DNA of 64,000 nt from Cyanobacteria bacterium GSL.Bin1. Lineage in GTDB: Bacteria > Cyanobacteriota > Cyanobacteriia > Cyanobacteriales > Rubidibacteraceae. Shown one piece after another: positions 1 through 64,000 of this stretch. Location: NCBI GenBank assembly GCA_009909085.1, contig JAAANX010000044.1:1-64000 (forward strand), written 5' to 3'. Position numbers and translations under genes: made by a program. The notes below the pieces were generated by a model that saw only the letters and a program-made list of their open reading frames with translations, made no database searches and was not told where the DNA came from. Within the stretch, counting starts at the first letter, position 1; each line of letters starts with the position of its first letter.

Positions 1-17
1 GTGTAGCCTAAGAAAAT

Positions 18-88
18 GTGAGTCTCAACCGCATCGAGCGGTATCGACTCACCCGCTTTCCTCCCCCACCTGTTCCGAGGTGGGGGAG
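18..88. other. Two strong tandem hairpins, possible end of an IS200/IS605-type element or a terminator
   Basis: The first hairpin pairs GTGAGTC (18-24) with GACTCAC (46-52) and, inside it, ACCGC (28-32) with GCGGT (38-42) around a five-base loop. The second is a perfect 11 bp stem, CTCCCCCACCT (61-71) with AGGTGGGGGAG (78-88), around a six-base loop. There is no T-run after it on either strand, which argues against a simple intrinsic terminator. Adjacent GC-rich hairpins are typical of IS200/IS605 ends and of the RNA made at the 3' end of tnpB genes, but no transposase or tnpB is visible and the region before base 1 is unseen. The hairpins are seen directly; the element identity is inference. 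Confidence 0.4.
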
Positions 89-115
89 TCCCACGGATCT
101 TTTGTTGAATCTTTA

Positions 116-670
116 TCATTGGTTGTTGCTGATTCTCACCAGCACTTCATTGATCATTTTTGCAGCGGAACAACGGACTCGACAACCGGGCTGAATTTCC
201 CACCAACCCCAAGCACGATCTGGGCTTTGCCACAGCCTTAAATGCGGAATCGCTGGAGAGCAATAAAAGTTTTCGCATCCCTTCCCGAGTAACTGAGACG
301 TGGTGTAAGTGAAGAAATCATGACTGACCCGGTAAATGGGAAAAGAACCGAATAAAGGGACTCCCCAGCCATCGAAAGCGATTAATCCGTTCACTGTTCC
401 TCCCTGTTGCTGCCAAACTAATGCAGTTCCCATGGCACCGACGACCCCCGCACTAAAACCAATGAACGTTAAGGAGGTTCTCTTGCGGTCGCACTGTTGA
501 GACAGCCACTGGTAAAGATCTAGAACATTGTAAGAAAGAATTGTTGGCGGAATGACTAATAAATCAAGATCAGTTTCCTCACGCCAGCCCATCGCAGTGA
601 TAAAATCTTCAGTCAGTTGGGGAGGATGAAAGCCCGGGCAAATAATAATCACGTTTTTTAGATATTTCAT
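116..670 (-). CDS. Alpha/beta-hydrolase-like protein of unknown substrate
   Basis: This 184-residue protein opens with a hydrophobic beta strand (NVIIICPGFHPP) and has a GFSAG nucleophile-elbow motif about residue 72, as in alpha/beta hydrolases. No clear Asp and His partners could be placed, so catalysis is uncertain. The ATG at 670 was chosen: it puts the first strand at the N terminus. A GTG at 727 would add 19 mostly hydrophobic residues and has only a weak ribosome site. It reads leftward toward the hairpins at the window edge and has no close co-directional partner; the next gene ends 152 bp before the GTG at 727. Short alpha/beta-hydrolase-like proteins of unknown role occur in cyanobacteria; no substrate is suggested by the context. 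Confidence 0.6.
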   Translation of the reverse strand: MKYLKNVIIICPGFHPPQLTEDFITAMGWREETDLDLLVIPPTILSYNVLDLYQWLSQQCDRKRTSLTFIGFSAGVVGAMGTALVWQQQGGTVNGLIAFDGWGVPLFGSFPIYRVSHDFFTYTTSQLLGKGCENFYCSPAIPHLRLWQSPDRAWGWWEIQPGCRVRCSAAKMINEVLVRISNNQ

Positions 671-879
671 ATTAGTTGCTAGAAGTTTATAAAGGCAGAT
701 TGGACAAAATAATATGATTTTAATCACAAAAACTTTCTACAAGATGCACCGCGATCGCGCAACATCAAGAAATTTTCACGCTCTCAGAACCGCCCAAATT
801 CTTCGGTAAAGGCGTTAACAGTGAACAGTGATTCGTCACTCAACGTAAGTGCAGTCGGTCAAAAGGGAAGGGCATGACC

Positions 880-1935
880 TCAACTTTCCCTATTTTCTGG
901 ATTTTCCTGTGCTTCATCAAGAGGATCTGGCTGGGGAGACATTTCTTCTTCATTCTGGCTAGATTGCTCTTTTTTCTGAGAATGTCTTTTTCGAGAAGCC
1001 CGTTTTCGGATCTGTTTCAACCAGCGGATTTCCCACCAAGAACGAATTAAAAAACTGCCAATCAGCAAGGCTTGGAGATTGACCCGTATCGATTGTCCAA
1101 CAAGCTGACGAGAACGATTGCCCTTTTGGTTGGTCACTTGTTGTCTTAGCTGTTTTTTTCGGTCCTCAATTTCTTCGATTAAGGTGGTACCTAGTTGAGA
1201 AGAATTAGACACCTCTTGTAAATTTAAAGCGACTGCAAGACGCTGGAGTTGCTGTTGAGATAATTGCTCACTCTCAAGCGTTTGTTGTAAGTTATTTAGC
1301 TGTTCGGTGCGAGCGGTTTCTTGACGACTAAATTGAGCAACTGTATTTTGCTGAATCCGGATTGTATTCATGATGCCTAACGGCACTAAAAGAATAAATA
1401 AGATACCGCCCAATAAAAGACCCCAACGAATTAGGTTTAAAAAGTTAAGTTCTAAGCGACGGACAAAATCCCGTTTGGGTAAGAAAATAAGCAGGATTGC
1501 CAGCAACAAAGCCCAGGCATTATTCACCATTTGGGTAAAGGCTTGAAATTCCCAATTTGGATTAGTTAACTGTGGCGGATACAGAATTAAAAGATAATCA
1601 ATGACTGAGCCTAATAAGATAACGTATCCGAGCCAACTCAGTAGAAATAGGGAATTGGTTTCTTCTTGCCGAGAATAAGAAACTTGCTGAAAAGGGGAAA
1701 CGAGATTAAAGGAAGGAAGTTTGAAAGTAGGAAAACTTAGCCCACGTTTCTTCCGACGAGACTTTTTCCGGAAACGAATGTTCAGAGAAGGAAGACGGAA
1801 CTGAGAGTGCTTCCAAGAACGTTTCAGCCGACGGAACTTCCTGGATAAACCAAAATTGAGAGGAGGTAGCTGTAATGGTAACGATTTAAAAAAACGTTTG
1901 ACCGGATTTCGTTTGCGAGTGGAACGTCTTGTCAT
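880..1935 (-). CDS. HpsJ-like integral membrane protein
   Basis: The 351-residue protein has a very basic N-terminal tail (about residues 1-80) in which short hydrophobic patches alternate with Arg/Lys clusters. Two membrane segments follow (about 97-118 and 140-153), then a third (about 170-190), a Gln/Glu-rich coiled-coil stretch (about 195-270), a fourth hydrophobic segment (about 285-300), and a charged tail. This order matches what I recall of cyanobacterial HpsJ-family proteins, which are linked to polysaccharide secretion or cyanoexosortase loci. Neither function is supported by neighbours here, and the basic tail is unusually long. The family call is tentative; a membrane protein with a periplasmic or cytoplasmic coiled coil is certain. 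Confidence 0.6.
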   Translation of the reverse strand: MTRRSTRKRNPVKRFFKSLPLQLPPLNFGLSRKFRRLKRSWKHSQFRLPSLNIRFRKKSRRKKRGLSFPTFKLPSFNLVSPFQQVSYSRQEETNSLFLLSWLGYVILLGSVIDYLLILYPPQLTNPNWEFQAFTQMVNNAWALLLAILLIFLPKRDFVRRLELNFLNLIRWGLLLGGILFILLVPLGIMNTIRIQQNTVAQFSRQETARTEQLNNLQQTLESEQLSQQQLQRLAVALNLQEVSNSSQLGTTLIEEIEDRKKQLRQQVTNQKGNRSRQLVGQSIRVNLQALLIGSFLIRSWWEIRWLKQIRKRASRKRHSQKKEQSSQNEEEMSPQPDPLDEAQENPENRES

Positions 1936-2029
1936 GAAGTTTCATCGATTGTCAATAAAGGTCTATGATTTCGACATGAACTAATCATGATGATAATACC
2001 ATTGAAAGTTATCGAATGTAGAAAATTAA

Positions 2030-2058
2030 AGGGATAGCACTCGCCACTATCCCTGTTT
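2030..2058. terminator. Candidate hairpin terminator
   Basis: AGGGATAG (2030-2037) pairs perfectly with CTATCCCT (2047-2054) around a nine-base loop, and GTTT follows on the plus strand. On the minus strand the stem is followed by TTAATTTTC, a better T-rich tail. It lies between the transporter gene and the HpsJ-like gene and could end the minus-strand transcript from the transporter. Confidence 0.45.
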
Positions 2059-2063
2059 ACGAA

Positions 2064-2234
2064 TTAATTAACTGTTATTCCATCTAAAGGGTCAACTGTT
2101 CGATACTCAAGGGAAATGTTCAGAGTAAACCCGTTTCTTTCTGAGTAATTGCCTATTTCATCAAAATCATGAAGATTAAGCCCTTCAAATCTTCGATTCG
2201 GTGCCAGAGGCGATCGCGCTGAGACAACTTTTGC
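2064..2234 (-). pseudogene. Possible 3' remnant of a lost gene
   Basis: The minus strand is open for 56 codons between a TAA at 2235-2237 and a TAA at 2064-2066, with no ATG, GTG or TTG in frame. The translation is varied and soluble-looking (for example FEGLNLHDFDEIGNYSERN and LNISLEYRTVDPLDG) rather than low complexity, as expected of the end of a real protein. No family was recognised. A chance open frame of this length is possible, so this is a weak call. Confidence 0.25.
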
Positions 2235-2388
2235 TTATGATCCAAGATTAATTTTCCTGAAGCTATTTCAGAATATTAATACCATCTCTCAGATTGGAAG
2301 TGACAGTCCCAGTGCTTCCATTCTCTGTGTTCTCTGTGACTCTGTGGTTCAATTTGTAGCAATCGTTTTCAGAAATAGTATAAGTTTT

Positions 2389-3729
2389 CTACTTTTCTGC
2401 CATTGGATCACTTGCTGGCAGTAAATTAATTAACGGTAAGGGGAGTAGTGTGGAAAGATTTGTGCAAATTACTAATAACCAAAGCCGGTCAAAATTATTT
2501 TCTGTTACCCCGAATAAAGCAGTTAATAACCCTCCTAATTCCTGAGATAGAAAACCTGCTAGATTGAAAATGGACATGATTAAGGCGAAAAACGTTGCTT
2601 CAATGCCCGCCGGGCATAGACGTGCTGCGAGGACTAAAATTGGCATCAAAGCAATTTCACCGATCGCGCTTAAAATTAAGTTATCACCGAGACTAAACCA
2701 ATAATCATCAATTCCTAAGGCTCGGTTGGCATGAGTAACCAGCAGTAGAACACTCATTCCTAAAACCGAGGAAATAACGGTACTCCACCCTAAAACTTGC
2801 CGAAACGGAACCGTTTTCAAAAAACGTTGAAAAATCCAAACCCCAGCTAAAGAGGCAAAGCTACTCACTAAGCGCACCCGTCCCAAAAATTCAGGTTCAA
2901 AGCCTAATTCGTTGGTAATAAAGAAGAAAATGGCTGAGTCTGAGGTGGGAGTGGATTGCCAGATAAAAATAAATAGAGTGGGCAATAAAATCCGCTTTTG
3001 GCGAATCGCTTGCCAAAGTTGTTGAATTTGCGTTTGAATATTAGTTAAGGCTTGCTCCTGTTTTGCTTGGGGAAGCGGTTGTTCTGCAATCAACCACGCC
3101 ATGGTGCAAAATACTAAGGGAAAGACGGCTGTCATGGCAAAAATCGTTTTTGGCGCAAATAACTCTAATAGCGAACCACTAAAGTAAGCTGTAATTAATC
3201 CCCCGAAAGCCGTTGCCCCCCAACTAAGCGATTGCAGCGAACCAGCATTGGCTAAAGATTCTTCTCGGGCGCGTTCGACAACTTGCGAATCGACAATGAC
3301 ATCGCTGATCGCGATCGAAGCGGAACTGATTAATAGTGCAATTGTAGCGGTCCAAGCACTATTGACCACTGTTGCCAAGGCTAACCAGGAAAAACTTCCC
3401 AGCAATCCAGAGAGGATTAAATAAGGACGACGACGATACCCTAAAATCGGAAACCCATCGGAAAGGAAACCAAACAGGGGTTTAATCACCCAAGGTAGAA
3501 CCGCCAACCCAGTTAAGACAGAGACTTCTGCTGGCGTTAAGCCTAACTCATCTTTCAGGAAAAAGCTAATTGCCAGTCGGGCTAAATTGAGAACGCCCCG
3601 CACCACATAAATACTGACAATTGCAATTAATTCGGGTGTGGGATCATTGCCTAAAAATAGTTTGTCTTTAATAAAGGTTCGTACCCGCGTTTTCAGCTGC
3701 TGGGTACGAGACGCTGTAGAAATACTCAT
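2389..3729 (-). CDS. Folate/biopterin transporter family (MFS-like) membrane protein
   Basis: The 446-residue protein has about twelve membrane segments and features of the folate-biopterin transporter family: an N-terminal ELIAIVSIYVVRGVLNLARL-type first helix, a VLPWVIKPLFGFLSDG loop and a GYRRRPY loop between helices 2 and 3. Cyanobacterial members import folates or related pterins across the plasma membrane; the substrate of this copy is not shown by sequence. It lies 38 bp downstream of the alpha/beta hydrolase at 3768 on the same strand, so the two are probably co-transcribed. Length is normal for the family, and the ATG at 3729 leaves a cytoplasmic tail of about 30 residues before the first helix. 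Confidence 0.85.
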   Translation of the reverse strand: MSISTASRTQQLKTRVRTFIKDKLFLGNDPTPELIAIVSIYVVRGVLNLARLAISFFLKDELGLTPAEVSVLTGLAVLPWVIKPLFGFLSDGFPILGYRRRPYLILSGLLGSFSWLALATVVNSAWTATIALLISSASIAISDVIVDSQVVERAREESLANAGSLQSLSWGATAFGGLITAYFSGSLLELFAPKTIFAMTAVFPLVFCTMAWLIAEQPLPQAKQEQALTNIQTQIQQLWQAIRQKRILLPTLFIFIWQSTPTSDSAIFFFITNELGFEPEFLGRVRLVSSFASLAGVWIFQRFLKTVPFRQVLGWSTVISSVLGMSVLLLVTHANRALGIDDYWFSLGDNLILSAIGEIALMPILVLAARLCPAGIEATFFALIMSIFNLAGFLSQELGGLLTALFGVTENNFDRLWLLVICTNLSTLLPLPLINLLPASDPMAEK

Positions 3730-3767
3730 AAATATTTTGAATTGAGTTAGGTTGAACTGTCTTCAAC

Positions 3768-4694
3768 TCAACCCACTGTTTCCGGATTACCCGCGACTGC
3801 TGTCATCACCCAATCTTTAATTTTTTCGTCCACCTCCTGTGGCACTTCATCATGGGGACAATGTCCAGCATTGAGAAAATGTTCTGTGATGTTGCTGTAA
3901 TATTGATGAAACTGGCGCGATCGCGCTTGGGTATTCATCCAGGGATCGCCTTCTCCCCACAGTAACAACAACGGTGCTTCTAAACGCTGCAATAACTCAT
4001 CAACTTTGTCTCCACGGGGACTTTTAAACACCGACGCAAATACCTTAGCTGCCCCCGGATCACAAGATGGTCGATAAATATCCTCGACCAACTGATCGGT
4101 TACGGCACTTTGGTCCACATACACTTGCTTCAACGTGCGCCGAATCATCGATTTACGGCGGGTATATTGAAATAGTAAAAAACTACTCCAAGGGTGTAAT
4201 AGTATAGATCGCACTGCCTTTTGTAACCGTTGCTTAAACGTTAGTTTTGACGGCGTTTCTCCTTTTTCTTCAGAGTCGGAAAAAGGACCAGCACTATTGA
4301 GTAAAATCACACCTCGCGCCAATTCTGGATGATTGCCAGCAACACACAGCGCCGTATACCCCCCTAAAGAATTGCCAGCCAAAACCACTGGCTGACCAAT
4401 CACCTGCTCAATAAACTCACACAGTTGTTCTTGCCATAATTGGCCACTGTAAACCCAGTTTGGTTTACTGGAACGTCCGAATCCTAGTAAATCAATGGCA
4501 TAAACTTGAAAATCGTTTTGTAGTTCCGCAATATTTTTTCGCCAATGGTCAGTGGAGGCACCAAAACCATGAATTAACAAGAGAGGGGGATAGGTTGCTG
4601 TAGCACTTCCCGCTTGCACATAATAAATATTTTGTTCACGCCACTGCCAATAACGACCGGTCACCGTTGCTGAAACTGCTTGATTCACTTCCAT
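3768..4694 (-). CDS. Alpha/beta fold hydrolase
   Basis: This 308-residue protein has a complete catalytic set: oxyanion-loop HGFGAS near residue 42, nucleophile Ser109 in GNSLGG, Asp250 in WGEGDPW and His278 in NAGHCPHDEVP. A cap region of about 60 residues lies at about 135-210. The pattern is that of cyanobacterial relatives of plant chloroplast hydrolases such as the pheophytinase group, but substrate cannot be read from sequence. No signal peptide is visible, so it should be cytoplasmic or membrane-peripheral. It precedes the folate/biopterin-type transporter by 38 bp, suggesting one transcript. Confidence 0.85.
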   Translation of the reverse strand: MEVNQAVSATVTGRYWQWREQNIYYVQAGSATATYPPLLLIHGFGASTDHWRKNIAELQNDFQVYAIDLLGFGRSSKPNWVYSGQLWQEQLCEFIEQVIGQPVVLAGNSLGGYTALCVAGNHPELARGVILLNSAGPFSDSEEKGETPSKLTFKQRLQKAVRSILLHPWSSFLLFQYTRRKSMIRRTLKQVYVDQSAVTDQLVEDIYRPSCDPGAAKVFASVFKSPRGDKVDELLQRLEAPLLLLWGEGDPWMNTQARSRQFHQYYSNITEHFLNAGHCPHDEVPQEVDEKIKDWVMTAVAGNPETVG

Positions 4695-4796
4695 AAACTA
4701 AAAATATTAAGTTTTGTAAACTACAAGCCCAAATACCTCCAGCATAGTTGAAAGCGAAAAGGATTTGCTATGGATCAATAGGAAGAACTTACTCTC

Positions 4797-5099
4797 ATGA
4801 TTACCCACTTTAACGGCATGAAAAAGAACTATCGGCGCTGCTTAAGCTGTCGGCGCATTGCTCCCAAAAGTGAATTCTTACGCATTGTTCGGGTTCATCC
4901 GACCAAAACGATACAATTAGATCAGGGAATGGGACGTTCGGCTTATATCTGTCCTTGCGCGAGTTGTCTCAAAAGCGCACAGCACAAAAACCGCCTAGGA
5001 CGTGCCTTGAAGGTAAAAATCCCTGCTAATATCTATGAACAACTGTGGGAGCGGATTAACCAATCCTCCCCACCCTCGACGTTCACTTCAAAGAGGTGA
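4797..5099 (+). CDS. ylxR: YlxR family RNA-binding protein (RnpM-like)
   Basis: The 100-residue protein shows the YlxR/DUF448 pattern: NYRRCLSCRR near the N terminus, a LRIVR strand, GRSAYIC and a second Cys cluster, then GRALKVKIP. In Bacillus this family binds RNase P RNA. The gene precedes infB, its usual neighbour. ATG at 4797 has a GGAAGAA ribosome site about 12 bases upstream; an ATG at 4818, giving MKKNYRRC, fits the usual family start and is a real alternative. In many bacteria rimP and nusA lie just upstream, but here the upstream gene is a hydrolase on the other strand. Confidence 0.9.
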   Translation: MITHFNGMKKNYRRCLSCRRIAPKSEFLRIVRVHPTKTIQLDQGMGRSAYICPCASCLKSAQHKNRLGRALKVKIPANIYEQLWERINQSSPPSTFTSKR

Positions 5100-5315
5100 G
5101 TCGAAATTCTAGAAAACGCTAACAATGTTGGTACAATAGGATACTCAGGGTTAAATTATAGGAGAAGTCATCTTCGCTTAAATATACATAATAAACTAAA
5201 CTGAGATTCATCAAACATCAAATTTGGTGAAAAACTGCAAACAACTACTGTGATTAAGGGCCAAAACTTATGCTCTAAAAAAACAGAGAACTACAAACAA
5301 CACGGGGGATAGTGG

Positions 5316-8300
5316 ATGACTAAGGTCAGAATATACGATTTGTCACGAGAATTAGATTTAGAAAATAAACAAGTCTTGGATATTTGTAACAAGCTGAATA
5401 TTACTGCCAAAACCCATAGCAGTAGTATTCCAGAAGCAGATGCAGAACGCATTCGTGCTGATGTGCAAAAAGGGGGTGTTCGTAACCAGCATGAGAATGG
5501 CAAAACTGGCACCAAAAACGGTAAAATCCCTAAAAAACATCAACAAAAAATTTTAGAAGTTCGACACCACAAACGGGAAGAAACCGAAGCCTCAGACAGC
5601 AAAAATGGGGATACAAGTCAGAGTTCACCCCAACTGAAAGGACCGCCGCGTCGTCCAGCCGGTCAAACAGATGTTGATCAAGACATTAAATCGAAACCAA
5701 AGATGAAACAGCCTGTAGAGGAAACCTCATCATCTTCCCCAGACTTAGCCAGTGCTGAACAAAAACTGGAACAACCGACAACCCCTGTCGAACAAACAAC
5801 CGAGCAACCTGTCGCAAAAACCACTACACCCAAACAACCCCCAACCGTTTCCTCACCAGCATCGGCTCAAACAGAAGCACAATCTGAGCTGACACCTCAA
5901 TTTGATGAAAGTAAAGAGCTGATTGGTCCGCCAAGTAAGCCCAAACCACCGCAGAAAGACGGTAAAAAAGTAGAAAAACCCAAAAAAACAGAAAAACCAA
6001 CGCTGAAATCGGCAAAACCGAAGCCGGAACCGGAAAAAGGGCAAGCCACATCAGAAACAGCGGGGAAAACAGAAGAAAAACCAGCCCCCAAAAAACCCGC
6101 TAAACCGAAAATGCTGGCTAAACCGAAGCGGGTCGCCGATCAAGAAGCTCCCTCGGATGAGGAACAATTTACAAAAACTGCTAAAGAGGAAACTTCCGAA
6201 GAAGAGAGCAGTGATGAGAGTGAGTTACTATTAGAACAACCGAAACGTCCTCGCCCGAAACGAGTAGAAGGGCCAACCCGCACTGGTAAGAAAAAAGGTT
6301 GGGAAGAAGAAGAGGAGGATTCCGAAAAAGCAGAAGCGAAAGCACAGAAAAAACGTCGTCCAAAACCCATTATTGAAGATGACGACGAAGAATTGGCATT
6401 GGAAGAAGAACTGGAACAACCAGAAGAAGACTCCATCGCGCTGCGATCGCTGGAACGTCCTCCGAAACCTGAAGCATTGCAGAAAAAATCCTCTCCTCCA
6501 GCCAAAGCAGCACCGAGTAAACCCAAGAAAAATAAAGGAACCAGTCAACAAACCAGCCAACGGGGTCAACGTCAAGAAAAAGAATCCCGCCAAGAGCGTC
6601 CAGAAAGTATTACGCTGACCCAGGAATTATCTGTTCCTGCTTTGGCGGATCTGTTGGCCGTATCGGAGACGGAAATCATTAAGAATCTCTTCTTCAAAGG
6701 AATTCAGGTGAATATCACCCAAACCTTGGAAATTGAGACCGCGCGGATGGTTGCCGAAGATTTAGGGGTAACAGTAGAAATCCCAGAAGAAAAATCGGCA
6801 GCAACCAAAACCGAGATGCTGGATACGGAAGACTTGGAAAACTTACAGTCTCGTCCGCCAGTAATTACGATCATGGGTCACGTTGACCACGGGAAAACCA
6901 GTCTCCTCGACTCCATTCGGAAAACGAAAGTGGCAGAAGGAGAAGCGGGTGGCATTACCCAGCATACTGGCGCTTATCATGTGGATGTGGAACATGAAGG
7001 AGAGACCAAACAAGTGGTCTTCCTCGATACGCCCGGTCACGAAGCGTTTACCGCAATGCGGGCTCGGGGGGCAAAAGTAACGGATATTGCTGTGCTAGTT
7101 GTTGCCGCAGATGATGGGGTGCAACCGCAAACCCAAGAAGCGATTAGTCACGCGAAAGCAGCAGGAGTGCCCATTGTGGTTGCCATTAACAAAATGGACA
7201 AAGAAGGGGCACAACCGGATCGCGTGAAGCAAGAATTAACCGAACATGAGTTAGTTCCAGAAGAATGGGGGGGCGATACTCCCATGGTTGGGGTGAGTGC
7301 CATTACCGGGGATAACTTAGATGAGCTACTAGAGATGATTATTCTGGTCGCTGAACTCGAAGAGCTCTCTGCTAACCCAGATCGTCTGGCAAAAGGAACA
7401 GTTATCGAAGCCAACTTAGATCGCGCTCGCGGTCCCGTTGCTACCCTACTGGTGCAAAACGGTACGCTGCACATTGGCGATGTCATTGTTGCGGGTCCCT
7501 GTTTTGGAAAAATCCGTGCCATGATCGATGATCGCGGGGAACGGGTGGAAGCTGCTAGCCCTTCCTTCGCCGTGGAAATTCTTGGCTTGAGTGAAGTGCC
7601 TTCGGCTGGGGATGAGTTTGCCGTTTATAAAGATGAAAAAGAAGCGCGCGCGATCGCGCAAGAACGGACTGCCGATATGCGTACCTCCCGCTTGCAAAGA
7701 GCGGCTAGTTCCCGTCGCGTGACCCTGAGCAATGTTTCCGAACAAGCGCAAGAAGGTGAACTCAAAGAACTGAACCTGATTATTAAAGCGGATGTACAAG
7801 GTTCTGTAGAAGCGATTCAAAGTTCCTTATCCCAAATCCCTCAAAACGAGGTGCAAATTCGTGTCTTATATGCAGCACCAGGCGAAGTTACCGAAACGGA
7901 TGTTGATCTTGCAGCCGCCAGTGGCGCCGTCATCATTGGTTTTAATACCACCCTTGCCTCGAATACCAAAGCCGCTGCCGATAAAGAAGGTGTGGATATT
8001 CGAGAGTATGACATTATCTACAAACTCCTTGATGAAATCCAAGGGGCAATGGAAGGTCTACTTGATCCCGAAGAAGTCGAATCTCCCTTAGGAACCGCAG
8101 AAGTACGAGCAGTATTCCCGGTGGGACGCGGGTCCGTTGCTGGCTGTTATGTCCAATCTGGGCGCATTGTCCGCAATCGTCAGATGCGGGTTCGTCGTGA
8201 TGGCGAAGTGGTCTATCAAGGCAATATTGACTCGCTCAAACGGGTCAAAGAAGATGCCAAAGAAGTCCAATCAGGGTTTGAATGTGGTATCGGTTCCAAT

Positions 8301-8384
8301 AAATTCAATAATTGGAAAGAAGGCGATATCATTGAAGCCTACGAAATGGTCATGAAACGGCGCACCTTAAATCCTAAGAAGTAA
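5316..8384 (+). CDS. infB: Translation initiation factor IF-2
   Basis: IF-2 is the GTPase that places initiator tRNA on the ribosome. The 1022-residue protein starts with an IF2_N domain ([20 protein letters not shown]), then a long linker (about residues 60-430) rich in Lys, Pro, Glu and Ser. A second IF2_N domain follows (about 440-490). The GTPase has GHVDHGKT at 521-528, DTPGH about 573-577 and NKMD at 625-628, followed by the beta-barrel and C-terminal domains. ATG at 5316 follows a GGGGGATA ribosome site. The 216 bp spacer after ylxR may hold its own promoter, with TACAAT near 5133. The linker's repeated Lys/Pro/Glu codons make several long false open frames on the opposite strand. Confidence 0.98.
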
Positions 8385-8393
8385 CTTCTCATT

Positions 8394-8421
8394 CCCTCTC
8401 TCTACTGTTGTGGGGAGAGGG
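8394..8421 (+). terminator. Weak candidate hairpin after infB
   Basis: CCCTCTCTC (8394-8402) can pair with GGGAGAGGG (8413-8421) apart from one weak pair, giving a nine-base stem ten bases after the infB stop codon. No T-run follows, so it may only slow or partly stop transcription into the next gene. Confidence 0.35.
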
Positions 8422-8463
8422 GCTGAGTGGGGGAGTATGGGAGAAGAGGTGACAAGGAAAAAA

Positions 8464-8498
8464 CAATGACCAATGACTAATGACCAATGACTAATGGC
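8464..8498 (+). repeat. Heptamer tandem repeat overlapping a start codon
   Basis: About five copies of the heptamer (C/T)AATGAC run directly into the next gene; the last copy reads TAATGGC and supplies the ATG at 8494. The same heptamer, in the opposite orientation, forms the array at 11737-11785. Short tandemly repeated heptamers are common in cyanobacterial spacers. Confidence 0.85.
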
Positions 8499-9111
8499 TA
8501 TGTATAAAAAAGATCCTTACTTATGGATTCATTTAGCGGGACTGGCGATTCTTCCCTTGTGGTTGGAGTTAGTGTGGTTAGGGCTAGCCGCCGGAAAACC
8601 GATTTTCCCCGTGGTCGTCGAACTGATTTTAGTGGCTGCAGTGGGCACAATGCCCATTACTTTCATGCAATGGGCACGTCCCTTTGACATTTTTAGCGTG
8701 TTAATCCTGGCGGTACAACCCGATCAGTTGAGTGAACCGCAACGACAAATTTTGCAAGTCTTTAAAACCTTAAAACATCGCATTCTAACTGGTTTAGGCG
8801 CGATCGCGCTCCTAGCTGGTTTATGGATTATTGCTCGTTATGCCCCTTTGGTTGCACCTGTCACTCCGTTTGCCAATCATTGGCTGGGATTAGCCGTTGC
8901 AGCGATCGCTTTTTTAGGAAGTAATTTGTTTTTACAAGTCCCCCTCAGCGTGATTGCTGTCTTCCTGACCAGTAATCATCAATTGGCTGAGTTGACCCCA
9001 GAAGCTCCAGAACAAATCACCAGTAATTATTTTGTTCCTGGATTTCGGGTGAAAAAGATTTTACCAGCAATTACTGTTGAACAGGGGCAATCTCCGTCCC
9101 CTGAACAATAA
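8494..9111 (+). CDS. Four-helix membrane protein downstream of infB (low-complexity-tail type)
   Basis: The 205-residue protein has about four membrane segments (roughly 12-30, 38-55, 98-115 and 128-160) and a short soluble tail. In other cyanobacteria a gene of this kind follows infB, and I recall it being named low-complexity tail membrane protein; no function is established. Its tail here is short and not strongly low complexity. Two in-frame starts exist: ATG at 8494, inside the heptamer array, and ATG at 8500 (MYKKDPYLW). Neither has a good Shine-Dalgarno sequence, because the repeat occupies that place. It ends 8 bp before a convergent gene. Confidence 0.75.
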   Translation: MAMYKKDPYLWIHLAGLAILPLWLELVWLGLAAGKPIFPVVVELILVAAVGTMPITFMQWARPFDIFSVLILAVQPDQLSEPQRQILQVFKTLKHRILTGLGAIALLAGLWIIARYAPLVAPVTPFANHWLGLAVAAIAFLGSNLFLQVPLSVIAVFLTSNHQLAELTPEAPEQITSNYFVPGFRVKKILPAITVEQGQSPSPEQ

Positions 9112-9119
9112 CCTAAGCT

Positions 9120-10118
9120 TTATGGGATAGAATCAGGAGAGGGAGATGAGGGTGGCATTTCTTCTCCTGAAACAGCAGAAGCGGAACGATCATAAAGCTG
9201 ACGGAACTCTTTACTCACTCCCGCTAGACGTTCTTTCCAATCAGGGTTTGGTTCAATTCCTTCAATGGAGCGATGATAGGCTAATAAAGTAACTGCCATT
9301 GCATAAGCATCTGAAATGGCTAGTTTAAACATCCACACCCCAACTAAAACTAAAACTCCCAGTAAGGTGCGAATTGCAGTCACTGGAATAATCGCTCCTA
9401 AGATAATTGCGGGAATGCCCAATACCATTAAAACCACAATCATTTCTAGATAGTTAAGAATAGTCAGCGCCGCGGCATTTGCCAGCACGGGTTTCCAAGA
9501 TTGAGCATAGAGAATAATGCCATCTTCAGCCACTGACCAGATATTCGCTTCTCGATATTGATACGCTCGACTTAAAATCGCTTCATCAATATAGGTGGTA
9601 GCAAATTTAGAAACTTGGGTAACCAGTTTATTGAAGTTATCGAATTGGTTGAAACTTTTAAAATCGGGCAGTGGCATGATTCGTATTAATTGGGCAAATG
9701 TACAATTCATCCGCTGAACAATTCGATCAATCATTTGATCTACAGCAAACATCAACGTGGTATCTCTAAACCGCGCTTTGACTTGTTGCCGACCATATTT
9801 TATTTGTGATCCTTGAGGGGTTTGACCGTAAACAATATACTCGGTCATCACTGCAATATGAGCAGCCTGTAAGAGGTAGAAGAAATAGCGTTTTGCCCAT
9901 TGCACCAACGCCCAAGCCCCGCCTAGAGCAACAACAAATACAATCACTCCTAGTAAACTGAACGCTTGACCCAATAGCCAGGCAATTCCTGCGGCAACTG
10001 CCAAGTAAACCGCAAGCCCTAGACCCAGTAAAGCGTAAGTGCCAAGTCGAATCCAGATAAACGGCATGGTTTTCCGAATCAGTCCGATTGCTTCCCTTAA
10101 ATAAAGCTTGATTTCCAT
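9120..10118 (-). CDS. Conserved-type membrane protein of unknown function
   Basis: The 332-residue protein has two adjacent long hydrophobic segments near the N terminus (about 24-50 and 54-75), then an amphipathic middle rich in Phe and Asn (about 110-195). Two more hydrophobic stretches follow (about 215-240 and 245-275), and a Pro/Ser/Glu-rich C-terminal tail. No motif of a known transporter or enzyme was recognised. It is convergent with the infB-linked membrane gene (8 bp apart) and divergent from the small gene at 10269. A role in membrane organisation is possible but not shown. Confidence 0.75.
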   Translation of the reverse strand: MEIKLYLREAIGLIRKTMPFIWIRLGTYALLGLGLAVYLAVAAGIAWLLGQAFSLLGVIVFVVALGGAWALVQWAKRYFFYLLQAAHIAVMTEYIVYGQTPQGSQIKYGRQQVKARFRDTTLMFAVDQMIDRIVQRMNCTFAQLIRIMPLPDFKSFNQFDNFNKLVTQVSKFATTYIDEAILSRAYQYREANIWSVAEDGIILYAQSWKPVLANAAALTILNYLEMIVVLMVLGIPAIILGAIIPVTAIRTLLGVLVLVGVWMFKLAISDAYAMAVTLLAYHRSIEGIEPNPDWKERLAGVSKEFRQLYDRSASAVSGEEMPPSSPSPDSIP

Positions 10119-10268
10119 TTAATTAACTCCTATTATGTGATTTAATTAAATGATATTCAGCGAATTCGATTCTCAGCCATAATATGTTTGTTTTGTATCC
10201 CGAGTAGCAGAAACTGCTTAACAATTTGAGCTATGTTAGAAAGTAGAGTGAATAATATTGGGAACGGT

Positions 10269-10469
10269 ATGGCAAGTACAACGATCAAAGAACAACAATT
10301 TTCGGACGACCAAGCCATTTGGGAAAACTTACGCAGCGCGATCGCTGCTAGTTCTGGTTTTGCCAGTTGGCAAGCCGAAAAAGGGCTCAAACACACCGAA
10401 TCCCACGAAAACCTAGACGAGCAAGTCCGTAGCTACCTCCGAGAAACTCTAGAAACCCTTGCTTATTAA
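10269..10469 (+). CDS. Small cyanobacterial-type hypothetical protein
   Basis: This 66-residue, mostly helical, acidic protein begins MASTTIKEQQFSDDQAIWE. ATG at 10269 follows GGGAACGG and was preferred to ATG at 10233, which would add 12 residues without a clear ribosome site. It contains a HIP1 site, has codon use like its neighbours, and is followed 25 bp later by a good terminator, all of which support a real monocistronic gene. No function is known to me. Confidence 0.65.
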   Translation: MASTTIKEQQFSDDQAIWENLRSAIAASSGFASWQAEKGLKHTESHENLDEQVRSYLRETLETLAY

Positions 10470-10494
10470 ACCCAGTCTCACCACCGCGGAAAAT

Positions 10495-10533
10495 ACTCCC
10501 CTGCGATGAGTCTACTCTAAGGGGAGTTTTGTT
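10495..10533 (+). terminator. Intrinsic terminator of the small gene upstream of vipp1
   Basis: ACTCCCCT (10495-10502) pairs perfectly with AGGGGAGT (10520-10527), followed by TTTGTT. It separates the 66-residue gene from vipp1, which therefore needs its own promoter in the next 45 bp. Confidence 0.8.
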
Positions 10534-10579
10534 ATTCTAGGCTATCATCGTTCTTAGAACTACTATTAATTCGTTAACA

Positions 10580-11323
10580 ATGGGTTTTTTACAACGTCTT
10601 TGGCGCCTTATCAAAGCCAATATCAACAGTTTATTAAAGAAAACCGAAGATCCTGAAAAAATTCTTGAGCAAGCTGTCTCTGATATGCAGGAAGACCTGG
10701 TAAAAATGAGGCAAGCGGTTGCTCAGGCGATCGCGTCGCAAAAACGCACGGAACGTCAAGCCAACCAAGCACAAAGTACAGCTGAAGAATGGAAAAAACG
10801 TGCTCAACTGGCCCTAGAAAAAGGCAATGAAGAGCTAGCAAGAGAAGCGCTGACCCGTCGTCAAAACTATCAACAAACTGCTGACAGCTTGAATGGACAG
10901 CTAAGCCAGCAAAATCAAGTAATTGACAAACTCAAATCGGATATGCGGAAATTAGAAAGTAAAATTTCCGAGGCGAAGAACAAAAAAGATATGTACATTG
11001 CACGAGCCCGTTCAGCAGAAGCCACCCAACGGGTCAATGAGTTTCTGCAAGGAGTGAATACGGGGAGTTCTCTCAGCGCCTTTGAACAAATGGAAGAGAG
11101 AGTCTACGAAATGGAAGCCTCGGCAGAAGCCAGCCAAGAAATGGGGCAAGATGATATTGAACAACAATTTGCTGCCCTTGAACAAGGCAGTAATGTGGAT
11201 ACTGAACTTAGCGAAATGAAACAGCAATCACAAGCCAGTTCCCGCCAAAAAGAACTTCCTGCTAGCCAACAAGCAGCAGTGGATCAAGAACTGGAACAAC
11301 TTCGCTCAGAATTGAAACAGTAG
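10580..11323 (+). CDS. vipp1: PspA/IM30 family membrane-remodelling protein, VIPP1 type
   Basis: VIPP1 (IM30) is an ESCRT-III-like protein that forms rings and rods on membranes and protects thylakoids. The 247-residue protein has the N-terminal amphipathic helix (about 1-22), the KTEDPEKILEQAVSDMQEDL signature and long coiled-coil helices to about 200. A final Gln/Glu-rich helix (about 225-247) is the C-terminal extension that separates VIPP1 from bacterial PspA. The first residues, MGFLQRLWRLIKANINSLL, differ somewhat from the usual MGLFDR start. It is followed after 3 bp by a one-TM gene, so the two are very likely translated from one mRNA. A second PspA-like copy elsewhere in the genome cannot be excluded. 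Confidence 0.92.
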   Translation: MGFLQRLWRLIKANINSLLKKTEDPEKILEQAVSDMQEDLVKMRQAVAQAIASQKRTERQANQAQSTAEEWKKRAQLALEKGNEELAREALTRRQNYQQTADSLNGQLSQQNQVIDKLKSDMRKLESKISEAKNKKDMYIARARSAEATQRVNEFLQGVNTGSSLSAFEQMEERVYEMEASAEASQEMGQDDIEQQFAALEQGSNVDTELSEMKQQSQASSRQKELPASQQAAVDQELEQLRSELKQ

Positions 11324-11326
11324 GAC

Positions 11327-11749
11327 ATGGAACGAGGATTAATTTGGCTTCCCCTCTTGGCATTATTCATTGGCTTAGCATGGGCGGGGTGGAATGAATA
11401 TCAAAAAGTGGAAGCCTATCGCCATTGGGCAGAACAATTTGATCGGGCAAAATATGACATTTACGCCGTTTTAGGGCAAAAAGCCGATCAGATTACTTGG
11501 GGAAAACCCACTCGGGGGAAACCGGAGGCCTTACAAACTTTTTCCCTTAATGATGTCGCTGAAATTCAACTGTTCGTTGATCGCACACCGGTTTCCCTAG
11601 AGGCTTTACCTCGGAAAGGCAAACCAACAATTCATTTTGCTTTTCCCGACGCCGAAGACATAGAAATCCCCTTTACTGATATTTCCCTAGCTGCCCGTTG
11701 GACAGAAAAATTGCAAGCACTGGCTAGGGAGCAAACCATTAGTCATTAG
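11327..11749 (+). CDS. Single-TM protein linked to vipp1, unknown function
   Basis: The 140-residue protein has one N-terminal membrane segment (about 4-21) and a soluble domain of about 115 residues with alternating strands (IQLFVDRTPVSLEAL, TIHFAFPDAEDIEIPF). It starts 3 bp after vipp1, so it may work with VIPP1 at the membrane. The final residues, TISH, and the TAG stop are encoded by the first units of a heptamer repeat array, so the natural C terminus has probably been replaced or trimmed by repeat growth. No named family was recognised. Confidence 0.75.
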   Translation: MERGLIWLPLLALFIGLAWAGWNEYQKVEAYRHWAEQFDRAKYDIYAVLGQKADQITWGKPTRGKPEALQTFSLNDVAEIQLFVDRTPVSLEALPRKGKPTIHFAFPDAEDIEIPFTDISLAARWTEKLQALAREQTISH

Positions 11750-11785
11750 TCATTGGTCATTGGTCATTGGTCATTGGTCATTAGG
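11737..11785 (-). repeat. Heptamer tandem repeat forming the end of a gene
   Basis: Seven near-perfect copies of CATT(A/G)GT, the reverse complement of the unit found at 8464-8498. The first copies encode the last residues and the stop codon of the vipp1-linked gene. Confidence 0.9.
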
Positions 11786-11803
11786 GAATAGGCAATAAAA
11801 AAT

Positions 11804-11850
11804 TCTCCTGGTCTCCCTGGTCTCCCTGGTCTCCTTGTCTCCCCCTCACC
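11804..11850 (+). repeat. Nonamer tandem repeat (TCTCCCTGG)
   Basis: Three to four copies of TCTCCCTGG (11804-11832 region) grade into a C-rich end. The 18-mer at 11833-11850 (CCTTGTC followed by TCCCCCTCACC) recurs exactly at 24686-24703, so this is a dispersed spacer repeat. The array makes an in-frame TTG at 11835 look like an early start for the helicase gene; that start is not credible. Confidence 0.8.
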
Positions 11851-11873
11851 TTGTCCCCCTACGTCTGGCTGAT

Positions 11874-13379
11874 ATGATTGCTATTGTTAAGGTCAACACA
11901 GCAACGACAATGTCAAGACGGGTTCCGAAGCTATGGTACCATCAGGGGACACTTTTACTGCATCCACCGCCACAGGGAAAAAGTTGGATTGATTTTGCGA
12001 CTTGGGACGATCGCGTGGAAAAGTTTCGGATTCCAGCGATTCATTATCGCCCGTTAGTGGAAACGTTACAAAGTGAGGACATTAATTTCCTAGATGAGGC
12101 AAAAGACTTTCAGTCCTTAGCGTTAAATTCTCGCTTTGAAATGACCCCTTATCCCCATCAAGCAGAAGCTTTAGCGGGATGGAAAGCAGCAGGAAGACAG
12201 GGGATTGTGGTGTTGCCGACAGCGGCGGGAAAAACCTACTTAGCGCAGTTAGCGATGGAAGCCACACCCCGCACCACATTGATTGTCGTTCCCACCTTAG
12301 ATTTAATGCACCAGTGGTACGCCCAACTCGAAGCCGCATTTCCCGATGTCGAAGTCGGGTTATTAGGAGGAGGATCGCGCGATCGCAGCGATATTTTAGT
12401 GGCAACCTATAACAGTGCTGCCATTCATGCGGAAGCCCTCGGAAATCGCTATGCCTTTTTAATTTTTGATGAATGTCATCATCTCCCAACCGATTTTTAT
12501 CGGGTGATTGCAGAATACGCGATCGCGCCCTACCGTCTAGGACTCACGGCAACGCCAGAACGTTCCGACGGCAATGAACGCGATTTAGAAGCCCTCATTG
12601 GTTCGGTTGTCTATCGAAAAACGGCAAAAGAATTATCGGGTGATGCCCTCGCCAGTTATAAAACCGTTGAAATTAAAGTTAAGTTATCTCCCAAAGAAAA
12701 AGACACCTATCAAAGCGCGATCGCGCTTCGGAATCAATTTTTAAAGCAGAAACGAATTTCTTTAAGTAACTTAAAAGGGTGGCAATTATTTGTAAAAGAA
12801 AGTGCGCGCAGCCAAGAAGGAAGACGCGCCATGTTAGCCCATCGGCAAGCCAAAGAAATTGCCTTAGGAACGGATAGTAAGCTACGAGTTCTAACTGAAT
12901 TAATTACTAAACATTCTCCCGAACCCATCTTAATTTTTACTAACGATAACGCTACTGTTTATCGGGTTTCTCAAGACTTTTTAATCCCGGCTATTACCCA
13001 TCAAACCCCCGTTAAAGAACGCCATTTTATTCTGCAACAATTCAAATCAGGTATCTATAAAACTCTTGTCGCCTCTCATGTTCTCAATGAAGGGGTTGAT
13101 GTTCCCGATGCCAGAATTGCCATTATTTTATCAGGAACCAGTTCCGCTCGGGAATATATCCAACGCCTCGGTCGTGTTTTGAGAAAAGGAAAAACAAAAG
13201 ACAAACAAGCGATCCTTTACGAAGTAATTGCTGAAGAAACTAGCGAAGAACGAACCTCCGAACGCCGACGGGGTGAGCCAACTTCCAAACCAGGTCAATT
13301 GGAAATGTTTCCCTCACCAAAACCCAAGGCTCCTTTTACTCCAAAAGCAGCAGAAGAGGGTGAACGCTATGACACATAA
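11874..13379 (+). CDS. XPB/Rad25-like DEAD/DEAH-box helicase
   Basis: This superfamily 2 helicase of 501 residues has an N-terminal domain (about 1-95), a Q-like site (TPYPHQAEAL), Walker A LPTAAGKT (114-121), motif II DECH (199-202), motif III LTATP, and a second RecA domain. The latter ends in a motif VI stretch YIQRLGRVLRKGK. The order and the short N-terminal domain resemble bacterial and archaeal XPB proteins that unwind or remodel DNA in repair. No Bax1-type nuclease partner follows. ATG at 11874 was chosen; ATG at 11910 (MSRRVPKLWYHQG) is also plausible. An upstream TTG lies in repeat sequence. The C-terminal tail (about 455-501) is basic, Pro-rich and probably disordered. Confidence 0.88.
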   Translation: MIAIVKVNTATTMSRRVPKLWYHQGTLLLHPPPQGKSWIDFATWDDRVEKFRIPAIHYRPLVETLQSEDINFLDEAKDFQSLALNSRFEMTPYPHQAEALAGWKAAGRQGIVVLPTAAGKTYLAQLAMEATPRTTLIVVPTLDLMHQWYAQLEAAFPDVEVGLLGGGSRDRSDILVATYNSAAIHAEALGNRYAFLIFDECHHLPTDFYRVIAEYAIAPYRLGLTATPERSDGNERDLEALIGSVVYRKTAKELSGDALASYKTVEIKVKLSPKEKDTYQSAIALRNQFLKQKRISLSNLKGWQLFVKESARSQEGRRAMLAHRQAKEIALGTDSKLRVLTELITKHSPEPILIFTNDNATVYRVSQDFLIPAITHQTPVKERHFILQQFKSGIYKTLVASHVLNEGVDVPDARIAIILSGTSSAREYIQRLGRVLRKGKTKDKQAILYEVIAEETSEERTSERRRGEPTSKPGQLEMFPSPKPKAPFTPKAAEEGERYDT

Positions 13380-13699
13380 TAGGTCAATTTTTACTACTGA
13401 TTCATTTTGGTAAAAAAACAGAAGACACGATATTTAATCCCTTTGCTCCCTCCTTACTTCTCCTCATTTTCTCTGAACAAGCGTAGAAACACTGTAACCC
13501 ACGTTCCGCATTCTGAATGAACGCACTACTTTATTTTGCTTTTTAGCATTATTTATCCGTGAATTAAAAACAATTTTTTACTGTTTTGTAGCAAAAGAAA
13601 CGTAGTTTTGGGGGAAATTTTCAGTAAAAACCGATATTTTGAAGAGGGGGTGCGGAATGTGGGTTTAAAATATGGAAAAAGCGTAAAGGAAACGGTGCC
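13380..13699. other. 320 bp spacer largely filled by a MITE-like element
   Basis: No gene was found between the helicase and the sugar kinase. Most of the spacer is the 170 bp inverted-repeat-bounded, AT-rich segment at 13496-13665. The 34 bp after it holds the ribosome site of the kinase gene (AAAGGAAACGG). Confidence 0.7.
13496..13665. mobile_element. Candidate 170 bp MITE with 15 bp terminal inverted repeats
   Basis: The left end AACCCACGTTCCGCA (13496-13510) and the right end TGCGGAATGTGGGTT (13651-13665) are inverted copies with one mismatch in 15. The inside is AT-rich and has no open frame of note. Size, terminal repeats and lack of coding capacity are those of a miniature inverted-repeat element. 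A TAA or TTA-like duplication at the edges is possible but not clear. The parent insertion sequence is not in this window. Confidence 0.5.
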
Positions 13700-14677
13700 A
13701 TGACACAAGTGCTTTGCTTAGGGGAAATTTTATATGATTATTTAGCCCAGGAAGCGGGGAAATCAGTCGAGAACGTCAATAATTGGATTGCTTATCCAGG
13801 AGGAGCACCAGCCAATGTGGCAACGGCGCTTGTCAAACTGGGAACATCAGCCGGCTTTATTGGTTGCATTGGCAAAGACGAAGCCGGGCAATCTCTAAAA
13901 CAACTTTTGTTAGACATTGGGGTCAACTGTCAAGGGATTCAAGAACATCCCACGGCTCCCACGCGACAAGTTTATGTAACCCGCTCGCTAGATGGCGATC
14001 GCGCTTTTGCTGGCTTTGGCGATCAGCCCACTGATCAGTTTGCGGATGCCTTCCTCGATGCCGATCAACTACCGGTTGCCTTATTTGAAAAAGCCCAGTT
14101 TTTAGTCATTGGTACCTTAGAACTGGCTTATCCCATGACTCGCAAAGCTATCTTTCGCGCCCTCGATCTAGCGAATACTTATAACTTGAAAGTGCTGCTC
14201 GATGTCAATTGGCGACCAATGTTTTGGCCGAATCCCGATGCCGCGATCCCCCTCATTACCCAATTATGGAAAACGGTAGACTTTGTTAAATTATCCCGAG
14301 AAGAAGCCGAATGGCTTTTTAGTACGAGTGAGTCGGGCGCGATCGCGCACCAGCTTTCTTCGGTTGAAGGCGTCTTTATTACAGACGGCGAAGGCATGAT
14401 TAGCTATTACTTCAACGATTTTGAAGGGAAAATTCCAGCTTTTCAAGTCTCAGTTCAAGATACAACCGGTGCGGGGGATAGTTTTGTTGCCGGCTTAGTC
14501 CATCAACTGTGTCAACATGGCTTAAATCATCTCAATAGCACCGTCGCAGTTAAGGAAGTGATCACCTACGCCTGTGCTGTGGGCGGGTTAACGACCACCC
14601 AACCCGGTGCCATTTCTGCTCAACCGACGGCTGAAGCTGTAGAAGCATTTCTAATGGAATTAGCTCACAATAATTAA
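13700..14677 (+). CDS. PfkB family carbohydrate kinase (fructokinase-like)
   Basis: The 325-residue cytoplasmic kinase has the first PfkB signature GGAPANVA (34-41), the sugar-binding Gly-rich loop GFIGCIGKDEAG and the second signature DTTGAGDSF (254-262) with catalytic base Asp260. Family members phosphorylate fructose, ribose or related sugars with ATP. Cyanobacterial homologues of this length are usually called fructokinase, which would fit sucrose turnover, but specificity is not proved. Its promoter lies within or just after the MITE-like element. No terminator is obvious downstream; a 316 bp spacer follows. Confidence 0.88.
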   Translation: MTQVLCLGEILYDYLAQEAGKSVENVNNWIAYPGGAPANVATALVKLGTSAGFIGCIGKDEAGQSLKQLLLDIGVNCQGIQEHPTAPTRQVYVTRSLDGDRAFAGFGDQPTDQFADAFLDADQLPVALFEKAQFLVIGTLELAYPMTRKAIFRALDLANTYNLKVLLDVNWRPMFWPNPDAAIPLITQLWKTVDFVKLSREEAEWLFSTSESGAIAHQLSSVEGVFITDGEGMISYYFNDFEGKIPAFQVSVQDTTGAGDSFVAGLVHQLCQHGLNHLNSTVAVKEVITYACAVGGLTTTQPGAISAQPTAEAVEAFLMELAHNN

Positions 14678-14993
14678 TGATATAGTAAAAATACCTGGTA
14701 AATTTCACGTCTCTCTTTATTTTTGGCTATGGTCAGTCAATTTTTCTCTTACTAAATCGATTTTTAATAGTGATTTTCTAAACAATAAATTGTTGTCTTT
14801 GCATACATAAAGATACGTTATTGGTTTTGATCTAGATTCAAACCGTCTTGAGCTCCCTATTCAATAATAGTCTCTTCAAGAGATGAAAATCACTAAAAAT
14901 GTTGTTGATGATTATCATTAAGCCCACCGTCTTGAAGGTGCCAACGTAGTAGTGGGCTCCAAAAAATACTGAAATAACTCAGACCAGTAAATA
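14678..14993 (+). promoter_or_regulatory. Structured 316 bp leader of the AAA/carotenoid-oxygenase/kinase operon
   Basis: There is no gene here. Several structures are visible. A long-range inverted repeat pairs 14760-14778 with 14885-14900 (TTTTTA..TAGTGATTTTC against GAAAATCACTAAAAA, with a three-base gap). TCTCTTCAAGAGA (14871-14883) is a 13-base palindrome. AGCCCAC (14921-14927) pairs with GTGGGCT (14952-14958) 36 bases before the ATG, followed by CCAAAAAAT. The last could be an attenuator, an RNA element or the terminator of the kinase transcript. No named riboswitch was recognised. Confidence 0.45.
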
Positions 14994-16373
14994 ATGTCTC
15001 TTGTCGGTTCTCAAGCATTCAATGCCCTCATCGAAAAGTTAAACCATCACCTTGTAGACAATCACCAGGACTGTCTTAGCGCCACAGAAATTTTAATTTT
15101 GCAAGGAATTTTGCAAGATCAAACTTATAATCAAATTGCAGAAGAATGTGCCTACAGTACAGTTTACTTTAGTAATGTCGTCGCCCCTAAGTTGTGGCGA
15201 CGATTAAGTACCCTCCTGGGCAAGCGTGTCACAAAAAAAAATAGTCGTGTTTTGCTTGAGTTATATTGGGCCAATCATTCTCAAGCCCAAACACAGCCTA
15301 CCTCTTCTTCATCACCATTCTGGCTTTCTCCCACTTCACAATCATTTTCTTATCCCAGTGGAGCCATTCCGCTCGGCTCTCAATTTTATATTCAACGTCG
15401 GTCTATCGAAGAAAAAATCTATCGAGGAATTGAGCAACCGGGAGCTTTGCTACGGATTAAAGCCCCTCAAGAAATGGGCAAAACTTCCCTGTTATTAAGA
15501 ATTTTAGAATATGGAACAAGCTTAGGATATTACACGGTTAACCTTGACCTTCAGCAAGCCGATCAAGAAATATTGACCAATGTCAATCGGTTTCTGCGTT
15601 GGGTCTGTGCTAATCTGACCTATCAGCTCAACCTAGAAGCAAAATTGGATGAATACTGGGACGAAGACATTGGTAGCAGTGTCAGTTGTACACTCTATTT
15701 GCATTCCATTTTAGAACAACTGGATCAGCCACTGATCCTCGCCTTTGACGAAGTCAATCAAATCTTTGAGTATCCCAAAATTGCCAAAAGTTTTTTACCC
15801 CTTCTGCGCTCCTGGTATGAAGAAACAAAAGAGGTTTCAATTTGGCGCAAACTGCGTCTGGTGGTGATTCACTCCACTGAAATTTATGTACCGTTGCAAT
15901 TAAACCAGTCTCCTTTTAGTAATGTTGGTTTACCCCTCGAATTACCAAACTTTAGTAGTGAGGAGGTACAGGAATTAGCCAAACGCTACAGTTTGACTTG
16001 GGGAAAATCTGAAGTCAACCAATTAATGTCAGTGATTGATGGACATCCGGCTCTTGTTCATCTGACCCTCTATTATCTCAGTCACAAAGAGATCACCCTC
16101 AATCAACTGATTAAAGATGTGCCCACGTTAAGTGGGATCTATGCCGCTCACTTACGTCGTCACCAAGTCAGTTTGCAAGAACAGCCAGAGTTAGCTCAGG
16201 CTTGTTTGAGCATTATGAGTGCTCAAGAACCGGTTTCTATCGAGCCAACTCTCGCGTACAAACTTTACAGTATGGGGTTAATTAACTTAAACGGCGATCG
16301 CGCTTTTCCTAGAATTCCTCTTTATCAGCAATATTTTCAGCAACAGTTCCAACATTATGATCAAAAAGAATAA
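14994..16373 (+). CDS. vMAP N-terminal HTH plus AAA-like ATPase domain protein
   Basis: The 459-residue protein starts with a small helical domain (about 1-95) containing a helix-turn-helix-like stretch, LQDQTYNQIAEECAYSTVYF. This resembles the N-terminal domain of cyanobacterial vWA-MoxR-associated (vMAP) proteins. A linker leads to an AAA-like (AAA_35 type) domain with the entry motif LGSQFYIQRRSIEEKIYRGI, Walker A at 156-165 (APQEMGKTS) and Walker B LILAFDEVNQIFE. Such proteins are thought to act as regulatory ATPases; targets are unknown. Its stop codon overlaps the ATG of the carotenoid oxygenase by one base (TAATG), so translation is coupled. The kinase at 18466 carries a second AAA-like domain of the same kind, which suggests the two proteins interact. 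Confidence 0.85.
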   Translation: MSLVGSQAFNALIEKLNHHLVDNHQDCLSATEILILQGILQDQTYNQIAEECAYSTVYFSNVVAPKLWRRLSTLLGKRVTKKNSRVLLELYWANHSQAQTQPTSSSSPFWLSPTSQSFSYPSGAIPLGSQFYIQRRSIEEKIYRGIEQPGALLRIKAPQEMGKTSLLLRILEYGTSLGYYTVNLDLQQADQEILTNVNRFLRWVCANLTYQLNLEAKLDEYWDEDIGSSVSCTLYLHSILEQLDQPLILAFDEVNQIFEYPKIAKSFLPLLRSWYEETKEVSIWRKLRLVVIHSTEIYVPLQLNQSPFSNVGLPLELPNFSSEEVQELAKRYSLTWGKSEVNQLMSVIDGHPALVHLTLYYLSHKEITLNQLIKDVPTLSGIYAAHLRRHQVSLQEQPELAQACLSIMSAQEPVSIEPTLAYKLYSMGLINLNGDRAFPRIPLYQQYFQQQFQHYDQKE

Positions 16374-18445
16374 TGTATCAGTCCAATTGTGAATCTACTG
16401 CCCATCCCCATTACTCTGTTCTCCTTCCGTCCTCGATTCTGAGTGCGAGTCGTTGTGAGTTCAGTGATTTAACCCTGCAGATTGAAGGTAACCTTCCCAA
16501 AGACCTGCAGGGTCATTTTTTTATGGTAGCCCCAGTGGGATCAGTGAATTCAGGTGGACTGCCTTATCCTAGCGGCAACTCTCTTCTCAATGGAGACGGC
16601 ATGATTTACCGTCTCGATTTTAATCCACCCGGTCAAGTTCAGGTGACAACGAAGCTAGTCACACCACCGGATTATTACGCGGATTTAGCCACGCGACCCG
16701 GCAGTGAGTACGCTAAGTTTGGCTTTCATAATCGGGGAATTACGCGCTTTTCTAAGACTTTAGGGCTCAGGAATCAACTGAATACAGCGTTTTTACCAAT
16801 GCCTTTTTCTCCTGATGCCCCACAGCGTCTGCTGGTCACCTATGATGCCGGTCGCCCTTATGAAATTGATCCCAACACCCTAGAAACGGTTACTCCGGTG
16901 GGGGCTAATGCCGAGTGGGAACCCGAAATTGAGGGGATTCACTATCCGTTTCAACCTTTTCTCAGTACGGCTCATCCGGTTTTTGATGCTCATACGGGGA
17001 AAATGTTTACGGTGAACTATGGTCGCTCGGTTCGCAACTTCCTATACACTATTCCTTTAATCAATGAAGTTCAAGAACTCCCCCAAGAATTAGAAGAGTG
17101 GATTGATGCCATCGCAGGATTTGTCAATGGCGAGTTAACCCGAGATCTATTGCATCGGTTTTCTCATCTCTTTCGACAAGTTACAGATGAAATTTCTCAA
17201 ATCATAGAAGACATTTCAGGAATCGAGTTAGATAATTTCGTTTACTTACTGCGTTGGGATGGACAAGGGAATTTAGAACGCTGGAAAGTGGTTTTACCCG
17301 ATGGTTCACCCATTAAAATTAAACAAACCATCCATCAAATTGGCATGAGTCAAGACTATATTGTTTTGATGGATACCGCTTTTGTCACGGGCATCGAGCA
17401 AGTCCTCAATAATCCTTTGCCTAACCATAAAAATTTGGAGGCAATGCTGAGAGAGATCTCAGGCAGAGCAGCCAACCCCGATTCCGTGATTTACATTATT
17501 CGCCGTCGCGATTTAGAACAAAGTCAGTTGCCAGCGCTCGGGGGAACGGAAGTGAAAGTGACCGCTCAACAACTGACGATTCCGATGGAAGCTGCTCATT
17601 TCTTAATGGATTATGACAACCCCAATGGACACATTACACTTCATTTCTCCCATATTTGTGCTTGGGATGTTGCAGAGTGGATTCACAAATTTGATCGATC
17701 AGCTTATGGGACACATCCTTTTCTACCGGAACAAGTGCAAGGAATGGAAACGAATCCCATGGATATTAGTCGTTTCGGTCGTTATGTCATTGACGCCGAA
17801 CCAGCGGAGTTATTGCAATCGCAGATCATTTACGAAACCCCCTACACTTGGGGCACGGGGTTATATGCTTATTTAGACCGTCTCCCATCTGGTTTGCCCC
17901 CATCGCGTTTAGATCATATTTACTGGTCTTCTTTGGGACTTTGGCCAGAACTAATGACGAAATATACGGTCCAACTCTACGAAGATTATAAATACCGAGC
18001 AATTCCCCTTGCTGATTTGCTTGATCTCGCCAAGGAGAGAATCCCCTCTTGTTTATTACATGTTGACACGACAGTCATGAAAATTGCTGATGTGTATCAA
18101 GCACCGGTTGGAACCATTCTTAATTCCCCACAATTTATTCCTCGTCAAGGTGCAGAGGGCAATTTGACGGATGGTTATTTAATGTGTACGGCTTTTTTTG
18201 AAAATCGCAATGAATTCTGGCTCTTTGATGCACGAAATCTCCGTCAGGGACCCATTTGTCAGTTATCTCATCCTGACCTAAACTTTGGTTTTACTTTACA
18301 TACGACTTGGTTACCAACCATTGGACCGCGAGAGGCAAACTATAAGATTCCTGCTGTTGCAGATTATAACTCCCTGCTGAGTCAACGCTCTAATCCTCAA
18401 ATTAAGGAGTTGTTTGACCAACATGTTTATCCCCATTTTCCTTAG
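16373..18445 (+). CDS. Carotenoid oxygenase (carotenoid cleavage dioxygenase family)
   Basis: The 690-residue protein belongs to the Fe(II) carotenoid/retinal-pigment-epithelium oxygenases, which cut carotenoids or stilbenes to aldehydes. Family features are NLPKDLQGHFFMVAPVG near residue 38, the NGDGMIYRL stretch, YDAGRPYEID, and His residues placed like the four iron ligands. These are His201 in STAHPVFD, His in AAHFLMDYD, His in LHVDTTVMK and His643 in FTLHTTW. It is longer than the usual 480-550 residues because of extra segments in the middle (about 225-300 and 440-520). No signal peptide is seen. It lies between two regulatory ATPase genes with a one-base overlap upstream and a 20 bp gap downstream, unusual company for this enzyme. 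Confidence 0.9.
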   Translation: MYQSNCESTAHPHYSVLLPSSILSASRCEFSDLTLQIEGNLPKDLQGHFFMVAPVGSVNSGGLPYPSGNSLLNGDGMIYRLDFNPPGQVQVTTKLVTPPDYYADLATRPGSEYAKFGFHNRGITRFSKTLGLRNQLNTAFLPMPFSPDAPQRLLVTYDAGRPYEIDPNTLETVTPVGANAEWEPEIEGIHYPFQPFLSTAHPVFDAHTGKMFTVNYGRSVRNFLYTIPLINEVQELPQELEEWIDAIAGFVNGELTRDLLHRFSHLFRQVTDEISQIIEDISGIELDNFVYLLRWDGQGNLERWKVVLPDGSPIKIKQTIHQIGMSQDYIVLMDTAFVTGIEQVLNNPLPNHKNLEAMLREISGRAANPDSVIYIIRRRDLEQSQLPALGGTEVKVTAQQLTIPMEAAHFLMDYDNPNGHITLHFSHICAWDVAEWIHKFDRSAYGTHPFLPEQVQGMETNPMDISRFGRYVIDAEPAELLQSQIIYETPYTWGTGLYAYLDRLPSGLPPSRLDHIYWSSLGLWPELMTKYTVQLYEDYKYRAIPLADLLDLAKERIPSCLLHVDTTVMKIADVYQAPVGTILNSPQFIPRQGAEGNLTDGYLMCTAFFENRNEFWLFDARNLRQGPICQLSHPDLNFGFTLHTTWLPTIGPREANYKIPAVADYNSLLSQRSNPQIKELFDQHVYPHFP

Positions 18446-18465
18446 TCAAAACTTCAGAGTCAACC

Positions 18466-21400
18466 ATGATCTCAGGTTATACCATTACCGAAACGATTAC
18501 AGAGCGCTCAAAAACGATTATTAAGCGGGCGATTAGAAATAGCGACGGTCAAGCTGTAATTATCAAACGCCTGAAGTCAGAAACCCCCGACATAATTGAT
18601 ATCAAGCGCCTCCAGAACGAATATGAAATTAGTAGCAGTCTAGATTGTCCGGGTATTGTTAAAGCCTATCGCCTCGAAGCCGATGGCAACAGCTTTGCTC
18701 TCATTTTGGAAGACTTTGGCGGTCAATCGCTCTCGGAGTACCTTTCTCAGCAGACCCTTTCCCTGGAAGACTTTTTTACCATTGGGGCAAGTTTAGCTGA
18801 AACCTTAAGCCACCTGCACGCCATTCCGATTATTCACAAAGATATTAAACCCAGTAACATTATCATTCATCCGGAAACGCAGGACGTTAAACTGACTGAC
18901 TTTAACATTGCGATTCGCCTGCCATTTGAATATCCAACGCTGCAAAACCCGAATGTGATTGAAGGAACATTTGCTTATATGTCTCCGGAACAGACAGGAA
19001 GGATGAATCGGTATCTTGACCATCGGAGTGACTTGTATTCTTTGGGAGTCACCTTTTATGAAATGCTCACCGGACAACTCCCCTTTACCAGTACCGAACC
19101 TCTGGCTTTAATTCATAGCCATCTTGCTGAGCCTCCCATTCCCCCTCACAAGCTTTGTTCAACCGTTCCTGTCAGCGTTTCCAATCTGACTTTAAAACTG
19201 CTCGAAAAAAGAGCAGAAGATGGATATCAAACAGCAGCGGGTTTAAAGTTTGATTTAGACTATTGTGCCCAACAATATCACCAGAAACAGACCATTGAGC
19301 CGTTTCCCTTAGCGCAGCGCGATCGCGCCCCTTACTTGATTTTGCCACAACACATTTACGGTCGCGATCTCGAGGTTCAAACCTTATGCAATCGCTTTCA
19401 ACAAGTTTGTCAAGGAAACACCGCTTTTGTTTTGATTTCTGGTTATCCGGGAATTGGTAAAACCTCGCTTGTTAAAGAACTGTATAAGCCGCTAGTTAAA
19501 GCGCGAGGCTATTTTATTAGTGGTAAATTTGACCACTTGCAACGCAATATTCCTTATGCTGCAATTGGTGATGCTTTACGAGATTTAACACGACAGTTAC
19601 TCACCGAATCCCCACCCCAATTACAGGAGTGGCAGCTCAAAATACAAAGTGCTCTCGGCAAGAACGGTCAAATTCTTGTTGAGCTGATTCCGGAATTAGA
19701 ATTACTCATTGGTAAGCAAGCAACAGTGCCCTCCCTTTCAGGAAAAGCTGCCAAAAATCGGTTTGATCAAGTATTTAACCAATTTCTACAAGTTTTTTGT
19801 CAAGCTGATCATCCTTTAGTGATGTTTCTTGATGATTTACAGTGGGCAGATTTAGCTTCTCTAGAATTAATTCAGAATTTACTCCATGAACAAACAAACC
19901 AATATTTCTTTTTAATTGGAGCGTATCGTCATAATGAAGTTGATGATACCCATCCCCTAAGCAAGATTCGGGATCAAATCAATAGGCTAGCCATACTAAG
20001 TGATGAGATTACGATTCAGCCATTAACAATTGAGAATGTTACTGAGTTTATTCAAGATACCTTAAAACAAAAGGCTAGCTTAGAAGCGATTCAAGAACTG
20101 AGTGATATTATTCATCAAAAAACTCAAGGTAATCCCTTTTTTATTAATCAACTCTTGAAAGCATTAGATGAGACAAAAATCATTAATTATGATGTACAGA
20201 ATGACAATTGGTTTTGGAATTTAGATGATATTCATAGTATCGGTCTGACTGATGGTAATCTGGTTGACCTCTTAATTGAAAATATCCAGCGATTACCTGT
20301 AAAGACTCAACAACTGCTCCAACTCGCTGCTTGTATTGGCAATTATTTTTCCTTACAACTTTTAGCAGTCATTAATCAACAATCTTCCCCTCTGACTAAC
20401 CAACAATTATGGCCAGCCTTAGAAGCAGGTTTAATTTTATTACACTCAGATATTAACGCTGAAGTTTTGGAGTATAAATTCCTTCATGATCGGGTTCAGC
20501 AAGCGGCTTATGCTTTAATTCCACAAGCTAAAAAAACAGCAATTCATTTTAAAATTGGTGAGTTTCTCCAAACAGAACTGAAGTGCAAACAGACAGAAAA
20601 AAATATTTTCATTTTAGCCAATCAGTTAAATTTAGCTCAAGACTTAATCACTTCACGCTCTCAAAAAAATCAACTCGTCAAACTTAATTTAAGAGCAGGA
20701 AAAAAAGCTAAAATAGCAACTGCTCATCGCTTAGCTGCTAATTATTTAAAAATTAGTCAAAAATTCTTACCCCAAGATAGTTGGAGCACTCAATATGACT
20801 TAACTTATCAAATTTATTTAGAACGAGCAGGAATAGAGTATCTTAACACTAATTTCACTGAAGTCTTTCAATTATGTGAACAAAGCAAAAAAAGATGTAA
20901 AAAAAAGATAGATTATATCAATTTTTTAAAGATTGAAATCCAGGTTAATCTTGCACAAGGGAATATCAATAATGCTATCAATACAGGTCTTGATGCCTTA
21001 GAAATTTTGGAAATTTCTCTGATCGAGTCTCTTCCTCAATTAGAAATTGATCAGTTATTGGCATTGGGTGAAATGACTAATCCATGTGCTTTATGTGCCA
21101 TGGAAATTCTCAATTTAATTATGCCGCCTGCTTGTTATAGTGAAAGTGATTTAGCATTGCCCATTATTTATACAATGCTTGATCTTTCTATACAATATGG
21201 TAATTCTTTACCAGGAATTTTTGGCTATGTGAGTTATGGAACTCTCATCGGATGGCTCAACTTAGATATTGACTCTGCTTATCAATTATGTCAGTTAAGT
21301 TTAAAGCTCTTAGAGGAGTTCGATGGGAAAACAATATTAGCACCAATCAAAATTTCTGTTTACGTTAATACATTTTGCAAAAAAAGACATATTAAAGAAA

Positions 21401-24132
21401 CCCTGAATCCTCTGTTTAATGCAATATCAGAAGCTTTAGAGGTAGGAGATTTAGAATATGCTTGTCATAATGCTAATTTTTATTGTACGCACTTATTTTT
21501 AGCCGGATATCCTTTACGAGAAGTTCATGAAAAACAAAAACAGTATATTGAATTTATCGCTAAATATGAACAAGAACACCAGCTTGCCTTGATCAAAACT
21601 GCGAGTCAAGCGGTTGCAAATTTATTAGACAATTCTCAATTCAAAGTATATTTAAATGGTTCTTTCCTTAACGAAACAGAAACAATTCCTTATTTATTGA
21701 ATCATAAAAATCGAATTGTTCTTTTCAATATCTATTACTTAAAAGCACTCCTCTGCTACTTATTTAAACGCTACTCTCAGGCAATTGAAAATTGTCGCCA
21801 AGCTGTAATGTATGCTGGCTTTATTAAAGCGGAAGTTATCTTTACTGAACATAATTTTTGTTATTCTCTCGCTCTTCTGGGTCAACATAGAGATAGCAGC
21901 ATGGAAGTTCATGAAGACTTGCAAGAAGTGAATAAAAACCAAGAACTTATGAAGATTTGGGCGTATCATGCACCGATGAATTTTCAATATCGCTATGACC
22001 TCGTTGAGGCAGAAAAAGCCAGAGTTTTGGGAGATACTTTAAAGGCAATGGAACTTTATGATCATGCGATTGCTGGCGCAAAGGAGAATGGTTATATTCA
22101 ACACGTTGCTTTGGCAAACGAATTGGCAGGAGAATTTTATCTCGCCTTCGGTCGAGAAATTATTGCTCAAACTTATCTTGCGGAAGCATACTATGCTTAT
22201 CGGCGTTGGGGCGCAGCAGCAAAAGTGAAACACTTAGAATCGGAATATCCTCAATTCCGTTTAGCTGAAATTCTACCTTTACCCAAAATTAAACAATTTA
22301 CTGCTCTTGATTCGAGTACGAGTAGCAATCCCCAAGATCTTGATTTAATGAGCATTATCAAATCGTCACAAACCCTTGCTGCAGAAATTATTTTAGAGCA
22401 ATTGTTAGGTAAGTTAATTCAAATTGTTGTCGAGAATGCAGGGGCCCAATGGGGATATTTGATTTTAGAGAAAGAAGGTCAACTCTTGATCGAAGCGCAA
22501 TGTCATCGAACAGAAATTACTGTTTCTCAATCGATCGCGGTGATTAATAGTAAACAGCTACCTCTCTCAATTATTAACTATGTCGCTAGAACTCAAGACT
22601 CTGTTATCCTCGATGACGCCACGACTGAAGACCTATTTAACCAAGATCCCTACCTGCAACAACATCAGTGTCGTTCCATCTTATGTACCCCCCTCCTCAA
22701 TCAAGGAGAACTCCTCGGTCTCATTTACCTGGAAAATAATTTAACCACCGAAGCCTTTACCCCTAACCGGTTAGAGGTCATTCAAATTCTCTCAGCGCAA
22801 GCCGCCATTTCTCTCAAGAATGCCCTCCTTTACCAAGAAATGGAAACCCTCAACATGGATTTAAAGCAAGCTCAAGAGGCGTTAGCGCACTCCAATCGTA
22901 ATTTGGAACAAAAAGTTCAATCACGGACACAAAGCCTCAGTGAAGCCCTCGACCTCCTTAAAGCAACACAAGCTGAACTCCGGTTTGAAAACCGTCTCCT
23001 GAAAAGTGAAGCCGACTTTTCTGAGTACCAGTATCAAGTGGGGGGGAGTTTACCGATGGATGCACCGACTTATGTGGTGCGTTCGGCCGATCGCTATCTC
23101 TATCAAGCCTTAAAACAAGGAGAGTTCTGTTATGTGCTCAATCCTCGACAGATGGGAAAATCCAGCTTAATGATTCAGATGATGCACCATCTGCGCAAAG
23201 AAGGATTTTGTTGTGCGTCTATCGATTTAACTCGCATTGGCAGTGATGAGGTGACACCTAGCCAGTGGTACAAAGGGTTAGCCGTGGAGTTATGGAAGAA
23301 TTTTGGGCTGCTGCGGACGGTGAATTTGAAAAGCTGGTGGAATGAACAAACCGATCTCTCACCCGTGCAACGGTTTAGCGAGTTTCTGGAGGAGGTGATT
23401 TTACCTCATGTGGGGGTGAAAAACGACAACTCAGAGAAAAATATTGTCATCTTTATTGATGAAATTGATTGTGTGCTGAGTCTAGACTTTTCAGTCAATG
23501 ACTTTTTTGCCCTGATTCGCGCCTGCTACAATCAGCGCAGTTTCAAACCAGAGTATCAACGCTTAACGTTTGTCTTATTAGGGGTCGCCACCCCTTCCGA
23601 TTTAATTACCGACTACCAAAGAACCCCGTTTAATATTGGTCAAGAAATTTCTCTGAAAGGGTTCAAACAACATGAAGCGCAGCCGTTGTTACAGGGGTTA
23701 AGCCAAAAAGTCGATCACCCACAAACGCTGTTGCGAGAGGTATTGTCTTGGACGAACGGACAACCTTTTTTGACCCAGAAAATTTGTCGCTTGATTCGTC
23801 AGAGTTCGGAGGCGATTCCCCCGCAGGAGGAAGCAGAGTGGGTGAAAAATTTAGTGGAGACAAAGATAATTCAGAATTGGGAGACGCAGGATGAACCAGA
23901 ACATCTCCGAACAGTGCGCGATCGCGTTTTCCATTCCTCAGTTCCGACCTCGCAACTCCTCAGGTTGTATCAACAAATTTTAGAGGCAGGAAGGGTTCCC
24001 AGGACGGATATGCCCGAAGAACAAGTCTTATTAATCTCAGGGTTAGTGGAAAAAGAAGAAGGCCATCTCAAGGTGAAAAATCGCATCTATCAGGCAATTT
24101 TTAATTCAGATTGGGTACAGCGCTATTTATAA
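18466..24132 (+). CDS. Giant Ser/Thr kinase / AAA ATPase / GAF / AAA-like signalling protein
   Basis: The 1888-residue protein has five parts. A Ser/Thr kinase (1-about 265) has Lys34, catalytic HKD (124-126), DFN (145-147) in place of DFG, and SPEQTGRMNR; a Gly-rich loop is lacking, as in HstK-type kinases. An AAA_16-like ATPase follows with Walker A GYPGIGKTS (326-334) and Walker B LDDLQWAD (about 455-462). Then come a long alpha-helical TPR-like region (about 600-1290), a GAF domain (about 1305-1455) with a coiled coil, and a second ATPase domain of AAA-like type (about 1525-1888, NPRQMGKSS 1559-1567, DEID 1665-1668). HstK relatives end in a histidine kinase; here the AAA-like domain takes that place. 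Its 3' end overlaps the convergent phosphoribosyltransferase gene by 10 bp. Confidence 0.93.
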   Translation: MISGYTITETITERSKTIIKRAIRNSDGQAVIIKRLKSETPDIIDIKRLQNEYEISSSLDCPGIVKAYRLEADGNSFALILEDFGGQSLSEYLSQQTLSLEDFFTIGASLAETLSHLHAIPIIHKDIKPSNIIIHPETQDVKLTDFNIAIRLPFEYPTLQNPNVIEGTFAYMSPEQTGRMNRYLDHRSDLYSLGVTFYEMLTGQLPFTSTEPLALIHSHLAEPPIPPHKLCSTVPVSVSNLTLKLLEKRAEDGYQTAAGLKFDLDYCAQQYHQKQTIEPFPLAQRDRAPYLILPQHIYGRDLEVQTLCNRFQQVCQGNTAFVLISGYPGIGKTSLVKELYKPLVKARGYFISGKFDHLQRNIPYAAIGDALRDLTRQLLTESPPQLQEWQLKIQSALGKNGQILVELIPELELLIGKQATVPSLSGKAAKNRFDQVFNQFLQVFCQADHPLVMFLDDLQWADLASLELIQNLLHEQTNQYFFLIGAYRHNEVDDTHPLSKIRDQINRLAILSDEITIQPLTIENVTEFIQDTLKQKASLEAIQELSDIIHQKTQGNPFFINQLLKALDETKIINYDVQNDNWFWNLDDIHSIGLTDGNLVDLLIENIQRLPVKTQQLLQLAACIGNYFSLQLLAVINQQSSPLTNQQLWPALEAGLILLHSDINAEVLEYKFLHDRVQQAAYALIPQAKKTAIHFKIGEFLQTELKCKQTEKNIFILANQLNLAQDLITSRSQKNQLVKLNLRAGKKAKIATAHRLAANYLKISQKFLPQDSWSTQYDLTYQIYLERAGIEYLNTNFTEVFQLCEQSKKRCKKKIDYINFLKIEIQVNLAQGNINNAINTGLDALEILEISLIESLPQLEIDQLLALGEMTNPCALCAMEILNLIMPPACYSESDLALPIIYTMLDLSIQYGNSLPGIFGYVSYGTLIGWLNLDIDSAYQLCQLSLKLLEEFDGKTILAPIKISVYVNTFCKKRHIKETLNPLFNAISEALEVGDLEYACHNANFYCTHLFLAGYPLREVHEKQKQYIEFIAKYEQEHQLALIKTASQAVANLLDNSQFKVYLNGSFLNETETIPYLLNHKNRIVLFNIYYLKALLCYLFKRYSQAIENCRQAVMYAGFIKAEVIFTEHNFCYSLALLGQHRDSSMEVHEDLQEVNKNQELMKIWAYHAPMNFQYRYDLVEAEKARVLGDTLKAMELYDHAIAGAKENGYIQHVALANELAGEFYLAFGREIIAQTYLAEAYYAYRRWGAAAKVKHLESEYPQFRLAEILPLPKIKQFTALDSSTSSNPQDLDLMSIIKSSQTLAAEIILEQLLGKLIQIVVENAGAQWGYLILEKEGQLLIEAQCHRTEITVSQSIAVINSKQLPLSIINYVARTQDSVILDDATTEDLFNQDPYLQQHQCRSILCTPLLNQGELLGLIYLENNLTTEAFTPNRLEVIQILSAQAAISLKNALLYQEMETLNMDLKQAQEALAHSNRNLEQKVQSRTQSLSEALDLLKATQAELRFENRLLKSEADFSEYQYQVGGSLPMDAPTYVVRSADRYLYQALKQGEFCYVLNPRQMGKSSLMIQMMHHLRKEGFCCASIDLTRIGSDEVTPSQWYKGLAVELWKNFGLLRTVNLKSWWNEQTDLSPVQRFSEFLEEVILPHVGVKNDNSEKNIVIFIDEIDCVLSLDFSVNDFFALIRACYNQRSFKPEYQRLTFVLLGVATPSDLITDYQRTPFNIGQEISLKGFKQHEAQPLLQGLSQKVDHPQTLLREVLSWTNGQPFLTQKICRLIRQSSEAIPPQEEAEWVKNLVETKIIQNWETQDEPEHLRTVRDRVFHSSVPTSQLLRLYQQILEAGRVPRTDMPEEQVLLISGLVEKEEGHLKVKNRIYQAIFNSDWVQRYL

Positions 24133-24644
24133 TCGGTAGATGATCGGGTGAGTAAATCCTGAACGCTCATTTGTTCGTAACGTTCAAATGGCTGATGAAT
24201 CCAAGGGTTGTCGGGGAGATAGTGAACATAGTAGTCAGGAATAATCACGGAACAATCTTTGCGCCACAAAACAGCACTCCGTAGTTCCTCAATCTCTGCT
24301 GCATAATGTTGTTTTAGCCAATCCATCGTCACTTTCAGACTCACTCCTGAATCCACTAAATCATCCACCACTAATACTTGATTACCCAACTGCGGTGTGG
24401 TCATTGCCAGATGTTGCGAGAGTTTAATTTCTCCTCGGATTTGATTTTTTTCCCCACCATAAGACGAAGTAGACATAATCGCTAGGGGTTGGTTAAAGAG
24501 TCGGGAAAAGATATCGCCAACCCGCAACCCCCCCTTGGCAATACAAACAATTTGGTTAAACTGCCAACCTGACTGGTCAATCTGAATCGCCAGTTGTTCA
24601 ATGGTTTGATAATATTCTGACCAAGAAACATAGAGATCGGACAT
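24123..24644 (-). CDS. Phosphoribosyltransferase (Gpt/hypoxanthine-type)
   Basis: The 173-residue cytoplasmic protein has the PRPP-binding signature VLVVDDLVDSGVSL (about 82-95) and a preceding loop CIAKGGLRVGDIFSR like that of xanthine/guanine phosphoribosyltransferases. These enzymes join a purine base to PRPP for nucleotide salvage. The substrate is not certain; some family members have regulatory roles. Its last 10 bases overlap the end of the giant kinase gene on the other strand. The start at 24644 follows a spacer that contains an 18-base dispersed repeat. Confidence 0.85.
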   Translation of the reverse strand: MSDLYVSWSEYYQTIEQLAIQIDQSGWQFNQIVCIAKGGLRVGDIFSRLFNQPLAIMSTSSYGGEKNQIRGEIKLSQHLAMTTPQLGNQVLVVDDLVDSGVSLKVTMDWLKQHYAAEIEELRSAVLWRKDCSVIIPDYYVHYLPDNPWIHQPFERYEQMSVQDLLTRSSTDYK

Positions 24645-24685
24645 TGATTTGATGATTGATGATTTGTTGTTTGTTTACCCTGTCC

Positions 24686-24703
24686 CCTTGTCTCCCCCTC
24701 ACC
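24686..24703 (+). repeat. Second copy of a dispersed 18-base repeat
   Basis: These bases (CCTTGTC followed by TCCCCCTCACC) are identical to 11833-11850. Here they lie between the glycosyltransferase and phosphoribosyltransferase genes, without the TCTCCCTGG units seen at the first copy. Confidence 0.7.
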
Positions 24704-24741
24704 CCCGATCAATATTATCGTGAAAATTGACCAATTTGATA

Positions 24742-27204
24742 TTAAGTCAACTTCTGATAGGCTTTGATCAGATTGCCTTGCATGAGGGCAGCAACCCCAT
24801 CGAGCGTGTGCAGAATGTCAAGATTGGGATTAAGCTTTAAAGCAGTGGCAAGGGCTGTTTCCGCAGCGTTCGGTTGCCAGCTATACAGATAGACAAAGGC
24901 AAGATAGGCGTAAGCATAAGGGTTTTGCGAGTCAAGTTGCGTAATTTGTTGAAACTGCGCGATCGCGCCCTCTGCATCTCGTTGCAGCACTTCGGCAAGG
25001 GCTAGAGGATAAAGCCAGTCTAACCGTTGTCCCTTCTGTTGCAGGCGGTATTTCAGTGCAATTTCCGTTTGTGCTAAATAGTCTTGAATGGGATCATATT
25101 GATTAATCCGTCCGGTTTGGGCAAAAATCTCTTCTAAGGCGGTTTCTCCGAGAGGAAGAGTGATAGCTGCTTTGCGCAGTTGAGTGACTAAGTCTAATTC
25201 TGGTGCCGATGGCGCAGTGGCATTAGCATCAACCGTGACTGAGATGGCGGGTGTCTCTAGCGGGTAAGTTTTTCCTGTTTCTCGGTTTAAATATCTCGCG
25301 CGGAGGGTATAGTTGCCTGGCTTCGTTTCAGGCGGAATTAACATCGCTGTATTTTCTCTGACTTGAAATCCCCCTTTTTCTTCTAAATTTCTCGCTAAAC
25401 GTCCCATGGCAATACCATGATCATGCAACCAAAGATTCCCCTCTCCTTCCCAGGTTAAGAGGACAATGCCAGGTTGTAGTTCTTCCCAACGCCCTTCCCA
25501 GGTATAATTGACTGGAATGGGACCCCCCGAGGGAATAGTCTCGGGAACCTCGACCGCGGTTAATTGCACCTTGGAAGAAATATTTTGAATTGGCGTAACA
25601 GCAACCGTTTGCTTGTTCTGTTGATACAGTTTGAGAACGCTTTCATCGGGTAATTGCCACGTTTCTTTTAAGCGAAAATCTTCACCGGTTTCGATGCGTT
25701 CAGTAATTAATTTTTGTGCTGACGGAATTGATCCTTGTTCTCCGGTTTTTGTAAGAAACCAAGGCAGCGATCGCGCATCTTGTTCAATGTTACTTTCCTC
25801 CACTCCCACTTGCCGACCATACACCTGAAAATTGGCTTGTGCGCCATAAAAGGAAAAGTTATGTTGATTAATACTTGGGGTTGAAGGTAACACCCCTAAT
25901 GTACTTCTTAAATAAAGATTAGTTTCAACAATTTCTGCAATTACTTCTTGATGCGGATAATTTTTTCCTACCTCAGGATAATGCTGCACTCTTGGACTCA
26001 GGTATTGAGTTATCCATTGTCCACCCAAAGGAAATAAGTTTAAAATCATTAGGATTAATCCTAATCCCAAACTGCCCATCATCAGAGAAGAACGCCATTT
26101 GCGATCCACTAAAAAAAGTCCTTGGGCAATGATTAAGGATACAACAGGTAAGAGCGGTAAGATATAACGAGCATCTTTATTCAAATTCAGAGAACTCAGC
26201 ACGTAACCCCCAATCAAAAAAATCCCTAACCAACGAATTGTTTGGATTTGCTTTTCTTGCCAACGATTTTGTCGGATCAACCATGATATTCCATAGATTA
26301 AAAAACAAACCAGCGGAATAATCAAGAGTGGCCAAGATAATAAATAAGGTAAAACTTTGCCATAATAAACCCAAGCATCAAGAGTATTTAATGCCGGATC
26401 GCCTTCCGCGATCGCTGAGTCAACGGTTGCTCGTTTACCAGAGGTTAAAATCAGTAACCAATTGGTTCGATACCAAGGAAAAAAAATCAAGAAAGCAGTC
26501 AAAAACCCAAGGAAAAATTGACTTAAATTTTGCCATTTTCTCTGCCGCAATGTTACCAGTAATAACCAGACAATTGGGAAGAAGAGAAACAACACAACTG
26601 TTTGCTTAATCATTAACCCGATGCCCAGGGCAAACCCTACTAAAATAGCCCATAACCAACTCTGAAAACGAGGTCTTCTGACATCACAGGCTGCTTGTTT
26701 CCATAGGGTTAAACTCAAAAAGCCAAAGCTTACTATTGCCGTTACCGGATAATCAAGAACAAATTCGGTGCGATAGCGGTATAAACCAGGCAAAACTTGA
26801 CAAAATGCAGCAGCCAGTAAGCCCACTTTGGGATTGAATAATTGTGTGCCTAAGCCATAAACGGAAACCAGTAAAAGAGCACTAAAAAGACTTAGAATTA
26901 ATGTTGCTGCATCCGCATTCGTGCCAAAAATTTCAAGAAAAGGCACCGTTACAATATAAGTTCCAGGGGGAATTTTAGAAGAGAGAAGCCACAGCTGTTC
27001 CCACCAATTGGAATCGAACCATTGGGGCGTTTGCAAGGCATACCAATAGTTCATCACCCCATTTAAATAATCGGCTTGATCCCAAGCGGGAACCCCCTGA
27101 TCCAGGCAAAACCAAAAGCGATCAATGAGAAAACCGCTTAGCCAAATCAACAGCAGAAGCAAGGGAAACGACTTTTGATGAAGACTCAATTTTCGCTGGT
27201 GCAT
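24742..27204 (-). CDS. GT39-like membrane glycosyltransferase with C-terminal TPR-like region
   Basis: The 820-residue protein has an N-terminal GT-C fold of about ten membrane segments (1-about 390) with an acidic first loop (GVPAWDQADYLNGV) typical of ArnT/PMT-like enzymes. A large periplasmic-type domain follows (about 400-660), and the C terminus (about 710-815) has TPR-like repeats (AEGAIAQFQQITQLDSQNP). Such enzymes use lipid-linked sugars to glycosylate lipids or proteins at the outer face of the membrane. Acceptor and donor are unknown. The TPR-like tail is an addition to the standard family and may bind a partner. It follows two small orphan genes and is on the same strand. Confidence 0.8.
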   Translation of the reverse strand: MHQRKLSLHQKSFPLLLLLIWLSGFLIDRFWFCLDQGVPAWDQADYLNGVMNYWYALQTPQWFDSNWWEQLWLLSSKIPPGTYIVTVPFLEIFGTNADAATLILSLFSALLLVSVYGLGTQLFNPKVGLLAAAFCQVLPGLYRYRTEFVLDYPVTAIVSFGFLSLTLWKQAACDVRRPRFQSWLWAILVGFALGIGLMIKQTVVLFLFFPIVWLLLVTLRQRKWQNLSQFFLGFLTAFLIFFPWYRTNWLLILTSGKRATVDSAIAEGDPALNTLDAWVYYGKVLPYLLSWPLLIIPLVCFLIYGISWLIRQNRWQEKQIQTIRWLGIFLIGGYVLSSLNLNKDARYILPLLPVVSLIIAQGLFLVDRKWRSSLMMGSLGLGLILMILNLFPLGGQWITQYLSPRVQHYPEVGKNYPHQEVIAEIVETNLYLRSTLGVLPSTPSINQHNFSFYGAQANFQVYGRQVGVEESNIEQDARSLPWFLTKTGEQGSIPSAQKLITERIETGEDFRLKETWQLPDESVLKLYQQNKQTVAVTPIQNISSKVQLTAVEVPETIPSGGPIPVNYTWEGRWEELQPGIVLLTWEGEGNLWLHDHGIAMGRLARNLEEKGGFQVRENTAMLIPPETKPGNYTLRARYLNRETGKTYPLETPAISVTVDANATAPSAPELDLVTQLRKAAITLPLGETALEEIFAQTGRINQYDPIQDYLAQTEIALKYRLQQKGQRLDWLYPLALAEVLQRDAEGAIAQFQQITQLDSQNPYAYAYLAFVYLYSWQPNAAETALATALKLNPNLDILHTLDGVAALMQGNLIKAYQKLT

Positions 27205-27238
27205 TACTTCAAGACTTCCCTTGATTTGAAAATATTAG

Positions 27239-27709
27239 CTATTCTTTCTTTGCAAATAGCTTGTAACCACCAATACCACCTAAAGCACCTAATGCAATGT
27301 TGACTAATTTTTCCGGCAATTCCCTGTCTCCAGTAAAACCAGAATAAATAAATCCTGCTATCACAAGTAGCACACCAGCAATGATAATCAATCGGTTAGT
27401 CGTTTCCTTACTTTGATTAAGATTATAATCATGCTCTTCCTTAGCCCGAGAAAAATTATAAATTCTTTCTTCTGCTTGATCAGCAAGTTCAATTAACTCT
27501 TGCGGTGAATTTTGAGCAAGAGTTTCTAGAGTTGAAGGATTTAATCTAACATCAATTGATTTTTGTGATGATTCTGAGGCAGAAATTGCTGGCTCAAATG
27601 TATCAAGAGTCAAATCAGTTTCATCAATGTCATTATCGTTTTGACTAATTTGTTCTTGATTTACGTTTTCTGATTTGCTACCTTCTTCGCTACTCATGCT
27701 TACTTGCAC
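27239..27709 (-). CDS. Orphan two-TM protein with acidic N-terminal half
   Basis: The 156-residue protein has a Ser/Glu/Asp-rich, probably disordered first half (1-about 60), a helical stretch (about 70-105, RIYNFSRAKEEHDYNLNQS) and two membrane segments at the C terminus (about 107-128 and 135-152). The helix-then-two-TM arrangement vaguely recalls DUF2335-like proteins, but no motif proves this. It overlaps the 3' end of the upstream small gene by 10 bp, so the two are coupled. The region is more AT-rich than its neighbours and lacks HIP1 sites, which suggests recent gain. Confidence 0.7.
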   Translation of the reverse strand: MQVSMSSEEGSKSENVNQEQISQNDNDIDETDLTLDTFEPAISASESSQKSIDVRLNPSTLETLAQNSPQELIELADQAEERIYNFSRAKEEHDYNLNQSKETTNRLIIIAGVLLVIAGFIYSGFTGDRELPEKLVNIALGALGGIGGYKLFAKKE

Positions 27710-27993
27710 ATAGTTTCATGAAATCGACTCAGGGCAGTACCAACTCGAATCCCAGCATAGATTGCTTTTTGATTTGTTCCAGCTTCTTTTGGTATCACAA
27801 TATAAGACACAGCTTCTCCCCGTTGTGTCCAATCAGGATAGATTGCCCACTTGGATTTTGGACTTTTTAAAAAAGCAATATCTCTTTTGAATTTACGTTG
27901 TTGGTCAAGTGTTGCATTAGTCGGCAACACGTATCGAAAGGGTTTTTGCTTCCCTTTATTTCGATCAGTGGAAGTAACCATAATCTTTTTCAA
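27700..27993 (-). CDS. Orphan small basic protein upstream of the two-TM gene
   Basis: The 97-residue protein is basic, with KGKQKPFRYVLPTN and LDQQRKFKRDIAFLKSPKSKW, and may have a strand-rich middle. It has no membrane segment and no family I recognise. Its 3' end overlaps the start of the two-TM gene by 10 bp, so the two form a two-gene unit with a promoter in 27994-28097. A toxin-antitoxin or mobile cargo pair is one possible explanation, without direct evidence. Confidence 0.6.
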   Translation of the reverse strand: MKKIMVTSTDRNKGKQKPFRYVLPTNATLDQQRKFKRDIAFLKSPKSKWAIYPDWTQRGEAVSYIVIPKEAGTNQKAIYAGIRVGTALSRFHETMCK

Positions 27994-28097
27994 GCCCTGA
28001 TATAGAGATCAAAACTCTATTTGTAAAATACCATATTCTATAACCATGAGCAGATCAGTATTATCTATTATTTTTACTCTTCTCTATAGGCTACAGA

Positions 28098-29837
28098 TTA
28101 TTTCAAGACTTCTTCTAGTTGATGTTGTTTCCACAGCGCTTGGTATAAGCCCTCTGTTTCTAACAATTCTTCATGAGTTCCGCTTTGGACAATTTGCCCT
28201 TGATCCATCACCAGTAAGCGATCCGCTTTGGCAGCAGCAGACAGTTGATGGGTAATAAAAATCACTGTTTTTCCTTCCACACCAGCGGATAAATTACTGA
28301 GAATTTCTGTTGCCGTGCGATTATCGACACTGGAAAGGGCATCATCTAAAATCAATACCGGTGCATCTACTAGCAATGCCCTCGCCAGCGAGGTGCGCTG
28401 ACGTTGTCCACCGGAAAGGGTAATCCCGCGTTCGCCAACAATCGTCTCATACTTCCTCGGGAAATTCAGAATTTCTGGATGAATTTGGGAGTCTTTAGCG
28501 GATGTTTCAATTAAGGAGGAATCGGCATAGGGATCGCCATAAGCAATATTATTGCCAACCGTGGTGCTGAATAAAAAGCTATCTTGAGGGACATACGCGA
28601 TCGCGCGACGCAAATCCGCTAACCGAATTTTGGTAATATCATAGCCATCTAAGAAAACCTGCCCTTCTTCAACTGCCAACAAACGAGGCAGAATATTGGC
28701 AAGCGTAGATTTTCCGGCGCCAATTGAACCCACAATAGCCACGACTTCTCCTGGTTCAATCGTAAAGTTGATTCCTCGCAATGCCCACTGTTGGGATCCC
28801 GGATAGCTGTATCTTAAGTCTTTTGCTTCGAGATGTCCCCTTACCGTCTCTACGGGAAGCGAAATTGAGTCTGATGTGTCTTGAATCTGGGGTTCTGATT
28901 CAAAAATCGCTTGCACTCGATCAACACTGACCGCGCCTCGTTGATAAGCGGTAATCGTAAAGCCCAACAGCGCAATCGGAAAGACCAGACGCTGGGCATA
29001 AATAATTAACGCGACAAAATCACCATTGCTGATTGTATTCCCAATTAAGCCCCGAGAACCAATGCCCAATAAAAGCAGTAAACTCAGGGCAGCTAATGCC
29101 TCAATGACAGGAAATAAAATATTCCGCGTTCGTGCCAACCTTAAATTAGACCGGAGAAGAGTTTCATTTTTCGTCGCAAACGCTTGTCGTTCGTTTTCTT
29201 CCTGGGCATAAATCTTAATTAAAGACATCCCACTCATGTCTTCTTGAATCAACTGACTGAGATCAGATAAGTTTTCTTGGACCTCCTGCTGTTGCCGACC
29301 GAGATTGCGACTAAAAAGTTGTACAGCCACTAAAATGAAGGGATAGGGCGCGATCGCGAGTAAAGTTAGCTTGACATCAATCGACAACATAAACGGCAGC
29401 GTAATTCCATAGGCAAATACGGTATTGACCAAACTCAACACTGCAAACCCAACGAGGCGGCGGACATTATCCACATCACTGGTTGCGCGATTAATCAAGT
29501 CTCCGGAGGTATTTAAAGCAAAGTAAGCGGGTTCTAACCGCAGTAAATGCTCAAAAATCCGTTGTTTGAGGTCATATTCGACCTTACGACCCACCCCAAA
29601 AATTAAAACGCGCGAAAGCAGCCGAATGCCCAACATGACTGAAGCAAGCAAGACAATCGCCACCACATAGTACCAGAAGCGATTATTGTCAAAAGATTGA
29701 TCAACGCTATCGCGAATTAACAGGGGAATCGCCGCGCTTAATAAATTAACGACCAGCAGCGCCCCAATGCCCATCAGCATTCGTTTCCGGTGGGGACGCA
29801 AGTAAGAAATGAGTTTTCGCAAACGTGACTGTGCCAT
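28098..29837 (-). CDS. ABC exporter half-transporter (membrane plus ATPase domains)
   Basis: The protein has an N-terminal six-TM ABC domain (about 20-310) and a C-terminal ATPase with Walker A GSIGAGKST, the LSGGQ signature (near 475) and Walker B VLILDDA. The residue after the Walker B Asp, normally a catalytic Glu, is Asp here, as in the degenerate half of heterodimeric exporters such as BmrC or MdlA-like proteins. That suggests a partner subunit, which is not beside it. ATG at 29837 (MAQSRLRK) is preferred to one three codons earlier at 29846. It exports lipids, drugs or peptides in related systems; its substrate is unknown. It is divergent from the hydrolase at 30018. Confidence 0.92.
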   Translation of the reverse strand: MAQSRLRKLISYLRPHRKRMLMGIGALLVVNLLSAAIPLLIRDSVDQSFDNNRFWYYVVAIVLLASVMLGIRLLSRVLIFGVGRKVEYDLKQRIFEHLLRLEPAYFALNTSGDLINRATSDVDNVRRLVGFAVLSLVNTVFAYGITLPFMLSIDVKLTLLAIAPYPFILVAVQLFSRNLGRQQQEVQENLSDLSQLIQEDMSGMSLIKIYAQEENERQAFATKNETLLRSNLRLARTRNILFPVIEALAALSLLLLLGIGSRGLIGNTISNGDFVALIIYAQRLVFPIALLGFTITAYQRGAVSVDRVQAIFESEPQIQDTSDSISLPVETVRGHLEAKDLRYSYPGSQQWALRGINFTIEPGEVVAIVGSIGAGKSTLANILPRLLAVEEGQVFLDGYDITKIRLADLRRAIAYVPQDSFLFSTTVGNNIAYGDPYADSSLIETSAKDSQIHPEILNFPRKYETIVGERGITLSGGQRQRTSLARALLVDAPVLILDDALSSVDNRTATEILSNLSAGVEGKTVIFITHQLSAAAKADRLLVMDQGQIVQSGTHEELLETEGLYQALWKQHQLEEVLK

Positions 29838-30017
29838 GTTATACAATTTAACAAATTTTGCCTTTGCCTTATTCCATCTCTAGAAAGGAGATTTCATCTG
29901 ATCGCTAAGGCGTGGGGGCTGCTTCCTGACTTTGACCATTGTTCAAGTTCCCTCAATCCAGCTCTAAGATTGAAGTGAAATAATACCAGTGATTTTTGTT
30001 CAGAAGCTGTTATCGCT

Positions 30018-30833
30018 ATGTCAACAGATCTGTTAGATGGTCAACCGATGCAATGGCGACGAGGGATCTCATTTCAAGTGTGTCATTCTCTAGGGAAAGC
30101 TCCCCCTCTCATCTTCCTTCACGGCGGATTAGGAAATCGCTACAATTGGCGATCACAGTATGAGTTTGCAGTTAGTCAAGGCTGGGAAACCCTGGCCTAT
30201 GATTTAGCCGGACATGGCCAATCTCAACCCTATTCCCGTTATTCCATTGGGCGACACTGTCGAGATTTAACTCGATTACTAGCTCGCTTGCAGATTGAAA
30301 AGCCAGTTTTGTGCTGCCATAGCTATGGCGTACCAATTGGTCTGGAATGGGCGAGACAGCATTCCGTGCAAGGTTTAATTTTAATTGCGGGGGGGACCCA
30401 TGAACTCGCCCCTTGGTGGGAAATTCCCCTGATGAAACTACTCAAGTGGGGAGGACGCCACTTTTATCATTTACCTCCCTTACAATGGCTAACCCAAAAG
30501 GTGTCAACTTCGTCTCGCCATGCCAAAATTGATCAGTTCTTTGCTGAAAGTCCTGTCCCCACAGAACGACATCCCTATCAAGCACTAGAGATTTTTTGGA
30601 ATTATAATTTCTTTTCCCATCGCCAAACGAAAGCAAAATTTAAAGATCTGCCGGTTCTGGTGATGAGTGGGGGACAAGATCCCATGTTTACAGAGGACAT
30701 GGGGCGGGAATTAGCCGGTCATTTTCCTCAAGGACAACATCTTCATTTTCAACAGATGGGTCACTTAATGATGGCTGAAGCCCCTAATGCAATTAATCGC
30801 GCGATCGCGCAATTTTTAAATCGTCTTGAATGA
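30018..30833 (+). CDS. Alpha/beta fold hydrolase
   Basis: The 271-residue protein has oxyanion-loop HGGLGN (35-40), nucleophile Ser102 in CHSYGV, Asp221 in SGGQDPMF and His249 in QMGHLMM, so the catalytic triad is complete. No signal peptide is visible. Sequence does not indicate a substrate; the fold is shared by esterases, thioesterases and epoxide hydrolases. It is followed after 123 bp by the MprF-like gene on the same strand. Confidence 0.85.
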   Translation: MSTDLLDGQPMQWRRGISFQVCHSLGKAPPLIFLHGGLGNRYNWRSQYEFAVSQGWETLAYDLAGHGQSQPYSRYSIGRHCRDLTRLLARLQIEKPVLCCHSYGVPIGLEWARQHSVQGLILIAGGTHELAPWWEIPLMKLLKWGGRHFYHLPPLQWLTQKVSTSSRHAKIDQFFAESPVPTERHPYQALEIFWNYNFFSHRQTKAKFKDLPVLVMSGGQDPMFTEDMGRELAGHFPQGQHLHFQQMGHLMMAEAPNAINRAIAQFLNRLE

Positions 30834-30956
30834 TCACAAAATTGCTTTCATACTTCCGATTCCAATCAAGGTGTTTGACTCAATCTAGCTCGCCATCATG
30901 ATGGAATACTTCCTTTGCTTTAGGATGTCTGAAGAACAAGTATACTTTGATATGAA

Positions 30957-32654
30957 ATGAGTCAACACTTCAAATCCACTTTCAGTCAACGATCACGCCG
31001 TAGCCAAATCAGCTTATGGATTGCTGCTTTACTGACAGCAACTGTGGGTGTAATCAACTTACTTTCGGCAGCAACACCTGGCTTATCGGCACGAGTGGAA
31101 TGGTTGCAACAAATTTTCCCCTTTGAAGTGCGTGCCGGGGCCCATATCTTTGCTGCCATGACTGGCTTTCTGTTACTCGCGCTAGCAACGAATCTATTGC
31201 GACGGAAGCGAGTTGCTTGGTTGCTTATGGTTGGGTTATTACTGGTCTCCATCACCAGTCATTTAATTAAAGGGCTGGACTGGGAAGAAGGGTTATTATC
31301 TGGTCTTTTACTCATCCAATTGCTGCTCATGCGAGACACGTTTACAGCTCGCTCAGATCGGCCCTCAATCGCCCAAGGGGTGAGAGTTTTAATTGGGGCA
31401 GCCTTGTTTACCCTGGCTTATGGAACGATTGGCTTTCTCCTCATGGATCGCCACTATTCTGTTCAATTTGATTTGCCGGGCGCGATCGCGCAAACTTTGG
31501 CGATGTTTTTCACTCTGGATAATGCCGGTTTAGAAGCAACAACGCGCTTTGGACAGTTCTTTGCCTATTCCATTTATGTGATTGGTGCTGGCACCCTAAT
31601 GACCGCTCTAGTGATGCTATTTCGCCCTGTGTTGATGAAAACGGTTGCGACGAGTGCAGAACGGGAACACGCCAGAGCAATTGTCCAAGCCTATGGTCAT
31701 ACTTCGCTGGCAAATTTTACCCTTTTAAGCGATAAACAGTATTATTTCAGTCCGTCTGGGGAAAGTGTCATTGCTTATGTTCCCAAGGGACGAGGCGCGA
31801 TCGCCCTTGGTGATCCTATTGGTCCCATCGCGGATCGGCGGCAAACCATCCAAGGCTTTCAACGCTTTTGTAAACGCAATGACTGGTATCCCAGTTTCTA
31901 TCAAACCCTTCCTGATGACTTGCCACTCTATCGAGAATTAGGTTTCAAAGCCGTTCAAATTGGACAAGAAGCGATTGTTGACCTGAAGTCCTTTACTCTT
32001 GAGGGCAAAGCGGGCAAGAATTTACGAACGGCAATGAACAAGTTTACAAAAGCCGGGTATAAAGTGACCTTTCACCAACCGCCAATTGCTGATGAGTTGC
32101 TGGAGAAACTACAGGGAATTAGCGATGAATGGTTAAGGATGATGCAGGGATCAGAGAAACAGTTTTCGGTAGGGTGGTTTGACAAGGAATATTTACAAGG
32201 ATGTGAAATTGCCACAGTGATTAATCGGGAAGGAGAGGTCACTGCCTTTGCTAATCTTGTGCCGGAATACCAAAAGAATGATGCCACCATTGACTTAATG
32301 CGCCGGCGACAAGATGCAGAACATGGCACCATGGATTTCCTCTTTATTTCTCTTTTCCAGCGTTGCAAAGCCCAAGGCTACGATGGATTTAATTTAGGAT
32401 TATCCGCTTTATCGGGAATCGGAAAAGCGCCAAAATCCCCTCGACTCCAACAAGCACTCCGTTATCTCTACAAACACCTCAATCGCTTTTATAATTTCCA
32501 AGGCTTACATACCTATAAAGACAAGTTCCGTCCCCGTTGGGAACCCCGTTACCTGGTTTATCCTAGTTTAGCGGCCTTACCAGAAGTGATTGTTGCGCTG
32601 ATCCGGGCTGATTCCGGTGATCGCCTACTTGATTATTTTCGACCCGGTGCTTAA
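30957..32654 (+). CDS. MprF-like phosphatidylglycerol lysyltransferase-domain protein
   Basis: The 565-residue protein has about six membrane segments in its first 225 residues and a C-terminal DUF2156 domain (about 235-540). In MprF that domain transfers an amino acid from tRNA to phosphatidylglycerol. Recognisable parts are YFSPSGESVIAYVPKGRGAIALGDPIG and RRRQDAEHGTMDFLF. It is shorter than full MprF (about 840 residues) because the flippase half is reduced. Lysinylation of lipids is one possible role; others in this family are uncharacterised. The 3' end faces psbC and a shared terminator. Confidence 0.85.
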   Translation: MSQHFKSTFSQRSRRSQISLWIAALLTATVGVINLLSAATPGLSARVEWLQQIFPFEVRAGAHIFAAMTGFLLLALATNLLRRKRVAWLLMVGLLLVSITSHLIKGLDWEEGLLSGLLLIQLLLMRDTFTARSDRPSIAQGVRVLIGAALFTLAYGTIGFLLMDRHYSVQFDLPGAIAQTLAMFFTLDNAGLEATTRFGQFFAYSIYVIGAGTLMTALVMLFRPVLMKTVATSAEREHARAIVQAYGHTSLANFTLLSDKQYYFSPSGESVIAYVPKGRGAIALGDPIGPIADRRQTIQGFQRFCKRNDWYPSFYQTLPDDLPLYRELGFKAVQIGQEAIVDLKSFTLEGKAGKNLRTAMNKFTKAGYKVTFHQPPIADELLEKLQGISDEWLRMMQGSEKQFSVGWFDKEYLQGCEIATVINREGEVTAFANLVPEYQKNDATIDLMRRRQDAEHGTMDFLFISLFQRCKAQGYDGFNLGLSALSGIGKAPKSPRLQQALRYLYKHLNRFYNFQGLHTYKDKFRPRWEPRYLVYPSLAALPEVIVALIRADSGDRLLDYFRPGA

Positions 32655-32670
32655 ATTATGGGGGGACACT

Positions 32671-32702
32671 TAAAAATCCCCTCTCTGTTACAGAAAGGGG
32701 AT
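32671..32702 (-). terminator. Intrinsic terminator of psbD-psbC
   Basis: Read on the minus strand, ATCCCCT and AGGGGAT form the outer arms of a hairpin (32676-32702) with further pairs inside (TTCTG with CAGAG), followed at once by five T (32675-32671). It lies 37 bp after the psbC stop and could also end the convergent MprF-like transcript. Confidence 0.8.
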
Positions 32703-32738
32703 AGAAAAATTAGCTAGAAAGAGCCAACTGAGCTAAAA

Positions 32739-34121
32739 CTAGTCTAAATCAGGCATGGATAGTACTGGCTCAGTTTCGCGGTTGAGACCTCTTTCAAAAC
32801 CGGCTGCTGCAGCACGAGCACGACCCGCGTGCCATAAGTGACCGATTAAGAAGAAGAAGCCTAAGACAAAGTGAGAACCAGCTAACCATTGACGAAGGTT
32901 AACGTAGTTGAAGGAGTTGGGTTCGGTAATAATACCACCCACAGAGTTGATGGAACCGTTTGGTGCGTGAGTCATGTATTCAGCAGCACGACGAAGTTGC
33001 CAAGGCTGAATATCATTTCTGATTTTGTCCACATCAAGACCATTCGGTCCCCGTAACGGCTCTAACCAAGGACCACGGAAGTCCCAGAAGCGCATCGTTT
33101 CACCACCGAGAATAATCTCACCAGTGGGAGAACGCATTAAGTATTTACCCAGACCTGTTGGACCTTGAGAGGTGGCAATATTTGCCCCTAAGCGTTGGTC
33201 ACGGGCTAAGAATAAGAAGGCTTGTGCTTGAGACGCTTCAGCGTTGGTCGGACCATAGAATTCACTGGGATAGGCAGTGTTGTTGAACCAAACCATTGCT
33301 GTGGCGACAAAGCCCATTAAGGAAAGCGCACCCAGGCTGTAGGAAAGGTAAGCTTCACCAGACCAGACAAAGGCGCGGCGAACCCAGCCAAAGGGCTTGG
33401 TGAGAATATGCCAGACACCGCCAGCGATGCAAATTAAGCCAACCCAGATATGTCCGCCAATGATGTCTTCCATATTGTCCACACCAATGACCCAACCGTT
33501 ACCCCCAAAGGGAGAGTCGATTAAGTAGCCAAAGATGGCGGCAGGGTTGAGGGTGGGATTATTGATGACACGGACATCGCCACCACCGGGTGCCCAAGTA
33601 TCGTAGACACCGCCGAAAAAGACAGCTTTGAATACTAAGAGTAGTGCGCCAATTCCTAGAACCACGAGGTGGAACCCTAGGATAGTGGTCATTTTGTTTT
33701 TGTCTTTCCAGTCGTAACCGAAGAAGGAAGAATATTCTTCTAAGGTTTCAGGGCCCCGTACTGCGTGGTAAATCCCACCGAGACCCAGTACAGCGGAAGA
33801 AATTAAGTGGAGTACCCCAACAACGAAGTAGGGGAAGGTATCAACTACTTCTCCACCCGGACCAACGCCCCAACCCAGGGTAGCGAGGTGAGGGAGAAGG
33901 ATTAAGCCCTGCTCGTACATGGGCTTTTCAGGGACAAAGTGACCCACTTCAAATAAAGTCATAGCGCCTGCCCAGAAGACAATGAGACCAGCGTGGGCAA
34001 CATGAGCGCCAAGTAACTTTCCGGAAAGGTTGATTAAACGGGCGTTACCAGACCACCAGGCGTAACCGCTAGATTCTTGGTCACGACCTGTACCGACAAA
34101 TGTATTAGAGAGCGTTACCAC
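32739..34121 (-). CDS. psbC: Photosystem II CP43 chlorophyll-binding antenna protein
   Basis: CP43 is a core antenna of photosystem II in the thylakoid membrane and helps hold the Mn4CaO5 cluster. The 460-residue protein has six helices, the [14 protein letters not shown] helix-I stretch, and the large lumenal loop with [14 protein letters not shown], which contains the Glu and Arg near the metal cluster. The start is GTG at 34121 (VTLSNTF), with AGGAGG nine bases upstream and a 17-base overlap with psbD, as in other cyanobacteria and in chloroplasts. An ATG at 34169 would add 16 non-homologous residues and is rejected. The terminator lies downstream. Confidence 0.98.
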
Positions 34122-35166
34122 GGGGTAGTACCTCCTCTGGGAATTCAAACTGTTCGTGGGGTTGGTCATCCGGTGCCATCCAGGCGCGGAGACCTTCGTT
34201 TAATAAGATATTTTTCGTATAGAAGGTTTCAAACTCGGGATCTTCTGCGGCACGGATTTCTTGCGACACGAAGTCATAAGCCCGCAGGTTCAATCCTAAA
34301 CCAACTACTCCGACTGATGCCATCCACAGTCCAGTGACGGGGACAAACAGCATGAAGAAGTGTAACCAACGTTTGTTAGAGAACGCAATCCCAAAAATCT
34401 GACTCCAGAACCGGTTCGCGGTTACCATCGAGTAGGTTTCTTCCGATTGCGTTGGCTCGAAGGCGCGGAAGGTGTTGTTGCTGTCGCCCCCTTCATCAAA
34501 CAGGGTATTTTCTACGGTCGCGCCGTGAATTGCACACAGCAGCGCACCGCCTAAAATTCCGGCGACTCCCATCATGTGGAAGGGATTCAAGGTCCAGTTG
34601 TGGAATCCTTGGAAGAAGAGAATAAAGCGGAAGATGCCGGCGACCCCGAAGCTAGGAGCAAAGAACCAGCTCGATTGTCCGAGGGGATACATTAAGAAGA
34701 CGCTGACAAATACCGCAATCGGACCGGAGAACGCGATCGCGTTGTAAGGACGAACGCCGACCAAGCGGGCAATTTCAAACTGACGGAGCATAAACCCAAT
34801 CAGTCCGAAAGCACCGTGGAGGGCGACGAAACTCCAGAGTCCGCCGATTTGACACCAGCGGACAAAGTCCCAGTTGGCTTCGGGTCCCCACAAGAAGAGT
34901 AGGGAGTGTCCAAAAGCGTCTGCGGGGGTAGAGACGGCAACGGTTAAGAAGTTGCAGCCTTCTAAGTAAGAGCTGGCTAAACCGTGGGTGTACCAGGAAG
35001 TCACGAAGGTGGTTCCGGTGAGCCATCCCCCAATTGCCATGTAGGCACAAGGGAATAGCAGTAAACCCGACCAGCCAATAAAGACAAATCTGTCGCGCTT
35101 GAGCCAGTCATCGACGAGGTCGAAGACTCCTCTTTGTTGTTGGGCGCGTCCTACTGCAATAGTCAT
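34105..35166 (-). CDS. psbD: Photosystem II reaction-centre protein D2
   Basis: D2 pairs with D1 in the photosystem II core. The 353-residue protein keeps TyrD at 160, His197 (special-pair chlorophyll), and iron ligands His214 and His269. The last is one position later than usual because of one extra residue in the cytoplasmic D-E loop ([12 protein letters not shown]). The lumenal stretch reads [11 protein letters not shown] where most cyanobacteria known to me have a GPEAQG form; this makes it a divergent but complete D2. GGAG about eight bases before ATG 35166 is the ribosome site. The 254 bp between psbD and the divergent YtxH gene holds both promoters, AT-rich with one HIP1 site. Confidence 0.97.
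34131..34136 (-). promoter_or_regulatory. psbC ribosome binding site inside psbD
   Basis: AGGAGG on the minus strand, nine bases before the GTG at 34121, lies within the last codons of psbD. It fixes the psbC start. Confidence 0.9.
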
Positions 35167-35420
35167 TGCTAATACTCCAATTTTCTATGGATATTGGTTT
35201 GCTATTTATGATTACTAGCTTGCCTTTAAGCAAACTTTGGGCAAATGTGTCAGAAAAGTTTACTTTTCTTTACTAAAACTATCATAATCTAACTTTTCTT
35301 AATTTTCCACTCTTCCTTAAAGAAGTTTTAAGTTTTGTTAAGTTGGTGCGCGATCGCGCACAGGAGCAGGGTAAAAATGTCAAACTGTTTGCTGTAGGGA
35401 ACTTTGGTCACTGAACTCTT

Positions 35421-35759
35421 ATGGCGAAGCGCGGGATTAGTGCTTTTATTGGCGGCATCGCTCTTGGTAGTGCGATCGGCGCAGTGGTCGGACTGCTGGT
35501 TGCTCCTCGTTCTGGACGGGAGACCAGACAGACCTTAAAAAAATCAGCACAAGCACTACCAGAAATGGCAGAAGATGTTTCTAGTAGTGTGCAGTGGCAA
35601 GCCACTCGTTTCTCAGAAAGCACCTTACATAGGTGGGATGGGACATTGAATCGTCTCAAAAGCGCGATCGCGGCAGGAATTGAAGCCAGTAGAATGGAAA
35701 CAGCAACGGTTGAAGAACAGCCAGACGCTTCCTCCGATCAAAAATCAAGTACAGAATGA
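35421..35759 (+). CDS. YtxH-domain small membrane-associated protein
   Basis: The 112-residue protein has an N-terminal Gly-rich hydrophobic helix followed by LLVAPRSGRETRQTLK, the YtxH signature. Family members are found in general stress responses; function is unclear. It opens a four-gene run with cobQ, and its TGA overlaps the next ATG (ATGA at 35756-35759), indicating translational coupling. It shares a divergent promoter area with psbD. Confidence 0.88.
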   Translation: MAKRGISAFIGGIALGSAIGAVVGLLVAPRSGRETRQTLKKSAQALPEMAEDVSSSVQWQATRFSESTLHRWDGTLNRLKSAIAAGIEASRMETATVEEQPDASSDQKSSTE

Positions 35760-36160
35760 CCACGACGCGTAAAACTTCACCCATCGAATATCCGAAACGA
35801 ACCATTCAACGCGCTCAACGCGCCCTGCAGTGTTCGCCGTTTCGATTAAAACTATTTCAAGCGCTGCGATCGCGCAGTGTTCCCCTGAGCCAAATTGCTC
35901 ATCAATCTGGCGTCGATAACCAATATAGCAGTGTCGTCCTCTCAGAATTAAAAGCTGAAAATGAACTGGCTTGGCTGATTCAGGTGGGCTTATTACGGCG
36001 TGAAGTGGACGGACAAGGAATTACCGATAGTTTTCGTCTCACCCCCTTAGGACGACAAATTGTTGCCATATGGGAACAGGAAACTGATGAGATTCCCTCT
36101 CCCTCTTGGCTAGAGAAACTGCACAATTTTACGATTCGTTCGTTTCGTTCCCCCTTTTAA
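35756..36160 (+). CDS. Small winged-helix-like protein (Npun_F0494 type)
   Basis: The 134-residue protein has a helix-turn-helix-like region (LSQIAHQSGVDNQYSSVVLSEL) and FRLTPLGRQIVAIW, which looks like a wing. It resembles a cyanobacterial family I recall as Npun_F0494, with no established function. It overlaps the YtxH gene by four bases and ends 6 bp before cobQ, so it is likely expressed with cobQ and may regulate or accompany it. Confidence 0.75.
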   Translation: MTTTRKTSPIEYPKRTIQRAQRALQCSPFRLKLFQALRSRSVPLSQIAHQSGVDNQYSSVVLSELKAENELAWLIQVGLLRREVDGQGITDSFRLTPLGRQIVAIWEQETDEIPSPSWLEKLHNFTIRSFRSPF

Positions 36161-36166
36161 GTTTTC

Positions 36167-37645
36167 ATGAAACAAGCCTTGATGGTTGTGGGTGCCACCT
36201 CTCACGCCGGGAAATCACTCCTTTGTGCTGCTATTTGTCGCCTGTTAAGCCGTCAGGGTTGGCGAGTCAGTCCCTTCAAAGGACAAAACATGGCACTCAA
36301 TGCTTATGTCACTAATGCCGGAGATGAGATTGGGTATGCCCAAGCGGTGCAAGCCTGGGCAGCAGGAATAGAACCGACCGTAGAAATGAACCCCATTCTC
36401 CTCAAACCGCAAGGGGATATGACCTCGCAAGTCATTCTCAACGGGAAAGCTGTGAGACGGACTCAAGCCCAACAATATTACGAGCAATACTTTGAGCGGG
36501 GTTGGGCTGCGATTAAAAGGGCACTGGCAGTATTAAGTGAAACGTACGACTATATTGTCTGTGAAGGGGCAGGAAGTCCTGCTGAAATTAATCTTATGCA
36601 CCGCGACTTAACGAATATGCGCGTTGCGGAATATCTTAATGCTCCCACTTTACTCGTAGTCGATATCGAACGCGGAGGCTCTTTTGCCCATATCATTGGC
36701 ACCTTAGAAATTTTAAAACACGCTAATGCCGGACACCATCTGGTGAAAGGCATCCTCATTAATAAGTTTCGCGGACAGCAATCGATCTTACAACCGGGGA
36801 TTGAATGGGTGGAAACCTATACCGGTATTCCCGTTGTGGGTGTGATTCCTTATTTACAACAAGCGTTTCCCGCAGAAGACTCTCTAGATTTATTAGAACG
36901 TCGCGGACGGAAACGTAACACGGATCTCACCATTGCCATTATTCATCTGCCCAAAATTGCTAATTTCACAGATTTTGACCCGCTAGAGGCGGAAACTAGT
37001 GTTAACTTGCGTTATGTTCGTCCAGAAGAGGAATTAGGGAATCCCGATGCGGTGATTCTCCCAGGTTCTAAAACCACGATTACCGACTTACAAACCTTAC
37101 AAGCAACTGGAATGGCAGCTGCACTGCAAGCCTACGCCAAAAAAGGAGGAATCATTTTCGGCATCTGCGGTGGTTTTCAAATGTTAGGAGAAACTTTAAG
37201 CGACCCGGATGGCTTAGAAGGGGAACCGGGGAACTACGAGGGGTTAGGCTTATTTCCTTTACAAACCATCATCACGGGTGAAAAACTGACCCGTCAGCGT
37301 ACTGTACAAGCAATTTTTCCGGAAAGTAATACTCCGATTACTGGTTATGAAATTCATCAAGGGCGCACTCGTTTCACCACTGAGTCGGAAATATTAATGC
37401 CTTTGTTTAAGGATGCAGACTTAGGTTATGTCAATCCACAACAATCGGTTTGGGGTTGTTATTTACATGGACTCTTTGAAAATGGCACCTGGCGTAGACA
37501 ATGGCTCAACCAATTACGACAGAGAAAAGGACTCTCTCCCCTAGAGACGAATGTTCCGCACCATCGCCAACAACGGGAGGAAGTTCTCGATGCTGTAACC
37601 GATATAATAGAAAACCATTTGGACTTAACCCCTTTATTAAAATGA
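36167..37645 (+). CDS. cobQ: Cobyric acid synthase
   Basis: CobQ amidates four side chains of adenosylcobyrinic a,c-diamide with glutamine and ATP in cobalamin synthesis. The 492-residue protein has the N-terminal ATP-binding part (VGATSHAGKSLLCAA) and the class-I-like glutamine amidotransferase part. In the latter, the nucleophile is Cys334 in GICGGFQMLG and the His is 434 in YLHGLFEN. Length is normal. It sits in a run with YtxH, the winged-helix-like gene and a 2Fe-2S protein; the last overlaps its stop codon by four bases. Other cobalamin genes are not in the window. Confidence 0.97.
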   Translation: MKQALMVVGATSHAGKSLLCAAICRLLSRQGWRVSPFKGQNMALNAYVTNAGDEIGYAQAVQAWAAGIEPTVEMNPILLKPQGDMTSQVILNGKAVRRTQAQQYYEQYFERGWAAIKRALAVLSETYDYIVCEGAGSPAEINLMHRDLTNMRVAEYLNAPTLLVVDIERGGSFAHIIGTLEILKHANAGHHLVKGILINKFRGQQSILQPGIEWVETYTGIPVVGVIPYLQQAFPAEDSLDLLERRGRKRNTDLTIAIIHLPKIANFTDFDPLEAETSVNLRYVRPEEELGNPDAVILPGSKTTITDLQTLQATGMAAALQAYAKKGGIIFGICGGFQMLGETLSDPDGLEGEPGNYEGLGLFPLQTIITGEKLTRQRTVQAIFPESNTPITGYEIHQGRTRFTTESEILMPLFKDADLGYVNPQQSVWGCYLHGLFENGTWRRQWLNQLRQRKGLSPLETNVPHHRQQREEVLDAVTDIIENHLDLTPLLK

Positions 37646-37878
37646 GTGTACAGGTTCATTTTCTTCCCGACGATGTCATCATTGAAGCTGAACCCGGCGA
37701 ACCAGTTTTACAGGTAGCCGAACGCGCTGGACTGTTTATTCCCACTGGTTGCATGATGGGATCTTGTCATGCTTGTGAAGTGGAATTAGAAGATGGAACG
37801 CCCTTTTGTGCTTGTATTAGCGCCATTCCCGAGGAGGAAAAATTCGTAATCAACTTAATTGATGATCCCATTTGGTAA
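37642..37878 (+). CDS. Small 2Fe-2S ferredoxin-like protein
   Basis: The 78-residue protein has the beta-grasp ferredoxin start and Cys motif CMMGSCHAC (C-x4-C-x2-C) followed by a further C-A-C pair about 10 residues later, for one 2Fe-2S cluster. The spacer before the last Cys is far shorter than the about 29 residues of photosynthetic ferredoxins, so it is a different electron carrier. Its ATG overlaps the cobQ stop (ATGA at 37642-37645). Reduction of the cobalt corrin or another partner could need such a carrier, but this is inference. Confidence 0.85.
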   Translation: MSVQVHFLPDDVIIEAEPGEPVLQVAERAGLFIPTGCMMGSCHACEVELEDGTPFCACISAIPEEEKFVINLIDDPIW

Positions 37879-37982
37879 AAAGTAGAGAAGGTCTGCATCA
37901 TGGAAAACAAGCAGCACTCAAACTCTCTATGATTTAGTTTCTCGACAAAATAAGTCGCAGCAATTTACCTGATTCGCTATGC

Positions 37983-38462
37983 TTAGTTCAACGCCTTGAT
38001 TATATAATCAATGTAGCTATTTATTTTTTGAGCAGCTTTCCCAGTTAAGCCATGATTACTCTTAACGTAACCTAGGGCTTTTACATACCATACGGGTGAA
38101 TGATCCAAAGCGGTTAAGGATTCAGAAAAATCTATAAGAAGGTAATCATCAAGTAATTCTTTTCCACCACCGGCTAAAGACCATGCAAGAGACTTGAGTA
38201 TCAGGCTTACCATTTCTAAGATTTCACCATATTTCTGTTTATACTGTTCAGTTTCTAGTCCTTGCTTTGCGCCTTGTGGTATCAAAAACTCATGAAAAAT
38301 TAAATCACTAGCCTTTTTAGTAAGATCTTCAATATTTTCTGTAATCTGTCTTGCTGCATTCAGGCGATCAACTTTTTCTTGAAGTGTACTTACAACTTGA
38401 TTTAGGTTATCCGAACCAATAGAGTTTTTTCTTCTTGTTTCTGATAAAAGGGTATTGACCAC
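37983..38462 (-). CDS. Orphan hypothetical protein, helical
   Basis: This 159-residue protein is predicted to be alpha-helical, with coiled-coil-like VVSTLQEKVDRLNAARQ near the N terminus and no membrane segment. No family was recognised. It is divergent from the two-TM gene at 38550; the 87 bp between them must hold both promoters. The pair interrupts otherwise ordinary housekeeping genes and lacks HIP1 sites, suggesting an accessory insertion. Confidence 0.65.
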   Translation of the reverse strand: MVNTLLSETRRKNSIGSDNLNQVVSTLQEKVDRLNAARQITENIEDLTKKASDLIFHEFLIPQGAKQGLETEQYKQKYGEILEMVSLILKSLAWSLAGGGKELLDDYLLIDFSESLTALDHSPVWYVKALGYVKSNHGLTGKAAQKINSYIDYIIKALN

Positions 38463-38549
38463 AGCGACTTCCTTATTAATTACCTGTCTATGTAAATCTA
38501 TGATAACGTTTTGGAGGATGTTGGATTTTGATGAATAACAATAAAAAAA

Positions 38550-39014
38550 GTGGGCTTACTAGACAAATTCAACAAAGATCTGGATAGTGGTATTGAGGCT
38601 TTTTACTCAAAAGAGCTAGAGAGTTACAGAACAATGTTTAATAAAGTTCAGTCTCAAGCTCTAGAAAAGTGTAAAACAGGCGTGCCGTTTTGGAGAAGGT
38701 TACATTACGGAGCAGCTTCATCATCAATCATATCTTCTCTGGGGTCTTTGATCTTGACTTTTTCAGATCATCAGGGTTGGATTATTGCTTTATCTATAAC
38801 TTCAGCTCTCTCAATAACAGTGATTATAGTTTTTAATCCTTCAAAACGCCAAGCCGAACTAAAACAGTTAAAACAATTATGTGAGTCGATAGATCAAGAT
38901 TTCATTTTCACCGAACAAGACTTGAAGAAAAAACCAGATCTTTATAAGCAAGCCATTTTAACTCGTCTTGCAAATGAGATCAAAAACTTAAGTCAAAAAG
39001 TCAATAACTTCTGA
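38550..39014 (+). CDS. Orphan two-TM protein, possibly SLATT/DUF4231-like
   Basis: The 154-residue protein starts with GTG at 38550. It has a helical region (1-about 50), two membrane segments separated by a short loop (about 52-70 and 77-95), and a helical, Lys-rich tail. Two-TM proteins with this plan include SLATT effectors of bacterial defence systems and DUF4231 proteins; the resemblance is in shape only. Its divergent neighbour is also an orphan. No nucleotide cyclase or SLOG partner is visible, which weakens the defence idea. Confidence 0.6.
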   Translation: MGLLDKFNKDLDSGIEAFYSKELESYRTMFNKVQSQALEKCKTGVPFWRRLHYGAASSSIISSLGSLILTFSDHQGWIIALSITSALSITVIIVFNPSKRQAELKQLKQLCESIDQDFIFTEQDLKKKPDLYKQAILTRLANEIKNLSQKVNNF

Positions 39015-39142
39015 GGTGACCGTAACTAGGGCAAACCAGGGCAATTACCGGGAGTTAGATAAAATTAGCCTGCACAAAGTTCTCTTCCTTTCTGCAAAGA
39101 TGTCGATCAATTATTAAGTGATCGAGGTTTTATGGAGAATAA

Positions 39143-39652
39143 CTATTTCAACAGCCATTTTGGAGACGTGAGTAAAAATAATTCGCTTTGTCCAAGTGGC
39201 GATTGATCGTCTGGACAGTTCAAACCAATCACGCCTGCTTTCTTCACCACGAGCTTTTGCTGCGTTTTTCCCCAGACTAATGATTCTGCCCAGTTGCCTA
39301 AGTCGGGTTGATGACCCACTAGCGCAAGGGTTCCCGAATGATGACTACCCTCAGTTTGCCAATGCTGCCACCACTGCACCCAATCTTTAATGTTTCCACC
39401 GGGGGCTAAAGGAGGAAAGGTTTCTAAGGTTTGTGTTAATCCCACATCACGCAAAATTTCTGCCGTTTGCATTGCCCGTACTAGGGGACTGGTTAAAATG
39501 AGGTCGAACGTCACGCCCACTGCTTGCATTTGTTGGGCAACTTTTTTGGTTTTCTTTTGTCCTTCTGCGGTTAAAGCGCGCGTTTCATCCGGTTGAGAGG
39601 GGGCGCGATCCACAGCGATTCCGTGGCGAATTAAATAAACTGTTTTGGACAT
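39143..39652 (-). CDS. sixA: Phosphohistidine phosphatase SixA-like
   Basis: The 169-residue protein is a histidine phosphatase of the SixA group, with the catalytic RHG at 9-11 (LIRHGIA) and a second His in LVGHQPDLG. SixA removes phosphate from phosphohistidine in signalling or PTS proteins. It lies 3 bp downstream of the DHH phosphoesterase gene on the same strand, which suggests one transcript for two phosphatases. A 128 bp spacer to the orphan two-TM gene has no gene. Confidence 0.9.
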   Translation of the reverse strand: MSKTVYLIRHGIAVDRAPSQPDETRALTAEGQKKTKKVAQQMQAVGVTFDLILTSPLVRAMQTAEILRDVGLTQTLETFPPLAPGGNIKDWVQWWQHWQTEGSHHSGTLALVGHQPDLGNWAESLVWGKTQQKLVVKKAGVIGLNCPDDQSPLGQSELFLLTSPKWLLK

Positions 39653-39655
39653 AAT

Positions 39656-40915
39656 TTAATCGGTATTAATTACACTGTCGTCAGGATTGACTAAACGGAG
39701 GAGTTTCTGTTTAATTTGGGTATCAAACACTTCCCATTTCAACTTCGCATAGTCGGAATGTTCATTAAACCCGTATAAAAATCCTAACGGTACTTCAAAA
39801 CCACCTGCCATATAACGTCCACCGCCAAAGTAGCGCCCTTGCGTATCTTGACCGAAAGCTTCTTTAATAAATTCATCGGGATCCAAAGTCAGCTTACTGG
39901 TGCGTAAAGAACCAATGACCACTTCTAACTCTTCGTGTTCATTGTGAACGATGCCATAGACAACCGCAGTATGCACATTTTCTTCTGTAACGAGGAAGTC
40001 CGCGGCTTGCGGAATAGCATCGCGGTCATCATAGCGTAAATAACCCACTCCCGCGATCGAGAAATTATTTTGCACCAGACGATTGCGTAGCGACCGTTCA
40101 ATTACATCCATAACTCGCTTGGAACGAGAGGTTTGCAAAACGGCATTTAAGAGCTGTACATCATAAAACCGGCTGAGATAAGCAGCCGCTAAAAAGTCTT
40201 CTTCTTGGGCTTGCATCAAACGATTCGTATCGGAACGCAAGCCATGCATTAGTGCTGTTGCGCATTTGACGTGCTTACTATTACTGGTGTTGAAATTTAA
40301 TAAGCCGGCTTGAATATACTGGGTGAGAATAGTAGCTGTGGCTCGGGTTTGATTTCGCAAATCCACAAATTCTCCATTGGCTTCTCCTTGATCACTGTGA
40401 TGGTCGATAATCACTGTCACCGGGAGTTCTTGTTCACGAACCAAGGGCATTAACTGACTTGTCGTACCTTGGGTATCAATCAAAACACAGCCTTGATACA
40501 CCGATAAATCTCTTTCCTTCAGCGTTTGAATGCCCCATCGCTTTGCTGGAAGACCGGTTAATTTGACTAAAGCAATATTTTCCTGATGAGATAAAATTCC
40601 GGCATAAACAATATCACACTGAATTTCGTATTGTTGGGCAATGAGTTGATAAGCCCAAGCACTCGAAAGGGCATCGGGATCGGGAAAGTCTTGAATAATA
40701 ACGAGTTGTCTTTCCCCTCGATGACGCTCTAAGGTTTCCTTGAAAGCCTCAATAATCTGGTTTAAGGAGATATCAGTCTTGTTATATCGCTGATCTCCTT
40801 CTAGATGATTTGAGGAGGAGGTGTGGTTGACCTCTGGCATTTCTTCTGCTTCAACCGAATTGCCATTGGCTTGAGAATATCGAGAATTGGGATCAAAAAT
40901 CAGGTTAGATGACAT
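39656..40915 (-). CDS. DHH family phosphoesterase (NrnA-like)
   Basis: The 419-residue protein has the DHH motif at 171-173 (VIIDHHSDQG), the DHHA1-like C-terminal region with GGGRYMAGG, and a leading motif FPDPDALSS. In NrnA the first motif starts with a metal-binding His (HxxPDxDAxGS); here Gln takes that place. Relatives degrade nano-RNAs or cleave 3'-phosphoadenosine phosphate or cyclic dinucleotides; this one has not been assigned a substrate. An about 60-residue N-terminal extension, acidic and Ser-rich, precedes the domain. It is followed by sixA after 3 bp. Confidence 0.88.
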   Translation of the reverse strand: MSSNLIFDPNSRYSQANGNSVEAEEMPEVNHTSSSNHLEGDQRYNKTDISLNQIIEAFKETLERHRGERQLVIIQDFPDPDALSSAWAYQLIAQQYEIQCDIVYAGILSHQENIALVKLTGLPAKRWGIQTLKERDLSVYQGCVLIDTQGTTSQLMPLVREQELPVTVIIDHHSDQGEANGEFVDLRNQTRATATILTQYIQAGLLNFNTSNSKHVKCATALMHGLRSDTNRLMQAQEEDFLAAAYLSRFYDVQLLNAVLQTSRSKRVMDVIERSLRNRLVQNNFSIAGVGYLRYDDRDAIPQAADFLVTEENVHTAVVYGIVHNEHEELEVVIGSLRTSKLTLDPDEFIKEAFGQDTQGRYFGGGRYMAGGFEVPLGFLYGFNEHSDYAKLKWEVFDTQIKQKLLRLVNPDDSVINTD

Positions 40916-41004
40916 TGTTTAACCAGAATATTAGACTCAACCGCTATGTTATCGAAGGCAGCCCAAATAGGGTTAGAGGTGCTGGTCGATATTTGGGCGT
41001 TTCC

Positions 41005-41058
41005 TAATTGTGACTTGCCTTTTAGGAAAAAGACAAGTCATCTTTGGTCACAAGTTAG
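41005..41058. promoter_or_regulatory. Two mutually exclusive hairpins upstream of the DHH phosphoesterase gene
   Basis: TGACTTG-C-CTTTT (41011-41023) pairs with AAAAAG-A-CAAGTCA (41027-41040) to make a near-perfect 30-base hairpin. TAATTGTGAC (41005-41014) can instead pair with GTCACAAGTTA (41048-41058), with one bulged base. The two share the TGAC segment, so they exclude one another. They are 90-140 bp upstream of the start of the phosphoesterase and might act in its 5' untranslated RNA or be a terminator for the HNH gene. Confidence 0.5.
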
Positions 41059-41176
41059 CTCAATAACGGCATATGCAGCGTCCTGTAGGAGCCTGGATAT
41101 AAACCGTTAGTCGATTTTCTTGATTTGCTTCTGGTTTTTATGTTACTCTCTTTTAACGCAAGGTTCAGTGAGGAGC

Positions 41177-41677
41177 CTACTGAATACCAATTACATATTT
41201 CCGCCATTCCTGATTACGATTCCCTTGAATGTGCCGAGCCAATTCAAAGTGGAGGCTACTGTACGGACGGCGCGGTGGACGAGAGAGAGGCATTTCTGCT
41301 TCCCTGGGAGTGCGACTCCCTTTCTTTACGTTACAGCGCACACAAGCAGCGACAATGTTTTCCCAAGTGTCGCCACCGCCACGAGAGCGAGGAATAACGT
41401 GATCTAAGGTGAGTTGATCGCCTTTATAGCCACAGTATTGGCAACGATTGCTATCACGTTCTAAAATATTCCGACGAGTTAAAGGGATTTCTTTATAGGG
41501 AACGCGGACATAGTACCGCAAACGAATCACTGTGGGTAAGGGGAAGCCAGTGTAAATCAGTTTACCGTTATATTCCAGTTGTTCAGCTTTCCCTTTGAGC
41601 AACAAAACTACCGCTCGTCGCCAACTGGTGAGGTTGAGCGGTTCGTAGGAGGCGTTTAGCACCAAAACCTTGCTCAT
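41177..41677 (-). CDS. HNH endonuclease family protein
   Basis: The 166-residue protein has a CQYCG-x-LTLDHVIPRSRGG-x-NIVAACVRCN core: two CxxC pairs around the HNH catalytic His and Asn. Short stand-alone HNH proteins of this type are common in cyanobacteria and may act in DNA repair; they are not tied to an insertion element here. The N terminus, KVLVLNASYEPLNLTSWRRA, is typical of this subgroup. No partner gene is nearby. Confidence 0.92.
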   Translation of the reverse strand: MSKVLVLNASYEPLNLTSWRRAVVLLLKGKAEQLEYNGKLIYTGFPLPTVIRLRYYVRVPYKEIPLTRRNILERDSNRCQYCGYKGDQLTLDHVIPRSRGGGDTWENIVAACVRCNVKKGSRTPREAEMPLSRPPRRPYSSLHFELARHIQGNRNQEWRKYVIGIQ

Positions 41678-41771
41678 GGGCTCAAAATCTAAATCTAATT
41701 TAATATTACTCCAGATGTTAGCACAGACTGTTTTTAGTTTGAGAATTTTTCGTTTAAGGAAAGTTTAACAA

Positions 41772-42662
41772 TTAGCGGGAAGCAGGATAAATTTTCTGAG
41801 CAATTCTGAGTTTAGCAGAACGAGCACGGGGGTTCTGGCGAGTTTCTTCGGCGCTAGCGATCATCGGTTTTTTAGTGACAACTTGTAGTTCAGGGTGTTC
41901 CCGAAAGCTGTGTTTGACGATGCGATCTTCTAAACTATGAAAGCTAATTATGGCAATTCTAGCGCCGGGTTTCAGCCAGTTGGGGGCAATTTCTAAGAAG
42001 GTTTTTAGGTTGTCCAGTTCATGATTAACAGCGATGCGGAGGGCTTGAAAAACACGAGTGGCTGGGTGAATTCTGCCATATCTTTTCTGAGGTGGAAAAC
42101 AAAGCGCGATCGCGTTCGCTAGTTCCGTTGTCGTGTAAAAGGGTCTTTTTTGTAACAGTCTACGGGCAATTTTCCGGGAATATCTTTCTTCGCCATAATG
42201 ATAAAAAATATCCGCTAAAGTGGTTTCATCCCAATGATTAATAATTTCAGCAGCCGTTAGAGATTGATGAGAATTCATCCGCATATCTAAATCGCCTTCT
42301 TTTTGGAAACTAAACCCTCTTGTCGCGGTATCAAGTTGAGTTGAACTCACACCTAAATCCGCAAGAATGCCATCAAATTGTTGTCCTTTGGGGTCATAAT
42401 CGGCAAAGTTAACGTGGTAAAATTCAACGGCAGGGTAAGGAGCAAAGGCTAATTTTTCTTTTGCTGCTGCGATCGCGCTTTCATCTTGATCCAAGGCTGT
42501 GATTTTAACGTTATCTGCTGCCTTCAAGATCAGCTCACTGTGTCCCCCTCCCCCAACGGTTGCATCCAAATAATGTCCATTTTCTTTAATTGCTAATTCT
42601 TGGATCACCATCTCAGGCAAAACAGGAAGATGGAAAAAAGGTTGTTTTTCGTCTTGGTTCAT
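41772..42662 (-). CDS. rsmH: 16S rRNA (cytosine-1402-N4) methyltransferase
   Basis: RsmH (MraW) methylates N4 of C1402 in 16S rRNA using S-adenosylmethionine. The 296-residue protein has the family start [16 protein letters not shown]-binding [11 protein letters not shown] and [12 protein letters not shown], and the C-terminal [13 protein letters not shown] block. It is divergent from the GT39-like gene at 42785. No cell-division genes of the dcw cluster lie beside it, which is usual for cyanobacteria. Confidence 0.97.
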
Positions 42663-42784
42663 TCTTGGATGCAGTTAACTGTTTATGAGAATATATCTTT
42701 AGGATTTGTATTTCCTGAGAACAGGGCTTTACTGGAAGTATGGTCTTTCTCCTGCAAGCATAACATTTACATTTACCCTTGAGG

Positions 42785-44401
42785 ATGATTCCTAAAACTC
42801 GCCTGACTCTCATCATCATCCTTCTCTTGGGCAGTCTTTTAAGGATGATGAATCTTGGGAAAAAGCCCCTCTGGTTAGACGAAATTATTACGGCTTTGTT
42901 TACTTTCGGGCAGGGGTATTCAGTCATTCCGAGAGAAACAGTTTTCTCAATTGAAAGTATTCCTAATTTTTTCACTTATCAAGCTCAGAGTTGTTCGCAA
43001 ATTGCCCATTTTTTAGCGGAACAATCGACACATCCACCACTTTTTTTCTGCCTCTTGCATCAATGGTTAGGCATCATAAAAGAAGTCAAAATATTTGATC
43101 ATTTTTTAGCCATTCAATTACGCTTTCTACCCGCGCTTTTCGGGATTATTACTATTTTAGTATTGTATTATCTCAATCGACAGGCTTTTTCTGAAAAGGC
43201 GGGTTTGATGGGAGCAGCAATAATGACTATTTCTCCATTTGCTGTCTACTTATCTCAAGAAGCAAGACAATATACGTTACTATTGGCTTTTATTACCATC
43301 GCACTTTTGGCATTCGTGCAAATTTTAAAATCCGCTCGCCACAGTTGGTTTTATTGGTTACTCTGGGGAGTTGTCAATAGTTTAGGGGCTTACACTCACT
43401 ATTTTTTCTTCCTCTCTTTTATCGCCCAAGTGATGGTTCTTTTTGGCTTTTTCGTCTGGCAATTTCCACGGCGTTTATTGCTTCTTTTTGGTGTTACTGG
43501 AGGGGTTATTTTAAGTTACTTACCTTGGTTACCGACCCTAATAACTCATTTTTCCAGTCCGAAGACAGATTGGTTACCGAGTTTTGATTGGTTTGCTCCA
43601 ATTTACCAATTACTTCTCGGCTTGATCATTATGTTTGTTACGTTTCCGGTGGAAAATCAACCGATTTTTATGCAAGTGATTTCTGCTGTAATAATGCTGA
43701 GTTTTAGTGGTTGGCTGGTCTATCAAGTTAGTATGGGTTATCGGAAATTATTACACAATAAAGCAACGCAAAAAGTCACTCTCGCTTTATCTTTATATAT
43801 CGTTTTTGTATTCTTGCAACTTTTAGTAATTATCTATGGTTTAGAGAAAAATATCGCGATCGCGCCTCGCTATAATTATGTTTACTATCCTGCCCTTTGC
43901 TCACTCGTTGGGGCAAGTTTAATCGCACGCAATGAGCCAATCCGTTCTCATTTGTCTTGGAAACGATTGAGTATGATTGGCATGATCGGATTAGCCAGTT
44001 GTTTATTTGTCGTTGGGAATCTCTTTTTTCTCAAACCCTATTTTCCAGGGCTAACTGCCCAACGTTTTAATCAGTCTCCAGAACCGATGTTAATTGTTAT
44101 GGGCTATCGAAATGAAATGGATTTAGCCATTGGTTTAAGTTATGGTCTCGCTCTAAATCGGATCCGAGATCCTTCATTAACCAGCGATTTCATCTTTTTT
44201 GACGATCGCGATGGCTATGATCAAATGTGGGAAAACATACGTCAACTCCCTTTAAATGTTGCCCAAGTGTGGGTGCTGGGAACAGGCTTAAAGCGAGTTG
44301 ATTTTCCAGAAACATTACGTTTAAATCAGAGTCTAACTTGTCAGCGCGATCGCGATAATTATTACCGGATTGGTATTCCTTATCAACGTTATCAGTGCTA
44401 G
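42785..44401 (+). CDS. GT39-like membrane glycosyltransferase
   Basis: The 538-residue protein has about ten to twelve membrane segments and the ArnT/PMT-like first loop KPLWLDEIITALFTFGQGY with an Asp-Glu pair for catalysis. The periplasmic loops have THPPLFFCLLHQW. It would glycosylate a lipid or protein at the outer membrane face. ATG at 42785 was chosen; a TTG two codons earlier is unlikely. It is not similar in length to the TPR-tailed protein at 24742, so it is a second, standard member of the fold. No sugar-lipid synthesis genes adjoin it. Confidence 0.85.
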   Translation: MIPKTRLTLIIILLLGSLLRMMNLGKKPLWLDEIITALFTFGQGYSVIPRETVFSIESIPNFFTYQAQSCSQIAHFLAEQSTHPPLFFCLLHQWLGIIKEVKIFDHFLAIQLRFLPALFGIITILVLYYLNRQAFSEKAGLMGAAIMTISPFAVYLSQEARQYTLLLAFITIALLAFVQILKSARHSWFYWLLWGVVNSLGAYTHYFFFLSFIAQVMVLFGFFVWQFPRRLLLLFGVTGGVILSYLPWLPTLITHFSSPKTDWLPSFDWFAPIYQLLLGLIIMFVTFPVENQPIFMQVISAVIMLSFSGWLVYQVSMGYRKLLHNKATQKVTLALSLYIVFVFLQLLVIIYGLEKNIAIAPRYNYVYYPALCSLVGASLIARNEPIRSHLSWKRLSMIGMIGLASCLFVVGNLFFLKPYFPGLTAQRFNQSPEPMLIVMGYRNEMDLAIGLSYGLALNRIRDPSLTSDFIFFDDRDGYDQMWENIRQLPLNVAQVWVLGTGLKRVDFPETLRLNQSLTCQRDRDNYYRIGIPYQRYQC

Positions 44402-44476
44402 GTTGCAATCCTAAAGATAGGGATAAAATGACTCAATTCAACTTCATGGATCTAAGTTTTTCAGCTTGGTTTCTAC

Positions 44477-44980
44477 CTAAAACGTATTAAAGCTAATTTT
44501 GCACTGAGCAGGCGTTACCTTAAAATGACAGGTGTAAGTAGCAAGACAATCTTCCTGTTTGCTAATTAAGATTAAGTTGTAATTATAATCACGAGCAATG
44601 GTTCCGAATTGATTGACTAAACTGTATTGATCTAAATAATCTAGAGTTTGCCAAAAGCGGTTATCCACCACTAAATTGATCACTTTCGTTGTGACATCCG
44701 CTTCCCAATGAGTGACTAATTTACCCTCTAAGGGATCATATTTTTCGACCGCCCACCACAAGCTAGGCTGGCTTATTTGTGTTTGTGAGGGTGTCGTGGC
44801 GCTAACCGTTTCTTTTTCACCAAGATTTGGGGTGCGCATTTGAAAACCCGCTCTTACACCATTTTCTGGCATAACATTGCAACTTGTTTTCTGTAATGAT
44901 TGTGCAAAAGTTACAGTTGCTAAATTTGCCCAAAGCAGGGGAATGACAGGGATCAAGGGGAGAAGTTTGCTGAGTGACAT
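44477..44980 (-). CDS. Secreted or periplasmic hypothetical protein
   Basis: The 167-residue protein starts with a clear signal peptide (positive start, LLPLIPVIPLLWANLATVTFA, cleavage near residue 26). The mature part has four Cys residues and WWAVEKYDPLEGKLVTHWEA. No family was recognised. It is a single gene on the minus strand between the GT39-like gene and the GH15-like gene. Confidence 0.75.
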   Translation of the reverse strand: MSLSKLLPLIPVIPLLWANLATVTFAQSLQKTSCNVMPENGVRAGFQMRTPNLGEKETVSATTPSQTQISQPSLWWAVEKYDPLEGKLVTHWEADVTTKVINLVVDNRFWQTLDYLDQYSLVNQFGTIARDYNYNLILISKQEDCLATYTCHFKVTPAQCKISFNTF

Positions 44981-45071
44981 GAGCTGATTGAAATGGGCTT
45001 AGCTGTTCATTCTATAGCTGAGAACAGTTCGAGAGAACAACGGTTTGCGTCTAATATACTCCAATGCTGAC

Positions 45072-46382
45072 TTAAACGTTTAGACTATTTTTTATCTCCT
45101 TTAGTGCCAAGATTAAGTTGGCTTGTGTCCAGAGTAAGGGAGTTGCATCACTGGGAACATATTCCCTCTGTTCACGGTAATAGAGTTCTGGACATCGGTA
45201 AGGTCCAAATTCACTATTCTTGCCCGTAATTTGTCCTAACGAACGATTGAGGTAATGAATCTGTTGCTGAAGATCCAAGGAACTATGTGTATTTTGATAT
45301 TGCTTGCCAAAAATAACGGAAACGATGGGGTCAAAAATACACCATTGGGCTTCTTCCCCCGGTTTCAAGAAGGCATCTCGCTTTTCTATGTCGTTACTAA
45401 ACTCTGCTGTGCGCTGTTCTTGACTTAAAATCTGTTTGTAGTTGGGAAACCAGAACGAATCGCCAACATAACGAGAAATACCATAGTTGCCTTCGAGGGT
45501 ATCCAAAACGCGATCGCGCACTTTAATCGCCGTTGTCTGGGAGACGACTTTTAGGGGGTAAATCAAGAAGAGTAATGCCCCATCCGTTTCTCGTTTTTTC
45601 TTGGGATCGGTTTGTAGACATTCTGCGGGGAGAATTTGCAGGAGGGCAGTATTGCCGTTGTCGATTAAATCATTTAAAAGTTGGGGGGTTATGACTTCTC
45701 CGTCATACTGACAGCAGTGGGCAACAAACTCGGCATTCAGGTTCATTTGTTTGAGGGCTTTTAACCCTGCTACTACCGTACCAATACTCGACGCTGAAAT
45801 CTTGCGGGTTTCTTCCCAATGTCCGCTATCTTCATCTTGCCAGTACGCGATCGCGCGAAAATAGAGCGGAAATAATGCTAAGGTTTCCACATCCGATTCA
45901 CTCACACTAAGTAAGCCATCCCGCGCCAAGAGACAATAAAACCATAAAAAGTAACCGAGGGCATCATTTTGCGCGTGGGGCCAATATTCGGGGTTTTCTG
46001 CCAGTGTTTCCCCCTTGAAGCGAATATGAGGACGATTCATCACGTTTTGCGCTAGACTCGGTTCTTTGATAATACTTTCAAAGCGCGATCGATGCTTGGT
46101 AAAGTATGCCATTAAGGTTTGAGCCGTTTTAACCGCAATGTCTGTTTTTCCCCACACATAATGGGCATGGGCAACATGAATGTTATCGCGGACCCAAACA
46201 TTAGAATATCCGGTGTATTCGGTTTGATCATCTAAGACGGCTGCGGGAAATAGACCATTACTCAAGCGAGGAAATGTTAGTGCTTTCTTTTCTACAAGCA
46301 GCGTCAATAATTTTTCAAGATGGGAAGGGGTGTAACTCCTCTGAATCAGATCCAGTAACTCTTCATTATGAATAATGAGCAT
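45072..46382 (-). CDS. GH15-like glycoside hydrolase / phosphorylase-kinase-alpha-like protein
   Basis: The 436-residue protein has an (alpha/alpha)6-barrel pattern: NVWVRDNIHVAHAHYVWG, KGETLAENPEYWPHAQNDALGYFLW and a C-terminal FGPYRCPELYYRE. These blocks are shared by cyanobacterial GH15-family proteins related to the alpha subunit of phosphorylase kinase. A role in alpha-glucan breakdown is likely given the next two genes. No signal peptide is visible. It follows the pullulanase gene by 132 bp on the same strand, with degraded heptamer repeats between. Confidence 0.85.
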   Translation of the reverse strand: MLIIHNEELLDLIQRSYTPSHLEKLLTLLVEKKALTFPRLSNGLFPAAVLDDQTEYTGYSNVWVRDNIHVAHAHYVWGKTDIAVKTAQTLMAYFTKHRSRFESIIKEPSLAQNVMNRPHIRFKGETLAENPEYWPHAQNDALGYFLWFYCLLARDGLLSVSESDVETLALFPLYFRAIAYWQDEDSGHWEETRKISASSIGTVVAGLKALKQMNLNAEFVAHCCQYDGEVITPQLLNDLIDNGNTALLQILPAECLQTDPKKKRETDGALLFLIYPLKVVSQTTAIKVRDRVLDTLEGNYGISRYVGDSFWFPNYKQILSQEQRTAEFSNDIEKRDAFLKPGEEAQWCIFDPIVSVIFGKQYQNTHSSLDLQQQIHYLNRSLGQITGKNSEFGPYRCPELYYREQREYVPSDATPLLWTQANLILALKEIKNSLNV

Positions 46383-46514
46383 ATTAGCAATTAAGAATTA
46401 AGTCGTTAGTGATTAGTCATTGAATCAAAAAAGAGGGAAGAGAAAGAAGGATACAATTCAAAATTAATCCTCACTTCTCCCCCTCTCTCCATCTAGACGA
46501 AGGAATAAAACAGC

Positions 46515-49500
46515 CTAGCTTGATTCAGGTGCAACAAAAACGGCAGTCGTCCGCGCCGGGACTTCAAATTCGCCCGTTGACACATCAAAATTGGCTGATT
46601 TCACCACATCATCATGAGAATTCGCTTGTACCGGGTGTAACACCATGGACGTTCCCGCTAATTCCGGAATTTTAAATTTTTGCCCAAATTTATCGGCATT
46701 AAACAAAGCCACAACCTTTTTGTAGTTGGGGTCTAAGTTTTCTCCCACCGTATCATCCAAGGACATAACAATTAAGGCATCTTGTTGATTTTGTCCCATG
46801 TTGTGGAAGTTGACTCGCTGTTCAATGTCTTCTTTGGTTCGCAAACGGAATAGCGGAGAACTGCGCCGAAGTTTCAGAACTTCTTGAAAATGATGAGTAT
46901 TGGCTAAAATATGCTCTGGTTCCGGATCAAATTTGGAGTTTCTCAGCATAGGCGACATAATGTCCCACCGTTCTTGGTTACTACTCCAGGCTGGCGGTAG
47001 CCCCACACCAAAGTTATTTTTGCTGTAGGTAAAATCAATGCGATTAAACCAATCTCCTGAATCATAGCTATTGTGATCCAACGATTTGGAACGCAGCATA
47101 TCGCTTCCCAGTTGGAAGAAGGGAATCCCTTGACTTAACCCCACTAAACTTAACCCTAAATTCTGGACACGAACCCGTTCGTTCATGCTGGTAACAGCAC
47201 TTCCCGATTTGCCCAGAGGAAGTTTGAACATATTTAAGTCAAACAGGGTTTCATTGTCGTGTTTGGAAATGTAGTTGATACTTTCTTGGGGATCTTTGGT
47301 GTAACCCGTTCCTTCCAACTCAATTCCGGATACTTGGCGGTTATTTTGGTCAATAATTTGGAAGTCTTGGAGGCTACCAGCTAGATTGATCCGCAGTTTA
47401 TCGCTCTTGCCTTGCAAATCATAGCGAAATCGCTTGTCGTAAAAGTAACCATTCCAGTCGTAGGATTGACCATTGATAAACCCTTGACGATGAATGGCTT
47501 GCGGGTTGGTTGAGTAGCCCCCATGAACCGTATCGCGGATTTTATCGTTGAAGGTGCCAATACCGGTTCCTGCCATATTGTACTGAGTCGCAGCATAGAG
47601 TCCTTTGCCTTTTGCCGAACCGAAGTCCCAACCTTCCCCGTAAAGATAAATACTTTCTCCATCAACGCCATCTTGTTCTGGAGTCAGTTGATTAATGGTA
47701 TCTCGCAGGGTGACTAAGTTTTCAACGGTGTGCAGATTCATTAAGTCGAAGCGAAACCCATCGACTTTGTAGGCTTTGATCCAGCGCAGAATCGTATCCA
47801 CCATTAATTTTTCCATCATGGTAAACTCCGTTGCCGTATCCGGACAACAACTAGAGTTTTCTTGATAGCCATCTTTGTTATAGCGATGGTAATAGCCGGG
47901 AACCACTTTATCCAAGACGGCTTGGGTATAGAGACCATTGGCAAAGGTGTGGTTATACACCACGTCCATCACCACTCTCAAGCCAATCTCATTGAGGGAT
48001 TGCACCATTTTCCGAAATTCAATGATGCGAGTGGTACCATCTTGGGCGGTAGCATAACTGCCTTCAGGAACGCCATAGTGATAAGGATCATAGCCCCAAT
48101 TAAAGCTATCATTGCCCCGTGTGGAACCAATAATGGCTTGTTGTTGCACTGAATCCCGTCCAAAACTAGCAAGGAGATTGGGATCAGGATTAATTCGAGC
48201 TTGGGGATTTTCTTCAACAGAAGCAAAATCCGAGGCTGGTAACAAATGGAGATGGGTTAAGCCTGCTTCTGCCAGTTGCTGGAGATGATTCATCCCGTTA
48301 GAAAGGGGTTTGCCATTTTTACCGCTGTAACTAAAAGCATTAAAGGTACCGCGATCGCGCTCAGGAACGCTTTCATCATCGCGACTGAAGTCCCGCACAT
48401 GGGCTTCATAAATAGCCATATCTTCGGGGGCATCCAGTGGGGGCTTAGCAATGCTATCCCAACCGTCTGGTTTTAAGCTTGGATCCTCGTACAGATCGAC
48501 GATTTGGCTGAAACGGCTGTCTTGAGACAAATTCACTGAATAGGGATCCGTGACAAAATTTCTCTCAAACTTACCCGTAAAAGGGACATATACTTCCACT
48601 TCGTAAAGGTAATACTCTTTATCCCAGCTGCGATCGCCAACAACAGACCAAACTCCCGTTTCCGGATTAAAGTCCATTTCGTGAGTGGTGGCTTTCGTAT
48701 TGGGCTGGGCATCTTCAAAGCGATGTAACGTCACTGACTTCGCCGTTGGTGCCCACACTTTTAAGGTAGGAGTGCCTTGATTATAAATCACTCCTAATTC
48801 ACCGGAGTAACTGTAGAGTTCATCGATTACGCCCTGCAATTGAACGCCTGTGGCATCAATCAATTTGCCATTTTCGTCATAAGCTGCGATCGCGGTTTCA
48901 CTTTTGACAATGGCGGGAATCAAAGGCTTGGCAGCACGAGGAACCTGTAAATCATGATAACCGTCAATATTAGGAAATTTGTAACTGGTATCCCAACTCA
49001 GGGTATCTCCATTCCTTAAGTTAATGCCATCGCCACTACGAACGGGCACCAGCAAATTTCCATTGGGAGCGTAATGCAGTTCATATGTGGTTCCCTGGTC
49101 TTGATTCCAAGCAATATTTTCCTGATCGATCCACATTGCTTTTCTTTGTTCAGGGACATTAGGAACAGGACTCACCGTGAGACGACCATTGCCGCCGCTT
49201 TGCCAGCGAACCGCTGAGGTTTCCTGTTGAACACAGCGGGTCGTGTATTCATACAAGCCTGTGTCCGGAGCAATAGCACCACGATATTCATCATTATTAT
49301 TGGCATCCCCAATGTAGGACATGGGCGTAGTCATGACATTTTGCCAGGGTCCGCCAAAGACTTCGACTTCTCCCCAATAGAGCGTACAAGTAATGTCATC
49401 TCCGCGACCATACGCATCAGTCACCCCTTTTTTATAGACTTGGGTGTAAACGCTAAATGATTCTCCGGTGGGGAGGATAATATTGGAACTTCCCGAGGGG

Positions 49501-49661
49501 AACATATTTCCCACCCAATTTAAAGGAGAGTTGGAGTCCGCACAAGCCGGCTGACTCCAACTGAGAAAGAAACAGAGAAGGGGGAATAAAATCAGTCTTT
49601 TCCAGGATTTCCCCCGGGGGGAATGTCCCCCCAGACTTGCCATTGGCAACGTTTTAGTCAT
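46515..49661 (-). CDS. Exported pullulanase-type alpha-1,6-glucosidase
   Basis: Pullulanase hydrolyses alpha-1,6 branches of glycogen or starch. The 1048-residue GH13 enzyme has a signal peptide (about 1-43, ending near ACADS), N-terminal carbohydrate-binding-like domains with a CBM48-like strand set (about 270-400), and the catalytic barrel. Nucleophile is Asp639 in DGFRFDLMN, acid Glu676 in YGEGWDFG, and Asp802 in KHDNET. Export is unusual for a cyanobacterial debranching enzyme; glycogen is cytoplasmic. Two bases separate it from the upstream GH13 gene, so they are coupled, although that GH13 protein has no signal peptide. Confidence 0.93.
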   Translation of the reverse strand: MTKTLPMASLGGHSPRGKSWKRLILFPLLCFFLSWSQPACADSNSPLNWVGNMFPSGSSNIILPTGESFSVYTQVYKKGVTDAYGRGDDITCTLYWGEVEVFGGPWQNVMTTPMSYIGDANNNDEYRGAIAPDTGLYEYTTRCVQQETSAVRWQSGGNGRLTVSPVPNVPEQRKAMWIDQENIAWNQDQGTTYELHYAPNGNLLVPVRSGDGINLRNGDTLSWDTSYKFPNIDGYHDLQVPRAAKPLIPAIVKSETAIAAYDENGKLIDATGVQLQGVIDELYSYSGELGVIYNQGTPTLKVWAPTAKSVTLHRFEDAQPNTKATTHEMDFNPETGVWSVVGDRSWDKEYYLYEVEVYVPFTGKFERNFVTDPYSVNLSQDSRFSQIVDLYEDPSLKPDGWDSIAKPPLDAPEDMAIYEAHVRDFSRDDESVPERDRGTFNAFSYSGKNGKPLSNGMNHLQQLAEAGLTHLHLLPASDFASVEENPQARINPDPNLLASFGRDSVQQQAIIGSTRGNDSFNWGYDPYHYGVPEGSYATAQDGTTRIIEFRKMVQSLNEIGLRVVMDVVYNHTFANGLYTQAVLDKVVPGYYHRYNKDGYQENSSCCPDTATEFTMMEKLMVDTILRWIKAYKVDGFRFDLMNLHTVENLVTLRDTINQLTPEQDGVDGESIYLYGEGWDFGSAKGKGLYAATQYNMAGTGIGTFNDKIRDTVHGGYSTNPQAIHRQGFINGQSYDWNGYFYDKRFRYDLQGKSDKLRINLAGSLQDFQIIDQNNRQVSGIELEGTGYTKDPQESINYISKHDNETLFDLNMFKLPLGKSGSAVTSMNERVRVQNLGLSLVGLSQGIPFFQLGSDMLRSKSLDHNSYDSGDWFNRIDFTYSKNNFGVGLPPAWSSNQERWDIMSPMLRNSKFDPEPEHILANTHHFQEVLKLRRSSPLFRLRTKEDIEQRVNFHNMGQNQQDALIVMSLDDTVGENLDPNYKKVVALFNADKFGQKFKIPELAGTSMVLHPVQANSHDDVVKSANFDVSTGEFEVPARTTAVFVAPESS

Positions 49662-49663
49662 AT

Positions 49664-52183
49664 CTACGGACGGTACGTTTGATAGAAGTAGTAGTCATCG
49701 GAACGCGGCCGCTCAATAGAGGGTGCAGCAGGAGTTTCTCCTGTGGGTTCGGGTTGATAGCCATCGGCTTGGACTAACCCCACCACTCCATAAGCGTCCA
49801 AAGAAAACTCTACCTCATGATCTTGCGCTTGGGTATAGGTTGGATTTTTTCCGTCTCCGCCATACATCGCGCGATCGCTGTCGAGAGCAATCTCAAACTT
49901 CGCATCCTCGGGGTATACAGGAATTTTATAATTGTCAATCGCGTTATCCCCTAAATTGGTTACTGCGTACACTCGTTGTCCGGTTTCAAAATCAATGCGC
50001 TCAAAGACAATCACTTTATTATCATGATCGATCCAGTGCAACATATTGCGGTGCATATTATAAGGCGCAAACGCCGGTTGCGCGCGGAAGAAGCGTTTCA
50101 TATCGCCTTGGAACTGCACCATTTCTGTCACTTCGTCGTTTGTCAGTTGAGACCAATCAATGGGTGCATTACTGTTTAAGTTCCCGTCTTGCATTGTCCA
50201 CAATTGGAACATATCCAAGTAGTAAGAACTGGCAAACATCGTTAACGCTGACCAAGAGCGAATTTTTTGGTTATGATGACCGCCATCAATGGCATCGGCT
50301 AAGTAGCGACCGCGGGCTTGGAAGGGATTACCGGGGTTGGCAAATTCATCATGGTTCCCTGGATAATACAACATCGCCAGGGGCCAATCTTGGGAGAGCA
50401 TATAGTCTAGCTTCCAGGTATCGATTTCCTCGGTATATTTCAAGAGGTTTTCCGTGAACCAGAGGTAAAAGCGATCGCTGTAAGTGGTGAGTAAACCAGC
50501 ACCACCCGCATCCCGGGCGCGATTGAGATAAGGATCGCCAAAGTAACCTTCGCCAATCACGACCGATTGCGGACGATAGGTATCAACCGCTGCGGTTAAC
50601 TCTTTGAGAAATTCCCGACCATAAGGTTGGGCATCAATCCCATTCACATTATCAATCCGTAACCCATCAAAGCCATAATCAATCAAATTCACTAAACCGG
50701 CATCAATCAAGTTTTTCCGAACTTCGGGGGTATAGTTAAAGCGACGAGTTCCCCATTCAGTCCAATCGCCAGCATAAAGTTCACTGCCATCTTGGGCTTG
50801 GTATTGAGAAAAGCCAACTGGCGCAAACTCCCGAGGCGGATTATTCCCGCGCGGAGAATAGTGACTGTAAACCACATCTAACAAGACCGCCACATCCGTA
50901 TCGTGGAAGGCATTAATCATCTGACGCAGTTCATCGGGGCTACCAAAGTCCGCGTGCTTGCCGTACATACTGATGGTTTGATAGCTATAGCGCCAATCGG
51001 GAAGATATTCCGCACCCGGTTCCCAGAAATCGACATGAGTATCAAGGGGCATAAACTCAACGGTGTTGTAGCCCAATTTTGCCATTGCTTCAGGTAAACC
51101 GCACTCGCGAACAAAATTGTATAAGCGGGGAATATGATCTTCTCCCGTATCGCCATAAAAACTGGACTTCGGATTTTGACATTGCCATTTCAACGCCATC
51201 GAAAGCACATCCGTTTCCGCAATGGTTAATTGTTTACCCCGTAAATCGAGCGGAGACCCCTCTGCTTTGGTTTGCGGATCCGGTTTCCAGAAAACAGAAT
51301 TGAGTTCGTCGCTTCGTTCCCCGTTATAAAAGCGTTCATTAAAGCCTGGGGTTGAGAGTAAAGTAGCCCCTAAATCAACCCGATGCTCACCATCTTGATC
51401 CACTAGACGATATTGTTGTTTATGGTAATCGCCTGGGGGAAGCGTAACAGCATGGATATGAGGATTTTCCGGCAAGGGTTGTAATTGATAATCTGCCAAG
51501 CTAGCGACGTTGCCCCAGTTATTGAAATCGCCAATGACGTGCAAACGTTCATAATCGTTACCAACCAGTACCCGTAGGGTAAGTGAACCGTCATCATGGA
51601 AACGCGTTCCCACTTGCGGTTGAAAGGTATCGCGCTGGGGTTCCCGTTCTAACTTCTCCACCGATGCCAGACGCAGGGATTCAACGTCTGGACTGACAAC
51701 GGGCTTTTTCTTCATGGGGGCAAAGTCGTCAATTTCTTTCGCCGACAGACGCGTTAAATTATTAATATCTTTAATGCCGAGGTAGCGTAACTGAGAATAG
51801 GTGGGTTCAGTGACCAATTCCCCTTCCGCGATCGCCTCTTTTTCGGTTTGGCCGCCTTGCACGTTGATAATCAACTGTTGCAACGCTTCCATTACGCGCA
51901 TAATCCCTTGTTTGAGACTGCTTAAAACCCCTGACAATAAAGAATTAGAGTGATCGCCACTGAGAGCTAATTGCAGCGATCGCGCTGCTGTTGCTGCAAC
52001 ATTTTCATTGTCCTCTTGCGAAGACCAGTTGAAATTTACCTGCGTTGTAGAATTAGGTTGTTGCTCATTCGATGACACCTGAAGAATTAACTTAACTTCT
52101 TCATCACTAAAGTCTCTAGCCAACTCCGGTGTCGGTGAAACAACATTTAATTGGTAAGCTAGCCAAAGTGAAATAAAATCCAT
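49664..52183 (-). CDS. GH13 alpha-amylase family enzyme with CBM48-like domain
   Basis: This 839-residue protein has an N-terminal region without similarity known to me (about 1-190), a CBM48-like domain (about 190-275, RLHVIGDFNNWGN), and a GH13 barrel. The barrel has Asp511 in LRIDNVNG, acid Glu545 in IGEGYFGD and Asp612 in GNHDEF. It resembles branching enzymes and related glucan-modifying enzymes, but the usual GlgB length and motifs are not fully matched. No signal peptide is seen. The pullulanase gene begins 2 bp after its stop. It shares a 174 bp divergent promoter region with the GH13 gene at 52358. Confidence 0.88.
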   Translation of the reverse strand: MDFISLWLAYQLNVVSPTPELARDFSDEEVKLILQVSSNEQQPNSTTQVNFNWSSQEDNENVAATAARSLQLALSGDHSNSLLSGVLSSLKQGIMRVMEALQQLIINVQGGQTEKEAIAEGELVTEPTYSQLRYLGIKDINNLTRLSAKEIDDFAPMKKKPVVSPDVESLRLASVEKLEREPQRDTFQPQVGTRFHDDGSLTLRVLVGNDYERLHVIGDFNNWGNVASLADYQLQPLPENPHIHAVTLPPGDYHKQQYRLVDQDGEHRVDLGATLLSTPGFNERFYNGERSDELNSVFWKPDPQTKAEGSPLDLRGKQLTIAETDVLSMALKWQCQNPKSSFYGDTGEDHIPRLYNFVRECGLPEAMAKLGYNTVEFMPLDTHVDFWEPGAEYLPDWRYSYQTISMYGKHADFGSPDELRQMINAFHDTDVAVLLDVVYSHYSPRGNNPPREFAPVGFSQYQAQDGSELYAGDWTEWGTRRFNYTPEVRKNLIDAGLVNLIDYGFDGLRIDNVNGIDAQPYGREFLKELTAAVDTYRPQSVVIGEGYFGDPYLNRARDAGGAGLLTTYSDRFYLWFTENLLKYTEEIDTWKLDYMLSQDWPLAMLYYPGNHDEFANPGNPFQARGRYLADAIDGGHHNQKIRSWSALTMFASSYYLDMFQLWTMQDGNLNSNAPIDWSQLTNDEVTEMVQFQGDMKRFFRAQPAFAPYNMHRNMLHWIDHDNKVIVFERIDFETGQRVYAVTNLGDNAIDNYKIPVYPEDAKFEIALDSDRAMYGGDGKNPTYTQAQDHEVEFSLDAYGVVGLVQADGYQPEPTGETPAAPSIERPRSDDYYFYQTYRP

Positions 52184-52357
52184 ATATTATATCTTTTGTA
52201 GTTTGTGTAACAGAAACAAATATTTAGCAGTTAAGGAGCAAATCCTCACGAATAACGAACTAGCTGAGGAAGATTTGCGCAAATTAAATTTATTATACTT
52301 AACATACCGTTAATAACCAAAATATTAACTTAATAAAAATTGCTTAACGATAAGACA

Positions 52358-54466
52358 ATGCAAACTAAAGCAAATTTTCTATTATCAAAATTTATGAAAA
52401 ATGATACCTCTGCGGTTGATCCCCAAGAGTGGGATGCGGGTTATAGAACCCAATTTCTCTCTCAGATCACGGCAGTGTTTGCCAATGGGACGGTTAACCT
52501 GCGACTAGTGGTTTATTTACCGCGAGGAGAGCACAATCCAGAGGTATTTGCAGTGGAAGTCAAGGCAACGCAACATTGGCAACCTTTGCATCCCCCCGAT
52601 CACGAACATCCCTATTGGTGGTTAGAATTAGAAGGCATTGCGGAAGGGACACAATTGCAATTTCGCTATCAAAAATCAGGAGAAAACTGGCAAACCCTTG
52701 CTCCCTTGAGCGATCTTGCCAGTCGCCATGAGAAAATTTATGTTCCAGCCTTACGCCACAACTGGCAACATGATCCCCCAGCCATTGCTCAGGGTCGCGT
52801 TTTAATGGAAACTACCCTGGAAGGGTTACTCGCAGGGTATAAAGCGGGAAAATATGCCCCGAATAATAAAAAAGAAGATCTCGCCAATGAATCTCTTGCC
52901 AAACGGATTCTTAAAACGGATATTCCCGGTAGTTTAGGCGAACTGGGGATTGATGAAATTATGGTTCCAGTGGGGGCATCAGTTGCAGATCGCAGTCATC
53001 TCAATCCCAAATATAACTACCTCACCTACAACTTTGTTGATTTAGATTGGCAAATTGGTACCCCCCAAGAATTTAAGCAGCTAGTCGATACCTTCTACGG
53101 TGAGCAAATCCACATTATCCCTGATTTAATCTTTGCTCATCAAGTCCGGAAGCCCTTTCCCGGCTCGATGGATCAAGTAGAAGGATTAGATACCGGATTC
53201 GTGGATCATGATGCGTATTTGTTCCGGGACTACGGGACTTGGATGCTGAATCTTGCGATTCCTGAAATTCGGCAGATGCTCATCGAGAAGATTGTGAGCT
53301 TCATTAAAAAATATCGCCTGAAAGTGATTCGGATTGATTACATTGATGGTCTGATTCTGCAATATTGCCAGCGCGACCATAATTATGCCGAGGACTTTTT
53401 GCGGGAATTAAAAGCAGAAATGAGACACGCGTGCCCGGAAGTGATCATGTTGGGTGAAACGTTTGAAGTCTCTCAAAATGAAGTGGTGCAAGACTTTATT
53501 GATGTTTTTTATGCGCCGATGGGCTTTTCCATTGTCGAGGAATTGTATAAACCAGTCGGGAAACGGGAACATCATTTGGCTCCCAATATCGGCTTAATTG
53601 CCGATCATGTGCGAAATGTGGTGCAATCGCAACGTCCAGAAGCGGTTTATGCTCAACTGCATGATGAAACGTGGTATTGTCCCCATATTATGGCCGGTCG
53701 TCCTCATGTCAATTGGGCGTATGGGGGTCATCCAGCGCAATTGGCAAAAAATCAAGGGAATGAGTTAGTCGAAATGGGAGCTTTAGATGCCCATCATTTA
53801 CTTGATTATGTCCGGCGCACAGTGCGTAATGCGGAAACGCTGACGATGTTTATTGCGAAGTCGCGTTATATGTTTACGCCTGGGGTGGATGCCCTGAGTT
53901 TAGGGGCTTTGGATGATGAAAATCAGTGGAAAGTGCAATGGGAAGGGGCTTCGATCACGCAACTAGAAACCTGGCAAGCAACGGGATTATCCAGTCGCGC
54001 TATCTATCATTTCCACGAGCAACACCGCAACGATATGATCCAGTTACGGAATATTTTCCGTCGCTACACCAAACTGAATGTGAATACCGGTGAATCCCTT
54101 GTCTTCCCAGAACTGAATCATTGTAACGGGATGGCATCTCTGATTAGTATCTTCCGCCGTAGCCATTACCGTAAAGATGATTCCCTGCTCATTGTTTTTA
54201 ATCTCGGCACCCAAACCTTTGAAGGGGAACACACTTATGAGTTGCCAATTCCTGAAGGCTTTAGCGGTCGCTGGGAAGTTTTATTTGATGGTGAAGCATT
54301 GAGCCCGGTCGCGCAACCTCATTTAGGAGAGTTCCAAACCAGTGCTGCTTACTCACCAGGAACTCTAATTAATACCACTCAAGGCGAATATTCTAATGTC
54401 GCGCAAGTGATTCCGGTAAAAATTGGTGCCAGAAGCATTGTTGTTCTCAAGTATCGGGAAGATTAG
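52358..54466 (+). CDS. GH13 alpha-amylase-like enzyme, divergent from the other GH13 gene
   Basis: The 702-residue protein has an N-terminal CBM-like beta domain (about 15-130) and a GH13 barrel. The barrel has Asp327 in RIDYIDG, acid Glu367 in LGETFEV and Asp436 in LHDETWYC, which is a variant of the usual third motif. The C-terminal beta domain ends near residue 702. No signal peptide is visible. ATG at 52358 is preferred to a TTG six codons earlier. With the other GH13 enzyme, the pullulanase and the GH15-like protein it forms a glucan cluster. Specific activity (amylase, amylosucrase-like or other) cannot be told. Confidence 0.88.
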   Translation: MQTKANFLLSKFMKNDTSAVDPQEWDAGYRTQFLSQITAVFANGTVNLRLVVYLPRGEHNPEVFAVEVKATQHWQPLHPPDHEHPYWWLELEGIAEGTQLQFRYQKSGENWQTLAPLSDLASRHEKIYVPALRHNWQHDPPAIAQGRVLMETTLEGLLAGYKAGKYAPNNKKEDLANESLAKRILKTDIPGSLGELGIDEIMVPVGASVADRSHLNPKYNYLTYNFVDLDWQIGTPQEFKQLVDTFYGEQIHIIPDLIFAHQVRKPFPGSMDQVEGLDTGFVDHDAYLFRDYGTWMLNLAIPEIRQMLIEKIVSFIKKYRLKVIRIDYIDGLILQYCQRDHNYAEDFLRELKAEMRHACPEVIMLGETFEVSQNEVVQDFIDVFYAPMGFSIVEELYKPVGKREHHLAPNIGLIADHVRNVVQSQRPEAVYAQLHDETWYCPHIMAGRPHVNWAYGGHPAQLAKNQGNELVEMGALDAHHLLDYVRRTVRNAETLTMFIAKSRYMFTPGVDALSLGALDDENQWKVQWEGASITQLETWQATGLSSRAIYHFHEQHRNDMIQLRNIFRRYTKLNVNTGESLVFPELNHCNGMASLISIFRRSHYRKDDSLLIVFNLGTQTFEGEHTYELPIPEGFSGRWEVLFDGEALSPVAQPHLGEFQTSAAYSPGTLINTTQGEYSNVAQVIPVKIGARSIVVLKYRED

Positions 54467-54549
54467 AATTCCAAAATAAATGTAGGGGGACAATCGCTCA
54501 CCCCTACTCCCAGTTATTTAGTATCGATGATCAATCAGTCGTAGTCGGC

Positions 54550-54750
54550 TTAGCTATAGGAAGCACCACTCCGGTCATAGGAAGCACGAAAGCTGGGATG
54601 GGGTTTCCCTTGAATATGACCCCAATATTTTGCGCTATCCACATCCATGCCGATTTCTGATGCCGCTCGTCCTAACATCGATTGTTGACGATTTTTAATC
54701 ATCCTATGGTGACGCATCATAAGAGCGCGAGCTTGTTGTTCTGCAGACAT
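54550..54750 (-). CDS. Small protein with strong ribosome site, unknown function
   Basis: The 66-residue basic protein starts MSAEQQARALMMRHHRMIK, with AGGAGGTTTACC just before the ATG. The rest has GRAASEIGMDVDSAKYWGH and an ASYDRSGASYS tail with a short internal repeat. The ribosome site is among the strongest in the window, so the gene is probably well expressed. No family or function was recognised. An inverted repeat sits in its 5' untranslated region. Confidence 0.75.
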   Translation of the reverse strand: MSAEQQARALMMRHHRMIKNRQQSMLGRAASEIGMDVDSAKYWGHIQGKPHPSFRASYDRSGASYS

Positions 54751-55062
54751 GGTAAACCTCCTTTAAATTCGTTTAATTAGCGAATGAAATGTAATGTATT
54801 TTTTGTTCTTCAATCACTATAACACAGAATTCTGTATCCAATGTTACGAAAATGCCCTGAACAATATAAAGATTTGTTAAAAATGACCCATTCATGAAGA
54901 TTAAGAATCAGTAGGATGCAATCTGAGACTTGTTTTGACCGGATTGTACTGGAGAAAAACACTTAGAGATAACACTCGACTCAAATTTTGTTGCCTACTC
55001 TGACCGTTGCTCAGATTGGTATGCTAAATACACTGTAGATTAAGGAAAGTTAAAGCATTATT
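54751..55062. other. 312 bp divergent promoter region before gcvT
   Basis: No gene was found. It holds the inverted repeat and ribosome site of the small gene on one side and the promoter of gcvT on the other. The sequence is AT-rich, without HIP1, and has no structure recognised as a glycine riboswitch, although gcvT follows. Confidence 0.65.
54767..54785. promoter_or_regulatory. Inverted repeat just upstream of the small gene
   Basis: ATTCG (54767-54771) and CGAAT (54781-54785) frame a nine-base AT-rich centre, only 4-5 bases before the ribosome site of the small gene. It may be an operator or a hairpin that affects translation. Confidence 0.35.
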
Positions 55063-56178
55063 GTGACAACGACATCCAATCAAACGGCACAGACTCCGCT
55101 CTATGATTTAATTGTCCAGCAACAAGCTCGCATGACCGAGTTTGCTGGCTGGGAAATGCCCGTTCAGTTTTCCGGGTTAAAGCCAGAACACACCGCGGTT
55201 CGTGAAGCCGTCGGAATGTTTGATATTTCCCACATGGGTCGGTTTTTACTCTCAGGGGAAAACCTCAGAGAACAACTCCAATTTCTGGTTCCCTCTGATC
55301 TGTCTCGGTTAAGGGCTGGCGAATCCCAATACACTGTCTTACTTAATCCTCAAGGCGGGATTATTGACGACTTTATCTTTTATTACCAAGGCAGCGATCG
55401 CGCCGTTGCCATTGTCAATGCTGCGACCAAAGAGAAAGATAAAACCTGGCTACTCGAACAACTCAAGGATACTTCGGTGCAACTGAATGATATCTCTCAA
55501 GAGCAGATTCTACTGGCGGTACAGGGACCCAAAGCACTTGCTACTCTTGATCCCCTGGTAAAAGGAGAGATTACCTCCCTCAAAGCCTTTGGTCACACAG
55601 AAGTGTCAATTTTTGGAGAAACGGCATTTGTGTCTCGCACCGGCTATACCGGTGAAGATGGGGTAGAAATGATGCTTCCCATTGCTGCTGGGCGCAAACT
55701 ATGGACCACTTTACTGGAAAAAGGCGTTACCCCTTGTGGTTTAGGCGCACGGGATACCTTACGATTAGAAGCAGCGTTATCCCTCTATAGTCAAGACATT
55801 GATGACACCACCACTCCTTTAGAAGCCGGACTAGGTTGGTTAGTTCATCTGGGGAGTAAAGGGGAGTTTATGGGGCGAGAGGTTCTTGCCAAGCAAAAAG
55901 CGGAAGGAGTTAACCGACGCTTAGTGGGGCTAGAAATGCAAGGACGAGGCATTGCTCGCCATGATTATCCGATTTTATGTGAAGGGAAGGAAGTGGGAAT
56001 CGTCACCAGTGGTACCTTGTCACCGACGCTCGGTAAAGCCATTGCTCTCGGTTATGTCCCGAAATCTCTCGCCAAAGTCGGACAACCCTTAGAAGTAGCC
56101 ATTCGCGGCAAAAAATACCCTGCCCAAGTCGTGAAAAAACCGTTCTATCGGAGTAATAATCCCCCACCGAAGGGATAA
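55063..56178 (+). CDS. gcvT: Glycine cleavage system T protein (aminomethyltransferase)
   Basis: GcvT is the tetrahydrofolate-dependent aminomethyltransferase of the glycine cleavage complex, important in photorespiration. The 371-residue protein has the family start TPLYDLIVQQQARMTEFAGWEMPVQF, FDISHMGR, GFTEVS-like GYTGEDGVEMM and the C-terminal LGKAIALGYV block. Start is GTG at 55063. It has the usual length, no signal peptide, and stands alone: gcvH and gcvP are not in the window. Its stop directly abuts the stop of the convergent phosphatase gene. Confidence 0.97.
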   Translation: MTTTSNQTAQTPLYDLIVQQQARMTEFAGWEMPVQFSGLKPEHTAVREAVGMFDISHMGRFLLSGENLREQLQFLVPSDLSRLRAGESQYTVLLNPQGGIIDDFIFYYQGSDRAVAIVNAATKEKDKTWLLEQLKDTSVQLNDISQEQILLAVQGPKALATLDPLVKGEITSLKAFGHTEVSIFGETAFVSRTGYTGEDGVEMMLPIAAGRKLWTTLLEKGVTPCGLGARDTLRLEAALSLYSQDIDDTTTPLEAGLGWLVHLGSKGEFMGREVLAKQKAEGVNRRLVGLEMQGRGIARHDYPILCEGKEVGIVTSGTLSPTLGKAIALGYVPKSLAKVGQPLEVAIRGKKYPAQVVKKPFYRSNNPPPKG

Positions 56179-56655
56179 TTAAAAGTTAGCTTTCTCGGCA
56201 GAAGAGAGGGCGAGAAATTGGTACATTACTGCAATTTGTGCCGGATCAGGATGGGCATTCGCATGTCTGTCCTGAACATGCGCGATCGCATCGGCTAAAG
56301 AAATTCCTTTTATCGTAGCAATATAGGCAGCGCAAACCGAAGGAGAGCGCCCCACTCCCGCTAAACAGTGAACATAAGTCACATGATTTTTTTGTTGCCA
56401 CCGCAATAAAATCGCACAGGCTTGTTGGAAATGTTTGATGTCTGGAATTCCTCCCTTTGCCCCATCTGGGATCGGCACATTTTTCCAAACAAATTGATTA
56501 TGAATTGCTTGCGGAATTTTCACTTCTCTAGGCATTGTTAAAGATAAGACAGAAGTGATCCCAATTCGCCTCAGGTAAGCAATAGCATAATCTGATTGAG
56601 GGAGCGAACCAACAGCCAGCCGATCAGGAATAATCCAAGAAAACCAATTAGACAT
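56179..56655 (-). CDS. Dual-specificity-type protein phosphatase
   Basis: The 158-residue protein has the CX5R phosphatase signature HCLAGVGRS, with a general acid Asp probably in the PDGAKGG loop. It would dephosphorylate Ser/Thr or Tyr of proteins, or possibly a phospholipid or RNA. ATG at 56655 (MSNWFSWIIPDRLAVG) is preferred to an ATG eight codons earlier. The gene meets gcvT with no bases between stops. A protein kinase partner is not adjacent, but the window contains a large Ser/Thr kinase at 18466. Confidence 0.88.
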   Translation of the reverse strand: MSNWFSWIIPDRLAVGSLPQSDYAIAYLRRIGITSVLSLTMPREVKIPQAIHNQFVWKNVPIPDGAKGGIPDIKHFQQACAILLRWQQKNHVTYVHCLAGVGRSPSVCAAYIATIKGISLADAIAHVQDRHANAHPDPAQIAVMYQFLALSSAEKANF

Positions 56656-56765
56656 TAGCATCAGTTTGGGTCTAACCACATTATGTTTTAGGATAGCAAG
56701 AATAAGCAGAAACCGTTATTCTTCTTGTTAACTCTGATAATCAACGAGAAATAATGATTGAACCT

Positions 56766-57755
56766 TTAACCCATTGCCCGTTTTATGATGTTTAGGAACA
56801 TTACTTCCCACACCAGACGGGGTTGAACATAGTTTAAAAGTAGTTTGCGAGTGCTTTCTAATTGCTCTAATCTGGAGCGTATCGTCAAGGGAGAGGTTCC
56901 TTGGAGAGCATTGTTCCAATACCATTGTTGAAGATACTGAACCAGCCAGATTTGTGTTTTGAAATCAAGGGTTTGTGCAATCTCTTTTGCTAGAGTGAGA
57001 GCAAGTTGAATCTGTGCTAGGGAAGCGTTTTCTTGATGATTAAGGAGAGTTTTGAGTTGTTCTAAGAGCCTTGAAGGAAGGCTGTTTAAGTGTTCGGTTG
57101 CGATCATGGCTTCCCCTGGACTTCCTTGCGCGATCGCGAGAATGGTGTCTTGTTCAACAATGTCATGATAATTCGTTTGGACTAACACTTGTTTCAGTTC
57201 CGCTTTCGCCAGACGAGAAAAAGGAATCCGTTGACAACGGGAAACTAAGGTGGGTAGCAAAGCATCTGCACTGGGGGCAATTAAAATAATCGTTGCTTGT
57301 CCTGGTTCTTCCAAGGTTTTCAGCAAGGCATTTGCTGCAGCTTCCGCCATAGTTTGTGCTTCATTAATAATTACAACTGCGCGCGACGCTTCAAGAGGTG
57401 GACGCGATAGAAATTGAGCAATTTCGCGAATTTGTTCGACCCGGATTTGCGGCGGGGCTTTCCGTTTCAATCCTTCTGCTTTGGCTTGGGCTTCTGTCAG
57501 GAGTTTCCCTTGTTGGAGATAAGTCGGTTCAACCAAGAGTAAATCAGGGTGATTTTGCTGGTTGACTTTACGGCGAACTAAAGATTCTGCTTGTTTTCCC
57601 GTTAGGATTAACGTGCTAAACTCAAGAGCAGCCAAATAGCGTCCCACCCCTTCAGGACCGCTAAATAAATACGCTGGGGCAATCCGTTGACAGGAAATCG
57701 CACGGGTTAATAATTCCACTGCTTGCTCTTGGCCAATTAAGTGAGAAAATGTCAT
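56766..57755 (-). CDS. holB: DNA polymerase III delta-prime subunit
   Basis: HolB is part of the clamp loader that opens the beta clamp around DNA. The 329-residue protein starts FSHLIGQEQAVELLTRAI, with a degenerate P-loop GPEGVGRYLAAL as in delta-prime, NEAQTMAEAAANALLKTLEEP, and the SRC motif in LVSRCQRIPF. Length and order are typical for cyanobacteria. It is monocistronic and divergent from rfbC. Confidence 0.92.
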   Translation of the reverse strand: MTFSHLIGQEQAVELLTRAISCQRIAPAYLFSGPEGVGRYLAALEFSTLILTGKQAESLVRRKVNQQNHPDLLLVEPTYLQQGKLLTEAQAKAEGLKRKAPPQIRVEQIREIAQFLSRPPLEASRAVVIINEAQTMAEAAANALLKTLEEPGQATIILIAPSADALLPTLVSRCQRIPFSRLAKAELKQVLVQTNYHDIVEQDTILAIAQGSPGEAMIATEHLNSLPSRLLEQLKTLLNHQENASLAQIQLALTLAKEIAQTLDFKTQIWLVQYLQQWYWNNALQGTSPLTIRSRLEQLESTRKLLLNYVQPRLVWEVMFLNIIKRAMG

Positions 57756-57878
57756 GAGAGTGAACAGTGATCGGTTCGATGTTTTGAATGTATCGGAAGG
57801 AGAACATTTTCACAACTAAGCCAGCGAAGCTTGAGATTCCCTTAAAGAGAAATTGCTGATGGAATTGAGTGTAAAGAG

Positions 57879-58424
57879 ATGGATGTTATTGAGACTAAAA
57901 TTCCAGATATTTTAATAATTAAACCAAAGGTATTTGGTGATGAGCGCGGCTTTTTTCTAGAAAGCTTCAATCAAAAAAAGTTTCAGGAAAAAACTGGAAT
58001 GAATACGCATTTTGTCCAAGATAATCACTCCCGTTCTCAACAAAATGTCTTGCGAGGACTCCATTATCAAATTAAGCAACCACAAGGGAAATTAGTACGA
58101 GTAATTATCGGTGAAATTTTAGATGTTGCAGTTGATATTCGTCGCCACTCTCCTACTTTTGGGGAATGGGTCAGTTGCCGTTTAAGTGCTAGTAATAAAC
58201 AACAATTATGGGTGCCGGGTGGCTTTGCCCACGGCTTTTATGTCTTATCTGAAGTTGCTGAAGTTTTATATAAAACCACTGATTACTATGCGCCAGAACA
58301 GGAAAGATGTATTATTTGGAATGATCCCGAGCTGAAAATTAATTGGGAAAATCCCACAGAACCCATTTTGTCCGCGAAAGACCAAGCTGGACAATACCTA
58401 AAAGAGGCAGACCTCTATGACTAA
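57879..58424 (+). CDS. rfbC: dTDP-4-dehydrorhamnose 3,5-epimerase
   Basis: This cupin enzyme makes the third step of dTDP-L-rhamnose synthesis. The 181-residue protein has His62 in LRGLHYQ, KLVRVIIGEILDVAVDIR, and GFAHGFYVLSE, the usual active-site parts. It starts the run rfbC-rfbD-rfbA, overlapping rfbD by 8 bases. A weak purine-rich ribosome site (AAAGAG) precedes the ATG. Confidence 0.97.
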   Translation: MDVIETKIPDILIIKPKVFGDERGFFLESFNQKKFQEKTGMNTHFVQDNHSRSQQNVLRGLHYQIKQPQGKLVRVIIGEILDVAVDIRRHSPTFGEWVSCRLSASNKQQLWVPGGFAHGFYVLSEVAEVLYKTTDYYAPEQERCIIWNDPELKINWENPTEPILSAKDQAGQYLKEADLYD

Positions 58425-59301
58425 AATTCTCTTAACTGGAAAAAACGGGCAATTGGGTCAAGAGTTGGAACTCTTACTCACTCAAATTGGCGAAGTAATT
58501 GCTTTGGGAAAAGAAGAACTCGACTTAAGCAACGGCAACCAAATTCGAGACTGTATTGATCATTATCAACCGGATTTAATTGTGAATGCGGGGGCTTATA
58601 CATCTGTTGATCAAGCAGAAACCGAATCAGAAATCGCTTATGCCATTAACGCTGATGCACCGGCAATCTTAGCAGAAAGTGCAGAAAAAATTGGCGTCAG
58701 ACTCCTTCATCTTTCCACAGATTATGTCTTTGACGGTCAAAAACATAAACCTTATACAGAAACCGATGAACCGAATCCTCTCGGCGTTTATGGTCAATCA
58801 AAACTGGCTGGAGAACAGGGGGTTCAAAAAAATTGTAGTAATTATATTATTTTGCGGACGGCTTGGGTTTATGGGGCATATGGAAATGGGAACTTTGTGA
58901 AAACAATGTTGCGTCTAGGAAAAGAAAGAGAAGAATTAAAAGTCGTTTCCGATCAAATTGGGACGCCAACTTGGACGAATGATATTGCAAAAGCCATCGT
59001 CGGATTAATAATGAAGTTACCAACTTCTCCCCTGCAAGAAATTTATCACTTTACCAATAGTGGTGTCGCGAGTTGGTATGATTTTGCCATTGCAATTTTT
59101 GAGGAAGCAAAAGTTTTACATTTTCCCTTAAAGGTCCATCGTGTTTCTCCCATTACTACTCTTGAATATCCAACACCAGCCAAACGTCCTGCATACTCCG
59201 TTTTATCCGGAGAAAAAATTAGTCAAATTTTAGGAGCACGTCCACCCCAGTGGCGCATTAGTCTTAGAGAAATGTTAACCCAACTGTCGATTCAAAAATG
59301 A
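58417..59301 (+). CDS. rfbD: dTDP-4-dehydrorhamnose reductase
   Basis: RfbD reduces the 4-keto group to give dTDP-L-rhamnose with NAD(P)H. The 294-residue protein has Rossmann motif GKNGQLGQELE (8-18), STDYVFDG (100-107) and catalytic Tyr125-x3-Lys129 in YGQSKLAGE. It overlaps rfbC by 8 bp and rfbA by 4 bp. Rhamnose would go into the cell envelope or exopolysaccharide. Confidence 0.97.
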   Translation: MTKILLTGKNGQLGQELELLLTQIGEVIALGKEELDLSNGNQIRDCIDHYQPDLIVNAGAYTSVDQAETESEIAYAINADAPAILAESAEKIGVRLLHLSTDYVFDGQKHKPYTETDEPNPLGVYGQSKLAGEQGVQKNCSNYIILRTAWVYGAYGNGNFVKTMLRLGKEREELKVVSDQIGTPTWTNDIAKAIVGLIMKLPTSPLQEIYHFTNSGVASWYDFAIAIFEEAKVLHFPLKVHRVSPITTLEYPTPAKRPAYSVLSGEKISQILGARPPQWRISLREMLTQLSIQK

Positions 59302-60371
59302 AAGCATTAATTCTTTCGGGCGGTAAAGGAACCCGACTGCGCCCTCTTACCTATACCGGGGCAAAACAACTGGTTCCTGTTGCTAATAAACCCATTTTAT
59401 GGTACGGAATAGAGGCAATTGTTCAAGCGGGAATTACTGATATTGGCATTATTATTAGCCCGGAAACCGGTCAAGAAATTAAAGAAAAAACGGGCGATGG
59501 CAGTCAGTTTGGGGCAACAATTACTTACATTACTCAAAATAAACCGGCCGGGTTAGCCCATGCGGTGAAGATTGCTCAACCATTTTTAGGGGATTCACCT
59601 TTTATCATGTATTTGGGGGATAATTTAGTTGAGGCAGATTTAACAACTTTTTTAAACGAGTTTAAACAAAAAGACCAAGATTCTTTAATTTTACTCTGTC
59701 CGGTTTCTAATCCCAGTGCATTTGGGGTAGCAAACGTTGATCGCGAAGGAAAGGTTTTACAGTTAGTGGAAAAACCCAAAGATCCACCTTCTAATTTAGC
59801 CTTGGTTGGGATTTACTTTTTCAATCATACGGTTCACAGCGCGATCGCACAAATTGAACCCTCAGCCCGAGGAGAATTAGAAATCACCGATGCCATTCAA
59901 TGGTTAATTGATCAGCAAAAAAAAGTCGCTTCTCGTCAACTGCAAGGGTGGTGGTTAGATACCGGAAAAAAAGACGATTTGTTAGAAGCGAACCGGATTA
60001 TTCTCGATACCTGTCTGGATATTGAAGTGTTAGGAGAAATTGATGAGCACTCCCAAATTATTGGACGGGTAAAAATTGGAAAAGGGACTAAAATTAAAAA
60101 TTCAACCATTCGAGGACCGGTAATTATTGGCGAAAATTGTCTATTGGAAAACTGTTTTATTGGCCCTTATAGTAGCATCGCCGATGAAACTACTTTAATT
60201 GAAGCGGATTTAGAACATAGTGTAATTTTAAGACAAGCGAAAGTCCTCAATATTCATCAACGCATTGTCGATAGTTTAATTGGAGAACGAGTGGAATTAA
60301 AAATTGCACCCAAACGCCCAAAAGCCATGCGTTTTCTGATTGGGGATGACTCACAAATTGAGTTAACTTGA
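59298..60371 (+). CDS. rfbA: Glucose-1-phosphate thymidylyltransferase, long form
   Basis: RfbA joins glucose-1-phosphate and dTTP to make dTDP-glucose, the first step of dTDP-rhamnose synthesis. The 357-residue protein has the nucleotidyltransferase signature GGKGTRLRPLT (8-18) and a C-terminal left-handed beta-helix (about 250-330, hexapeptide-like IGRVKIGKGTKIKNSTI). The longer form is related to antibiotic-pathway enzymes such as StrD. The second enzyme, rfbB, is not adjacent and must be elsewhere. It is convergent with the M41-like gene one base away. Confidence 0.95.
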   Translation: MKALILSGGKGTRLRPLTYTGAKQLVPVANKPILWYGIEAIVQAGITDIGIIISPETGQEIKEKTGDGSQFGATITYITQNKPAGLAHAVKIAQPFLGDSPFIMYLGDNLVEADLTTFLNEFKQKDQDSLILLCPVSNPSAFGVANVDREGKVLQLVEKPKDPPSNLALVGIYFFNHTVHSAIAQIEPSARGELEITDAIQWLIDQQKKVASRQLQGWWLDTGKKDDLLEANRIILDTCLDIEVLGEIDEHSQIIGRVKIGKGTKIKNSTIRGPVIIGENCLLENCFIGPYSSIADETTLIEADLEHSVILRQAKVLNIHQRIVDSLIGERVELKIAPKRPKAMRFLIGDDSQIELT

Positions 60372-60372
60372 G

Positions 60373-61050
60373 CTAAACATGATCTTGAATCATTTGTTCG
60401 CAGGTTTCCACAGAAGCTCGTTCCCGCATGACGTTTACTAAAGCATGATACGCTTCTTGGTTACGTTCAATCAAAGATTTTGCTTGCAGTTTTGCCCACT
60501 CTTCTTTTTGTTGACGTTGATTTTGCGGATAACCGAAACCGAAGTCAGCGAGAACCGATTGTAATTGCGCGCGATCGTCTCCTCCCCCTTCGGCGTTACC
60601 ATATTGTAAGGTTTCTGCTGCCATCCCGGCACACCAAACGGTGCAAAAGCGATCGAGCATCAAATTGACTTGATTAGGCTGTGTTCCGGCTTGTTCTAAG
60701 GCAGTGGTATCAAACTGTACGCCTCCTTTCCCAGGTTGCTTGCGACGGAAGGCTTCCCAAGCAGTTAGGCTGTACCCTTGAATGGGAATCCCCAGAAAAT
60801 AAGCGGTGAGAAAGTGACCGGCTTCATGATATAAAACTCTTTCTCGTTGTTCTGCAGTAGAAAATAAGTCCAGAAATAAGGTTACGCCGCGATTTTCCCA
60901 GGCTAACGTATCAAACGTGAGTAGTCCCATCACGGCAAAAGTGGTTCCCGCAGGGAGAATAATGGGAATATTTAAAATGGGAGACAGTAGTGCAAACATC
61001 GTCATGGCAAAAATGCCAATTGCAATTAAATTGAGACTAATTGGTTGCAT
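60373..61050 (-). CDS. Membrane M41-like metallopeptidase without an AAA domain
   Basis: The 225-residue protein has two N-terminal membrane segments (about 5-25 and 28-45) and a peptidase domain with HEAGH (75-79), the zinc motif of FtsH proteases. A later GGGDDRAQL stretch could supply the third ligand. The AAA ATPase domain of FtsH is missing, so it would not unfold proteins itself. Short FtsH-peptidase relatives exist in cyanobacteria and plastids; substrates are unknown. The domain order TM-TM-M41 is intact, so this is not a broken ftsH. Confidence 0.85.
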   Translation of the reverse strand: MQPISLNLIAIGIFAMTMFALLSPILNIPIILPAGTTFAVMGLLTFDTLAWENRGVTLFLDLFSTAEQRERVLYHEAGHFLTAYFLGIPIQGYSLTAWEAFRRKQPGKGGVQFDTTALEQAGTQPNQVNLMLDRFCTVWCAGMAAETLQYGNAEGGGDDRAQLQSVLADFGFGYPQNQRQQKEEWAKLQAKSLIERNQEAYHALVNVMRERASVETCEQMIQDHV

Positions 61051-61266
61051 CAGGAAAAACGAATAATTAATAATTATGTAATAGCAAATTGGGACAGATA
61101 AATTAAGTCAATGGGAAGAGTAAAAGACAAGGGAGAAGTTTTAAGCAATAGCGAATCAGCATTGTAGATGTAGCAGCGATTAATCAATTTCATATAAAAT
61201 AGAAATAATTATCTTGTCCAATAAACTTGATTGATCGGCTCATTGAAACTTGGGAGACACTCAACT

Positions 61267-61473
61267 ATGAATTACACTATTGAAATTGAACAAGAAGAAG
61301 ATGGAAGAATTATTGCAGAAGTCATTGAGTTACCGGGTGTATTAGCTTACGGAAAAACAAAAGAAGAAGCAGTTCATAAAGTACAGGCTCTAGCTTTGTA
61401 TGTTATTGCAGATCGATTAGAACATGAGGAAGAAACTTCGCAACTATTAAATCTTTCTTTTGTTGCAGCATGA
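61267..61473 (+). CDS. hicB: HicB-type antitoxin
   Basis: The 68-residue protein has the HicB strand pattern MNYTIEIEQEEDGRIIAEV and LPGVLAYGKTKEEAVHKVQALAL. It lacks a C-terminal DNA-binding domain, so autoregulation may need another route. ATG at 61267 follows GGGAGA about 11 bases upstream; TATAAAAT near 61195-61202 could be the -10 box. HicA follows with a four-base overlap. Confidence 0.9.
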   Translation: MNYTIEIEQEEDGRIIAEVIELPGVLAYGKTKEEAVHKVQALALYVIADRLEHEEETSQLLNLSFVAA

Positions 61474-61682
61474 GTCATTGGAAAGCCACAAAAGCTAAAG
61501 ATGTTTTAGCATCACTTCTTCGCATCGGATGGACAATTAAAATACAGAGAGGCTCACACAAAATTCTAGAACGTCCAGGTTGGAATAATTTCGTATTTGC
61601 CTTTCATGACGGAGAAGAAATTGGACCGAAAATGCTATCAAGGATTGCGAAATCAACAGTATTAAAGACAGAAGATTTATAA
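61470..61682 (+). CDS. hicA: HicA-type mRNA interferase toxin
   Basis: HicA cleaves mRNA when not bound by HicB. The 70-residue protein has the dsRNA-binding-like fold signature with the key His in GSHKILE and a VFAFHDGEEIGPKMLSRI tail. Its ATG overlaps the hicB stop (ATGA at 61470-61473). Order antitoxin first is common in this family. A bidirectional terminator follows. Confidence 0.9.
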   Translation: MSHWKATKAKDVLASLLRIGWTIKIQRGSHKILERPGWNNFVFAFHDGEEIGPKMLSRIAKSTVLKTEDL

Positions 61683-61698
61683 ATTTTTGAAAATCAAT

Positions 61699-61733
61699 CT
61701 CCCCTTCACGATCAATTGTGAAGGGGAATTTTT
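61699..61733. terminator. Bidirectional intrinsic terminator between hicA and ndhH
   Basis: TCCCCTTCAC (61700-61709) pairs with GTGAAGGGGA (61718-61727) around an eight-base loop, followed by ATTTTTAA on the plus strand; the minus strand has a poorer tail. It separates hicA and ndhH, whose 3' ends face each other. Confidence 0.85.
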
Positions 61734-61745
61734 AACCTCAACCGA

Positions 61746-62930
61746 TCAACGATCAACAGATCCCATGATGATGTCGATACTCCCTAAAATTGCCATAATG
61801 TCAGCAACTTTCATTCCTTTTAAGAGGTGAGGGAGAATTTGTAAGTTGTTAAAGTCGGGCGCCCGAATTTTCCAACGCCAGGGGAAGACATTATCATTAC
61901 CGACTAAAAAGATCCCCAGTTCTCCTTTTCCGCTTTCGAGACGAACGTAGTGTTCTCCTTCGGGAATTTTGAACGTGGGAGCCATTTTTTTGGCAATATA
62001 TTGATAGTCAAAGTCGTTCCACTGAGATTTTTTCCCTTCTGCCATGCGACGGGCTTCTAGGTTCTCGTAAGGACCACCGGGAATGTTAGCACAGGCTTGA
62101 CGAATGATTTTTAGGGATTCTCGCATCTCCCGCACCCGTACTAGGTAACGGGCAAGACAGTCACCGGCAGTTTCCCAATGAATATCCCAATCAAAATCGT
62201 CATAGCATTCGTAATGGTCAACTTTGCGTAAGTCCCATTTCACCCCAGAACCCCGTAACATGGGACCCGATAAGCCCCAATTAATGGCTTCTTCACGGGT
62301 GATGACACCAATGCCTTCAATGCGACGACGGAAAATGGGGTTATTGGTGATTAGCTTTTCGTATTCATCGATTTTATCTGCAAAGTAATCACAGAAATCG
62401 ATACATTTATCTAGCCAACCGTAAGGTAAATCAACGGCAACGCCACCGACACGGAAATAGTTGTTGTTAATTAAGCGGGAACCACTGGCTGCTTCCCACA
62501 GGTCATAAATCAGTTCCCGTTCCCGGAAAATATAGAAAAACGGCGTTTGCGCACCCACATCTGCTAAGAAGGGTCCTAACCACAGTAAATGGTTCGCAAT
62601 CCGGTTCAGTTCTAACATGATCACACGGATATATTGAGCGCGTTTGGGCACTTCAATATCTGCAAGTTGTTCCGGTGCGTTGACTGTAATCGCTTCGTTG
62701 AACATTCCCGCTGCATAGTCCCAACGACTGACATAGGGAACATACATGACGTTAGTGCGATTTTCGGCAATTTTTTCCATGCCGCGATGGAGATAGCCGA
62801 TGACGGGTTCACAATCCACCACATCTTCCCCATCAAGGGTAACAATGAGGCGTAGGACGCCGTGCATTGAGGGATGGTGTGGTCCCATGTTTAACACCAT
62901 CGGCTCGGTTCTCGTTTCGATCTTTGCCAT
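61746..62930 (-). CDS. ndhH: NAD(P)H-quinone oxidoreductase subunit H
   Basis: NdhH is the 49-kDa-like subunit of cyanobacterial NDH-1, used in cyclic electron flow, respiration and CO2 uptake. The 394-residue protein has the start [18 protein letters not shown], the [15 protein letters not shown] stretch, and C-terminal [12 protein letters not shown]. It is complete. It is followed by the hicBA terminator and preceded by a spacer with a hairpin repeat. Other ndh genes are not adjacent, as is usual for ndhH in cyanobacteria. Confidence 0.98.
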
Positions 62931-62981
62931 AGATCAGGGTTTCCTTGTTGTTTACGTTCTGCGCGTTTTACGATTCATTCT

Positions 62982-63029
62982 GCGATGCTTCTTGAAGCGA
63001 TGGCTTTGCCGGCGCCCAAAGCGCATCGC
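62982..63029. repeat. Hairpin-forming repeat-like element in the ndhH spacer
   Basis: GCGATGC (62982-62988) pairs with GCATCGC (63023-63029). Inside, CTTTG (63004-63008) pairs with CAAAG (63017-63021) around the palindromic core GGCGCC. The GC content is far above the flanking bases. It resembles dispersed hairpin repeats of cyanobacteria, but no second copy was found in this window. Confidence 0.5.
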
Positions 63030-63095
63030 GCCACGGCATCTTTAAAAATATTTCATTCTCTTAACTATTATAAAGAGCAATGTCCCTTCTCACCG

Positions 63096-64000
63096 TTACC
63101 GTCGAGAGGTAAGTTGTAAGAACAGAGTCGCTTTTCTAACACCATCTTCGGTTCCTTGGCTAGCAAGGGATAACACCTGAAGGTGGTCAAACAACGGTTT
63201 TCCGGCAAGTTCAATGACACGGATGAGGGGAAATTGCTGTTCGAGAAGCGGTTGACTTTTCTCCCAGTCGAGATAGAAGTAACCATCGTTTTCGGTGGGT
63301 AAGGGCGCGATCGCGCGTTGAAACCCTTCGCTGTTCACCAGAGAGGTTTCTCCTTTCTGAATGGCCTGGGCAATGGCTTCGAGAGAGGTTCCTAAAACCT
63401 GATAGTTATCAATTTCACTGTGGATTCCTTTCACTTCCGCATTCAAGCGCACCGGTTTTTCTTTGGGGTTAAAGTCCACTTGTGATAAGGGTTCAATCAC
63501 TGTCCAAGCCGTCACTTTCTGGTTACCAAGATTTAAATTGCCCACACTATAACCGCCCTCTTTTGCTTGTTCATCCAACTGCTTAATTACAGTTTTAGCT
63601 TCACTTTCCGCAACTTCTTCGGCTACAAAAACCCAATCCCCTTGTTTAGGATTATCTTGGGGTAACAACGCGACCGCATATTCCCCTTTCACCCAAGGGA
63701 AAATTTGATCCGGGATTGAAATTCCAAATCGTTCCTGTAAACCAGAGGCAAGTTGTTGTAATACTGTTGCTGTGGAATCATCCACGGCTAAGTCATTGAG
63801 GCTGTTCCAGAGTTGATTTAAGTCCAGACCTGCCGCTGTGAGGACACTCTCGGTTGGGAGATAGTTCAAAGCGTTAACCGGCTGGGATAAAGCAGGACGA
63901 CGATTTTCTTCGCCCCCAACTCCTAACAAAGCTGTTTGCGCCGTTAAGCCATCGGGGGTGATGGAAAAACCAGCGGTGAGGGTCGGTTGATTATCTTGTA
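63096..64000 (-). CDS. DUF3352 family protein, 5' end outside the window
   Basis: The frame is open from the window edge at 64000 to the stop at 63096, about 300 residues. The visible part has LNYLPTESVLTAAGLDLNQLW, GEYAVALLPQ and GYFYLDWEKSQPLLEQQFPL, which fit DUF3352 proteins of cyanobacteria; role unknown. A TTG at 63929 is not a start, because the frame continues upstream with similar coding content. Members usually have an N-terminal membrane anchor, which would lie beyond the edge. Confidence 0.85.
   Translation of the reverse strand, partial: QDNQPTLTAGFSITPDGLTAQTALLGVGGEENRRPALSQPVNALNYLPTESVLTAAGLDLNQLWNSLNDLAVDDSTATVLQQLASGLQERFGISIPDQIFPWVKGEYAVALLPQDNPKQGDWVFVAEEVAESEAKTVIKQLDEQAKEGGYSVGNLNLGNQKVTAWTVIEPLSQVDFNPKEKPVRLNAEVKGIHSEIDNYQVLGTSLEAIAQAIQKGETSLVNSEGFQRAIAPLPTENDGYFYLDWEKSQPLLEQQFPLIRVIELAGKPLFDHLQVLSLASQGTEDGVRKATLFLQLTSRR

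Follow-up and report, generated by a model that had tools for sequence, protein, structure and literature searches.

In plants, the strigolactone and abscisic acid pathways begin with carotenoid oxygenases, and so does the retinoid pathway in animals. STAND proteins, of which MalT, Apaf-1 and Avs are examples, are switched through nucleotide exchange driven by a ligand and through oligomerisation. The dual kinases of the HstK/cbSTKIII type are defined, according to the accessible part of PMC2176072, by a C-terminal histidine kinase, and the words 'carotenoid' and 'AAA' were absent from the text of that paper. The word 'carotenoid' was likewise found 0 times in PMC7159879 and PMC8195603, which are devoted to STAND/VMAP conflict systems. 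A 'much longer RPE65', the one such mention found, is described for Chlorogloeopsis fritschii in the accessible part of PMC7029182; it is similar to lignostilbene dioxygenases and is stated to have only two of the four histidines. Among the openly licensed PMC papers listed by the searches, none dealt, by title and abstract, with AAA_35 pairing or with a carotenoid-oxygenase-type protein (CCD) that is linked to a STAND kinase.

In this work, an operon of Cyanobacteria bacterium GSL.Bin1 was analyzed, which lies in a window (the whole stretch of DNA analyzed) of 64,000 nucleotides. It was confirmed that the operon is real, and a subfamily of long CCDs was found beside signalling genes in two phyla.

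Organization of the Operon

The operon consisted of three co-directional ORFs preceded by an intergenic region:

14678..14993, forward strand, position of the intergenic region 5' of the operon, the expected place of a promoter
14994..16373, forward strand, gene 1, an ORF of 459 aa, AAA_35 's'-class protein
16373..18445, forward strand, gene 2, an ORF of 690 aa, divergent long carotenoid-oxygenase (CCD/RPE65-fold) protein
18466..24132, forward strand, gene 3, an ORF of 1888 aa, sensor kinase composed of Pkinase, AAA_16 (STAND), TPR-like region, GAF, coiled coil and AAA_35 ('k')

The tight coupling of these genes, described in the initial annotation as a one-base overlap followed by a 20 bp gap, was confirmed on the ORF coordinates. 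The last A of the gene 1 stop codon TAA was the first base of the gene 2 ATG, and a 20 bp spacer separated genes 2 and 3. An alignment of two sequences, those of GSL.Bin1 and a sister species, revealed no outstanding conserved motif at 14678-14993, and promoter- or terminator-like sites were not above background in the region 14000-26000.

The flanking genes were assigned by Pfam. A PspA-like protein, an XPB-type helicase and a PfkB sugar kinase were encoded upstream, and a phosphoribosyltransferase, a PMT-type glycosyltransferase, an ABC transporter and an alpha/beta hydrolase downstream; a Pfam match was absent for 2 of the 9 flanking proteins. The named neighbours looked like ordinary, housekeeping-like genes. 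The closest relatives of the GSL.Bin1 sequence in the searches were cyanobacteria.

Linkage of the Long CCD to Kinase Genes

The gene neighbourhood was investigated for 92 CCD loci, namely GSL.Bin1, the best 80 of 124 confirmed loci from named species genomes and 11 loci from cyanobacterial phylum genomes. A locus was considered linked when a kinase was located within 800 bp, or when the last output domain of an upstream kinase ended within 1500 bp. The kinase-AAA_16 protein adjoined the CCD in 52 of the 92 loci, directly downstream on the same strand in 45, upstream in 6 and divergently in 1, with a median CCD-to-downstream-kinase distance of 133 bp in the linked loci. The loci of this set are mutually related, and the Fisher and chance figures are not probabilities of independent samples.

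The divergent CCD family was held by at least 23 of 386 phylum genomes, in five of them as a remote form (L055, 26% identity). When 23 genomes selected for holding this family were examined, 19 of 25 divergent CCD loci were situated within 6 kb of a kinase, compared with about 0.37 expected, whereas none of the 50 ordinary CCDs in these genomes was found within 6 kb of the listed kinase-AAA_16 genes, the kinase list being a lower bound in both cases (E up to 1e-60; in six genomes 46 of 53-81 candidates were scored). Hence the earlier statement that carotenoid oxygenases are normally stand-alone genes was valid for the ordinary CCDs but not for the divergent subfamily.

Besides cyanobacteria, the divergent CCD was recorded in Bacteroidota (Algoriphagus, Thermoflexibacter, Marivirga, Aquimarina, Saprospirales and others) and in one Candidatus Thermochlorobacteriaceae genome. 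The complete arrangement AAA_35s - CCD - kinase-AAA_35k, in the same order and orientation, was present in Chlorogloea (L090) and in Chlorogloeopsis (L088, with a 1.3-kb gap after gene 1). The three-gene order was also observed in G008 (L047), where gene 1 was a k-cyclase-s fusion, and, by match positions, in G095, G312 and G235:C112. Three plasmid records, found after the main counts, served as a held-out check: the Kovacikia plasmid (L243) carried AAA_35s-CCD-kinase-AAA_35k, the Fischerella plasmid carried the CCD followed by a 1901-aa kinase with k, and the Bernardetia plasmid had a CCD with neither a kinase link nor a recognised partner. The conservation of the gene order, which the initial annotation had put forward for checking, was thus established in other genera (Chlorogloea, Chlorogloeopsis and the Kovacikia plasmid), and the order is not confined to a single genome or species. 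The CCD is very probably coupled functionally with STAND signalling proteins.

The Sensor Kinase and its Exchangeable Outputs

The following parts were distinguished in the gene 3 protein:

18517..19128, forward strand, Ser/Thr protein kinase domain, residues 18-221 (Pfam Pkinase)
19354..19917, forward strand, AAA_16 STAND NTPase, residues 297-484, 158.7 bits (Pfam)
20743..22335, forward strand, TPR-like region, about residues 760-1290, inferred from the layout, with a weak Pfam TPR_1 match (E 0.14)
22393..22815, forward strand, GAF domain, residues 1310-1450 (Pfam)
23044..24105, forward strand, C-terminal AAA_35 'k' domain, residues 1527-1880, 117 bits, at the variable output position (Pfam)

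The catalytic residues K34, D126, N131 and D145 of the GSL.Bin1 kinase were intact. The protein fitted the STAND NTPase type, the P-loop with the Walker A and B residues being present, and the putative repeats after the NTPase gave sub-cut-off TPR matches in the relatives L042, L045 and L051 in addition to the weak TPR_1 match of gene 3 itself. Of the ATPases counted initially, the AAA_35 domains of genes 1 and 3 were found again, while AAA_16 proved to be a further NTPase of gene 3 that had not been separated.

The Walker A lysine and the Walker B aspartate of AAA_16 were kept in 53 of 53 CCD-linked kinases. The kinase catalytic residues were substituted in 11 of these 53 rows, besides 6 rows gapped at catalytic positions (five from Bacteroidota at the lysine and L045 at all four), and in 2 of 21 non-linked kinases.

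The C-terminal output of the 52 linked kinases was a cyclase in 14, a SpoIIE phosphatase in 10, a histidine kinase in 10, AAA_35 in 7 and GGDEF in 6, with 5 incomplete or broken. A sequence motif identified the histidine kinase outputs, with a Pfam match in addition for L115 and the motif alone for the other nine; for most of the remaining outputs the assignment came from BLAST against reference domains, and samples of them were run in Pfam. In total, 40 of 47 readable outputs were second-messenger or phosphosignalling domains. At least 15 output changes were required on the CCD tree and at least 16 on the kinase tree (FastTree), where L050 was left out of the former due to low coverage and L040, a kinase on a second G005 contig outside the 92 loci, was included in the latter. 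The kinase clade of 18 rows containing GSL.Bin1 (support 99) was entirely CCD-linked and displayed all five output types. Linked and non-linked kinases were mixed elsewhere, with at least 10 changes between these states (21 non-linked kinases sampled), and therefore the link was gained or lost repeatedly.

The neighbour of some other CCDs was a protein combining AAA_16 with two cyclase domains (L071, L084, L098, L102 and L125; Pfam for L071, L098 and L125), and the CCDs of L052, L054 and L099 were codirectional with adjacent NB-ARC-WD40 proteins. As judged by domain matches, the STAND NTPase is the common part of the CCD partners. The GAF domain had been suggested as a possible ligand sensor; against this detail, the kinase- and cyclase-type partners share the AAA_16 STAND module and not GAF. 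Because this module is common to both types, the STAND part is the likelier receiver.

It was proposed that the CCD supplies an input to the STAND part and that AAA_35k relays it to the gene 1 protein, a reading whose chances we judged to be about even. The CCD was placed on the input or core side because it stays while the outputs change. Further, the roles of input and receiver would fall to the CCD and the STAND part, respectively, because the AAA_16 Walker residues are kept throughout the linked rows, the kinase residues are substituted in a portion of them, and the STAND part is common to the partners.

Alternatively, the CCD could be situated downstream, being regulated by the kinase or its output through phosphorylation or expression, so that the module would control carotenoid cleavage while a different stimulus enters through the GAF or the TPR-like part. 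The tight operon and the kinase active site, intact in GSL.Bin1 and most linked rows, would agree with a CCD acting as a target. However, such a role is difficult to reconcile with the 11 of 53 substituted kinases; cyclase, GGDEF and phosphatase outputs accompanying the same CCD family would be odd for a target, and some CCDs adjoin cyclase-STAND proteins that have no kinase domain at all. This direction of signalling was considered unlikely.

Properties of the Long CCD

Gene 2 matched the RPE65/carotenoid oxygenase family of Pfam with 125 bits for the whole protein in two stretches (cut-off 27). In another search with the RPE65 model, the three ordinary CCDs of this genome reached 418-522 bits, compared with 74 and 50 bits for the two pieces of gene 2. 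Against solved structures, the sequence gave weak matches to lignostilbene-type dioxygenases and ACO. A structure model was obtained with a mean pLDDT of 78 and a pTM of 0.82, and its best Foldseek matches were aromatic/lignostilbene dioxygenases, NOV1, ACO and CAO1, with the best E of 9.6e-23 and TM by target mostly of 0.6-0.7; all 50 matches listed belonged to the carotenoid cleavage oxygenase family. The model contained extra helical segments relative to enzymes of about 490 aa.

The predicted iron ligands were located by alignment, within 16973..18301, at these codons:

16973-16975, forward strand, histidine H201
17333-17335, forward strand, histidine H321
17597-17599, forward strand, histidine H409
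18299-18301, forward strand, histidine H643

These residues were invariant in 18 of 18 rows of an alignment including ordinary CCDs. In the long-CCD family of 91 rows, each of the 88 rows that could be scored retained all four histidines, and the other 3 were gapped. The long CCD of the Chlorogloeopsis fritschii strain (L088) also had all four histidines aligned, which contradicts the accessible part of PMC7029182 if the same gene is concerned.

The second-shell acidic residues of ACO were taken to be Glu150, Glu370 and Glu426. The Glu150-like position was occupied by Asp in 89 of 91 long CCDs, by Glu in 1 and by a gap in 1. The Glu426-like residue (E614 in gene 2) was kept in 79 of 91 and was Gln in 12, and the canonical E-F-P segment as well as the Glu370 region fell into a gap. 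Going by these alignments, the metal site of the long CCDs is strongly kept and its surroundings are unlike those of ordinary CCDs. The chemistry or the substrate may differ from those of ordinary CCDs, because the Glu150-like residue is Asp and the E-F-P segment is in a gap.

The host genomes were checked for carotenoid genes in 13 searchable non-cyanobacterial genomes, the host of L132 being left out. A crtI-family (phytoene-desaturase-type) gene was above the cut-off in 13 of 13 hosts and in 4 of 14 controls, and a phytoene/squalene synthase family gene was present in 12 of 13 hosts and in 7 of 14 controls. Genes of the crtI and phytoene-synthase families are common in these bacterial groups. 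The gene content of the hosts fits a carotenoid as the putative substrate of the long CCD. A carotenoid-derived signal appears plausible, since the iron ligands are kept and the hosts are carotenogenic.

A second possibility was that the CCD is a non-catalytic iron-containing sensor of a ligand or of redox state or O2, whose propeller would take up a carotenoid or lipid and make direct contact with the STAND part. STAND proteins often recognise a partner protein, and the linkage of the CCD to such proteins would suit this function, as would the additional helices predicted by the model and the departures from ordinary CCDs at the Glu150-like position (Asp) and in the E-F-P segment (missing). 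The conservation of all four ligands in every scorable row argues against a non-catalytic protein; moreover, the Glu150Asp form of ACO is, by title, a crystallised variant, so that Asp need not destroy the site. We regarded this possibility as rather improbable. A pseudo-enzyme as a family trait was dropped, as the predicted iron ligands were kept in the 88 scorable rows.

AAA_35 Pairs

The AAA_35 domain of gene 1 was defined as follows:

15351-16343, forward strand, gene 1 AAA_35 NTPase of the STAND type, residues 120-450, 463 bits (Pfam)

The N terminus of gene 1 was helical and looked HTH-like, with a sub-threshold GerE match at residues 27-55 (E 0.016). An AlphaFold2 model (mean pLDDT 82) was similar in Foldseek to archaeal Walker ATPases, NLR, Avs, CED-4 and MalT. 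The AAA_35 domains of genes 1 and 3 shared 19% identity in BLASTP (E 3e-10). The same AAA-like domain had been assigned initially to the first and the last protein; both are indeed AAA_35, but they belong to two classes separated by score.

Over 17 genomes, 16 of which had matches, AAA_35 domains were divided into 73 's' (at least 200 bits) and 74 'k' (at most 166 bits), with a few broken fragments included in the counts. A k domain was found within 3 kb of 40 of the 73 s domains and within 500 bp of 30, of these 27 on the same strand. Another s within 3 kb was recorded for 2 of 73 s, another k for 11 of 74 k, and 24 of 73 s domains had no k within 10 kb. The s-class proteins carried HTH-like N termini, TIR, CHAT, kinase, cyclase or GGDEF domains, and the k-class proteins carried WD40, CHASE2, histidine kinase, periplasmic-binding-like, receiver-PAS or the kinase-STAND-GAF array. 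A single protein of L047 fused k, cyclase and s. By their domain content, s would be the effector class and k the sensor class, often encoded by adjacent genes.

Where the output of a linked CCD locus could be read, the s gene was present at 12 of 14 loci having a k domain and at 0 of 33 loci lacking it. The two k-containing linked loci without s, L073 and L080, both begin near a contig end. The s gene stood beside the CCD with neither kinase nor k in L075 and L077, and the Fischerella plasmid had k without s. The AAA_35 pairing is separate from the CCD link and wider, and the GSL.Bin1 operon is a meeting point of these two conserved associations. The s/k pair looks like a sensor-to-effector relay that is used well beyond this operon.

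The effectors brought up a third explanation, namely that the unit is a STAND-based biological conflict system, for defence or cell death, where the CCD senses or executes damage. The AAA_35s effectors include TIR and CHAT, which are effector kinds of PMC7159879 and PMC8195603 as far as their accessible parts go; the AAA_35s fold resembles the NLR/Avs/CED-4 NTPases, and the presence of the unit within the genus is patchy. Nevertheless, the three proteins and the nine flanking proteins scanned contained no MoxR or vWA domain, so that membership in the vWA-MoxR ternary system, as given in the accessible part of PMC7159879, was not found. The PADLOC matches listed (25 of 35) all fell on the kinase domain, the named neighbours are housekeeping-like, the linked outputs are mostly those of second-messenger signalling or phosphosignalling, and no copy of the module was found in the phage collection searched. 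A defence system was dropped as the first-choice reading on account of the PADLOC, MoxR/vWA and phage results, and a conflict function of the unit was judged improbable.

Disrupted and Unlinked Loci

The preferred reading, with the CCD feeding the STAND part, was also considered against the loci in which the unit is incomplete. In G368, of the same genus, the order helicase-PfkB-AAA_35s-kinase-phosphoribosyltransferase was kept, with 76% identity of AAA_35s and 64% of the kinase. The CCD was deleted except for traces of its two termini within about 180 bp, and the kinase was open over 1893 codons without a stop. Genes 1 and 3 can persist without the CCD, because G368 deleted the CCD alone. Replacement of the AAA_16-TPR part along with this loss, hinted at by per-domain identities, was dropped: the AAA_16 tree groups G368, GSL.Bin1 and L100 (100), with end branches of similar length (0.44-0.46). 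The CCD of the sister G326 contained a stop and its kinase was broken close to where the contig ends; for both, a sequencing fault is possible. The presence of the module within the genus was patchy.

No adjacent kinase-AAA_16 gene was recorded for 40 of the 92 CCD loci. Among these, L064, L096 and L097 lie at contig ends, L053, L111, L122, L124, L127, L129, L130 and L131 lie beside TPS-secretion proteins (Pfam on three contigs), and others adjoin the NB-ARC-WD40 or cyclase-STAND proteins. Of the 13 Bacteroidota loci, 7 were unlinked, most of them without a recognised partner. Histidine kinases were adjacent to the unlinked L108 and a SpoIIE-domain protein to the unlinked L126. Conversely, 107 of 126 listed kinase-AAA_16 genes of the 23 genomes had no CCD nearby, this list being a lower bound.

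An incidental neighbourhood, with the kinase and the CCD travelling together without a functional link, would agree with G368 and with the 107 kinases without a CCD, but is very improbable given that 19 of 25 divergent loci lay near a kinase where about 0.37 were expected, that none of the 50 ordinary CCDs did so, and that the pairing occurs in two phyla, with linked kinases distributed over several parts of the kinase tree (at least 10 changes between linked and non-linked).

Proposed Mechanism

We proposed that the three genes form one signalling unit, in which the CCD-type non-heme-iron protein would act as the input. Its cleavage product, or the substrate-bound CCD itself, would be read by the STAND part, i.e. 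AAA_16 and the TPR-like region, perhaps with GAF. The switched gene 3 protein would then drive its C-terminal output, which is a cyclase, GGDEF, SpoIIE phosphatase or histidine kinase in the relatives and AAA_35k here. AAA_35k would meet a separate AAA_35s protein carrying the effector. In gene 1 this effector would be the HTH-like N terminus, possibly binding DNA, for which the sequence support is weak; elsewhere it would be TIR, CHAT, kinase, cyclase or GGDEF.

In a wider sense, a hormone-like apocarotenoid signalling may exist in Cyanobacteriota and Bacteroidota, where long CCDs make a small aldehyde or ketone that acts directly on STAND sensors with interchangeable outputs and activates them. 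These outputs would include cAMP/cGMP, c-di-GMP, protein phosphorylation or dephosphorylation, and the AAA_35 relay to TIR, CHAT or HTH-like effectors. This generalization is possible, although somewhat doubtful. If true, the connection of one CCD subfamily with kinases, cyclases, GGDEF proteins and phosphatases would represent a bacterial carotenoid-derived signal that is directly testable, and the cyclase-ended partners would offer a ready read-out for the pathway. The apocarotenoid-responsive module suggested by the initial annotation was therefore supported in part: its linkage has been much strengthened, and its chemistry stays putative.

Comparison with Known Systems

The gene 2 protein shares the fold, the four His ligands and the Glu426-like E614 with the carotenoid cleavage oxygenases, such as the cyanobacterial ACO/NosCCD/NosACO, lignostilbene dioxygenases, NOV1 and CAO1. 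In contrast to the ordinary members, it is about 200 residues longer, has Asp at the Glu150-like position and is linked to signalling genes.

The gene 3 protein resembles the HstK/cbSTKIII dual kinases in its N-terminal Ser/Thr kinase and a GAF domain further on. However, it ends in AAA_35 and has no C-terminal histidine kinase, thus it is not a strict member of this group as defined in the accessible part of PMC2176072. Among its CCD-linked relatives, some do have a C-terminal histidine kinase (Pfam for L115, motif for nine).

In the STAND/VMAP conflict systems, going by the accessible parts of PMC7159879 and PMC8195603, an adaptor-like domain is common to the sensor or core proteins and the separate effector proteins, as it is here. 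The present unit differs in that two STAND NTPases which are paralogues, s and k, form the shared part, and MoxR and vWA are absent.

Finally, plant signalling of the strigolactone/ABA type (CCD7/CCD8 and NCED; CCD7/8 in the accessible part of PMC5133782) also has a carotenoid oxygenase feeding a signalling pathway. The likeness is one of analogy alone: no homologous receptor is known here, and its place would be taken by bacterial STAND kinases and cyclases.

Flanks of the operon and close relatives

In the window, a helicase of the XPB/RAD25 type with a damage-recognition domain was located at positions 11835-13379. It adjoined a PfkB gene, and the same neighbourhood was found in the sister species G326, in the congeneric genome G368 and in genome G121. 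The 3' end of the giant kinase gene overlapped a convergent phosphoribosyltransferase gene by 10 bp (24123-24132).

All three operon genes were present in the sister species (locus L036, G326:C120), where the gene of the carotenoid-oxygenase-type protein (CCD) carried an in-frame stop and the kinase gene was interrupted. The G368 locus (L238) was syntenic with the window, and the CCD was deleted in place between the AAA_35s and kinase genes, leaving ~180 bp with recognizable fragments of the CCD N and C termini.

Related gene arrangements

A second HTH-like-AAA_35s gene of the window's genome directly adjoined an AAA_35k-WD40 gene (L161, G000:C88, 5386-10233, minus strand); the pair reproduced the s/k arrangement of the operon without a CCD or a kinase. 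On the Fischerella plasmid (L241), two reverse-transcriptase genes in inverted orientation (2512-7927) lay immediately upstream of the CCD-kinase pair, occupying the place where an s gene might be expected.

In seven Scytonema/Brasilonema/Tolypothrix loci (L073, L076, L079, L080, L082, L085 and L087), a giant kinase of the histidine-kinase type was followed by an AAA_35k gene, and six of them contained two CCDs within one long ORF. The AAA_35k gene of L085 encoded a receiver-PAS-AAA_35k protein according to Pfam, and a CHAT-AAA_35s gene was also present upstream.

The catalytic residues of the kinase domain were substituted in 11 proteins encoded next to a CCD (L059, L063, L068, L081, L086, L087, L088, L094, L095, L047 and L050), and their STAND Walker residues were intact. 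Such domains are possibly pseudokinases.

A CCD subgroup was adjoined by TPS-secretion (haemagglutinin-like) proteins rather than kinases (L053, L111, L122, L124, L127, L129, L130 and L131; five of the eight loci were Pleurocapsa-type). Other CCDs adjoined proteins with two cyclase domains and AAA_16 (L098, 5973-9863; L125, 625-4536; L084, L102 and L071), with TPR matches in those of L098 and L125. We take this layout to be reminiscent of soluble adenylyl cyclase.
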